A stretch of DNA of 39,431 nt. Origin: Oscillospiraceae bacterium (lineage in GTDB: Bacteria > Bacillota > Clostridia > Oscillospirales > Ruminococcaceae). The notes beneath the pieces were generated by a model. It searched no databases. It was not told the origin of the DNA and saw nothing but the letters and a program-made list of their open reading frames with translations. The stretch covers positions 1-39,431 of the forward strand of contig JAGAZJ010000011.1 of NCBI GenBank assembly GCA_018110925.1, given 5' to 3'. Made by a program: the position numbers and the translations under genes. Position 1 is the stretch's first letter; every line of letters begins with the position of its first letter. Below are positions 1-39,431 of the stretch, piece after piece.

Positions 1-1340
1 CCCGGGGCGATTATGGGGATGCCGGGAGGATAGCACATGACGAACTCACAGGATATCCTGCCTGCGCTCTGCATGAGGGGGATGCTCTCCTGTTCGCCGT
101 AGAACGCTTCCTTCGGGGATATGACTATCTGCGGGTTTATATACTCATGACCCAGGGATGCCTTGCTTTCGTCGCCGTAGCGGCGCTTTATCTCCGCCAG
201 TGCGGATACAAGGCGCTCTATGTCCTTCCACCTGTCGCCGGGGGATATTATGGCAAGCACATTGCCCAGGTCGCCCAGCTCCATCTGTATATCGTACAGG
301 TCACGGAGCTTGTCATAGACCTCTATGCCTTCAAGCCCCACATCTCTTGTGTATATGGAAAGCTTTGTCTTGTCAAAGGCGAATATGCTGTCGCCGTTCA
401 CAAGCTCGTCGGAGTATGCGTAGTAGCCGCCTATGCGGTTGACCTCAGCTCTTGCGTATTCGGCGGACTTGACCACCTGTGCGCACAGCTCACGGCCGTG
501 AGTGGCGTAGTACTTTCTTGCTATGTCCAGCGAAGACAGCAGCAGATATGAGCCCGATGTGGTCTGGGTGAGATTTATTATCGCCCTCACATGACCCTCG
601 GATATGCCTGCCTTTTTGCCCACCAGCAAAAATGAGGACTGGGTGAGCGAGCCGCCCGTCTTGTGCATGGACACAGCCGCCATATCGGCGCCTGCCGCCA
701 TTGCGTTTATGGGCATATTCGCACCGAAATACAGGTGCGTGCCGTGAGCCTCGTCCACAAGCACCTTCATGCCGTGGGCGTGAGCCATACGGGTTATCTT
801 TGAAAGGTCGGAGCATATGCCGTAGTAGGTGGGGTTGTTGACAAACACCGCCTTGGCATCGGGATTTTCCTTTATGGCACGCTCAACATCCTTTATGCTC
901 ATGCCGAGAGGGATGCCGAGCTTCATATCAACGCCGGGGTCAACGTATACGGGCAGTACGCCGCTTATTATAAGAGCGTTTATGGCGCTTCGGTGGACGT
1001 TGCGGGGAATGATGATCTTATCCCCCTCCTTACAGACCGAAAGTATCATGGACTGTACCGAGGAGGTGGTTCCGTTCACCATAAAGAAGCAGTGCCCTGC
1101 GCCGAACGCCTCCGCTGCAAGCTCCTCCGCCCGTCTTATGACGGATACGGGGTGACAGAGGTTGTCAAGGGGCTTCATGGAGTTCACATCGACGTTCATG
1201 CAGGTCTGACCGAGAAAGTCGGTCAGTTCGGGGTTGCCCTTGCCGTGCTTGTGTCCGGGCACATCAAAGGGCACTACCCTCATATCGTTGTATTTTACAA
1301 GCGCCTCATAGATAGGGGCTTTGTTCTGGTCTAATAGCAT
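1..1340 (-). CDS. speA: Orn/Lys/Arg-family (arginine-type) decarboxylase, partial
   Basis: PLP-dependent fold-type I decarboxylase of the Orn/Lys/Arg family, Bacillus SpeA-like. It would decarboxylate a basic amino acid, probably arginine to agmatine, to feed polyamine synthesis in the cytoplasm. The frame opens at an ATG at 1340, preceded by GGAGG, and reads to the left window edge without a stop, so the C-terminal domain is missing. Visible landmarks are an N-terminal VPGHKHGKG segment near residues 28-36, a DEAHG block at 196-200 (aspartate for the PLP pyridine nitrogen) and the SMHKTGGSLTQSS block with the Schiff-base lysine at K227. It lies 12 bases after the DUF3267 gene and downstream of speD, which supports a polyamine role. 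Substrate (arginine versus lysine or ornithine) cannot be decided from the visible part. Confidence 0.88.
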   Translation of the reverse strand, partial: MLLDQNKAPIYEALVKYNDMRVVPFDVPGHKHGKGNPELTDFLGQTCMNVDVNSMKPLDNLCHPVSVIRRAEELAAEAFGAGHCFFMVNGTTSSVQSMILSVCKEGDKIIIPRNVHRSAINALIISGVLPVYVDPGVDMKLGIPLGMSIKDVERAIKENPDAKAVFVNNPTYYGICSDLSKITRMAHAHGMKVLVDEAHGTHLYFGANMPINAMAAGADMAAVSMHKTGGSLTQSSFLLVGKKAGISEGHVRAIINLTQTTSGSYLLLSSLDIARKYYATHGRELCAQVVKSAEYARAEVNRIGGYYAYSDELVNGDSIFAFDKTKLSIYTRDVGLEGIEVYDKLRDLYDIQMELGDLGNVLAIISPGDRWKDIERLVSALAEIKRRYGDESKASLGHEYINPQIVISPKEAFYGEQESIPLMQSAGRISCEFVMCYPPGIPIIAP

Positions 1341-1352
1341 TTGCCGCCTCCG

Positions 1353-1922
1353 TCATGCCTTGGGGTTGTACCAGTAGCTGTGAAAGCCGCTGAGATAGGT
1401 CAGTGCGCCCCGGGGCATCTGTGTCAGGGCGTTGAAGACGTTTATATAGTCGCCTGCGCCGAATGCCACAGACATCATACCGAGAGTGCCGAGAATGTTC
1501 AGCTGCGGAAATATAAAGTACAGTATAAGCGGTATAAAGCCGAAGCAGATATTCGGACAAAGCGACATCATGACATAGCGAAGCTTTGTCATATCCTCAG
1601 TGCTGTGTACAAAGAACATACCCTTTGTCAGAGCGGTGTACATCTTCACATCGCCCCTGAAACACAGCGCATGAAGGAACTCGTGCGGAACGATCAGCGC
1701 ATACGCCAGCAGAAATCCCCATATGCTGAATTTGAAATCACTGTGTACCGTTACTATCATCAGCCAGAGAAGCAGAAGTATCACGACCGAGATAAGAGAT
1801 CCTATAAGACTGAGTGTTTTTGCGCTTTTAGGCTCTTTGAACGCCACAGCCCCTTCGGGGTGCTCTTTTGTGTCAAGCTGAGATTCGTCCTTGAATCTTC
1901 CTACTATCTTAAAACTTTTCAT
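1353..1922 (-). CDS. DUF3267-type membrane zinc metallopeptidase
   Basis: A 189-residue integral membrane protein with an HEFLH motif (residues 80-84), the HExxH signature of zincins. It matches the DUF3267 (putative zincin peptidase) pattern: a short soluble N-terminus, hydrophobic segments near 37-58 and 66-80, the HExxH at the end of a helix, then more hydrophobic segments near 118-155. A conserved-looking GAGDYINVFNAL stretch follows near 155-166 and could provide a third ligand. The gene lies 6 bases after speD and 12 bases before the decarboxylase gene, so it is clearly co-transcribed with polyamine enzymes. Whether it processes a polyamine enzyme or transporter is unknown; the operon position is the only hint. 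Family call is fairly secure, substrate unknown. Confidence 0.75.
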   Translation of the reverse strand: MKSFKIVGRFKDESQLDTKEHPEGAVAFKEPKSAKTLSLIGSLISVVILLLLWLMIVTVHSDFKFSIWGFLLAYALIVPHEFLHALCFRGDVKMYTALTKGMFFVHSTEDMTKLRYVMMSLCPNICFGFIPLILYFIFPQLNILGTLGMMSVAFGAGDYINVFNALTQMPRGALTYLSGFHSYWYNPKA

Positions 1923-1928
1923 GTCACA

Positions 1929-2720
1929 TCAGAAGATATTCATACCGCTGAATATCTCGATCATTTCCTTTCTGAGAAGATCGTTTATCTCAAGCCTGCG
2001 CTTGGGGGCAAGCTCGTAGGTATCGGTGTTGAAAAGGTAGTTCTGCAAAACTATGTCCTTTATCATCATCTTTGTGTGGAATATATTCGCCTGATATACA
2101 TTTATGTCTATGGCATCGTATTTTTCAAGGGTCTCTCTGGCGATGTAGTTCTGTATGGAGGTTATGTCGTGGTCGATGAAGAGCTTCTTGCCCTCCTCAT
2201 CACGGGTAAAGCCCCTTACACGGTAGTCTATGGTGATTATATCCGAGTCAAAGCTGCCGATAAGATAATCCAGTGATTTCAGCGGCGTTATCTCACCGCA
2301 GGTGGACACGTCTATATCCACCCTGAACGTGGTTATGGCATTGTCGGGATGGAATTCGGGGTATGTATGCACCGTCAGGTGACTTTTGTCAAGGTGCCCT
2401 GCAAGGTCGGTCTTGATGCCGCTCATATTGCAGGACTCGTCGATAGCCCCCTCTGGGATATGCCTTTCGGATATAAGAACAGTGACCGATGCGCCCTGCG
2501 GGTCATAGTCCTGCTTTGAGATATTGAGCACATGAGCGCCTATCATATCCGTAACGTCGCACAGTATCTTTGTCAGACGGTCGGAATTATACTGCTCATC
2601 AATGTATTTAAGATAATCCTGCTGCTCTCTGTGACTTTTTGCATAGCAAACATCATATATATTAAAGCTCAGTGTCTTGGTCAGATTGTTGAACCCATAA
2701 AGCCTCAGTCTATCGCTCAA
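1929..2720 (-). CDS. speD: S-adenosylmethionine decarboxylase proenzyme (E. coli SpeD type)
   Basis: Makes decarboxylated SAM, the aminopropyl donor for spermidine. The protein follows E. coli SpeD closely: LYGFNNLTKTLSF at the N-terminus, DYDPQGASVTVLISE, then LDKSHLTVHTYPE, whose KSH segment contains the serine that becomes the pyruvoyl group after self-cleavage. VSTCGEITPLKSLDYLI, TIDYRVRGFTRD and NVYQANIFHTKMM follow. From the TTG at 2720 it is 263 residues, close to the 264 of E. coli. The longer frame to 2840 cannot be the true start because its first codons overlap the promoter. An ATG at 2786 is possible but has no well-spaced ribosome-binding site, whereas the TTG has AAAGGA about ten bases upstream. 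First gene of the polyamine operon. Confidence 0.9.
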   Translation of the reverse strand: MSDRLRLYGFNNLTKTLSFNIYDVCYAKSHREQQDYLKYIDEQYNSDRLTKILCDVTDMIGAHVLNISKQDYDPQGASVTVLISERHIPEGAIDESCNMSGIKTDLAGHLDKSHLTVHTYPEFHPDNAITTFRVDIDVSTCGEITPLKSLDYLIGSFDSDIITIDYRVRGFTRDEEGKKLFIDHDITSIQNYIARETLEKYDAIDINVYQANIFHTKMMIKDIVLQNYLFNTDTYELAPKRRLEINDLLRKEMIEIFSGMNIF

Positions 2721-2811
2721 TACGAACACGTCCTTTACGTCTGCGGGGATCGTCGCCGCTCCGCCTGTCATACAAGCGGACAGCATACCCCAAAATAAAG
2801 TATTACGATAT

Positions 2812-2840
2812 ATAGTAGCATATTTGAGGCTGAATGTCAA
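2812..2840 (-). promoter_or_regulatory. Sigma-A promoter of the speD operon
   Basis: On the minus strand TTGACA (2840-2835) is followed by a 17-base spacer and TACTAT (2817-2812). Transcription should start near 2805, leaving about 85 bases of leader before the TTG start of speD. No riboswitch-like structure is evident in that leader. Confidence 0.8.
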
Positions 2841-2874
2841 GGCGCAAAAAGTTAATATTGCGGTGAAAGTGACG

Positions 2875-2914
2875 AAAAAATACCGCTCTGCCGGGAAGCC
2901 CCGCAGAACGGTAT
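2875..2914 (-). terminator. Intrinsic terminator after the P-type-ATPase-like gene
   Basis: Read on the minus strand, a 12-bp stem with one G-U pair (2914-2903 with 2891-2880), with a GC-rich loop that can pair further, runs directly into six U residues (2880-2875). It lies 5 bases past the stop of the 999-residue gene and separates it from the speD promoter. Confidence 0.88.
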
Positions 2915-2918
2915 GGCA

Positions 2919-5918
2919 TCATATTTTCAGTATCTTCTGTATCACGCAGTACACTGCGGTGAAGATGAGGTTATACATAAGTATGAACGTGACGGAGAGA
3001 TTTGACATATCCTTTATAAGCACCATAAACAGCACCATCAGTATGCCTATGAGTATCTCAGCCACCTGTGACGCAAGACCCACCGAAATGACGGTGCGCA
3101 GGTTCTTGACGCCGAGTATGAGCTGTGCGAAAACGGGGAACCTGCCTGTGCAGGCGAGGGTCGCATCCGTGCTGGGTGTGAAGTCAACGGTCTCGTTATA
3201 GTCGCTGTGGTATCTGAAAGGTATCAGCCTGAACAGTGACGGCGACACATCGAACAGGTCGCAGAGGGTGTTGACCGACAGCATGGAGTCCACGGAGCGG
3301 AGCATCACGGATACGTTCTTTTTCTCCAGTGCTTTCAGCGTATCGGCTATCTGGTATGCGGGCACGAGCTCGATTATGAACATGGCGGAGAGCTGACCCG
3401 ATATCGAGAGATACACCGCTATCCTGTTGTTCTTGGTGTATTCCTGTTCCTTTACGGCAGAGGGCAGACCCTCTATGCTGTGGTTTATCATAAGGTCCCT
3501 GTTGCCGAGCAGCACACGCTTGTTGTTTATCCAGCCGCAAAGACCCATGGAGTCCTCATACAGATAGCTCTCGACATGGTCGAGCATCTCGGTCTTGCCG
3601 CATATTATCTCATAGAACATATTGTCCAGGATACTGCCCGACTGGTGTGTGAGGCTTGCCGCCTGGAGTATCGCCTCGTCCATGCTGGTGTTGAAAAAGC
3701 TCTTTATGTTCATAAGCTTTATACTGCCCGCAGGGAAGAGCTGTGCCGCATCGCAGAGCACGCTGTTCGTGCCGCTGAATTCGTCTATGCTGTCAAAGCC
3801 GATGACAGCGCCCTGATTTTGTGCGCATTTCTTTGACAGGTCGTTCATTGGCATATTCACCACCAGCATCATGGGGAAGCAGGCGCAGGCCGCACATACC
3901 GCCGAGAATGCCGAAAGACCTATGCACAGCGCACCGAGCGAGCCGTGCTCGACTCTTGCCATGAGCCCTGCTATGACGCCTATCAGTGCGCCCGAACCGA
4001 CGATGAAGGGTGTCATCCTCTTGCAGAAGCTGTCCGTGCTGTCGCTGGAATATGATGTCTTGAGAAAGTTCGTTATGACCTCGGTCTTTCTCATGCCTGC
4101 TAGGTTGGGCAGGTCTGAGATAGCGCCCCTGGTGAAGTTGACAGCCCGTTCATTGTCCTCTTTCATCATGAACAGGGCGTAATGGTCGCTCTCGCCCGAG
4201 ATATTGTTGAAGCTCCGCTGTGTACGGGTTATGATAAGGAGTTTTCCTATGGTGTTGAATACCAGTGCGCCTATCGCCACGGGCACGTATACACAGGCAA
4301 AACTGCCTCTGATGACATTGGTGTATGCGATCGAAACACAGGATGTTATCACGCTTGACAGCAGAGCCAGAGCCGAAAGGCTGTCGCAGTCCGCTTTCAG
4401 CGCAAACAGCTTTGACAGTCCCGAGGATATGGTCTGTGAGCAGACTATGCCTGCCAGCACACCTATTATTGTGTTTATGAAAAGGAACGTATCGGGATGA
4501 AGCCGCTTGTCGATGAGCGTCAGGTTTTTGAGCACGGGCATCGCATAGTCGTTTGCGACAGCCGCATAGACCGTCACCGCAAAGCAGGCTATCAGCACCA
4601 GCAGACGCACGATAAGGTTGTTTTTCTGCATCTCTATGTGGTTTGCGATAGAGGGAGCGTCGTTCAGGCTGTGGAAGTCGTCTATCACGTCGGAGGGTTC
4701 GCTGTCCTCCTCGATGTATACCTCCTCCTCCGGCTCGTCGTCCTCACTGCCCTCCAGCTTGAAGTCACGCACCTTCTGGCTTCGTGATGCTTTCAGCTGT
4801 GTCAGCTTGTCCGCCTCTGCGTCCGAAACGGTGAACGAACTTGTGTCCTGAAGCACCTTGTCCGAAAGGTCAAGGGAGATATCACCTATCTGCTTTCGGG
4901 AAATGGGCTTCACATCGGGGGTGCGGTGTACCTTCTGACTGGCGAGCTCATTCACGCCGTCCTCGTCCTTGGCTATCAGCTTGTTGAATATGCCCGAAAA
5001 GTTGCGGAAAGGCGAGGTGTCTGCGTTTACCTTCTTTTCCTTTGTCTCGTACTGCTTCAATATATTTTCAAGGTCGTATTCCAGGTCGGAATATTTGTCG
5101 AAGGGCCCGGGAGCGGGCTTCTTCTCCGTCTTGGGCGGTTCGGGCACGGGGAGCGGCGCTTCCGCCGAAGGCTCCTTGTCCCCCGAATACTTTTCCGTAT
5201 ATTCGTCAAGCTCCATCTTCTCTGACAGGGAGTGACCCGATTCAGGCTCAAAGAACAGATCCTCCGGGAGCTTGTGCTCCTCGCCTATAAGCTCGTCACG
5301 CTCCTCCTCGGTTATGAGGGGCATATTGCCGTATTTCTTCTCAAAGTCGTCGTCCGCATCGTCAAACGAGGAATGAACGCCCTTTATATCGCCCAGAAGG
5401 TCGAGCCCGTAGCTTTTCTTGATCGGCTTGGGGCGCACCTTTTTGCGCTTCTTGTCCTTTTTGTGTTCGGTGGGCAGAGATGTTTCGGAGAACTCTGCCG
5501 ATGCCGCTTCCGCAGCGGCTCTTTCCTCACGGTCTATGCGCTCCGCTTCAAGCTCGATGGATGTTTTGAGATCGTCGGGCACGTTTTTTCTCTCATAGTC
5601 GCCGCTCATGATCTCATAGCTTATCTGCTTGCTCTTTTTCTTCCTGTCCTCCTCGGACAGCTCCTCATCGGGGACAAGGGTTATATTTGCCGCTTTTTTC
5701 TTTATCTCCTCGACAGAAGGGTAGCTTTCGGGGGAGGATATGTTGAAACCGCTGACAGAGAGCGCATCCTCCGGTCTGTCGAGTATCTCGGCAAGGTCGC
5801 TGTCATAGCTTCTGGTCGCAGGATAGCTGTTAAGTATATCGTCGAGCGAGTCGCCCGATGAGCCTGACGGCTTGTATTCGCCGAGTATATCGTCTATTGA
5901 ATAATTCTTGTCAGACAA
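2919..5918 (-). CDS. Degenerate P1B-type ATPase-like membrane protein with long acidic N-terminal region
   Basis: A 999-residue protein starting at a TTG with GGAGG seven bases upstream. Residues 1-430 are hydrophilic, charged and low-complexity, with repeated short motifs (SIDDILGEY at 7, SLDDILNSY at 24, DLENILKQY at 282). From 434 it has the layout of a P1B ATPase: about four membrane helices to 563, a shrunken A-domain-sized loop (564-630), two helices (633-690), a P/N-like cytosolic block (691-925) and about three C-terminal helices. Segment 679-731 aligns by eye with the CPx helix and phosphorylation region: the CPC/CPx motif reads CFP and the DKTGTLT position reads DAAQLFP, keeping only D723. 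Residues 801-880 resemble the nucleotide-binding region and hinge, but the TGD position reads RSVD. Inference: a non-pumping pseudo-ATPase. Downstream of rlmB by 35 bases, probably co-transcribed. Confidence 0.65.
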   Translation of the reverse strand: MSDKNYSIDDILGEYKPSGSSGDSLDDILNSYPATRSYDSDLAEILDRPEDALSVSGFNISSPESYPSVEEIKKKAANITLVPDEELSEEDRKKKSKQISYEIMSGDYERKNVPDDLKTSIELEAERIDREERAAAEAASAEFSETSLPTEHKKDKKRKKVRPKPIKKSYGLDLLGDIKGVHSSFDDADDDFEKKYGNMPLITEEERDELIGEEHKLPEDLFFEPESGHSLSEKMELDEYTEKYSGDKEPSAEAPLPVPEPPKTEKKPAPGPFDKYSDLEYDLENILKQYETKEKKVNADTSPFRNFSGIFNKLIAKDEDGVNELASQKVHRTPDVKPISRKQIGDISLDLSDKVLQDTSSFTVSDAEADKLTQLKASRSQKVRDFKLEGSEDDEPEEEVYIEEDSEPSDVIDDFHSLNDAPSIANHIEMQKNNLIVRLLVLIACFAVTVYAAVANDYAMPVLKNLTLIDKRLHPDTFLFINTIIGVLAGIVCSQTISSGLSKLFALKADCDSLSALALLSSVITSCVSIAYTNVIRGSFACVYVPVAIGALVFNTIGKLLIITRTQRSFNNISGESDHYALFMMKEDNERAVNFTRGAISDLPNLAGMRKTEVITNFLKTSYSSDSTDSFCKRMTPFIVGSGALIGVIAGLMARVEHGSLGALCIGLSAFSAVCAACACFPMMLVVNMPMNDLSKKCAQNQGAVIGFDSIDEFSGTNSVLCDAAQLFPAGSIKLMNIKSFFNTSMDEAILQAASLTHQSGSILDNMFYEIICGKTEMLDHVESYLYEDSMGLCGWINNKRVLLGNRDLMINHSIEGLPSAVKEQEYTKNNRIAVYLSISGQLSAMFIIELVPAYQIADTLKALEKKNVSVMLRSVDSMLSVNTLCDLFDVSPSLFRLIPFRYHSDYNETVDFTPSTDATLACTGRFPVFAQLILGVKNLRTVISVGLASQVAEILIGILMVLFMVLIKDMSNLSVTFILMYNLIFTAVYCVIQKILKI

Positions 5919-5953
5919 ACCTTAGCCTCCTTACTGTTTGTTTTCGGGGCATC

Positions 5954-6808
5954 TCATCCCTGTGCCCCTGTACGCTGTCTTACAGCTTCATACATGAATA
6001 TCCCCGCCGCCACGGAGGCGTTGAGGGATGTTATCTTTCCGAGCATCGGCAGGCTGACGAGATAGTCGCACTTCTCACGGACGAGCCTTCCCATGCCGAA
6101 GCCCTCCGAGCCTATGACCAGTGCGGCAGGGCAGGTGAGGTCGGCTTTTGTATAGCTCTCTCCTGCGGCATCCGTGCCGAATATCCATATCCCGTTCTGT
6201 TTGAGCGTGTCTATGGTCTGGGGTATATTTGCGACCCTTGCAACGGGCAGCCAGCTTGCCGCCCCTGCCGAGGTCTTATAGACCGTGGCGTTGAGAGAGG
6301 CGCTGCGGCGCTTGGGGACGATTATGCCGTCCGCCCCTGCCGCCTCTGCCGTTCTTATGATAGCGCCGAGGTTGTGGGGGTCTTCTATCTCATCGCATAT
6401 TATTATGAAAGGTGCTGTGCCCTTTCTTGCGGATACCGCAAGTATGTCCTCCACGGACACATACTCCGCACAGGCACCCGATGCTATGACACCCTGATGT
6501 GATGCGCCTGCGCACATCTGCGAGAGCTTGGCGCTGCTGACGCTCTTTATGACTATGCCCCGTTCTTTGGCGATACGGGTTATGGAGCTGATGCTCCCTC
6601 CCGCATCGGGGTCGGTGTATATAATATCTATTGCCTTGCCCGACTTCAGAGCCTCCATAACGGGGTTTCTGCCGACGATGAGACCTGTGGGCTCTTCCGC
6701 GGGGAGAGCGTCCTCACGGGGAGCTTCTTCACGGCGTCTTAACTCTTTTTTTCTGTTGTCGGGTATATCTTTGCGGCGGTCACTGCGCCTGAAATCGTTC
6801 TTTTTCAT
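5954..6808 (-). CDS. rlmB: 23S rRNA (guanosine-2'-O-)-methyltransferase, TrmH/SpoU family
   Basis: A SPOUT methyltransferase that 2'-O-methylates a ribose of 23S rRNA (G2251 in E. coli RlmB) using SAM. After a basic, arginine-rich N-terminus (1-40) the substrate-binding domain begins with LIVGRNPVMEALKSG (43-57), typical of RlmB. The three SPOUT motifs are clear: DPHNLGAIIRTAEAAG (143-158, with N146 and R152), VIGSEGFGMG (231-240) and SLNASVAAGI (261-270), which form the trefoil knot. Length 284 is usual for Firmicutes RlmB with the basic extension. Start ATG at 6808 has GAAAGG upstream. Closely related paralogues acting on other rRNA or tRNA positions cannot be ruled out. Confidence 0.88.
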   Translation of the reverse strand: MKKNDFRRSDRRKDIPDNRKKELRRREEAPREDALPAEEPTGLIVGRNPVMEALKSGKAIDIIYTDPDAGGSISSITRIAKERGIVIKSVSSAKLSQMCAGASHQGVIASGACAEYVSVEDILAVSARKGTAPFIIICDEIEDPHNLGAIIRTAEAAGADGIIVPKRRSASLNATVYKTSAGAASWLPVARVANIPQTIDTLKQNGIWIFGTDAAGESYTKADLTCPAALVIGSEGFGMGRLVREKCDYLVSLPMLGKITSLNASVAAGIFMYEAVRQRTGAQG

Positions 6809-6853
6809 TTTTCTGACCTTTCAGCACATACTTATTTCATCATACATTTTACT

Positions 6854-6882
6854 ATTATAATACAAACCGGTAAAAAATTCAA
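6854..6882 (-). promoter_or_regulatory. Sigma-A promoter of rlmB operon
   Basis: Minus strand TTGAAT (6882-6877), 17-base spacer, TATAAT (6859-6854). It faces away from the metG promoter, making a divergent arrangement. Confidence 0.75.
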
Positions 6883-6964
6883 TAGCCATATCGTACAAAT
6901 AACACACAGGGAGAATAATTTATATTAGTGTTACAAATTGGAAACAGGAACGGCGGCAGAGGGA

Positions 6965-7020
6965 CACAAAGGCGGAAAAAATCTCCGCTTCGGACTGTCT
7001 GCGGCTTTGTGCTTCTTTTC
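6965..7020 (+). other. Imperfect hairpin with T-rich tail upstream of metG promoter
   Basis: CACAAAG (6965-6971) can pair with CTTTGTG (7005-7011), followed by a CTTCTTTTC tail. The inner stem is imperfect and includes a smaller GCGGA/TCCGC hairpin. It lies upstream of the metG promoter, so it does not act on metG from that promoter. It could end an unseen short transcript. Weak evidence. Confidence 0.25.
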
Positions 7021-7022
7021 TA

Positions 7023-7051
7023 TTGCATTTCACGGAATTGTGTGATATAAT
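7023..7051 (+). promoter_or_regulatory. Sigma-A promoter of metG
   Basis: TTGCAT (7023-7028), 17-base spacer, TATAAT (7046-7051). The leader to the ATG at 7084 is only about 25 bases, so there is no room for a T-box or S-box; GAAGGAGAGG serves as ribosome-binding site. Confidence 0.82.
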
Positions 7052-7083
7052 ATGCCTATGTTTTATGAGAAGGAGAGGATATA

Positions 7084-9012
7084 ATGCCTAAATTCTATAT
7101 AACCACGCCCATATATTATCCGTCGGGCAATCCGCATATAGGCCATTGCTACACCACTGTTGCCTGTGATGTCATCGCCCGCTTCAAGAGGATGCAGGGC
7201 TATGATGTGATGTTCCTGACAGGTACGGACGAGCACGGAGCAAAGATACAGCAGAAGGCAGAGGCGGAGGGAATGACCCCCCAGCAGTATGTTGACGGCA
7301 TAGTTGAGAACTTCAAGCGCCTCTGGAGCTTTATGGGGATAAGCTACGACCGCTATGTGAGAACGACTGACCCCTATCATATCGAGACGGTGCAGAATAT
7401 ATTTAAAAAGCTCTATGACAAGGGATATATCTACAAGGGCACATACAAGGGCAAGTACTGCGTTCCCTGCGAGAGCTTCTGGACAGAGACACAGCTTGTT
7501 GACGGCAAATGCCCCGACTGCGGCAGAGATGTGGTGGAGGCTGAGGAGGATGCATACTTCCTCAAGCTGTCCGTAATGACCGACAAGATAATCGACCTGT
7601 TGAAGAATACGGACTATCTGCGCCCCGAGACAAGAGTCAACGAGATGATAAACAACTTCGTCAAGGACGGTCTGGAGGATCTCTGCATTTCAAGGACGAC
7701 CGTAAAATGGGGTATACCCGTTCCCTTTGACGAGAAGCACACCATATATGTATGGCTGGATGCGCTCATAAACTACATCAGCGCACTGGGCTATGAGAAC
7801 AGCACCTACAACGACTTTGACAGATACTGGCCTGCTGAGATGCACATGACCGCAAAGGAGATAGTACGTTTCCACTCTATCGTATGGCCCGCCCTGCTCA
7901 TGATGCTGGATATCCCGCTCCCCAAGAGGCTCTACGGCCACGGCTGGATCACATTCAACGGCGCCAAGATGTCAAAATCCCTCGGCAATGTGGTGGACCC
8001 CTTTGTTCTGGGTGAGAGATACGGTGTTGATGCGGTGAGATATCAGATACTCCGTGATATGCCCTACGGCTCCGACTCCAACTTCTCCAATGAGATAATG
8101 ATAGGCCGCATAAACACAGACCTTGCCAACGACCTTGGAAACCTTGTTTCACGCACGGTCGCTATGGCTGACAAGTATTTCGGCGGCACACTTCCCACCG
8201 AGAGACAGGCAGACCCTGCCGATGATGAGCTTATCGCTATGGCATCGGCTCTGCGTGACACAGTGGCAGGCTATGTGGACGAGGCACAGCATTCTCTTGC
8301 ACTGGCGGAGATATTCAAGGTCATCTCCCGTGCGAACAAGTATATCGACGAGACCGCTCCCTGGGTGCTCGCAAAGGACGAGGCAAACAGGGCAAGGCTC
8401 GCATCGGTCATATACAATCTGCTGGAGACCATAAGGATAACCTCCACCCTGCTCAGTCCTTTCATGCCCTCCACCATGCCCAAGGTGTGGGAGCAGACGG
8501 GTGCAGAGGGTTTCACCGACTATGAGAGTGCCGCAGTATTCGGAGTGCTTCCTGCCGATGTGACCGTACACAAGGGAGATATCATATTCCCCAGGATAGA
8601 TGTTGACAAGGAGATAGAGGCTCTCAACGAGATACTCCGTGCGGATGCCGCCGAAGATACCGACGGAGCAGTCCTTGAACCCCTTGCCGATACCATAAAG
8701 ATAGACGATTTCTTCAAGAGCGACCTGCGTGTGGCTGAAGTCAAGCAGTGCGAGAAGATACCCAAGGCAAAGAAGCTCCTCAGACTGATACTCAACGACG
8801 GCTTCGGCGAGAGACAGGTCGTATCGGGCATAGCCAAGTGGTACGCTCCCGAAGACCTTGTTGGCAAGAAGGTCATTGTTGTCGCAAACCTTGCTCCCGC
8901 AAAGCTCTGCGGAGTTGAGTCACAGGGAATGATAGTGGCGGCCTCCGTGGGTGAGGATGCCAGAGTCATATTCGTTGACAACGACATACCCAACGGTTCA
9001 AAGCTGTCATAA
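7084..9012 (+). CDS. metG: Methionyl-tRNA synthetase
   Basis: Class I aminoacyl-tRNA synthetase that charges tRNA-Met. At 642 residues it has the HIGH signature (18-21, in NPHIGH), a zinc knuckle formed by C126-x2-C129 and C143-x2-C146, the KMSKS loop (295-299, FNGAKMSKSLGN), an anticodon-binding helical domain (about 350-500) and a C-terminal OB-fold tRNA-binding domain (about 540-642, containing FFKSDLRVAEVKQCEKIPKA). This is the long Bacillus-like type that dimerises through the C-terminal domain. Its TAA stop overlaps the ATG of the next gene (TAATG), indicating translational coupling. Confidence 0.97.
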   Translation: MPKFYITTPIYYPSGNPHIGHCYTTVACDVIARFKRMQGYDVMFLTGTDEHGAKIQQKAEAEGMTPQQYVDGIVENFKRLWSFMGISYDRYVRTTDPYHIETVQNIFKKLYDKGYIYKGTYKGKYCVPCESFWTETQLVDGKCPDCGRDVVEAEEDAYFLKLSVMTDKIIDLLKNTDYLRPETRVNEMINNFVKDGLEDLCISRTTVKWGIPVPFDEKHTIYVWLDALINYISALGYENSTYNDFDRYWPAEMHMTAKEIVRFHSIVWPALLMMLDIPLPKRLYGHGWITFNGAKMSKSLGNVVDPFVLGERYGVDAVRYQILRDMPYGSDSNFSNEIMIGRINTDLANDLGNLVSRTVAMADKYFGGTLPTERQADPADDELIAMASALRDTVAGYVDEAQHSLALAEIFKVISRANKYIDETAPWVLAKDEANRARLASVIYNLLETIRITSTLLSPFMPSTMPKVWEQTGAEGFTDYESAAVFGVLPADVTVHKGDIIFPRIDVDKEIEALNEILRADAAEDTDGAVLEPLADTIKIDDFFKSDLRVAEVKQCEKIPKAKKLLRLILNDGFGERQVVSGIAKWYAPEDLVGKKVIVVANLAPAKLCGVESQGMIVAASVGEDARVIFVDNDIPNGSKLS

Positions 9013-10154
9013 TGGATAGGGACAGAAAGGCCGGACCGCTGAAAAAAGCCATGGCACTGGGAAATGTGATGATATTTTTCGCATTCCTGACTGCCATGGC
9101 AGTCTTTACCGTGATAAAGCCCAAGGAAAAGTTCTCGGAGAACCAGAACAGATACTTGGCATCGTTCCCGTCGTTCTCTGCAAAGAAGCTGTACAGCGGG
9201 AGCTTCACCGACGGCGTGGAAAAATATCTGTGTGACCACTTCATCAATTCCGATATCTTTGTGGCACAGCGGACAAAGACAGAGCTCCTCTTCCGCCGTG
9301 ACGTAAACGGCATATACATACTGGGGGACAGGCTCGTTGAGCGCATAGACACGCCCGATGCGGAAGTGACACAAAAAAACATCGACTCACTGAACACATT
9401 TGCGCAGGACTGCTCAAAGCCCGTATTCCTGATGCTGGCACCCACGCAGGCTGAGATGTACAGCGACGAGCTGCCGAAAAATGCCCCCAACCCCGACCAG
9501 AAGGCATATATAGCGGATGTGGCATCACAGCTCGACGGTGTTACGCTCATAGACCTTTATTCCGTGCTGAACGTGAGCAGGAACGACTATATCTATTACC
9601 GCACAGACCATCACTGGACATCCAAGGGAGCATATCTCGCCTTTGCGGCAGGGGCGAGGGCTATGGGCTATGAGGCAGAGCCCGTGTCTGATTTTGATGT
9701 ATTCTTCGCCGCAGATGATTTCAGGGGTTCGTTCTATTCAAAGACGCTCTATGACGGCATAACGCCCGACAAGGTGAGCATATATTCCCTGCCGGATGCG
9801 CCCGTTCCGGTGATGTATGTGTATTCCGCCATAGGAGCGGAGCCCGAAGTGCATGAGGGGCTTTACTACTATGAGTTTCTTGACCGCAAGGACAAGTACA
9901 GCACGTTCCTCGGCACGAACCAGCCCATGATAACGATAAAGACGGGCAATGAGGGCAGCAGGCTGCTTATGTTCAAGGACAGCTATGCCCACAGCCTTGT
10001 GCCCTTTCTTGCAGGGCATTACAGCGAGATAACCATGCTTGACACAAGGTATATACAGGTGCCTTATACAGAGCTTTGCGACCCCGAGGAATACGATCAG
10101 GTGCTGTTTATGTACAATGTATCCACATTTATGGACGGCATACAGCTGAGATAG
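9012..10154 (+). CDS. DHHW-family exported protein (AlgX/SGNH-hydrolase-like)
   Basis: A 380-residue protein with one N-terminal membrane anchor (about 16-36) and an extracytoplasmic domain. The family signature is TDHHWTSKGAY (198-208, D199-H200-H201-W202), and a second conserved block FKDSYAHSL (321-329) holds the candidate serine S324. These are the marks of DHHW proteins, which are related to AlgX/AlgJ acyltransferases and SGNH hydrolases and usually act on envelope polysaccharides; in many Firmicutes they sit next to MBOAT O-acyltransferases. No MBOAT gene is present here. The start overlaps the metG stop by one base, so its expression is tied to metG. Substrate unknown. Confidence 0.8.
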   Translation: MDRDRKAGPLKKAMALGNVMIFFAFLTAMAVFTVIKPKEKFSENQNRYLASFPSFSAKKLYSGSFTDGVEKYLCDHFINSDIFVAQRTKTELLFRRDVNGIYILGDRLVERIDTPDAEVTQKNIDSLNTFAQDCSKPVFLMLAPTQAEMYSDELPKNAPNPDQKAYIADVASQLDGVTLIDLYSVLNVSRNDYIYYRTDHHWTSKGAYLAFAAGARAMGYEAEPVSDFDVFFAADDFRGSFYSKTLYDGITPDKVSIYSLPDAPVPVMYVYSAIGAEPEVHEGLYYYEFLDRKDKYSTFLGTNQPMITIKTGNEGSRLLMFKDSYAHSLVPFLAGHYSEITMLDTRYIQVPYTELCDPEEYDQVLFMYNVSTFMDGIQLR

Positions 10155-10320
10155 ACACGCCGGATCTGTTATGCCCTTTCAGGCTCTGCAAAAAACTAAA
10201 TCCGTATACAGATATCAAACACCGTATAAAAAATATGCCGGGATGTGAAAAATATCAGTCCTGTGAGTTGTATATATTACAAAGGGGCTCACCCGAACGG
10301 TGTGAAAAGGGGGACGTATC

Positions 10321-11928
10321 ATGAAAAGTCTTAAAAGGCTATGTATTCTTTCGGTCGCGGGCGCTATGGCGCTGTCTGCCTGCTCGTCGGGCGCATCCAC
10401 GTCGGAAAATGGCGCCACCGCTCCTGCTGGTGCGGCAGAGACATTTGCCGCTTCACCGGGGGAAGTGGAATCACCTGCGGATCACAGAGCCGGTGATGCA
10501 CCGGCTGACGGAGCTCCGCCGGTGCCGACGCCCGATGCCGAATATGCGGCAGAGGAGGCAGACGGCGAAATATATGCCGAAACTGCTGCAATGTACGAAG
10601 AAACAGCGGCAGTGACTACGGTGGCTTTTGCGGCAGATATGGATACTGCCGACGAGGGCGAATATACGGAGGAGTATTTCACATCCGTGACCGTGAACAA
10701 CGGTGTCCGTGCAGGACAGCTCACCGCAGGCGAATGGAACGACAATGAGAATTGGGGATTTTTTGTAAATCTCTGCAACCGAGGTCTGATAGAATACCCT
10801 GCATACGGCATAGACCCCCGTTTTCGCACGGCGGTGACGGTAAAGGCTCCCGACGGCTCGCCCGTGGTGAATGCGTCCGTCACTCTCTTTGACGGGGACA
10901 AGGCTTCATGGACGGCGGTGACCGACAAGGAGGGCAAGGTGTACCTTTTCGGCAGGGGAGATACTCTTAGGGTATCGGGAGGCGGAACATCGAGCCTGTA
11001 CCGTATAGACGGCGGCGTGGAGGATGTTCCACGTGAAACATCCGAAGCCGAAACAGATATTGCCGCCGGGACGGATATCACCGAGACCGAACGCACCACA
11101 TTCCACGATGCGCTTGAGATAGTCGTCAGAAAAGGCACTGCCGAGCTTCTGGGAAAGGATGCGGCAGACCGCATATTCGGCTCGGAAGCCACCGAGACAC
11201 CGCCGGAGGACAGCCCCGATATGGAGGCGGTCGCAGAGCAGTATATCCAGGACAGACAGCCGTTCATATCCAATGATGTGGATGTAGTCTTTGACGGCGG
11301 ATACAAGGCATATCCCGATATGCAGATAATGTTCATCGTTGACACAACAGGGTCTATGGGCGATGAGCTCATGTTCCTGCAAAGCGACTTCACGGCTATC
11401 GCAGAGGCGGTGGGCACCGACCATGCGGAATTCTCCGTGAATTTCTACAAGGACAAGGAAGATACCTATGTCACACGCACACATCCCTTCTCCAAGGACA
11501 TAAAGGACATAAGCCGCATCCTCAATTCCGAGTATGCGGAAGGCGGCGGTGACGAGCCCGAGGCTGTGTCGGAGATACTTGATGAATGTATGCATTCCCA
11601 GTACTGGAAAGGCGACACCGTAAAGCTGGCATTTCTGATATTTGATGCACCGCCACACAGTGACAGCCACTCCCTCAAGGTGCTTGAAAAGGCAATGAAA
11701 TCGGCATCGGCACAGGGCATAAGGGTGATACCCGTGGTGTCCTCGAACGGTGCGAGAGAGACAGAGCTTTTCGGCAGAGGTCTTGCCATATTCACGGGCG
11801 GAACATATGTGTTCCTCACCGATGATTCGGGGATAGGGGAGAGCCACCTTGAACCGATAATAGGCCATTATGAGGTGGAGAGCCTGTATGACCTCATCAT
11901 CAGGCTGATAAACGAATACAGACAGTGA
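10321..11928 (+). CDS. VWA-domain lipoprotein
   Basis: A 535-residue lipoprotein. The signal peptide ends in the lipobox LSAC (18-21). A long Ala/Glu/Pro-rich, low-complexity linker follows (22-120), then a region with a beta-sandwich, carboxypeptidase-regulatory-like look (about 168-228) and a von Willebrand factor A domain beginning at MFIVDTTGSM (337-346). D341, S343 context and the later T/D positions form a MIDAS metal site. GGGDEPEAVSEILDE is also typical of VWA folds. It probably mediates protein or ligand binding outside the membrane; partner unknown. Ribosome-binding site AAGGGGG precedes the ATG. The coding region contains a perfect parS site (codons 235-240). The 166-base gap before it shows no clear promoter. 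Confidence 0.82.
   Translation: MKSLKRLCILSVAGAMALSACSSGASTSENGATAPAGAAETFAASPGEVESPADHRAGDAPADGAPPVPTPDAEYAAEEADGEIYAETAAMYEETAAVTTVAFAADMDTADEGEYTEEYFTSVTVNNGVRAGQLTAGEWNDNENWGFFVNLCNRGLIEYPAYGIDPRFRTAVTVKAPDGSPVVNASVTLFDGDKASWTAVTDKEGKVYLFGRGDTLRVSGGGTSSLYRIDGGVEDVPRETSEAETDIAAGTDITETERTTFHDALEIVVRKGTAELLGKDAADRIFGSEATETPPEDSPDMEAVAEQYIQDRQPFISNDVDVVFDGGYKAYPDMQIMFIVDTTGSMGDELMFLQSDFTAIAEAVGTDHAEFSVNFYKDKEDTYVTRTHPFSKDIKDISRILNSEYAEGGGDEPEAVSEILDECMHSQYWKGDTVKLAFLIFDAPPHSDSHSLKVLEKAMKSASAQGIRVIPVVSSNGARETELFGRGLAIFTGGTYVFLTDDSGIGESHLEPIIGHYEVESLYDLIIRLINEYRQ
11025..11040. promoter_or_regulatory. parS: parS centromere-like site (ParB/Spo0J binding)
   Basis: TGTTCCACGTGAAACA is an exact match to the 16-bp chromosomal parS consensus of Bacillus subtilis. 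It lies inside the VWA lipoprotein gene, where it encodes D-V-P-R-E-T. ParB/Spo0J binds such sites to load SMC and segregate origins. Chromosomal parS sites cluster around oriC, so this places the window in the origin-proximal part of the chromosome (inference). Confidence 0.85.
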
Positions 11929-11935
11929 CAGACTC

Positions 11936-11962
11936 ATCGCACACTGCTTTGCAGTGTGCGAT
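11936..11962 (+). terminator. Strong hairpin after VWA lipoprotein, no U-tract
   Basis: A perfect 12-bp stem (11936-11947 with 11951-11962) with a TTT loop, 8 bases after the lipoprotein stop. There is no T-run on either side, so it may stop or stabilise the transcript without being a classical intrinsic terminator. Confidence 0.5.
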
Positions 11963-12077
11963 TGCTGTAAAAGCTGTGGTTCCCCAAAAATTTACCGTTG
12001 ACAATTTAGCTGAAATACGATATGCTGATAAAGCAATTCGTGCGGAAAGAATAGAAGCACATGAAAATTCCGTTTGA
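11961..12077 (+). pseudogene. Antitoxin C-terminal remnant
   Basis: An open frame without a start codon reads to a TGA at 12075-12077, ending ...NLAEIRYADKAIRAERIEAHENSV. It overlaps the ATG of the PIN-toxin frame by 17 bases, the usual antitoxin-toxin overlap in VapBC-type pairs. The N-terminal DNA-binding part is missing; the frame fades into the hairpin after the lipoprotein gene. The identity rests on arrangement rather than on a recognised motif. Confidence 0.45.
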
Positions 12078-12326
12078 TACCAATGCCATTCTTGATGTGC
12101 TTTGCAGCCGCCCCGAATTTGTCGAAGCCTCGTTAAAGTCCGGGATTGTGAAGTCGATCAGACCGAGGGGTGAAATTCTGCATTATCTGTACCGAACATC
12201 GTGTATATTCTCCGCAATGAACCGGCTACACAGAAAACGGAACAGCTCATTCAGCAGATCACGATGATCTTCAAGGACAGCAAGATCCCTGCTCTGAAGC
12301 CCTCGGAACTGTCAGAAAGGATCTGA
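12061..12326 (+). pseudogene. PIN-domain (VapC-like) toxin remnant, internally deleted and frameshifted
   Basis: The first frame starts MKIPFDTNAILDVLCSRPEF, the classic PIN-domain opening with the first metal-binding aspartate in DTNAILD. The match then breaks down. From about 12200 a different frame reads VYILRNEPATQKTEQL and runs on to SELSERI with a TGA at 12324-12326, which resembles the C-terminal half of the same family. Together only about 88 codons remain of an expected 130-140, and the central acidic residues are gone. This is a dead ribonuclease toxin, just upstream of the tRNA-Leu promoter. Confidence 0.65.
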
Positions 12327-12371
12327 ATTTCCAAAAGCTGTCGGCTGCCGTGAAACAGTGTGCGTTTTCTC

Positions 12372-12400
12372 TTGACATCCGTTCGTTTTTGTGGTAGAAT
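12372..12400 (+). promoter_or_regulatory. Promoter of tRNA-Leu
   Basis: TTGACA (12372-12377), 17-base spacer, TAGAAT (12395-12400), ending 10 bases before the mature tRNA 5' end. Confidence 0.8.
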
Positions 12401-12410
12401 ATACTTTGCC

Positions 12411-12497
12411 GCCGGTGTGATGGAATTGGCAGACGTGACGGACTCAAAATCCGTTGGTAGCGATACCGTGCGGGTTCGACCCCCGCCACCGGCACCA
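12411..12497 (+). tRNA. tRNA-Leu (anticodon CAA), CCA encoded
   Basis: Acceptor stem GCCGGTG (12411-12417) pairs with CACCGGC (12487-12493), then discriminator A and an encoded CCA (12495-12497). The anticodon stem ACGGA/TCCGT encloses loop CTCAAAA, giving anticodon CAA (reads UUG). A long variable arm and the GGTTCGA T-loop confirm a class II leucine tRNA. Confidence 0.95.
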
Positions 12498-12526
12498 GGT
12501 CGGCAGTGCCGACTTCCCAAAAGCCT

Positions 12527-12548
12527 CCCGTACAAGCGATGTACGGGG
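12527..12548 (-). terminator. Hairpin, probable terminator of pnuC
   Basis: CCCGTACA/TGTACGGG 8-bp stem (12527-12534 with 12540-12547). On the minus strand it is followed by AGGCTTTTGGG, a weak U-tract, about 15 bases past the pnuC stop. Confidence 0.45.
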
Positions 12549-12561
12549 GACTTTGCAAGTG

Positions 12562-13266
12562 TCAGACCGCAGACTTCTGCTCTGCGGTCTTTTTTGCGTC
12601 TGCACGCTGTTTCCAGCTGACAAAGCCGTACAGGTCGTTTACGAGGAATATCATAAAATTCACCGCCATGGTGAGATAGGACATATCCTCCCGTGACATG
12701 AGCATCCACAGCACTATCAGAACTATGTCGTTTGCGGCATAGGCAAGGGCATAGAAGGGACTGCGCAGATATGTGAGGTATACCGCAAGAAAGCTGGTGG
12801 ATACCGAGATGACCGAGAAGAACAGGTTCGGCGTGTGAAATGCATACAACAGTCCGCCGAATACCGCCGTCACAGCGGCACACAGCATTGTCATCACAAG
12901 TATCTGCTTTTTGTCCGGTTCGGCGGTCTCCACCCTGCCGAGGCCGCTGCTGTCCGGATTTTTTATCCACTGCACAGCTGCCATGACAGCCATGGGCATG
13001 GTCATGCCGAGATATGTTATCATCTCGCCCCAGTAGGCACAGCGGGCGGATATTATCCCATAAAGGATGCTGAATACGACTGTGAGTATCTGCCCCCATA
13101 CACTGCCCACCGCAAGGAAGACCAGCATGACAGAGCCTATAAGGGTGGCTGTCAGAGTCAGGGGCTCTGCCCTGCGTGACAATACGGCAGTGAGCAGCAC
13201 CGCCGCCGCAGAGCATATCATCAGGGCGTATTCACGTTTTTTCATCAGTGCGAACGGATTTGACAT
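12562..13266 (-). CDS. pnuC: PnuC-type vitamin/nucleoside transporter
   Basis: A 234-residue, highly hydrophobic protein with about seven or eight membrane helices. Blocks typical of the PnuC family are visible: SVWGQILTVVFSILYGIIS, AYWGEMITYLGMTMP (about 77-91) and AANDIVLIVLW (near 185-195). PnuC proteins take up nicotinamide riboside; relatives PnuT and PnuX carry thiamine and riboflavin, so the substrate is likely but not certain. nadB in this window shows the organism has de novo NAD genes too. The final codons overlap the tRNA-Leu terminator. A long terminator-like leader lies between it and the upstream small gene, with no promoter between that structure and its start. Confidence 0.82.
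   Translation of the reverse strand: MSNPFALMKKREYALMICSAAAVLLTAVLSRRAEPLTLTATLIGSVMLVFLAVGSVWGQILTVVFSILYGIISARCAYWGEMITYLGMTMPMAVMAAVQWIKNPDSSGLGRVETAEPDKKQILVMTMLCAAVTAVFGGLLYAFHTPNLFFSVISVSTSFLAVYLTYLRSPFYALAYAANDIVLIVLWMLMSREDMSYLTMAVNFMIFLVNDLYGFVSWKQRADAKKTAEQKSAV
12565..12595 (+). terminator. Intrinsic terminator of tRNA-Leu
   Basis: Perfect 9-bp stem GACCGCAGA/TCTGCGGTC (12565-12573 with 12581-12589), then six T. The stem lies inside the last codons of the convergent pnuC gene, whose stop is at 12562-12564. Confidence 0.92.
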
Positions 13267-13303
13267 AGGTATCTCCTTGTTTATTTGGTATGGTCACAGC
13301 CGC

Positions 13304-13369
13304 AAAAAAATGCCTGCGATGTATCTCATGCGGAGTATCCGCATCACCTAACGATACATCACAGACATT
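13304..13369 (-). terminator. Long branched terminator/attenuator upstream of pnuC
   Basis: On the minus strand a 17-bp stem (13369-13353 with 13325-13309, including two G-U pairs) encloses an inner hairpin with a 7-bp stem (ATGCGGA/TCCGCAT, 13344-13328) and a GTTAGGTG single strand. It runs into seven U (13310-13304). It ends the small acidic-protein transcript, or acts as a regulated attenuator for pnuC. Confidence 0.75.
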
Positions 13370-13375
13370 CATCAT

Positions 13376-13420
13376 GTCCGCTACCCGGCGGCAGTGATCA
13401 GATGGGCTTACCGCCATCTG
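13376..13420 (-). other. Leader hairpin with possible pseudoknot before the pnuC attenuator
   Basis: On the minus strand CAGATGG/CCATCTG forms a 7-bp hairpin (13420-13414 with 13405-13399) with an 8-base loop. GGCGGT, which spans stem end and loop, can pair (one G-U) with ACTGCC at 13395-13390, an H-type pseudoknot geometry. NAD+-II riboswitches upstream of pnuC are H-type pseudoknots, but I cannot match this one to their consensus. Possibly just 3'-UTR structure. Confidence 0.3.
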
Positions 13421-13438
13421 AACAGATATTCGGTTTTA

Positions 13439-13729
13439 TCAGTCGTCAAGCTTGTCCTTGAGGTCGTCGATAACATCCTCTGCCTTGTCAAGAGCATCGG
13501 CAGCCTTCTCCTTTGCGGAGTCAACAGCATCGTCGACCGCTACCTTGATATCCTTTGAGGTATCATCATCGTCGTCTTCGTCGTCATCGCCGAAGAATAT
13601 CTCATCGTCATCGTCGAAATCGTAATCCTTTTCCTCGAGCTCCTCACGCTTCTTTACGAAGAATGTAGCCGCTGCCGCACCTGCTGCTGCTGCGAGAAGT
13701 GTGATTATTGCAATACCCAGACCCTTCAT
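13439..13729 (-). CDS. Small acidic membrane-anchored protein (YtxH-like)
   Basis: A 96-residue protein with one N-terminal membrane segment (about 3-24, Ala-rich) followed by KKREE and a very acidic stretch (residues 37-58, mostly Asp). A predicted amphipathic helix follows (60-96) with repeated DDAVDSAKEKA and DALDKAEDV units. This layout resembles YtxH-type proteins of Firmicutes, whose function is poorly known but which are often stress-linked. It has its own consensus promoter and GGAGATGATC ribosome-binding site, and is followed by a long terminator. The highly repetitive aspartate run is unusual but in keeping with this family. Confidence 0.7.
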   Translation of the reverse strand: MKGLGIAIITLLAAAAGAAAATFFVKKREELEEKDYDFDDDDEIFFGDDDEDDDDDTSKDIKVAVDDAVDSAKEKAADALDKAEDVIDDLKDKLDD

Positions 13730-13842
13730 GATAGATCATCTCCTGTAATTTGTTTATCTGACGTGTAACTGCCCGCAGGATCGGAAAGCCCTGTGAGGAG
13801 TTGCGACGTTTGTCTGATATGGTCAGTATGACCTCATGACCA

Positions 13843-13871
13843 ATTATAACACATCCACAAAAATATTGCAA
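13843..13871 (-). promoter_or_regulatory. Sigma-A promoter of the YtxH-like gene
   Basis: Minus strand TTGCAA (13871-13866), 17-base spacer, TATAAT (13848-13843), about 115 bases upstream of the start. Confidence 0.75.
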
Positions 13872-13991
13872 TACCTAATTGAAAATTTCGCAAAATCAAC
13901 ACAATTCTATGTTATACTGTCCGACTGTTGTTATAGGTTCGGAATATACCCAAATATAAATAATCGGAATAATGCTTTTTTTCTATACCCC

Positions 13992-14020
13992 TTGAAAAAA
14001 ATATCCCGGTATGCTATACT
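13992..14020 (+). promoter_or_regulatory. Sigma-A promoter of cysK
   Basis: TTGAAA (13992-13997), 17-base spacer, TATACT (14015-14020); a leader of about 30 bases precedes the ATG, which has GAAAGGGACG upstream. The AT-rich 13870-13990 stretch between the two divergent promoters holds no gene. Confidence 0.75.
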
Positions 14021-14058
14021 TCATAACATAAACCACGACCAATGAAAGGGACGATCAT

Positions 14059-14988
14059 ATGAAGATATGCAGAACGATATCCGATCTTGTGGGCAGGACA
14101 CCGCTCATAGAATTTGAAAAGATAGAGAAGCAGTTCGGTCTTGAAGCAAGACTCGTAGGAAAGCTGGAGTATTTCAATCCCGCAGGCAGTGCCAAGGACA
14201 GGATCGCCAAGGCTATGATAGAGGACGCTGAGGAAAACGGACTTTTAAAGGAAGGCAGTACCATAATAGAGCCCACCAGCGGCAATACAGGCATCGGCCT
14301 TGCCTCTGTTGCGGCGGCAAAGGGCTATCGCCTTATCATAACCATGCCTGAGACTATGAGCATAGAGCGCCGCAATCTGATGAAGGCATACGGTGCGGAG
14401 CTGGTGCTCACCGAGGGCGCAAAGGGCATGAAGGGCGCCATCGCCAAGGCTCAGGAGCTTGCAGGGGAGATAGAGAACAGCTTCATCCCCTCACAGTTTA
14501 CAAACCCCGCCAATCCGAGGATACATGAAAAGACCACGGGCGTTGAGATATGGGACGACACCGACGGAACAGTGGATATATTCGTCGCAGGCGTTGGTAC
14601 GGGCGGCACCATAACGGGTGTGGGCAGATACCTCAAGAGCAAGAACGAGAACGTGAAGATAGTCGCAGTCGAGCCCACAGACTCCCCCGTGCTCTCTCAG
14701 GGCAGGGCAGGCGCTCACAAGATACAGGGCATAGGCGCAGGATTTGTGCCCGACACCCTTGACACAGGGATATATGATGAGATAATCACAGTGGACAACG
14801 AGGATGCCTTTGACACGGGCAGACTTGCCGCAAGAAAAGAGGGCGTGCTCATAGGCATATCCTCCGGTGCGGCTCTCTATGCGGCAATAAGCCTTGCAAA
14901 GAGACCCGAGAACAAGGGCAAGACCATCGTTGCGCTCCTCCCAGACACGGGCGAAAGATATCTCTCCACTCCCATGTTCAGCGAATGA
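14059..14988 (+). CDS. cysK: Cysteine synthase (O-acetylserine sulfhydrylase)
   Basis: PLP-dependent beta-family enzyme that makes cysteine from O-acetylserine and sulfide. All family marks are present in 309 residues: [11 protein letters not shown] (40-50) with the PLP lysine K46, the phosphate/substrate loop [10 protein letters not shown] (71-80), the PLP-phosphate glycine loop [12 protein letters not shown], and GISSGAA near the C-terminus. The lysine motif has alanine (SAKDR) where SVKDR is more common. Alone in its transcription unit, followed by a strong hairpin. CysK versus the near-identical CysM or a cystathionine beta-synthase-like activity cannot be separated fully by eye, but length and motifs favour CysK. 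Confidence 0.93.
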
Positions 14989-15019
14989 CATACCGACCAT
15001 AAACATAATGACAGACACA

Positions 15020-15056
15020 GCCGCAGCATCTCTTATGTACCGGAGGTGCTGCGGCG
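15020..15056 (+). terminator. Strong hairpin after cysK
   Basis: A stem of about 13-14 bp with GCCGCAGCA/TGCTGCGGC as its core (15020-15028 with 15047-15055), 31 bases after the cysK stop. The downstream sequence is not T-rich, so termination efficiency is uncertain. Confidence 0.5.
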
Positions 15057-15079
15057 ATCATGTTTCAGCTCCGAATTTA

Positions 15080-15108
15080 TTGACAAACACCGCCGTATAT
15101 GTTAATAT
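15080..15108 (+). promoter_or_regulatory. Sigma-A promoter of mtaD-ahcY
   Basis: TTGACA (15080-15085), 17-base spacer, TAATAT (15103-15108). The short leader carries GGAGGCAGGAG before the ATG at 15138. Confidence 0.8.
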
Positions 15109-15137
15109 GTAGGTATGTTGTTATGGAGGCAGGAGTC

Positions 15138-16403
15138 ATGGATATACTTATAAAGAATACGCTCATATATACCCCGGCGGGGAACATACAGGGCGATATA
15201 TTCATAAAGGGCGACCGTATCGCCGCCGTGGGGGAGATGCCCGAGGGATATGTTGCCGACAGGGTGATAGACGGCTCGTCAAAAATGGCGGTGCCCGGTC
15301 TTATAAACTGTCACACTCATTCATATATGTCACTGTTCAGGAACATAGCGGACGACCTGACATTTACGGACTGGCTCTTCGGCGCCATCATGCCCAGAGA
15401 GGACAATCTGACGAGTGAGGATGCCCTTGCGGGGGCGATGCTCTCCTGTATGGAGATGATAAAGAGCGGCACGACCTGTTTCATGGATATGCATATGTTC
15501 CCCATGATGTCTGCTCAGGCGGCAGACAGGCTCGGTATGAGAGCGGTCATGACAAGAGGGCTGACGGGTCCCGACAGGAACGAAAAGGATGCCCTGCGCC
15601 GTTACAGCGAGCATATGGCAGAGCGTGAGAGATACGCCGACAACAAGAGGATAATGTTCAGGCTCGGCCCTCATGCCATATATACCTGCGGTGAGGACTA
15701 CCTGCGTTTTCTCATAGAGAAGGCGCATGAGACGGGTCAGGGGTTCCATATACACCTGTCGGAAACACGCACAGAGACAGAGAACTGCCTTAAAGAGCAT
15801 GGCTGTTCGCCCGTCGAGTACCTTGATTCACTGGGGTTTTTCGATATACCCACCTGTGCGGCGCACTGCGTACACCTGTCCGACAGGGATATAGAGATAC
15901 TGCGTGACAAAAAGGTCAGCGTCATACATAATCCCAGGAGCAATCTCAAGCTCGCAAACGGCATAGCGCCCGTTGCAAAGCTGATAAAGAGCGGCGTGAA
16001 CGTCTGCCTCGGTACAGACAGCCAGGCATCCAACAACGACCTGAATATGTTCACCGAGATGGGCTTTGCCGCACTTCTGCAAAAGGGCATCACGGAGGAT
16101 CCCGTGGTATGCTCCGCACAGGAGACCGTAAGGATGGCAACGGTGAACGGTGCGGCGGCGATAGGCCTTGACAGCGGCGAGATAGCCTGCGGCAAGCTGG
16201 CGGATATAGTTCTCATAGACCTCGGACAGGCGGCGTACTGCCCGAAGAACGATCTCAGGAGCGCACTGGTGTATTCCTCCTGCGGCATGAAGGCGGACAC
16301 CGTTATCATAGACGGTGAGGTAGTGCTTGAACACGGCGTTCTCACCAATGCCGACGAGGAAAAGATATATCACGATGCGCAGAAAGCAGCAGACAGATTC
16401 TGA
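15138..16403 (+). CDS. mtaD: 5-methylthioadenosine/S-adenosylhomocysteine deaminase (amidohydrolase)
   Basis: A metal-dependent amidohydrolase of 421 residues that deaminates SAH, MTA and often adenosine to inosyl products. Metal ligands are visible: H59 and H61 (NCHTHSYMSLFRN), H206 with the catalytic glutamate E209 (FHIHLSET), H243/H246 (CAAHCVH) and D294 (LGTDSQASNN). The ATG at 15138, preceded by GGAGGCAGGAG, is chosen over an upstream in-frame start at 15099, which would overlap the promoter. The ahcY gene follows after 23 bases, so the pair handles SAH by hydrolysis and deamination, and can clear MTA made by spermidine synthesis from the polyamine operon in the same window. Confidence 0.88.
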   Translation: MDILIKNTLIYTPAGNIQGDIFIKGDRIAAVGEMPEGYVADRVIDGSSKMAVPGLINCHTHSYMSLFRNIADDLTFTDWLFGAIMPREDNLTSEDALAGAMLSCMEMIKSGTTCFMDMHMFPMMSAQAADRLGMRAVMTRGLTGPDRNEKDALRRYSEHMAERERYADNKRIMFRLGPHAIYTCGEDYLRFLIEKAHETGQGFHIHLSETRTETENCLKEHGCSPVEYLDSLGFFDIPTCAAHCVHLSDRDIEILRDKKVSVIHNPRSNLKLANGIAPVAKLIKSGVNVCLGTDSQASNNDLNMFTEMGFAALLQKGITEDPVVCSAQETVRMATVNGAAAIGLDSGEIACGKLADIVLIDLGQAAYCPKNDLRSALVYSSCGMKADTVIIDGEVVLEHGVLTNADEEKIYHDAQKAADRF

Positions 16404-16426
16404 TAACATCAAACGGAGGTATACAT

Positions 16427-17683
16427 ATGTCAGAGATAAGAGACATCGCCCTCTATGAGTCGGGCGAAAGAAAGATACAGTGGGTAAAGCAGAATATGCC
16501 CCTGCTTCGCTCGATAGAAAAGGAATTCTCGGAGACAAAGCCCTTTGACGGTCTTAAAGTCGCCCTCTCGGTGCATCTCGAGGCAAAGACCGCATATCTT
16601 TGCAGAGTGCTTGCCGCAGGCGGCGCCGAGATGTATGTCACGGGCTCGAACCCCCTCTCCACTCAGGATGATGTGGCGGCGGCGCTGGTACACGGCTCGG
16701 ATGATGCTTCTCCCATGGAGGTGTTTGCATGGCACGGCACCACCGATGAGGAGTATCACAGGCACATAAGCAAGGTGGTCGAGGCGGGTCCCAACATCAT
16801 AATAGACGACGGCGGCGACCTGGTCAATCTTATCCACACCGAGTACAGGGAGCTTATCCCCAATGTGATAGGCGGCTGTGAGGAGACCACCACGGGCATA
16901 ATAAGACTTATCGCCATGAACAGGGCAAATGAGCTTGAATTCCCTATGGTGCTGGTAAACAACGCAGACTGCAAGCATCTTTTCGATAACCGCTACGGCA
17001 CGGGTCAGTCCGTATGGGACGGCATAAACCGCACAACTAACCTCATCGTGGCAGGCAAGAACGTGGTAGTTGCAGGCTACGGCTGGTGCGGCAAGGGCGT
17101 GGCTATGCGTGCAAAGGGCCTTGGCGCAAGTGTCATCGTTACCGAGGTAGACCCCATAAAGGCTATGGAGGCTGTTATGGACGGCTTCAAGGTGATGCCC
17201 ATGACAGAGGCGGCAAAGCTGGGAGATTTCTTTGTCACCGTAACGGGCTGTGACGCCGTCATAACGGAGAAGTCCTTTGCAAATATGAAGGACGGCGCTA
17301 TATGCTGCAACGCAGGTCATTTTGACTGCGAGGTTGATGTGGCATGGCTCAGAAAGAACGCCGTGCGCTCGTGGGAGGCACGAAACAATATACAGGGCTA
17401 TGAGCTCTCAGACGGCAGACGCATCTATATCATCGCCGAGGGCAGGCTCGTGAACCTTGCCGCAGGTGACGGACATCCTGCCGAGATCATGGATATGTCC
17501 TTTGCGGTGCAGGCAATGAGTGCGGCATACCTTGTCAGGAACAAGGGCAGGCTCACCGAGAAGATAATAGACGTGCCCCGTGAGGTGGATCTGGAGATAG
17601 CTGCCAGAAAGCTCTCTGCATGGGGCGTTGAGATAGACCATCTTACCAAGGAGCAGGAAGAATATCTTAACAAGGGTCTCTGA
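16427..17683 (+). CDS. ahcY: S-adenosylhomocysteine hydrolase
   Basis: NAD+-bound cytosolic enzyme that splits SAH into adenosine and homocysteine, relieving product inhibition of methyltransferases. In 418 residues it has DDGGDLV (127-133), EETTTG (152-157), the catalytic K183 and D187 in CKHLFDNRYGTGQS, and the Rossmann loop GYGWCGKG (217-224). It lacks the 40-residue insertion of some bacterial forms and is of the shorter archaeal/Thermotoga-like type (DNRYGTGQS rather than DNLYGCRES). The ribosome-binding site ACGGAGG precedes the ATG. Followed by a strong terminator. With mtaD it forms an SAH salvage operon. Confidence 0.95.
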   Translation: MSEIRDIALYESGERKIQWVKQNMPLLRSIEKEFSETKPFDGLKVALSVHLEAKTAYLCRVLAAGGAEMYVTGSNPLSTQDDVAAALVHGSDDASPMEVFAWHGTTDEEYHRHISKVVEAGPNIIIDDGGDLVNLIHTEYRELIPNVIGGCEETTTGIIRLIAMNRANELEFPMVLVNNADCKHLFDNRYGTGQSVWDGINRTTNLIVAGKNVVVAGYGWCGKGVAMRAKGLGASVIVTEVDPIKAMEAVMDGFKVMPMTEAAKLGDFFVTVTGCDAVITEKSFANMKDGAICCNAGHFDCEVDVAWLRKNAVRSWEARNNIQGYELSDGRRIYIIAEGRLVNLAAGDGHPAEIMDMSFAVQAMSAAYLVRNKGRLTEKIIDVPREVDLEIAARKLSAWGVEIDHLTKEQEEYLNKGL

Positions 17684-17696
17684 TAACACATATTGT

Positions 17697-17733
17697 ATAC
17701 GCAAAAACGGCAGGGATGCCGTTTTTTGTGTAT
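17697..17733 (+). terminator. Intrinsic terminator of mtaD-ahcY
   Basis: A-rich left arm and AACGGCA (to 17712), loop GGGA, TGCCGTTTTTTGTGTAT right arm. The stem of about 15 bp contains the U-tract and a complementary A-tract, so it can work in both directions. Confidence 0.88.
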
Positions 17734-17741
17734 CTGCGAAT

Positions 17742-17885
17742 ATTATACCGATTCTTCCTCGATGTATAGACATTCTCCAACCCTCAAATCCCTTATATTC
17801 AAGTATCTGCGGCTTGTTTCTTGTCTGTCTTCGCCAGAAGATATATCTTCGTCGGAAGATAATTGCATCGGTCAGAAATTAGTAT
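17742..17885 (+). repeat. Dispersed 144-bp repeat, copy 1
   Basis: Aligns without gaps to 37383-37526 in the opposite orientation, with about 14 mismatches (roughly 90% identity). It starts with ATTATACC and ends with AGTAT. Inside are two tandem hairpin units (17826-17861; TCTTC-GCCA-GAAGA and TATCTTC-GTCG-GAAGATA). It fills the gap between the ahcY terminator and the response regulator. The open frame across it is shared with the other copy but has no ribosome-binding site, so it is not counted as a gene. Confidence 0.85.
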
Positions 17886-17967
17886 TGCAATGCACACAAA
17901 AAACACCTAAAGGATATACAAAGGATACATCGGTGTGTTATGATACACACATGAAAGAGAGGACACT

Positions 17968-18639
17968 ATGAGTTACACAGCACTTCTCGTTGAGGACGAT
18001 GCACAGATAAGAGAGATCATATCCGACTATTTTCTGGGGAAAGAGGATATAGATATAGTTACTGCCGCCGACGGCGGTGAGGGGCTGGATATGATACATG
18101 AGCGTGAATTTGACGTCATCATGCTCGATATAATGCTCCCGGGAGCAGACGGCTTTACACTGTGCCGTGAGATACGCAGAAAGAGCGATGTGCCCGTTCT
18201 CTTCCTCACCGCAAGGGGCGGTGAGGAAGACATCATCAGGGGCTATGATCTGGGCTGTGATGACTATATAGTAAAGCCTTTCTCTCTTGCCGCACTTTAC
18301 GGCAAGCTCTCGGCGCTTCTGAAGCGGAGCGGAAGCCCCTCGCGGACAAGGCTCGTCTGCGGACGGATATCCCTTGACACGGTGACTTTTACGGTCACTG
18401 CCGACGGCAGAGAGACAGAACTGCCCCCGAAGGAATATGCCCTGCTCAGATATTTCATGGAGCATAAGGGCTGGGTCATCGACAGGAACACACTTCTCGA
18501 CAAGGTGTGGGGAGAGGACTACTTCGGCTCGGACAGGGTGGTGGACAACCATATCAAGAAGCTGAGAAAGGCGCTCGGAAGTGCAGGCACACAGATAAAG
18601 ACCGTTATAGGCGGCGGATATAAGATACAGGAAAGATGA
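17968..18639 (+). CDS. OmpR/PhoB-family response regulator
   Basis: A 223-residue DNA-binding response regulator. Receiver domain (1-115): acidic pair D10/D11, phosphoacceptor D54 (MLDIMLPG), T81 (LTARGG) and K103 (VKPF). C-terminal winged-helix domain (about 125-220): LPPKEYALLRYFMEH, then the recognition helix in SDRVVDNHIKKLRKAL and TVIGGGYKI. It is paired with the histidine kinase that begins 19 bases downstream. The upstream region is the dispersed repeat; a TATGAT near 17939 could be its -10, without a good -35. Targets unknown. Confidence 0.92.
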   Translation: MSYTALLVEDDAQIREIISDYFLGKEDIDIVTAADGGEGLDMIHEREFDVIMLDIMLPGADGFTLCREIRRKSDVPVLFLTARGGEEDIIRGYDLGCDDYIVKPFSLAALYGKLSALLKRSGSPSRTRLVCGRISLDTVTFTVTADGRETELPPKEYALLRYFMEHKGWVIDRNTLLDKVWGEDYFGSDRVVDNHIKKLRKALGSAGTQIKTVIGGGYKIQER

Positions 18640-18658
18640 TATCCGCAAGAGGTGTATT

Positions 18659-20314
18659 ATGAAAAGAACAACAAAACAGGATAAGCTGTTGAGGCTCGGC
18701 AGAAAAAGACAGGGCTTCGGCACGGTGTTTCTGGAAAAATTCATCCCGATCATCGCCGTGGGTACGGCAGTTTGCATATTGTCGGCGCTCATACTCCATG
18801 AGCTTGCCATCGCAATGTTTCATGAGAGCGACCTGTCATATTTTCATATGGTGGTGAACTCGGCAAATCAGGACCTGACCGAGATAGAAAAGGAGAAGTC
18901 GGACAACAAGTCCGAGCGCTATATGAATGCCATTGCCCTTGCGATTTACACCGCATCGGGGGACGGGGATTCTTCCGCCGCATTCAGACTCTACAAAAAC
19001 GACAAGGAAGTACTTCGCACGGAAAGGAACGGTGTGGCGTTCATCAAGGGTGAAAAGGACTGCATCTGCTATTCGGATACGGAGAACTTTGTCGAAGCGT
19101 ACAGCAGGCTTGAGAAGTATACCGTGAAGAAGAGACTGTTCGGCGCCGACACATATCTGACAGTGACCGATACTATCTATGCCGATACGGAAAAGGGCAT
19201 CTTTTTCCCCGGCGAGATGCATATTGAGCATTATTCATACGACAGGTTCGGCCAGCCCCCCGTGACCGAAACGGTGGAGCAGTTCGACCTTACTCCCGCA
19301 GATACAACGGGACTTACAAAGTACGTATACGGTCAGTTCGTATGCGGTGCGGTCATGGGCGCAGACCCCGACGATGAGATCTTCCGCATCCTTGACGAGA
19401 AAGATGCGGAGGCGGGTGCCGCCGGCTCTGTGAGCAGGAGCGCATCTACCTCGGTTTTCTGGGATGACACGGGTTTTGCATACGGGTGGGTCAGAAGCAA
19501 TATCCACGCCCCCGACGGAACACTGTACACGGTAACATCTGTCCAGAAGACGAATATAACTCCTCTTTGCGTCATAATACTGAGCGCAATCTGTGTGGCG
19601 GTGCTCGTGATATGCCTTGTGATGTCGCTCATAATGGCTCACCGCACATATACGGTGTACAAGGCACACTACGCAATGGAGGACTACCGCCGTGACATGA
19701 CAAACACCCTTGCCCATGACCTGAAAACTCCCCTCATGGCTGTGTCAGGCTGTGCGGAGATGCTCTCGGACAACACGGATGCAGAGAAGCAGAAGAAGTA
19801 TACGGATATGATACTCTTAAACGTGGACTACATGAACGCCATGATAACCAACGTGCTCGAACTTTCAAGGCTGGAAGGCGGAGCGGAGCTCGGAAGGACT
19901 TCCTTCGATGCGGCAGAGGCGGCAAAAGAGGTGGCAAGGAAGAATTCATCCGTTGCGGAGGAAAAGAACATCAGGCTGACCGTCAGGGGGAGCGGCACCA
20001 TAAATGCCGACAGACAGCTCATGATACAGGCTATGGACAATCTTGTGTCAAATGCCCTGAAATTCTCCCCCGAAGGCTCAGAGACCGTGATAGAGGTCTC
20101 GGACAGGGCGATGGTCATATCAAATCCCGTAAATATGCCCGTGACAGACCCCGACAGACTGTGGCAGCCCTTTGTGAAGGGGGATGACGCAAGGAACGGT
20201 CAGAACGGCACGGGTCTGGGGCTGTACATAGTTAAGACCATATGCGACAGGCACGGCTTTGACTGCTCGATAGACACGCAGAACGACAGGTTTGCCGTGA
20301 GGATAGGGTTCTGA
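18659..20314 (+). CDS. Sensor histidine kinase
   Basis: A 551-residue membrane kinase. TM1 at about 28-50, an extracytoplasmic sensor region (51-300) and TM2 at 302-327, then a DHp helix with the phosphoacceptor H353 (LAHDLKTPLMAVSG), N-box NLVSNALKFSP (461-471) and G-box NGTGLGLYIVKTI (516-528). The sensor region has no recognised fold and contains many charged residues; at about 250 residues it is larger than usual for PAS-like CACHE domains, but could still be one. Co-transcribed with the response regulator and closed by a clear terminator. Ligand unknown. Confidence 0.9.
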   Translation: MKRTTKQDKLLRLGRKRQGFGTVFLEKFIPIIAVGTAVCILSALILHELAIAMFHESDLSYFHMVVNSANQDLTEIEKEKSDNKSERYMNAIALAIYTASGDGDSSAAFRLYKNDKEVLRTERNGVAFIKGEKDCICYSDTENFVEAYSRLEKYTVKKRLFGADTYLTVTDTIYADTEKGIFFPGEMHIEHYSYDRFGQPPVTETVEQFDLTPADTTGLTKYVYGQFVCGAVMGADPDDEIFRILDEKDAEAGAAGSVSRSASTSVFWDDTGFAYGWVRSNIHAPDGTLYTVTSVQKTNITPLCVIILSAICVAVLVICLVMSLIMAHRTYTVYKAHYAMEDYRRDMTNTLAHDLKTPLMAVSGCAEMLSDNTDAEKQKKYTDMILLNVDYMNAMITNVLELSRLEGGAELGRTSFDAAEAAKEVARKNSSVAEEKNIRLTVRGSGTINADRQLMIQAMDNLVSNALKFSPEGSETVIEVSDRAMVISNPVNMPVTDPDRLWQPFVKGDDARNGQNGTGLGLYIVKTICDRHGFDCSIDTQNDRFAVRIGF

Positions 20315-20326
20315 CAGTGCCGCAAT

Positions 20327-20365
20327 ACACATCCGGACGTTGAAACGGCGCCCGGATGTGTTTTT
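20327..20365 (+). terminator. Intrinsic terminator of the two-component operon
   Basis: ACACATCCGG (20327-20336) pairs with CCGGATGTGT (20352-20361), followed by a T run to 20365; 13 bases after the kinase stop. Confidence 0.9.
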
Positions 20366-20461
20366 CATCTGCAAAATAAACGTCACAGAACCGTCGGGCA
20401 GGCATGGCTTTTGTGTAAAGCTACAAAATATTGAGCCGTGTGCGGATTTTGCGAAAAAATC

Positions 20462-20490
20462 TTGACAAACGCCGAAAAAAAAAGTATAAT
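20462..20490 (+). promoter_or_regulatory. Strong sigma-A promoter of the str operon
   Basis: Perfect TTGACA (20462-20467), 17-base A-rich spacer, perfect TATAAT (20485-20490). The 70-base leader ends in GAAAGGAGATG before rpsL. Confidence 0.92.
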
Positions 20491-20561
20491 ATTCGGGTGT
20501 GCAGAGTAACAGGGAATACCTGTGCCCTGTCATCATCAATTTTACGAAAGGAGATGCATCA

Positions 20562-20981
20562 ATGCCTACGTTTAACCAGCTCGTGCGCAAGGGAAGAGAC
20601 GTTATTGCCAAGAAGTCCACAGCACCTGCACTTCAGAAGGGTTACAACTCCAAGAAGAAGATCGCTATCGACCTCAGCTCACCTCAGAAGAGAGGCGTCT
20701 GCACCGCTGTAAGAACCGCTACCCCCAAGAAGCCTAACTCTGCTATGAGAAAGATCGCCAGAGTAAAGCTCACAAACGGCAACGAAGTTACAGCTTACAT
20801 CCCCGGCATCGGCCACAACCTGCAGGAGCACTCTGTTGTTCTTATCAGAGGCGGCAGAGTAAAGGACCTCCCCGGTGTGCGTTACCACATCATCAGAGGT
20901 ACACTCGATACACAGGGTGTTGCCAAGAGAAACCAGGCCCGTTCCAAGTACGGTGCAAAGAGACCCAAGGCAGGCAAGTAA
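20562..20981 (+). CDS. rpsL: Ribosomal protein uS12
   Basis: The 30S decoding-centre protein, 139 residues. [12 protein letters not shown] start, [22 protein letters not shown] (bearing the lysine at the classical streptomycin position in its sensitive form), [32 protein letters not shown] in full, and the GAKRPKAGK tail. The ATG at 20562 with AAAGGAGATG upstream is the start; the longer in-frame extension to 20499 is not used. First gene of the str operon. Confidence 0.98.
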
Positions 20982-21166
20982 TCCGGCTTTGTGTCTGACC
21001 ACTGCGATAGTTAGAGATTAACGGTGAAAACACCTTTTATTATATATTAGGGGTCTGACATCACTCTCACGTCGCACACTGCGCTTTTAAAAATGTGGAA
21101 ACCGTGTGCAAGTCACATCGGTAAGCGAGTACCTATGAATTCATTATTATGAAGGAGGGAAGAATT
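20982..21166 (+). other. Structured rpsL-rpsG spacer
   Basis: A 185-base gap, long for this gene pair. It holds GCACAC (near 21075) and GTGTGC (near 21110) able to close a hairpin, a direct repeat GTCTGAC (about 20993 and 21055), and an AT-rich TTATTATATATTAG stretch that could be a weak -10. In E. coli S7 binds the rpsL-rpsG spacer to control translation; a similar S7 site here is plausible but unproven. Confidence 0.35.
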
Positions 21167-21637
21167 GTGCCAAGAAGAGGTAAAATTGCAAAGAGAGAAG
21201 TTCTTGCAGACCCTGTTTACAATTCAGAGATCGTTACCCGTCTTATCAACAACATTATGCTTGACGGTAAGAAGGGCGTTGCTCAGAAGATAGTATACGG
21301 CGCATTCGAGATCGTTTCAGAAAAGACAGGTAAAGATGCGCTTGAGGCTTTTGATGAGGCTATGGAGAATATCATGCCTCTCCTCGAGGTCAAGGCTCGC
21401 CGTGTCGGCGGTGCTACCTACCAGGTTCCTATGGAGGTAAGACCCGAGAGAAAGCTCACTCTTGGTCTCAGGTGGCTCACCACCTATTCCAGAGCAAGAA
21501 ACGAAAGAACCATGAAGGAAAGACTTGCAGCAGAGATCATGGATGCCATGAACGGCATCGGCGGTGCTTGCAAGAAGCGTGAAGATACACACAAGATGGC
21601 GGAGGCCAACAAGGCATTCGCACATTACAGATGGTAA
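21167..21637 (+). CDS. rpsG: Ribosomal protein uS7
   Basis: The 30S head protein that nucleates 3'-domain assembly of 16S rRNA, 156 residues, exactly the usual length. [23 protein letters not shown] start, [28 protein letters not shown]-type segment (here [19 protein letters not shown]) and the [16 protein letters not shown]-terminus. The GTG at 21167 is the start; it has GGAGGGAAG at the correct distance, while the ATG at 21149 overlaps that ribosome-binding site. Confidence 0.97.
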
Positions 21638-21667
21638 GTTTCTTACTTTCGGATCGGAGGAAAAGCT

Positions 21668-23755
<2,088 letters not shown>

Positions 23756-23811
23756 ACCATGTGTCAGAACTGATACGGTCGCAATTTCTTTTAAAAATTT
23801 ACAAAATGCTA

Positions 23812-23840
23812 TTGCATTTTATGGTAAAATCTGTTAAAAT
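23812..23840 (+). promoter_or_regulatory. Promoter of tuf
   Basis: TTGCAT (23812-23817), 17-base spacer, TAAAAT (23835-23840); an alternative -10 TATAAT lies at 23847-23852. It gives tuf its own transcription besides read-through from fusA. Confidence 0.65.
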
Positions 23841-23854
23841 AGATTTTATAATGA

Positions 23855-23882
23855 TGCAAAGGGTGTAACTGTACCCTTTGCA
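23855..23882 (+). promoter_or_regulatory. Perfect hairpin in the tuf leader
   Basis: A 10-bp perfect stem TGCAAAGGGT/ACCCTTTGCA (23855-23864 with 23873-23882) with an 8-base loop, at or close to the expected 5' end of the tuf mRNA. It has no U-tract. It could stabilise the mRNA or be an operator or control site. Confidence 0.55.
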
Positions 23883-23921
23883 AAGCTTAAAATGAATTTT
23901 ATTCAAGAGGAGGAAATCCCA

Positions 23922-25124
23922 ATGGCAAAGCAGAAGTTCGAAAGAACCAAACCCCACGTTAACATTGGTACCATCGGTCACGTTGACCACGGCAAGACTA
24001 CTCTTACCGCTGCTATCACAAAGTATCTTTCCCTCAAGGGTCAGGCTCAGTTCGAGGGCTATGCAGACATCGATAAGGCTCCCGAGGAGAGAGAAAGAGG
24101 TATCACTATCAATACCGCTCACGTTGAGTATGAGACAGACAAGCGTCACTATGCTCACGTTGACTGCCCGGGTCATGCTGACTATGTAAAGAACATGATC
24201 ACAGGTGCTGCTCAGATGGACGGCGCGATCCTCGTTGTTGCTTCCACTGATGGCCCTATGGCTCAGACCAAGGAGCATCTTCTCCTTGCTCGTCAGGTTG
24301 GCGTTCCCTACATCGTTGTTTTCATGAACAAGGTTGACCAGGTAGACGACGAGGAGCTCCTCGAGCTCGTTGAGATGGATATCCGTGAGACACTCAGCAA
24401 GTATGAGTTCCCCGGCGATGATATCCCCATCATCAAGGGTTCTGCATTCCTCGCACTCGACAGCACATCCAAGGATCCTAACGATCCCGTATACGCACCT
24501 ATCAAGGAGCTCATGGATGCAGTTGACGAGTACATCCCCACACCCGACAGAAAGGCAGATCTCCCCTTCCTTATGCCTGTTGAGGACGTATTCACCATCA
24601 CAGGCCGTGGTACAGTTGCTACCGGTAGAGTTGAGAGAGGTCAGCTCAGAACTTCCGACGAAGTTGAGATCATCGGTCTCACCGAGGAAAGAGCTAAGAC
24701 TGTCGTAACAGGTATCGAGATGTTCAGAAAGATCCTCGACTATGCTGAGGCAGGCGATAACATCGGTGCTCTTCTCCGTGGTGTTCAGCGTTCCGAGATC
24801 GAAAGAGGTCAGGTTCTCTGCAAGCCCGGTTCCATCAACCCCCACACCAAGTTCAGCGGTCAGGTTTACGTTCTTTCCAAGGACGAGGGCGGCCGTCATA
24901 CACCTTTCTTCAACAACTATCGTCCTCAGTTCTATTTCAGAACTACTGACGTTACAGGCGTTATCACTCTCCCTGCTGACAAGGAGATGTGCATGCCCGG
25001 CGATAACGTTGAGATCTCTGTTGAGCTCATCACTCCTATCGCTATTGAAGAAGGCCTCCGTTTCGCTATCCGTGAGGGCGGCAGAACGGTTGGTTCAGGC
25101 GTTGTTACCAAGATCAACGGCTGA
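23922..25124 (+). CDS. tuf: Translation elongation factor Tu
   Basis: GTPase that delivers aminoacyl-tRNA to the ribosome, 400 residues. GHVDHGKT (19-26), [14 protein letters not shown] with the switch I threonine, [37 protein letters not shown], and domains II/III ending in VKTING-type VVTKING. The ATG at 23922 with AAGAGGAGG upstream is the start; an in-frame extension to 23892 is not used. Last gene of the str cluster, followed by a strong terminator that collides with the phage cassette's 3' end. Confidence 0.98.
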
Positions 25125-25138
25125 TTTATGTTAATACC

Positions 25139-25172
25139 GAAAGCACAGTCTCGCACTGTGCTTTCTTTTTTT
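25139..25172 (+). terminator. Intrinsic terminator of tuf
   Basis: GAAAGCACAGT (25139-25149), loop CTCGC, ACTGTGCTTTC (25155-25165), then seven T. The convergent phage-type gene ends at 25171, inside this T run. Confidence 0.95.
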
Positions 25173-25842
25173 ATCCGATAAGCTCCTGTCGTTTTGCTTC
25201 ACATTCCGCCGCAAAGTCATGCAGGAGCGTCAGCGACTCCGAAGATGACATACGGCTGACAAGACTTTCCAGTGACCCCGGCAGCGACGGGATAGACGCT
25301 ATACCGCCCGTAAGCTCCTGAACGGAACGAATACTCCCGTCAGGGGCATATTCAGTTCTGTCGTATAGCCATCCGTATGTCCACTGCATACTGAGAGACC
25401 CTATGTTGTAGCTCTGGTCGGGCTGAAATGCCATAGTGAGAGTGGGTGTGCCTTTCATTATGTTCTCTTCAAAGAGGTATGCGCCGCAGTTCTCGTCATA
25501 CTTGTACGTCCTGCGGTGTCCCCACCCCTCAAAGCCGAAGGGACCGTTGTAGTTTATCATCACGGTGTTGTTTGTATTTCCTCTGCACAGGCAGACCCAT
25601 ATCACAGGGCGTGAGAGCCATTCTCTCTGCACATATGCGATCTGCTCCCCGTGAATGGTCACGCCGCTTGTCTGTATGACGGGTGTGTTCAGAAATACCC
25701 CTGCGGCATCGTATCTTATAACGATGCAGTAATGCTCAGTCAGGCGAAATGATGCCAGTGCGGGCAAAGCTGTCACCCCTGCGAATATATCATCTCCGCC
25801 CGATGAAGCAAGTCCCGTTATATATCCTGCTATAAAGCTCAA
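25171..25842 (-). CDS. Unrecognised terminal virion-cassette protein
   Basis: A 223-residue protein, last gene of the phage-type cassette. I recognise no family. No signal peptide or membrane segment is convincing. It is rich in Tyr, Trp and Gly in the middle (NYNGPFGFEGWGHRRTYKYDE) and ends in a helical, Ser/Leu/Glu-rich tail (MSSSESLTLLHDFAAECEAKRQEL). Position after the hub-like gene, with a 4-base ATGA overlap, suggests a tail tip, fibre or receptor-binding part, but that is inference from gene order only. Confidence 0.6.
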   Translation of the reverse strand: MSFIAGYITGLASSGGDDIFAGVTALPALASFRLTEHYCIVIRYDAAGVFLNTPVIQTSGVTIHGEQIAYVQREWLSRPVIWVCLCRGNTNNTVMINYNGPFGFEGWGHRRTYKYDENCGAYLFEENIMKGTPTLTMAFQPDQSYNIGSLSMQWTYGWLYDRTEYAPDGSIRSVQELTGGIASIPSLPGSLESLVSRMSSSESLTLLHDFAAECEAKRQELIG

Positions 25843-27020
25843 TGCTCCTCCTTTCTGAGCCTGATGTTGGTCTTTCTGCCGCCATGCTCATCGTATGAAA
25901 GTATGTACGAACTGCCTCCGTAGACGATCCGTTCCGAGGTGGCGCTTATATGTTCTATCAGTGTCGGCATAACACCGTCGATGACCGCCCCGTCGAATGT
26001 GGTCACGCCGTCCGCCACGGCAGAGAAGCCGTGCTTTGCTCTCAGGCGTATATCCTCATCCTCAGTTTCTTCCGTTATGGCTATACCGTCGGTGTCTATC
26101 ACCGCACTGCCGTAGAGCCTGCTCTCTCTGAGCATATCGAGCACCTCGTCACGGGGCGTTGAGGATATGTCTTTTGTGTATGCCCGTGCATACATCACCG
26201 CACCGAAATATATCTCCGTGACACAGGCGGTATACACGTTCTCTCCGAGAAGGAAGGATGTTATACCTTCCGTTGCCTCGTCAAGCTCTATATGACCGCA
26301 GTAAAATGACTGTATCCGCTTCCCTGCAAGCGATGATGCCAGCGCTCTTGTCCTCTCGGTCGTAAAACCCCTGCCGGCAACGCTTACCACGGAGCGCACA
26401 CCGCCCGTGCCCGACGTATATATCTTTCCTGACAGCCTGTTCTGCGCCCTGACCCCCGTGAACGGGCCGTAGACCGAATGCAGGTATACATGGGAATACT
26501 GTGCGGAGCTCACCGTGCAGGCACTGTCACAGAAATGTATGAACCTCAGCGCTCCGCTGTTTGTGCAGTACCACACGCCGCAGGCATCTTCGCTTAAGTC
26601 TTTTAGTATCTGTCTGACGGTCTTGCCTTTCACATCAGTACCGCACAGACAGACATCGGGTACGTTTTCCGCTCCCGTAAATCCGCATTCTCTTGCTATC
26701 GCCGAAACAAATGAGGGCGTGTGTATCTCTTCGGGTATCTCTGTCTGAAAGCATCTGTCCGTATTTCTCATGAGGTCGGTGGCATTTATGGTCACGCTGT
26801 CCCCCTGTCTTGTTATGCTGTCTATGTAGTGTACCGAGAATACGGTATTGCCAAAGCTTATCGAAACAGGGTCGTCGGGCTCGGCGTATATCTCGCCACG
26901 GAACGTGAGTATAAGCTCCGACCGTACAAATCCCCTTACGGCGATGCTGTCGGCACGTCGGGTGAGCTTTGCGCCTGTGAGATATGTGTTGTCCGCTCTG
27001 CTCCCGTTTATTGTTATCAC
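25839..27020 (-). CDS. Tail-hub/baseplate-like protein
   Basis: A 393-residue protein. The opening MITINGSRADNTYLTGAKL and the DDPVSISFGNTVFSVHYIDSI stretch (about 51-72) are like the beta-rich domains of phage hub or tail-associated proteins (gp27/gp44-like): a short beta-barrel followed by a RNTDRCFQTEI switch and a second domain with TVRQILKDLSEDACGVWY (about 135-152), which resembles the repeated domain of such hubs. That is a structural guess from pattern. It begins 7 bases after the preceding gene and overlaps the last gene by 4 bases. Cysteines are more frequent than usual for virion proteins. Confidence 0.5.
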   Translation of the reverse strand: MITINGSRADNTYLTGAKLTRRADSIAVRGFVRSELILTFRGEIYAEPDDPVSISFGNTVFSVHYIDSITRQGDSVTINATDLMRNTDRCFQTEIPEEIHTPSFVSAIARECGFTGAENVPDVCLCGTDVKGKTVRQILKDLSEDACGVWYCTNSGALRFIHFCDSACTVSSAQYSHVYLHSVYGPFTGVRAQNRLSGKIYTSGTGGVRSVVSVAGRGFTTERTRALASSLAGKRIQSFYCGHIELDEATEGITSFLLGENVYTACVTEIYFGAVMYARAYTKDISSTPRDEVLDMLRESRLYGSAVIDTDGIAITEETEDEDIRLRAKHGFSAVADGVTTFDGAVIDGVMPTLIEHISATSERIVYGGSSYILSYDEHGGRKTNIRLRKEEH

Positions 27021-27027
27021 AGGGCCG

Positions 27028-27390
27028 CTAAAGGCAGGAGCGGATATTTCCGCAAAGGGTCAGGTCGATCGTCCAGTACAGCCCGTCAAGGTCACGTTCC
27101 GCCGAGAAATCGGCTCTCTCACAGACCATCTGAGCCTGTGTCTGCCGGGGAGAGATATAGCTCACGCTCACCGTGCTTCCCGAAAGTGCTGTGCGGAGCA
27201 CCCGTGCGGTCGTATCCTCCACGTCGGTGAGCCTTGCCTTTATGGTGGTCATTTCTCCTGTCTTGTGGCGTACCCTCTCACCGTATATATTTACAAAGCT
27301 GTCCGCAAAGACTGGCTCTGCCGAGCAGGTGAAGCTCTCCTCCGTGAGATATCCGCTCACATCTGTTCCTGCTATCGTAAGATACATCAC
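27028..27390 (-). CDS. Small tail-type protein
   Basis: A 120-residue protein beginning MMYLTIAGTDVSGYLTEESF. Openings of the form 'IxGxDVSxYL' are frequent in small tail or distal-tail proteins of Firmicutes phages. The middle (GEMTTIKARLTDVEDTTARVLRTAL) looks like the beta strand plus helix of tail-protein folds. It overlaps its upstream neighbour by 4 bases (ATGA). Role in a short tail or adaptor is inferred from order and pattern only. Confidence 0.5.
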   Translation of the reverse strand: MMYLTIAGTDVSGYLTEESFTCSAEPVFADSFVNIYGERVRHKTGEMTTIKARLTDVEDTTARVLRTALSGSTVSVSYISPRQTQAQMVCERADFSAERDLDGLYWTIDLTLCGNIRSCL

Positions 27391-27731
27391 ATCACTATCC
27401 TTATCTCCGCTTCACAGCCTGCCAGCCGTGAATATATCCTGTCTATCAGTACGGTTCCCGTACCGCTCAGTTCAAATCTTCCCAGAGTGAATCTGAAGTC
27501 AGCTTTCTGACCGCCCAGCCCTGCTTCAAGAAGCATATCCACCGCCGCATCCGTGCCGATGCGCACGATCAGCACAAGCGTGGTGAGCCCCGACATTATC
27601 CTGCATCTGTCCCCGTCTATATACCGCCTTTCGGCTGTCCTCGGCGCAGGCAGAGCCGTGACCGAGAGTATACCGTCGGCGGCAGGTATCTTTTCGCTGC
27701 CGTCTCTGCCAATGTACAGTGAATACATCAA
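27387..27731 (-). CDS. Small cassette protein, unrecognised (adaptor or tail component)
   Basis: A 114-residue beta-rich protein starting MMYSLYIGRDGSEKIPAADG. No motif is recognised. Overlaps both neighbours by 4 bases, so it is an integral part of the cassette. The place of this gene, between connector-like and hub-like genes, is where a tail-tube or tail-terminator gene usually sits. Confidence 0.5.
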   Translation of the reverse strand: MMYSLYIGRDGSEKIPAADGILSVTALPAPRTAERRYIDGDRCRIMSGLTTLVLIVRIGTDAAVDMLLEAGLGGQKADFRFTLGRFELSGTGTVLIDRIYSRLAGCEAEIRIVM

Positions 27732-28060
27732 AGACCCCCCTTGTATATTACTTCAAATCTCTGACAAAATCTGAAATATCCGCTCTCATGCCCGTCTGCG
27801 GCGGCTGTGGAGAGGGGAGAGATGCGGAGTATCCCCTCCTCTGCCCTGTGGGTCATGACACGGGCGGTAAATGAAGCCAGCACCGACAGGCATATCTCCG
27901 GTGAACTGCCGTCCGCATATGCACACAGCTCCGCCCTGCATACCGCATTCCCTCCGAGGTCGGGAAACATCTCGCCCCCCGTGATCCTCAGTGCCGCAGG
28001 GGTGTCGGATATACTGCGCACGGCGGATATGACCGCCGCCGCACCGTAAAGGGCGCTCAT
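27728..28060 (-). CDS. Tail-completion/minor-capsid-like protein
   Basis: A 110-residue protein starting MSALYGAAAVISAVRSI, with a CQRFEVIYKGGL C-terminus. Its length, helix-then-beta plan and place as third small gene after the capsid gene fit a tail-terminator or completion protein (SPP1 gp17-like position). Identification is by synteny, not by clear motif. 4-base overlaps on both sides. Confidence 0.5.
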   Translation of the reverse strand: MSALYGAAAVISAVRSISDTPAALRITGGEMFPDLGGNAVCRAELCAYADGSSPEICLSVLASFTARVMTHRAEEGILRISPLSTAAADGHESGYFRFCQRFEVIYKGGL

Positions 28061-28404
28061 AGGGCGCCCCCCAGTGAAAGCTCTGTGTGGTGCAGTCCCA
28101 TGCCGTCATAGATATATGCCGCACCCGTCACGGGATATTCATGTCCGCCAAAGACTATCACGCTGTCAAGCCCCTCCGTGATGAACTCCGCCTCCTCGGG
28201 CAGACTGTTCACCGTGTCGAAATAGAGCTTCCCTCCGCGCATTGTGCGGCAGTGCTTTTCGTCGCATTTCACCCGTGCTTCGGGCACTATGCGCACCCGT
28301 GACAATGCTGTGTCCGATACCCTTGTCCTTGTGACAAGGTCGGGACTTGTGCGGTATTTTCTCAGCACACAGCTGTGTATCAGTGCTCTTACGGGTATTC
28401 TCAT
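28057..28404 (-). CDS. Head-completion (stopper)-like protein
   Basis: A 115-residue basic protein with a beta-rich centre (VFGGHEYPVTGAAYIYDG). It has the size and place of the second connector protein (SPP1 gp16-like stopper, or Minor_capsid family). It also carries FDTVNSLPEEAEFITEGLDSVIVFGG, which resembles putative minor-capsid proteins of Firmicutes siphophages. Overlaps the neighbours by 4 bases each. Moderate confidence. Confidence 0.5.
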   Translation of the reverse strand: MRIPVRALIHSCVLRKYRTSPDLVTRTRVSDTALSRVRIVPEARVKCDEKHCRTMRGGKLYFDTVNSLPEEAEFITEGLDSVIVFGGHEYPVTGAAYIYDGMGLHHTELSLGGAL

Positions 28405-28694
28405 GACACCCCTCCTCTGTATAAAAGTCCGTACTTTTCAAGACAGATGAGCGCCTCGGGGGATATATCCCCCCTGCGTCGGCTCTTTGCGGCAAAGTCC
28501 CCCAGCCTTATCTCATCAGAGCCGTCATCTGTCATATACTCCGCCTGCACGCATACGCTGTCGGCAATCATGCTGTCGTCCGCAGGGACGGTCAGACAGG
28601 CGGTTATGAGCCTGTACGCCCGCCTGAGATACGGCACTATCTCAGTGCCGTATCTGCCGCCGAACTCGTTGTGATAATAGTTGTAGTCTATCAT
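28401..28694 (-). CDS. Head-tail connector (gp15-like adaptor)
   Basis: A 97-residue, mostly helical protein starting MIDYNYYHNEFGG, with DISPEALICLEKYGLLYRGG at the end. It follows the capsid gene by 12 bases and has the size and helical nature of the gp6/gp15-type head-tail adaptor. Motif evidence is weak; order is the main support. Confidence 0.55.
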   Translation of the reverse strand: MIDYNYYHNEFGGRYGTEIVPYLRRAYRLITACLTVPADDSMIADSVCVQAEYMTDDGSDEIRLGDFAAKSRRRGDISPEALICLEKYGLLYRGGVS

Positions 28695-28706
28695 ACGCCC
28701 CCCGCA

Positions 28707-29576
28707 TCAGGTTGCCTTGTGATGAACGTATATCCCCGCCGTCATGTTTCTGTATACACTGCACAGACCATAGCTGCGGTATGCATATCTCCACGCATCC
28801 GAGTCGGGGTTGTTCTCGGGCGGTATTATCTTTGAGAGCAGATGCTTTGTGAACATCAGCACGGCGGGCTTGTGTACTATGAGAAAGTTTATGTCCTTTC
28901 CGTTTGCCGCCTTTTCATAGCCGCCGTCCTCTTCTCCCGCAGATGTGCCGTCAAGGAGCACCACCGATGTGTAGAACCTGCCTGCGGGCACAGTGACCGT
29001 CTGACTGAATGAAGACAGCACAGACCTTGATTTTGTGGCATCCATATCCTCTATCATACCCATTGCTTCGGGCGAGATAAAGAGTATCCTGTCCTCATCG
29101 GGCACTTCCGCCGTGTCAAGGGCGCTTACCGCTGTGCGCAGGGCGGCTGTCACGTCCTCACCGTCTGAGAATGTGCCCTGCATCTTTGTCACACCCGTGG
29201 TCGATGCCAGCTGTGCAAAGCGGAATGCATCCAGCTCGGGGACAGCCTTTGTGCGCATGAATTCGCCCGCAAGTCTGCCGAAGGCGATGTTGCGTGTCTC
29301 CTCATCATCCATGCTGTCCACCTCGAACATCCTGCCTCTCTCATAGTTGAACTTCATGGTGCTCCATGTGAGGGATACGCTTCCCCTGACATAGCCGTCA
29401 TTTCTCGAATAGTCTGCAAGGCCGTCCATCACCAGCGAGGGCACCACTATCTCGTTTGCGTTCGCCCCCTCTCTCGAGAGGGATGCGTCAGACTCCAGCA
29501 CGGATGTCTTTGCGGTCTGTACATACAGATCGTTCATCAGCTTTGTGTATCTTGAAGCAAGCATTATCCTGTTCAT
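28707..29576 (-). CDS. Major capsid protein (HK97-fold type)
   Basis: A 289-residue protein in the standard place after the scaffold gene. The plan is typical of scaffold-dependent HK97-fold capsid proteins: N-terminal helix (MNRIMLASRYTKLMNDLYV), an extended loop region (about 45-90, SLVMDGLADYSRND and WSTMKFNYERGRMFEVD), a spine helix segment (93-140), and a P-domain with RILFISPEAMGMIED. The last section, FLIVHKPAVLMFTKHL plus RYAYRSYGLCSVYRN, is the common 'capsid end' containing the Tyr/Gly strand seen in many Firmicutes phages. No protease gene is nearby, in line with a separate scaffold. Confidence 0.75.
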   Translation of the reverse strand: MNRIMLASRYTKLMNDLYVQTAKTSVLESDASLSREGANANEIVVPSLVMDGLADYSRNDGYVRGSVSLTWSTMKFNYERGRMFEVDSMDDEETRNIAFGRLAGEFMRTKAVPELDAFRFAQLASTTGVTKMQGTFSDGEDVTAALRTAVSALDTAEVPDEDRILFISPEAMGMIEDMDATKSRSVLSSFSQTVTVPAGRFYTSVVLLDGTSAGEEDGGYEKAANGKDINFLIVHKPAVLMFTKHLLSKIIPPENNPDSDAWRYAYRSYGLCSVYRNMTAGIYVHHKAT

Positions 29577-29579
29577 ATA

Positions 29580-29873
29580 TCATTCTCCCTTCATGAGCCC
29601 GAATGCTTTTCTCAGGGCTGTGTCGTCGTTTGCCGTTCTTGAAAGCTGTGTGCCCGAGCGGCGGTTCATAAGGCGGCTGTATCTTTCGAGTATCTCCTCC
29701 GCCGCACTCTCAAAGTCAGAGCCGTTCTTCTCAGCCCTGTTCCTTGCCAGCAGAGCCATATCCTCTCTGTACTCCTCGGGCACACCTCTCTTTGCGCAGA
29801 AAAGTTCCTCACGCAGTCTGCGGTTCTCATCCGCCAGCTGTTCGTTCATCTCGTCATTCTCGTTCATCATCAT
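29580..29873 (-). CDS. Scaffold-like protein
   Basis: A 97-residue, strongly helical, charged protein (MNEQLADENRRLREELFCAKRGVPEEYREDM...). A coiled-coil N-terminal part, then an EEILERYSRLMNRR helix and a short basic tail, as in small scaffolding proteins (DUF4355-like). It lies between portal and capsid genes, where scaffolds sit, and overlaps the portal gene by 20 bases. Three consecutive ATGs start it; the third (29867) is best spaced from AGGAG. Confidence 0.65.
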   Translation of the reverse strand: MMMNENDEMNEQLADENRRLREELFCAKRGVPEEYREDMALLARNRAEKNGSDFESAAEEILERYSRLMNRRSGTQLSRTANDDTALRKAFGLMKGE

Positions 29874-31137
29874 ATCTCCTTTCCCTGTCTATGAGCATCT
29901 CCTCCTGCCTTGCCTCATCAGCCGAGCAGTCGTTTATCTCCATCACAGCCCGTGTGCGGCTGCGAAGCCCTGCTTCATAGAGCCTTATGTTCTCGTTTGC
30001 GGTCTTTTCCCTGTCAAGGGTCTGGCTGTCCGCAAATACCGCCCTCACGGGGGATATGCTCTTTATCGCTCCCGTTTCAATGCCGCACCGTGATATCAGC
30101 ATAGCCGTGCGCTCTATCAGCTCTGCGGCAAGAAAGCGGTTCTGCTGCATGGTTATCTCGGTGCGCTGTTCCATGCTCTTTACCTCTGCGGCGGTCTTTA
30201 AGCCCCCTGCGGTGAACGAGAGCGTCCCTGCCGACAGCCCGGTCTGAAAGCACAGCACATCCAGCAGAGCGTTCAGCGCATCCCTGTGTTCCGTCACACG
30301 AAGCTCCGTGGTGTTATCGGTTATCTTCAACTCCCTGTCCTCGTCGCATTTGAGTGCCTGATAAACCTCATCGTCGGTGTCAAAGTATCTGCTCACCTTG
30401 CCCGTTTCGGGGTCTACCACCGTGCGTATGCAGGATGAGGGCACTATTATGCGCTTCCTGCCGAGTATGAATTCCCTTGTGAAGCTGTCAAACACCGTGT
30501 CTATCGCTCTGAGCGTGTCGATACAGCCATCTATGACGCTCATTCCGTAGAGGGACTGACCGTCGGGGTTCGTCACGGAGGGCTTGAAGTATGCAAAGCC
30601 CGTCCCTGCACCGTAGCCTGTGCTCTGTTCAAGGCCTGTCACCGCCTCGCAGTCAGCCTCTCTGCCCTTTGCGTCAAATACATATCTGTCCACCTTGCCG
30701 TCCAGGTGTCGTTCGAGCAGAGTATATCTTTCGCCGTGAGAGTATACCGCTCCGCAGAAAATCCCTCCGTCCGCCGCACCGTTGGATGCAGACAGGGGTA
30801 TGAACATATCCGCATCCACGTAGTCCGTGCGGATCTCCTCCCCGTCTGAATAGACCTTCAGCACGCCGCCGCCGAGAGCATAGGCACGGCTGAAAAATGA
30901 CGGCATATTCTCCCAGAAGCTGTTTTTCTGCAATACCTCCAGCACATATTCTCTCTGAGCGTCATCGGCGCAGTATATGTCCGCCTGGGTGCCGAATGTG
31001 AGCGCCGCAAGGCTGTCGCACAATACCTTTGCGCATCCGAGCATCGCCATGCGGCGTTCTCCTCTGCCGTAAAGCCCCGACCGCCTGACGTACTGCCAGG
31101 GGGGCGAGCCCGAGTATATATCCTGCCACAGCGCCAT
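29854..31137 (-). CDS. Portal protein (SPP1 gp6-like)
   Basis: A 427-residue portal through which DNA enters the head. The C-terminal half is typical of Firmicutes SPP1-type portals: DVLCFQTGLSAGTLSF, GGLKTAAEVKSMEQRTE and QQNRFLAAELIERTAMLI, which make the crown and stem helices. From the ATG at 31137 the gene has no good ribosome-binding site. Coding-like sequence continues 24 codons upstream (DTDTALAKVFGELPRG...) without any start. An AGGAG-ATGATG at 31216-31206 sits one frame away. A single missing base near 31207 would give a 451-residue protein with a perfect start, so the gene may be frameshifted or misread there. Confidence 0.8.
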   Translation of the reverse strand: MALWQDIYSGSPPWQYVRRSGLYGRGERRMAMLGCAKVLCDSLAALTFGTQADIYCADDAQREYVLEVLQKNSFWENMPSFFSRAYALGGGVLKVYSDGEEIRTDYVDADMFIPLSASNGAADGGIFCGAVYSHGERYTLLERHLDGKVDRYVFDAKGREADCEAVTGLEQSTGYGAGTGFAYFKPSVTNPDGQSLYGMSVIDGCIDTLRAIDTVFDSFTREFILGRKRIIVPSSCIRTVVDPETGKVSRYFDTDDEVYQALKCDEDRELKITDNTTELRVTEHRDALNALLDVLCFQTGLSAGTLSFTAGGLKTAAEVKSMEQRTEITMQQNRFLAAELIERTAMLISRCGIETGAIKSISPVRAVFADSQTLDREKTANENIRLYEAGLRSRTRAVMEINDCSADEARQEEMLIDRERRYDDERE

Positions 31138-31219
31138 TCTCTCAAAATGCTCTGCCGTGCCCCGGGGCAGCTCCCCGAATACCTTTGCAAGTGCCGTGTC
31201 CGTATCATCATCTCCTTTC

Positions 31220-32440
31220 TCACATAAGGTCGAGTATGTCCCTCATCCTGTTCTCCGTGGAGTATTCCTGCGCATCAAGGCTGTCGATGTTCGTGCTCCC
31301 GTCGTCGAGCCTGCGGTCATTGTCCCATACCGCCGTGCAGAATGCTTCAAGTGTGTGCCTGCATCCTCTTGCGATGAAATACCTCCCCGACCCTGCGATA
31401 GCGGTGTAGAAGCGTATCCTCTCGTTTATACTGCCCTTTCTCGCATTGTGTATCTCCACGGGCAGGCGCTCTCTAAGGGCGGCGTTTTTCAGCCCTCTTA
31501 TAAGCACCTGCTCCGCCGAATCGCAGTACACATCACGAAGCCTGTACTTTGTCAGGGCACGGCGCACGAAGTTCACGAATTCCCGTTCCAGCGCCGCAGG
31601 AGTGAGGGGCTTTTTGGTGTAGTATTCATCAAGGGTTATTATGCGCTTTGCCCCTGCGGTGTAGCCTGTCAGGGCAAATGCCGTCGCAGAGCCGCTGCCG
31701 CCGAAGTCCACGCCCATATCCGCACAGACTATGCCCTCCGTGTCATCCGTTATGAATTTGTCCGGTGCTGATGCTATCATTGGGTATATACTGCCCTCTG
31801 CGCATTTCCACAGACCGAGGATGAACCTGTCATAGTATACCGTTCCTCTGTATTCGTTCTTGAGCGCATCCACGAAGTCCCTGCTGAGCGCGGTGTTATC
31901 GTCTATGGTGAAGTGTACCTGTGCGATGTCCTCCGAGCCGCTGTCGAGAAATCTCTTGAACCAGTGAAAGGGCGAGTCGGGATTGCAGCTGCCGTCAAAT
32001 ACGGAATAGGGTCTGTCAAGCCTTGACTTCACCATTTCAAAGACCGTCTCGTTCCATGTGGTGATCTCATCGCCGTAGCAATAGGCAAGGCTCATGCCTC
32101 TCAGCTTGTCGGCACAGGCGGAGCAGTATGCTCCCGTGGCGTAGCATTCCCTGCCGAAAAGTCTCACCTTGCCCCCTGCGGATATCCTGCCCACATACTT
32201 TTCTGTGTACATCTTTCTCATGGGTGCGAGGATATTTCTCTCCAGACTGCCGCAGGTGTTGCCGATGAGGGCAATGCCGCCCTCACCTGCGTGCATTATG
32301 CGATAGGGTATGCGGAACAGGTCAAGATATGTCTTGCCCGACCTCACCGCCCCGACAGATATGTTCCACCGCTTAGGGGATGATATGGTGCTGTGCCATA
32401 ATGCTTGCTGCTTTGCTGTAAACAACTTATCCGTCGTCAT
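31220..32440 (-). CDS. Terminase large subunit (ATPase/nuclease)
   Basis: The packaging motor, 406 residues from the ATG at 32440 (GGGGGTGAGG upstream, 14-base overlap with the small-subunit gene). Walker A GAVRSGKT (30-37), Walker B YCYGDE (120-125) with catalytic E125, coupling motif DGSCNP (149-154), and the RNase H-like nuclease with D245 (GVDFGGSG) and D307 (VYCDSAEQ). This is a PBSX/SPP1-type terminase large subunit. All catalytic positions seen are intact, so DNA packaging activity is possible. Confidence 0.9.
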   Translation of the reverse strand: MTTDKLFTAKQQALWHSTISSPKRWNISVGAVRSGKTYLDLFRIPYRIMHAGEGGIALIGNTCGSLERNILAPMRKMYTEKYVGRISAGGKVRLFGRECYATGAYCSACADKLRGMSLAYCYGDEITTWNETVFEMVKSRLDRPYSVFDGSCNPDSPFHWFKRFLDSGSEDIAQVHFTIDDNTALSRDFVDALKNEYRGTVYYDRFILGLWKCAEGSIYPMIASAPDKFITDDTEGIVCADMGVDFGGSGSATAFALTGYTAGAKRIITLDEYYTKKPLTPAALEREFVNFVRRALTKYRLRDVYCDSAEQVLIRGLKNAALRERLPVEIHNARKGSINERIRFYTAIAGSGRYFIARGCRHTLEAFCTAVWDNDRRLDDGSTNIDSLDAQEYSTENRMRDILDLM

Positions 32441-32750
32441 CCTCACCCCCTGCAAGGGTGTCAAAGAGTGCTTTGAGCGTATCATCGCCGCCTGTTTCAC
32501 CGAACACCCCCGTGAGCCTTGCGATCATCTCTATCGCTTTCAGCTTGTCATAGAGCTTTATCTCTATGCCCTTTGTGCCTGCCTTTATGCCGGCAAGCGC
32601 CGCCCTGTCATTCCGTGTGAGACTGTCCGTGTCCGTCACACGCAGGGTCTGCGTTTCTCCGTCGCTCTCAACCCTGACAAATCGTGTCAGGTCGGCGAAA
32701 GCCGCCGCAGAGAGCTGAGAGAGAAGTCTTTCCTTGGATAATTTCTTCAT
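32427..32750 (-). CDS. Terminase small subunit-like protein
   Basis: A 107-residue protein in the canonical small-terminase place. KKLSKERLLSQLSAAAFADLTRFVRV and TRNDRAALAGIKAGTKGIEIKLYDKLKAIEMIARLTGVFGE resemble the DNA-binding and oligomerisation parts of Terminase_2/XtmA proteins; the 'KLYDKLKAIEMIARLTG' segment is especially typical. The ATG at 32750 has AGGAGGA upstream. The longer in-frame extension upstream is not used. First gene of the cassette. Confidence 0.8.
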   Translation of the reverse strand: MKKLSKERLLSQLSAAAFADLTRFVRVESDGETQTLRVTDTDSLTRNDRAALAGIKAGTKGIEIKLYDKLKAIEMIARLTGVFGETGGDDTLKALFDTLAGGEDDDG

Positions 32751-32773
32751 GCGTCCTCCTTTGTGTTTCTGAA

Positions 32774-32964
32774 TTGCACTGCGCAAATATGTGGCTATAA
32801 AATAACACATGACCTGTGTGAGGCTGCTGCTTGATTTGCTCTGCGCAATCCGTTGAACATATAATAGCACAACGCAATCTGTTTGTCAAGCGCGAATTTG
32901 CGTTGTGCGATTATTTTGTTGCTTTGCACAATGAGAACAGCCTCTTGATATGCACTATGCACAA
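32774..32964. repeat. Array of TTGC-N5-GCAA operator-like palindromes
   Basis: Six related 13-bp sites: TTGCACTGCGCAA (32774-32786), TTGCTCTGCGCAA (32836-32848), TTGCGTTGTGCTA (minus strand, 32877-32865), TTGCGTTGTGCGA (32898-32910), TTGCTTTGCACAA (32919-32931), and a weaker GCACTATGCACAA (32952-32964). Centres are spaced about 62, 29, 33, 21 and 33 bases. They cover the cassette promoter and the divergent LURP-one upstream region. Likely binding sites of a dimeric repressor encoded elsewhere. Confidence 0.7.
32861..32889 (-). promoter_or_regulatory. Consensus promoter of the virion cassette
   Basis: Minus strand TTGACA (32889-32884), 17-base spacer, TATTAT (32866-32861). The leader to the terminase small-subunit gene is about 105 bases. 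Palindromic sites overlap the -10/spacer, flank the -35 and lie just past the start site, so the promoter is probably repressed. Confidence 0.85.
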
Positions 32965-32989
32965 CTGTGTGTCATAATTTTGACAGTTA

Positions 32990-33018
32990 TTGCATTTTGC
33001 CTGATTTTATGCTATCAT
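32990..33018 (+). promoter_or_regulatory. Promoter of LURP-one gene
   Basis: TTGCAT (32990-32995), 17-base spacer, TATCAT (33013-33018). It lies 26 bases beyond the last operator-like site. Confidence 0.65.
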
Positions 33019-33092
33019 TGAGAAGGCTGTATGACACAGTCTCAGTATGTCTCTGACTCACGGCAAACATCCGTGGGAGAAAGGCGGATAAT

Positions 33093-33692
33093 ATGGGTAT
33101 CTTTTCAGGCATAGAGCGTTTTCACGAAGCGGGACAGGGTACGGACGAGAACAATGTTTCCGAGTACGGAGAGCCCCACCATTCACTGTTCACATCCACA
33201 AAGGTGCTTTCTCTGCACCATGATATAGAGATCACCGACAACAGCGGCAGTGTGGTGTACCGTGCCCGCACCAAGTTCCCGTCACTGCATGACAAGACCG
33301 ATATAACGACCGCATCGGGCGAACAGGTGGCGCATATAGAGAGCAAGCTGTTCTCACTGCATGAAAGACACTATGTCACCATGGCGGACGGTGTGTCGTT
33401 TGAGCTCTCGAACGAGCTCATGCATCTGGTGAAGGATATCACCAACATAGAGGGGCTGGGCTGGCAGCTCAGGGGAAATATAGTCGGTCTCAACTTTCAG
33501 CTCTATGACAGGGATGACAGCGTCATAGCCGTTATGAGCCAGAAGATGCTGTCTCTGCACGACAAGTACTGCGTTGACATCTACCGCCCGGAGTATGAGC
33601 CGGCGGTCGTGGCGATACTGGTGGCGCTCCAGCACATCATGAGAGACCGTGCCGATTCCTCTTCATCGTATTCATCGTCCTCGGGTTCGTGA
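33093..33692 (+). CDS. LURP-one-related (YxjI-like) protein
   Basis: A 199-residue protein with the tubby/scramblase-like beta-barrel pattern of the LURP-one family (PF04525): KVLSLHHDIEITDNSGSVVYRARTK, KLFSLHERHYVTMAD, GLNFQLYDRDDSVIAVMSQK and MLSLHDKYCVDIY, the repeated 'SLHD' strands being characteristic. The C-terminus is a Ser-rich tail (DSSSSYSSSSGS). Function in bacteria is unknown; membrane or lipid links are suggested for the wider superfamily. Start has GAAAGGCGG upstream. It is divergent from the phage cassette and shares its operator region; whether it belongs to it is open. Confidence 0.75.
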   Translation: MGIFSGIERFHEAGQGTDENNVSEYGEPHHSLFTSTKVLSLHHDIEITDNSGSVVYRARTKFPSLHDKTDITTASGEQVAHIESKLFSLHERHYVTMADGVSFELSNELMHLVKDITNIEGLGWQLRGNIVGLNFQLYDRDDSVIAVMSQKMLSLHDKYCVDIYRPEYEPAVVAILVALQHIMRDRADSSSSYSSSSGS

Positions 33693-33729
33693 TAAAGTGC
33701 CGGGTGTATCGTCAGATGGCATATCCCTC

Positions 33730-33757
33730 TTGACAAACTCCACCATTGTGGTATAAT
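33730..33757 (+). promoter_or_regulatory. Promoter of nadB
   Basis: TTGACA (33730-33735), 16-base spacer, TATAAT (33752-33757) with an extended TGG before the -10. CCAC-N4-GTGG lies in the spacer. Confidence 0.8.
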
Positions 33758-33778
33758 GATTGGTGAAATACATTCGAT

Positions 33779-33792
33779 ACCGCATATGCGGT
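33779..33792 (+). promoter_or_regulatory. Perfect 14-bp palindrome in the nadB leader
   Basis: ACCGCATATGCGGT, extended by imperfect CGAT/ATCG arms, lies about 15 bases past the expected nadB start site and 26 bases before the ATG. Candidate operator of an NAD-type regulator, or mRNA hairpin. Confidence 0.45.
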
Positions 33793-33818
33793 GTGATCGA
33801 TCGAACAGAAGGATAGAT

Positions 33819-35267
33819 ATGGACAATTTTTATGACGTGATCGTTGTCGGCGCAGGTGTAGGCGGCCTTTACACCGCTCTCGACCTTCCGCAGAGCGCAA
33901 GGATACTTGTGCTTGCCAAGCGTGAGGCGGACCTGTGCAATTCCGTGCTGGCTCAGGGCGGCATCGCAGGCGTTTACAAGCCCGTTGACGATGACAATAT
34001 ATCTCTGCACACAAACGATACCCTTATAGCGGGCGGATTTAAGAACAATCCCGACTCCGTAAGGGTGCTCGTCACCGAAGCGGCGCAGGAGATACAGCAT
34101 ATAATCGACCTCGGCACGGATTTTGACCGTGACGTGACGGGCGAGTATGACCGCACCCTTGAGGGCGGCCACAGCAGGCGCAGGATATTCCACCACAAGG
34201 ACTCCACGGGCGCCGAAATAACAAGGGCAGTCCGTGAGGCAGTGCTTGCAATGGACAATATAACCCTGCTCGACAATTCGCTGATGTGCCGCCTTGCAAA
34301 GACGGATGAGGGCTTTGCCGCCGATGTGCTGTCGGAGGGTGAACACGTCACCTATACAGCACGCTTTGTCGTGCTCGCCACCGGCGGCATAGGCAGAGTG
34401 TACAGCTACACCACCAACTCCGCCATAGCCACGGGGGACGGCATATGCGCCGCCTATGACCTGGGTGCTGAGATAAGGAACTTATCTCTCATACAGTTCC
34501 ATCCCACGGCATACAGGGACAAGTCGAGGGAATGCTTCCTCATATCCGAGTCTGTCAGGGGCGAGGGTGCATACCTCCTCAACTGCAACAGAGAGCGCTT
34601 TATGGACAGATATGATGACAGGCTGGAGCTTGCCCCCAGAGATGTCGTATCACGCTCCATAATTCTGGAGAGCCGCCGCACGGAGAGCGAGGAATTCTTC
34701 CTCGACATACGCTACAAGGGCGAGGAGTATCTCAGAGAGCGCTTCCCGATGATATTTGACTTCCTGCTCACACAGGGGATAAACATGGGGCATGACCTTA
34801 TACCCGTGTTCCCGTGCCAGCATTATCTCATGGGCGGCATAAACGTCGATACCTCCGCACGCACAGACATAGACGGGCTTTACGCCGTCGGCGAATGTTC
34901 CCACACGGGCGTTCACGGCAACAACCGCCTTGCCTCCAACTCTCTGCTCGAGGCACTTGTCTTCGGCCACAAGGCGGCTGACGACATAGCATCTAAGCTC
35001 ACCGCCCCCGCAGAGCCCTTCGGTTACAAGTTTGAACAGCCCGAGAACGCAGAGCATATCCCCACGGGTCTCAGGACAGAGATAAGAGGCATCATGCAGA
35101 AGGCATATTTTGTCATCCCCGACAAGCAGAAGGCTGTCGAGGGCTTTGAGCGTGTGTCCGAGATCAAGAAGCTCCTCGACACGGGAAGCTTCATAATAGA
35201 CAGAGACTTTGTGGAAGCACGCTCCCTTGCGACGGTCGCCTATATCGTCCTCAAGGAAGTGATATGA
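33819..35267 (+). CDS. nadB: L-aspartate oxidase
   Basis: FAD-dependent flavoprotein that oxidises aspartate to iminoaspartate, the first step of de novo NAD synthesis. Rossmann motif VVGAGVGGLYTAL (10-21), SVLAQGGIAGVY (42-53), HSRRRIFHHKDSTGAEI (118-133), the QFHPTAY segment and GGINVDTSARTDIDGLYAVGECSHTGVHGNNRLASNSLLE in full, which distinguish the family. At 482 residues it lacks the last part of the C-terminal helical domain, which in E. coli carries RKESRGLHF. The ATG at 33819 (AGAAGGATAG upstream) is chosen over a longer frame. No nadA or nadC next door. Confidence 0.9.
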   Translation: MDNFYDVIVVGAGVGGLYTALDLPQSARILVLAKREADLCNSVLAQGGIAGVYKPVDDDNISLHTNDTLIAGGFKNNPDSVRVLVTEAAQEIQHIIDLGTDFDRDVTGEYDRTLEGGHSRRRIFHHKDSTGAEITRAVREAVLAMDNITLLDNSLMCRLAKTDEGFAADVLSEGEHVTYTARFVVLATGGIGRVYSYTTNSAIATGDGICAAYDLGAEIRNLSLIQFHPTAYRDKSRECFLISESVRGEGAYLLNCNRERFMDRYDDRLELAPRDVVSRSIILESRRTESEEFFLDIRYKGEEYLRERFPMIFDFLLTQGINMGHDLIPVFPCQHYLMGGINVDTSARTDIDGLYAVGECSHTGVHGNNRLASNSLLEALVFGHKAADDIASKLTAPAEPFGYKFEQPENAEHIPTGLRTEIRGIMQKAYFVIPDKQKAVEGFERVSEIKKLLDTGSFIIDRDFVEARSLATVAYIVLKEVI

Positions 35268-35285
35268 CACAGTCACAGAAACGCA

Positions 35286-35319
35286 CGCACCGGAGCGGTT
35301 CACCGCTCCGGTGCGTTTT
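35286..35319 (+). terminator. Intrinsic terminator of nadB
   Basis: Perfect 13-bp stem CGCACCGGAGCGG/CCGCTCCGGTGCG (35286-35298 with 35303-35315), loop TTCA, then TTTT. It lies between convergent nadB and glgB. Confidence 0.92.
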
Positions 35320-35331
35320 GTATCGGTATCA

Positions 35332-37065
35332 TCAGAATGCGGACTCGTCAAACAGTGCTCCCGAGAACGGGCGCAGTACGATGCATTTCTTTTTGAGCGT
35401 GTGCCCCTTCTCCGTGCAGAGAAGCTCTCTCAGTCTCTCACCGTTCAGAGCGTCCGAGAAGGGCACGGTCTGTTCGCTGTCCGAGAAATTCAGCACGGTG
35501 ATGGTGTTCTCTCCGCCTGCCATGCGCCTGTACGCAAACAGCGAACCGGATACGGACGAAAGATCTATCCACTCGAACGCCGCAGGATCATAGTCGGCGG
35601 CATAGAGCGAGGGGCGTGATATATATGTCTTTGCCAGCTTTTTCATGAATTCCGACAGCTCCTTGTGCACGGGGTCGTCAAGAAGCTCCCAGTCCTGCTG
35701 GCGCTTTTCGTCCCATTCCCTGAACTGCCCGAATTCACTGCCCATGAACAACAGCTTTTTGCCGGGGTGGGTGTACATATACATATAGAACGTCTTTACC
35801 TGCGGGAATTTGAACTCACGGTCTCCCCACATCTTCTGTATCACGGTCGCCTTGCCGTGAACGTTCTCATCGTGAGATAGTGGCAGGAGGTATGTCTCGT
35901 TATTGAAATAATGCATTGAGAACATGAGCTTTGACCGCAGCCCGTCCCTCTTGTCGGGGGCGGAGCGCATATAGTCAAGGGTGTCGTTCATCCAGCCCAT
36001 GTCCCACTTGTAGTCAAATCCGAGACCGCCGTATTCTGCGGGAGCGGTGATCTTGGGGAATGAAGTGGAGTCCTCGGCTATCAGCATGGCAGAGGGATGC
36101 CTTGTGTGCAGTCCCGTATTCATCCTGCGCAGAAAATCCACCGTGGAGCTGTTTATCCCCCTTGCAGGGTCGCCCTGCCAGTATATGGCACGGCTTATGG
36201 CATCCATCCTCAGACCGTCAAAGTGATACATGGTCAGCCAGAAGTTGGCGGCAGACTGCAAAAAGCAGCACACGTCACGCCTTGAATGTATGAAGTTGCA
36301 GCTGCCCCATTCGCTGACACCCACATCATTGCTGGGGTATTCATAGAGAGGGCTGCCGTCGTACCTTGCAAGGGCATAGCCGTCCGCCGCAAAGTGTACG
36401 GGCACAAAGTCCATTATAACGCCTATGCCCGCATGGTGGCACTTGTCCACGAGCTGCATTAGCTCATGGGGCTTGCCGTATCGTGCGGTGGGCGCATAGA
36501 AGCCCGTTTCCTGATAGCCCCAGGATTCATCCGCCGGATGCTCCGCCAGGGGCATGAATTCGATATGGGTGAAGCCGTGCTCCTTGACATATGAGATAAG
36601 GTCGTCCGCTATCTCCGAATAAGAGTACCAGCCGCCGTCCTTTTTCCTCCATGAGCCCAGATGCACCTCATATATATCCATGGGCTTTCCACGCCTGTTG
36701 TCCCTGTTCCTGAGCCACCTGTGATCCGTGAAGCGGTATGACATAAGGTCTGTCACTATCGAGGCGAAGGCGGGTCTCAGCTCCATCGCAAAGCCGTAGG
36801 GGTCGCAGTGCTCGACCCTGCCCGATGCGGAATAGATGACATATTTATACATATGCCCTGCATGGGCGGAGGGCGAAAAATAGGTATATATCTGTCCGCT
36901 GCGCTGCATATCCTCCTCACTCCAGCCGTTCCACTCGCCTATTATCGTCACCCTGTAAGCCGCAGGAGCGTAGGTGCGGAACACCGTGCCGTTAGGGTCG
37001 GTGTGTGCGCCGAAAAATTCATATGCGTCAAAAACTTCGCCCATATAAAATGCATGGAGATCCAT
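35332..37065 (-). CDS. glgB: 1,4-alpha-glucan branching enzyme
   Basis: GH13 glycogen-branching enzyme that transfers alpha-1,4 chains to alpha-1,6 branches, cytosolic. 577 residues with an N-terminal CBM48 domain (about 12-105), the GH13 barrel with nucleophile D288 (FDGLRMDAI), acid/base E331 (LIAEDST) and transition-state stabiliser D399 (LPLSHDENVHGK), and a C-terminal beta domain. MGSEFGQFREWDE is also characteristic. It lacks the extra N1 domain of E. coli GlgB, as is common in Firmicutes. GRMDAI has Met where Val is more usual. It stands alone; no glgC, glgD or glgA is in view. Confidence 0.94.
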   Translation of the reverse strand: MDLHAFYMGEVFDAYEFFGAHTDPNGTVFRTYAPAAYRVTIIGEWNGWSEEDMQRSGQIYTYFSPSAHAGHMYKYVIYSASGRVEHCDPYGFAMELRPAFASIVTDLMSYRFTDHRWLRNRDNRRGKPMDIYEVHLGSWRKKDGGWYSYSEIADDLISYVKEHGFTHIEFMPLAEHPADESWGYQETGFYAPTARYGKPHELMQLVDKCHHAGIGVIMDFVPVHFAADGYALARYDGSPLYEYPSNDVGVSEWGSCNFIHSRRDVCCFLQSAANFWLTMYHFDGLRMDAISRAIYWQGDPARGINSSTVDFLRRMNTGLHTRHPSAMLIAEDSTSFPKITAPAEYGGLGFDYKWDMGWMNDTLDYMRSAPDKRDGLRSKLMFSMHYFNNETYLLPLSHDENVHGKATVIQKMWGDREFKFPQVKTFYMYMYTHPGKKLLFMGSEFGQFREWDEKRQQDWELLDDPVHKELSEFMKKLAKTYISRPSLYAADYDPAAFEWIDLSSVSGSLFAYRRMAGGENTITVLNFSDSEQTVPFSDALNGERLRELLCTEKGHTLKKKCIVLRPFSGALFDESAF

Positions 37066-37127
37066 ATTATACAGTTCTCTTCCTTTCCATGATGTGAAGT
37101 TTTTACATTGGCAATATGCCTGTAAAT

Positions 37128-37156
37128 ATTATAACATATTATCATGGTTTTGTCAA
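37128..37156 (-). promoter_or_regulatory. Promoter of glgB
   Basis: Minus strand TTGACA (37156-37151), 17-base spacer, TATAAT (37133-37128), both consensus. The leader is about 55 bases, with AAAGGAAGAG before the ATG. Confidence 0.85.
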
Positions 37157-37273
37157 TTATGTACGAAAGTGTTAAAATGCCGATATTTTATGCATAAAAT
37201 TGTACTGTTTTTCGGTTTTGTCGGTTAAATTACTGTGATATCCGATGCGGCGGCAGGGCAGTTGGTTTTATGG

Positions 37274-37298
37274 TCGATTTGAGACCGCTTTTTTTCCG
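37274..37298 (+). terminator. Weak terminator-like hairpin
   Basis: GGTC/GACC 4-bp stem followed by GC and seven T, upstream of the 37307 promoter. The stem is short; probably not an efficient terminator. Confidence 0.25.
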
Positions 37299-37306
37299 TT
37301 TTTTAA

Positions 37307-37335
37307 TTGACAGAGACCTGCATATGTGCTACAAT
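37307..37335 (+). promoter_or_regulatory. Promoter upstream of repeat copy 2 and cell-wall-repeat genes
   Basis: TTTTAATTGACA with TTGACA at 37307-37312, 17-base spacer, TACAAT (37330-37335). A transcript would run through the repeat into the gene at 37561. The same TTTTAATTGACA context is at 39261-39272. Confidence 0.75.
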
Positions 37336-37382
37336 TGTATCAGGGAGACTGTTGTGTCTCAATGTTATCTGATATACTGCTG

Positions 37383-37526
37383 ATACTAATTTCTGACCGA
37401 TGCAATTATCTTCTGACGAAGATATATCTTCTGGCGAAGATAGACAAGAAACAAGCCGCAAATGCTTGGATATAAGGGGTTTGGGGCTTGGAGATGGTCT
37501 GTACATCGGGGAAGAACTGGTATAAT
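37383..37526 (-). repeat. Dispersed 144-bp repeat, copy 2 (inverted)
   Basis: Reverse complement of 17742-17885 with about 90% identity and no gaps. On the plus strand it contains two tandem 18-base hairpin units, TATCTTCTGACGAAGATA (37407-37424) and TATCTTCTGGCGAAGATA (37425-37442), and ends in an extended -10 (TGGTATAAT, 37518-37526) that faces the gene at 37561. It lies in the 5' region of that gene, opposite in orientation to copy 1 relative to its downstream gene. Confidence 0.85.
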
Positions 37527-37560
37527 GTCAGCTATCAGCATCGGAAAAGGAGGAACATCT

Positions 37561-38238
37561 ATGAAAATGAAAATAGCTGCGGCCGCATCCCTACTGGCAG
37601 TAATGTGCCTCTCCGTTCCTGTTGCCGCTGATTATTATGATCCGTACGGCAACATCGTATACGACTCCTACAATCCGAACTACAATTCGGGCGTCTATTA
37701 TGACAACGGTACACCTGTCCTCTATGACAATACCGGTACCGGGGTGTATTATGACAACGGATATGTTCCTGCCGGAAGGGTCACTACCACGAGCAGAGTG
37801 CCCACCCTCAACTATTCGGCTGATGGTCACTCCGAGCCCGCCAGAACGACGACAACGCCCAAGACCACCAGAAAGGTCGTTGTGAAGAAGAAAGTATCCG
37901 CATCGGGCTGGAAGAATATAAACGGCAGCACATATTACTACAAGAACGGTGCGCCGCTCAAGGGCAGATACAAGATAAGCGGCAAGACCTATTATTTCAG
38001 CATGACCAACGGGGCTATGGTGAGAGGATTTGTCAAGATAAGCGGCAAGTACTACTATTTCGGCTCTGACGGTGTTATGTGCACGGGTCTTACCAAGATA
38101 AACGGCAATTATTACTATTTTGCCTCCAACGGCGCCATGCGCACAGGCAGGATCAGAATAAACGGCGTTATACATACCTTTGGTTCTGACGGCAAGCTCA
38201 TCTCGCCGACATATACCACGGTAGTCTATTACAGATAA
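37561..38238 (+). CDS. Exported cell-wall-binding-repeat protein
   Basis: A 225-residue secreted protein. Signal peptide 1-23 (cleavage likely after VAA), a Tyr/Asn/Asp-rich low-complexity region (24-65), a Thr/Arg-rich linker (72-112), and about four choline/glucan-binding-type repeats (116-213: SGWKNINGSTYYYKNG, KISGKTYYFSMTNGAM, KISGKYYYFGSDGVM, KINGNYYYFASNGAM, the last weaker). No catalytic domain. Such proteins attach to the wall or surface glycans. Start ATG with AAGGAGGAAC upstream. The next gene follows after 14 bases. Confidence 0.85.
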   Translation: MKMKIAAAASLLAVMCLSVPVAADYYDPYGNIVYDSYNPNYNSGVYYDNGTPVLYDNTGTGVYYDNGYVPAGRVTTTSRVPTLNYSADGHSEPARTTTTPKTTRKVVVKKKVSASGWKNINGSTYYYKNGAPLKGRYKISGKTYYFSMTNGAMVRGFVKISGKYYYFGSDGVMCTGLTKINGNYYYFASNGAMRTGRIRINGVIHTFGSDGKLISPTYTTVVYYR

Positions 38239-38252
38239 AAGGAGATAAAGAA

Positions 38253-39209
38253 ATGAACAGATATGCGTCAGCCGCACTTGCGCTGATGATGTCGCTCACC
38301 GCTGTTTCTGCGGCCGCTCCCGCTGCGGGTGCGGTCACAGAGTCTTATGTGAGCGCCGTCAGGACCACGGTCAGGACAAAGACAGACAAGACCGATAAGA
38401 CAGACACCAAGAAGGAAACAAAGAAAGAGAAAAAGCTCTACGGCTGGCAGACTATCGACAAGAAAAAGTATTACTACGGTAAAAAGGGCGTTCCCCTCAA
38501 GGGCTGGAAGCGCCTGAACGGCAGTCAGTATTTCTTTGACACATCCACGGGTGAAATGACCGTCGGATTTCTTGACATCAACAAGGATACCTACTATTTC
38601 GACAAGGACGGCAAGATGAAGACGGGCTTCCAGACCATAGACAAGAAGAAATACTGGTTCTCCAACGAGGGCAAGATGTTAAAGGACACCGAGAAGAAGA
38701 TAGACGGGAAATACTACACCTTTGACAAGGACGGTGTGATAGTGAACTCCGGCAAGTCTGAGGGCGGCGCAAGGGTCATTGTCATCGACAGCCTCAGACA
38801 CAGAAAGGAACTGAGCGCAGACCTTTCGAGCGTTGAGTGGCAGGAAGCATACGGCAGGGCTGTTGAAATAACAGAGCCGCTTCTCAGCAAGAGCAAGGGC
38901 GAGCAGCTCCAGGCGGTCGTTGACGCTGTACACGCCAGAAAGAACGACCTGCTCATAACTGACGGTATGCTCCATTCCAACGATGTATACGGATTTTTCT
39001 TTGACAATATAACCACTCAGCTCGGCACCGCAAGAGCAACGGGTCTTTGCCTTGACACTCTCAACATAGACTATGAGTATGTTACCGGCGGATGGACAGG
39101 CACCGACACATGGCTCAGGGTCAAGGTCGGCAATGACTACTATGTGGTAGACAGCTTCAACGGCTACTATGTCAAGGAGACAAGCGCCTATCATCATCCC
39201 TATCTGTAA
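38253..39209 (+). CDS. Exported protein with cell-wall-binding repeats and a transglutaminase-like domain
   Basis: A 318-residue secreted protein: signal peptide 1-28, Lys/Thr-rich linker (37-60), four to five binding repeats (61-166, e.g. YGWQTIDKKKYYYGKKG, GFLDINKDTYYFDKDG), and a C-terminal domain (170-318) that resembles transglutaminase/protease-like folds. C266 (ATGLCLDTL) fits the catalytic cysteine and D300 (YYVVDSF) the aspartate, but the histidine position (DTWLRV, residues 285-290) lacks His. Either the histidine is elsewhere or the domain is inactive and only binds. Co-transcribed with the preceding gene. Confidence 0.75.
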   Translation: MNRYASAALALMMSLTAVSAAAPAAGAVTESYVSAVRTTVRTKTDKTDKTDTKKETKKEKKLYGWQTIDKKKYYYGKKGVPLKGWKRLNGSQYFFDTSTGEMTVGFLDINKDTYYFDKDGKMKTGFQTIDKKKYWFSNEGKMLKDTEKKIDGKYYTFDKDGVIVNSGKSEGGARVIVIDSLRHRKELSADLSSVEWQEAYGRAVEITEPLLSKSKGEQLQAVVDAVHARKNDLLITDGMLHSNDVYGFFFDNITTQLGTARATGLCLDTLNIDYEYVTGGWTGTDTWLRVKVGNDYYVVDSFNGYYVKETSAYHHPYL

Positions 39210-39266
39210 GATGCCGCTTCACGCAACGGATGTAAACCAATTTTAATTATTCTAATGTGATTTTAA

Positions 39267-39295
39267 TTGACATAGGGTCTCAAGTGTGATAAAAT
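39267..39295 (+). promoter_or_regulatory. Promoter of the last gene
   Basis: TTTTAATTGACA with TTGACA at 39267-39272, 17-base spacer, TAAAAT (39290-39295); GGGGGAG precedes the ATG at 39328. Confidence 0.78.
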
Positions 39296-39327
39296 AACAT
39301 CATACAATGATCAATGGGGGAGATCTT

Positions 39328-39431
39328 ATGAAAAGAAAGATCACTGCGCTTGCGCTGTCATCCGTGATAGCCGCATCGGGGCTGTCTCTTGTGTCGGCTC
39401 CCGCATCGGCGGAATGGGTTAAGTCCGGCAG
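39328..39431 (+). CDS. Exported protein, N-terminus only
   Basis: The first 34 codons: a signal peptide (MKRKITALALSSVIAASG... to about residue 28, APASA) then EWVKSG, typical of the start of a cell-wall-binding repeat. The window ends within the gene. Probably another member of the family just upstream; nothing can be said of its function. Confidence 0.65.
   Translation, partial: MKRKITALALSSVIAASGLSLVSAPASAEWVKSG

Follow-up and report, generated by a model that had tools for sequence, protein, structure and literature searches.

The question raised by this locus is whether a short cluster of phage-type genes lying beside tuf is a phage, what is left of one, or an element that its bacterium has made its own. 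The window, as used here, is the whole stretch of DNA analysed (39,431 nucleotides), and it belongs to a MAG that is 69% complete, in an assembly of 1.67 Mb. We consider it likely that the cassette is a domesticated gene-transfer-agent (GTA)-type element, known here from its genes, whose products would form small short-tailed particles filled with host DNA. Its most likely cargo is DNA of the bacterium itself, perhaps packaged for sharing. The original prediction had named a domesticated GTA-like module, a satellite or a prophage remnant under selection; its GTA-like, selected branch is supported, since 20 of 20 genomes searched have the cassette by its capsid gene, its distances track those of host genes, relatives show purifying selection and TerS is truncated. 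Its satellite and remnant branches are not supported.

On the minus strand between 25171 and 32753, twelve co-directional ORFs form a 7.6-kb set of head, packaging and tail genes (Table 1). Pfam and PHROG family matches bear out the proposed terminase, portal, scaffold-like, capsid and connector-like genes, the scaffold match being weak, and the phage-derived terminase, portal and capsid cluster expected of a GTA is thus present; g8, g9, g10 and g12 have no credible match in either collection. The description as twelve tightly packed genes was right in number, but exact 4-base overlaps occur at only 5 of the 11 junctions and not at most of them. As had been claimed, there is no tape measure in the cassette, because its longest ORF encodes only 427 aa. 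Pfam scans of 33 window ORFs (10-12 from the cassette plus the larger ones outside it) found no integrase, recombinase, replication or lysis domains, in agreement with the neighbourhood first described, and host-type genes flank the related loci L064 and L062. The integrase, replication genes and tape measure of a complete prophage were accordingly not found, as is usual for a GTA cluster with respect to the first two. The G+C content is 54.7% in the cassette and 51.3% elsewhere in the window. Overall, the number of terminator-like sites (6 found, 5.1 expected) does not rise above background.

Table 1. Positions in the window of the cassette genes and of the signals beside them
Feature	Position	Strand	Basis or remark
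TerS, 108 aa	32427..32753	-	Pfam Terminase_2 1.4e-07; start follows AAAGGAGG site
TerL, large terminase	31220..32440	-	PHROG 2 terminase large subunit 1.5e-26; Pfam Terminase_6N 1.5e-10
Portal	29854..31137	-	PHROG 533 1.2e-83; Pfam SPP1_portal 7.2e-16
Scaffold-like protein	29580..29873	-	PHROG 2303 3.2e-04 (weak); place between portal and capsid
Major capsid protein (MCP)	28707..29576	-	PHROG 422 1.1e-67
g6, head-tail adaptor 1	28401..28694	-	PHROG 541 5.9e-07
g7, head-tail adaptor 2 (Minor_capsid_1)	28057..28404	-	Pfam 2.2e-11; PHROG 793 1.1e-07
g8, tail completion by position only	27728..28060	-	no family match
g9, tail-tube fold	27387..27731	-	AlphaFold2 pLDDT 86.2; Foldseek
g10, tail protein	27028..27390	-	no family match; homologues 3' of tape measure or long ORF elsewhere
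g11, tail hub	25839..27020	-	AlphaFold2 pLDDT 84.6; Foldseek; PHROG 6616 tail protein 3.6e-04 (weak)
g12, tip or receptor-binding candidate	25171..25842	-	conserved start SFIAGY, rest variable
Hairpin	25139..25165	+	between operon and tuf; 11-pair stem, then T run on tuf strand; terminator-like for tuf
Promoter TTGACA-17-TATTAT	32861..32889	-	11/12 consensus matches; best of 12 sites (6.0 expected)
Operator-like palindrome TTGCGCAGAGCAA	32836..32848	-	directly after -10
Operator-like palindrome TTGCGCAGTGCAA	32774..32786	-	genus-pattern match
Operator-like TTGTGCAAAGCAA	32919..32931	-	14-base pattern with two mismatches
Operator-like half site	32867..32879	-	inside promoter spacer

The small terminase carries much of the argument. 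A TerS without the N-terminal DNA-binding region is a published hallmark of GTAs, and the window TerS aligns to Terminase_2, a profile of 141 positions, only from position 60 onwards. In three other members of the genus the match starts at 60-62; in the sister genus it starts at 18 (G313) and 53 (G267), and a homologue in that genus retains the N-terminal region. Open frames at the genus loci read tell the same story, the region being absent from TerS in 17 of 17. Judged by profile coverage in four genus members and by these frames, the window TerS is of the GTA type, truncated at its N-terminus, and with the DNA-binding region missing it would be unable to select a packaging site. The TerL start is probably the ATG at 32440, overlapping TerS by 14 bases. 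In an alignment of 11 TerL sequences the G-A-V-R-S-G-K-T region and GDE-TTW are invariant or nearly so and D265 and D327 are invariant, and a search against the PDB matched a large terminase (2.4e-34); PDB sequence searches with the capsid and hub gave nothing useful. The portal gene of one relative (G002) has a stop close to its end and a duplicated C-terminal piece.

Structure prediction of the small genes had been suggested when hub-like and small tail-type proteins were first proposed, and it was run on two of the tail genes. AlphaFold2 models searched with Foldseek gave both a hub and a tube fold. The g11 model matched Mu gp44 (2.9e-11), MuSo2 (6.8e-11), phiCD508 (1.1e-09), 80alpha (4.5e-09) and, weakly, an RcGTA chain (7.6e-03); the g9 model matched the SPP1 tail tube (1.2e-04), a monocin tube (8.0e-04), the SaPI1 neck (TMq 0.77) and an RcGTA chain (4.4e-03). 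Homologues of g10 lie directly after the tape measure in prophage L073 (5e-09) and after an 883-aa ORF in L291 (2e-15 with the genus set). The SFIAGY start of g12 is present at 14 of 18 genus loci checked, at least two of the misses being contig ends, and also in L073, and BLAST finds a relative of g12 at only 1 of 20 loci; a relative of g8 was detected at 12 of 20, the window's own included. No ORF longer than 501 aa occurs in 20 cassettes, some of which end at contig edges. The predicted tail consists of tube protein, hub and tip and lacks a tape measure. In G012 and G018, lipoprotein-like repeat genes are interspersed with the tail genes.

The rival that survives best is a killing particle like PBSX, in which host DNA is packaged and the tail tip kills related strains with no useful delivery of DNA; we regard it as unlikely. 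The tail of PBSX is long and contractile and no such tail exists in the cassette, nor was any long-tail or sheath gene found. The constraint on TerL, portal and MCP set out below also speaks against a killer, which needs no packaging motor, though one filled with DNA would still fit. On the other side, tips that vary after a conserved N-terminus would suit recognition of strains, and the lipoprotein-like repeat genes would suit a killer as well. PBSX of Bacillus subtilis is itself a Gram-positive chromosomal element with DNA-containing particles that acts as a killer, and the same doubt is voiced about FpGTA in passages of that source (PMC12946183).

For the GTA-type reading, the surroundings of the cassette in relatives are informative. 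Several relatives have fibre-like genes and then a holin with an amidase or GH25 lysozyme right behind the cassette, followed by host genes; in L064 the order is TerS to g12, fibre-like genes, holin (6.5e-31), amidase (5.8e-23) and then host SpoVS and YmdB. A search for PF05105 holins found none in G002, G004, G005, G006 and G010. The original prediction would have been undermined by a full prophage around the cassette in relatives, and in part this condition was triggered, since several have lysis genes behind it. These were not seen together with a tape measure, an integrase or a replication gene, and such a combination suits a GTA more than it does a prophage. The only PF05105 holin of the window genome (C22) was considered as a second GTA operon and rejected, its adjoining genes looking by eye like an unrelated prophage. 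The expectation of a tuf-adjacent cassette in relatives failed: the tuf flanks of 8 other genomes hold other genes and in no case (0/8) the cassette, a conserved tuf location was rejected, and both flanks and chromosomal position vary between species of the genus.

Position varies, and presence does not. The major capsid gene was found in 20 of 20 genus genomes searched, each with a single copy of this type, and relatives repeat the order of the genes. In Mantel tests, cassette distances follow those of recA and fusA of the host with r 0.717-0.864 (n 12-18) and p 0.0005, the lowest value that 2000 permutations allow; recA against fusA gives r 0.588. This points to vertical inheritance within the genus, with the caveats that position is not conserved and that, in a midpoint-rooted cassette tree, four cassettes of a sister genus (g118) fall beside G001, inside the genus. 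Such nesting could reflect transfer between genera or mis-rooting, and it speaks against strict verticality. Capsid-forming satellites of the cfPICI type carry their own terminase, portal and capsid, as the cassette does, and such an element would build its own heads, borrow tails and lysis from a helper phage and spread its own DNA. The small size of the cassette, its differing chromosomal position and the nested g118 cassettes would suit a satellite. We nevertheless find it very improbable, since no integrase or replication gene was found adjoining the cassette in the window, presence in every genome at one copy with host-following distances is not the patchy distribution of a mobile element, and the cassette has a hub and tip of its own and a truncated TerS.

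Homologous genes do exist in phages. Homologues of TerL (42%), portal (41%) and capsid (49%) occur together in phage record MT835475 (Bacteriophage sp., 80 kb), and Eggerthella phage PMBT5 has a capsid homologue (51%). Prophage L073 of G012 shares the order g10, g11, tip with the cassette, but places a 1060-aa tape measure (PhageMin_Tail 4.4e-49) directly before its g10 homologue. A second TerL-portal pair (48-51%) is found in prophage-like loci of two genus members, and pairs at 40-59% occur in genera g3, g22, g92, g111, g122 and others. Some of these further-genus loci have no frame of tape-measure length in the stretch read. An assignment of genus g94 to Faecalibacterium was dropped; six g94 loci have a G+C content of 45-51%.

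The proposed dN/dS check was favourable. Among six pairs of relatives, the window not being in a close pair, values ranged from 0.050 to 0.373 and were well below 1 for every gene tested, with TerL (0.060-0.093), MCP (0.063-0.097) and portal consistently among the most constrained, so that purifying selection on structural and packaging genes, as expected of a GTA, is seen in these pairs. Internal stops are absent from 178 of 186 gene matches, and at least six of the remaining eight overrun the gene start; the cassette is not a relic. A defective prophage remnant heading for loss is hardly credible, and for the genus is refuted by the selection seen in these sequences, even though no lysis genes were found beside the cassette in the window and phages with homologous genes exist, because the capsid gene is kept in every genome and the reading frames are intact and constrained.

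The GTA-type particle would be made as follows. From one promoter 5' of TerS the whole operon would be transcribed, and portal, scaffold and capsid protein would assemble a small head. Lacking its N-terminal DNA-binding region, TerS would make no choice of packaging site, and TerL would load heads with any available DNA, mostly host chromosome. The short tail would consist of two adaptors, a tail-tube ring protein, the hub and the variable tip. In several relatives the producer would be lysed by the holin and the amidase or GH25 lysozyme; the window's species would have to draw on lysis genes from elsewhere or have lost this step. We infer a random cargo of host DNA, particle release and delivery to recipients, and for the window's species also the regulator.

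RcGTA, unlike the cassette, has a tape measure, a full set of tail genes and a conserved chromosomal position. GTA-type TerS, TerL, portal and capsid are shared by the cassette with RcGTA and CcGTA of the Alphaproteobacteria, as far as these are described in parts of PMC6854486 and PMC7947584, and passages of PMC11841831 report vertical inheritance of RcGTA homologues; the weak matches of hub and tube to RcGTA chains add to the likeness. Regulation through GafA and CtrA in RcGTA and CcGTA, as described in abstracts, differs from the SOS-type box found in part of the genus. A precedent exists in FpGTA of Faecalibacterium (2026), which according to passages of PMC12946183 is the second known GTA-type system in Gram-positives and is backed by particle, DNA and proteomic data; it is known from particles, the cassette from genes. 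Compared by description in the same passages, both are short operons that encode TerL, portal, scaffold, capsid and small proteins together with a TerS in which no DNA-binding domain is obvious; a further likeness is the lack of a visible tail in FpGTA. FpGTA I, however, spans 10.5 kb with ten ORFs and has a separate operon for tail tip and lysis (PMC12946183), whereas the cassette packs twelve genes including hub and tip into 7.6 kb and in several relatives is directly followed by lysis genes. Passages of this paper also report 4.6-kb packaging in Ruminococcus callidus and name no operon for it, and beyond PMC12946183 no description of a GTA operon in Ruminococcus or relatives was found in the open-licence PMC literature.

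A tentative reading is that a core-genome GTA lineage of a Ruminococcus-like genus has its founding member in the cassette, with a siphovirus tail that lost its tape measure and was stripped to a tube-hub-tip stub, very small DNA-filled particles and a DNA-damage trigger in part of the genus, and that it or an orthologue is the operon missing for the random 4.6-kb packaging in R. callidus. Few GTA gene clusters are known outside the Alphaproteobacteria, and if a further one is spread through a whole genus of gut and rumen bacteria, this group would seem to package host DNA in domesticated capsids as a regular trait. An unexplained virome signal has a candidate source in the cassette, which is also a natural experiment in reducing a long tail to a stub, and the truncated terS, terL and MCP are concrete genes open to knockout.

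It seems that control of the cassette differs within the genus. A promoter-like site lies 5' of TerS at 16 of 17 loci examined, the window included, and the only two exact genus-pattern palindromes in the 1.67-Mb assembly are both at the cassette promoter. Across the genus the TTGC...GCAA pattern occurs at 34 sites, spread over 15 of 20 genomes, while the control has 6; only five of the 34 lie inside a cassette or directly before one (two in G000, two in G001, one in G014). The idea that this palindrome marks a single regulon was therefore rejected. An SOS-type box at the promoter beats shuffles (p<0.05) in 5 of the 8 relatives that have LexA and in 0 of the 9 others. Where LexA is canonical, DNA damage is the probable trigger of production. 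For the promoter in the window, SOS control is not supported, the best match having 3 mismatches (shuffle p 0.19); its operator is of another kind, and no Y-family polymerase was found in this 69%-complete MAG. In nine genomes there are five exact GAACATATGTTC sites, four at Y-family polymerase promoters and one at a cassette; GAACRNRYGTTC is overall rarer than its reversed control in 9 of 9. No exact SOS-type box was found at recA or before lexA, and both promoters are uninformative as SOS references. When promoters were compared pairwise, the own cassette came first or tied first in only 5 of 10 cases, the only clear one being G004, with 15 of 16 bases.

The cassette is probably a new, genus-wide lineage of the gene transfer agent (GTA) type, with a putative function as a DNA-delivery device. 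It consists of twelve minus-strand genes between tuf and a LURP-one/nadB pair, in the order TerS, TerL, portal, scaffold-like, major capsid protein (MCP) and g6 to g12, of which g6 and g7 are two head-tail adaptors. The longest of these genes in the window encodes 427 aa and thus there is no room for a tape-measure gene. Pfam searches of 33 chosen window ORFs detected no integrase, replication or lysis genes; those scanned outside the cassette mostly matched ordinary cellular families. Two neighbouring window proteins carry choline-binding-type cell-wall repeats.

The cassette characterises the entire genus as sampled. All 20 genus genomes contain the MCP, at 53-67% identity outside the window and in a single copy, except that three have a second, more distant one (45-49%). 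No departures from the cassette gene order were seen among the genus loci; 12 of 20 had a detectable g8, and g12 was found by BLAST in 1 of 20, its SFIAGY motif being present in 14 of 18. There is no internal stop in 178 of 186 cassette gene hits; of the remaining eight, at least six extend past the start of the gene, judged by their coordinates. Genome G002 has a portal with a stop near its end and a duplicated C-terminal portal piece. None of the 20 genus cassettes, several of which end at contig ends, contains an ORF longer than 501 aa. In the wider family, some MCP match occurs in 77 of 297 genomes and some portal match in 62 of 396, and in the family MCP search only the sister genus g118 exceeded 60% identity to the window outside the genus. 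Fourteen other-family loci that were mapped (L077-L090) have an MCP at 34-55% and no portal match above 24%; they are therefore different elements from the cassette, probably prophages.

With one exception, the g118 cassettes, the cassette follows its host. Its distances correlate with those of recA (TerL r 0.777, n=16; portal 0.750, n=16; MCP 0.864, n=18) and of fusA (0.860, n=12; 0.816, n=12; 0.717, n=14), all with p at the permutation-test floor of 0.0005, while recA and fusA distances correlate with each other at r 0.588 (n=12). Subgroups such as G004/G005/G006 are common to the trees. However, in the midpoint-rooted cassette tree the four g118 cassettes stand beside G001, inside the genus, which counts against strict vertical descent. 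The chromosomal neighbours differ by species, with tuf in the window, spoVS/ymdB in G013, a cysK-type gene in G011 and dnaK-type genes in G014 (some names assigned by eye), and the cassette was at the tuf flank in none of eight other genomes examined. The cassette is under selection at the genus level: dN/dS was 0.050-0.373 across six pairs of relatives and, in the pair G007-G013 (dS 0.32-0.65), 0.050 for TerS, 0.069 for TerL, 0.081 for the portal and 0.063 for the MCP. These pairs are genus relatives; since the genomes used include no close partner for the window's species, selection is shown for the genus and not for the species.

The packaging motor looks GTA-like in sequence. The ATPase and nuclease motifs are retained in TerL. 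TerS is about 100-120 aa in the genus, and in the four members scanned its match to the Pfam profile starts only at position 60-62 of 141. Reading the frames by eye at 17 genus loci (TerS is absent from the contigs read in G012, G016 and G017), we found similar TerS sequence from at or near the start and nothing common upstream. In the sister genus, the G313 match reaches back to position 18, and G267 carries additional N-terminal sequence, helix-turn-helix-like in appearance; two further sister-genus members, G136 and G211, also lack such an N-terminus. The available text of PMC12946183 describes the Faecalibacterium GTA (FpGTA) as a TerS-TerL-portal-scaffold-capsid operon with a second operon of fibre and lysis genes, forming particles of about 40 nm without visible tails that package about 9 kb of DNA. 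For R. callidus it reports that 4.6-kb fragments are packaged in a GTA-like manner, and that text gives no operon for this. Set beside this description of FpGTA, the cassette is alike on the sequence features tested.

The tail genes are consistent with a reduced structure. The predicted folds of g9 and g11 are a tail tube (pLDDT 86.2) and a tail hub (pLDDT 84.6), and g12 is conserved at its start and variable thereafter. In G012, prophage locus L073, which holds one of the distant MCP copies, encodes a 1060-aa tape measure (PhageMin_Tail, 4.4e-49), behind which lie a g10 homologue (5e-09), a g11 homologue (2e-10) and a tip protein whose start is of the g12 type; at L291 of G019 a g10 homologue lies behind an 883-aa ORF. 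The cassette thus resembles a siphovirus tail that lacks its ruler, and its own tail would be one ring or very short. By eye, lipoprotein-like genes with leucine-rich-type repeats lie behind the cassette tail genes in G012 and G018, and a similar lipoprotein-like start lies beside a holin contig in G017.

In G013 the cassette is followed by fibre-like genes without a family match, a holin (PF05105, 6.5e-31), an amidase (5.8e-23) and host spoVS and ymdB. A PF05105 holin is also on the cassette contig in G008, G011 and G014, and in G009 the last protein of cassette contig C125 is also the first of contig C251, which continues with a PF05105 holin and then a GH25 lysozyme (1.8e-31). The family is present in 15 of the 20 genus genomes searched, the five without it being G002, G004, G005, G006 and G010. 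A holin search with this family identified no lysis module for the window clade; the sole PF05105 copy of the window genome is in another prophage-like region (L176, contig C22), from which lysis might be provided in trans.

A strong promoter-like site (TTGACA-17-TATTAT) precedes TerS in the window, with several copies of an operator-like palindrome around it. LexA is above the curated cut-off in 8 of 20 genus genomes. In their cassette promoters, degenerate boxes resembling GAACATATGTTC lie between the -35 and -10 elements or close by; the best-matching box beats mononucleotide shuffles (p <0.05) in five of these eight loci and in none of nine other loci tested, the window included. Across nine genomes there are five exact GAACATATGTTC sites: four lie upstream of Y-family polymerases (two at one G001 gene, one in G014, one in G019) and the fifth at the G001 cassette. 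The LexA of G004 is divergent, and in this genome a 16-base stretch, with a single mismatch, is common to the promoters of the cassette and of the Y-family polymerase. Together, the boxes, the polymerase sites and this common stretch support a candidate SOS-type control within parts of this genus. Evidence against such control is that the broader pattern GAACRNRYGTTC occurs less often than its reversed control in 9/9 genomes, no exact box was seen at recA, a cross-genome promoter comparison placed the own pair first in only 5 of 10 cases, and the palindrome at the window promoter is a different one, with no other exact copy in the window's 1.67-Mb assembly. The G001 cassette also has two spots at which a GAACATAYGTTC box and a TTGC...GCAA palindrome are paired, both times at a 31-base spacing. 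A divergent LexA-like protein occurs in G003, G004, G005, G010 and G016 (L207, L208, L217, L210 and L218), its gene lying, by eye, behind the same upstream gene as canonical lexA in four of five. In relatives, a short ORF that possibly encodes a zinc ribbon was seen by eye between promoter and TerS; it contains two CxxC pairs (CPVCG ... C..C) and is absent from the window.

Positions of features in the window and in loci of related genomes
Feature	Location	Coordinates
Promoter-like site before TerS	window	32889-32861
Choline-binding-type repeat proteins	window	37462-39209
Lipoprotein-like repeat gene	L063	1922-5236
Lipoprotein-like repeat gene	L069	2-2279
Lipoprotein-like repeat gene or similar start	L192	9226-10338
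GAACATAYGTTC box paired with TTGC...GCAA palindrome, 31-base spacing	L052 (G001)	5065-5107
GAACATAYGTTC box paired with TTGC...GCAA palindrome, 31-base spacing	L052 (G001)	7308-7350
CxxC ORF upstream of TerS	L058, L059, L060, L062, L064, L065, L066, L069, L070, L074, L076	
TerL-portal-capsid-tail run	L351 (G117, genus g99)	2631-11920

Among annotated phages, the best TerL (42%) and portal (41%) matches both come from MT835475, the record of an 80-kb faecal phage with a capsid homologue at 49% as well; the best MCP match (51%) is in Eggerthella phage PMBT5. A second TerL-portal pair is present in prophage-like loci of G011 and G019. A TerL search of viral contigs gave 313 relatives, of which 80 were kept and 32 mapped. 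One 8.6-kb viral contig (L373) has the genes from TerS through g11 in cassette order and seems to be a metagenomic copy of this element; another (L376) has the order in part (TerL, portal, scaffold, g6, g7). In genus g94, all six loci (L342-L347; G112, G197, G256, G306, G347, G384) have homologues of the portal and the capsid protein, followed by small genes, and the stretch read contains no match to TerL; the two printed in full lie between ispH/cmk-like and phoH/ybeY-like genes (names by eye). They are possibly another domesticated lineage. The largest gene of the L351 run encodes 538 aa and its last gene is holin-like by eye. In genus g3, TerL-portal pairs (L352-L354, L368) match at 56-59% and 45-47%, respectively, and in 14 kb of L353 the frames do not exceed 467 aa.
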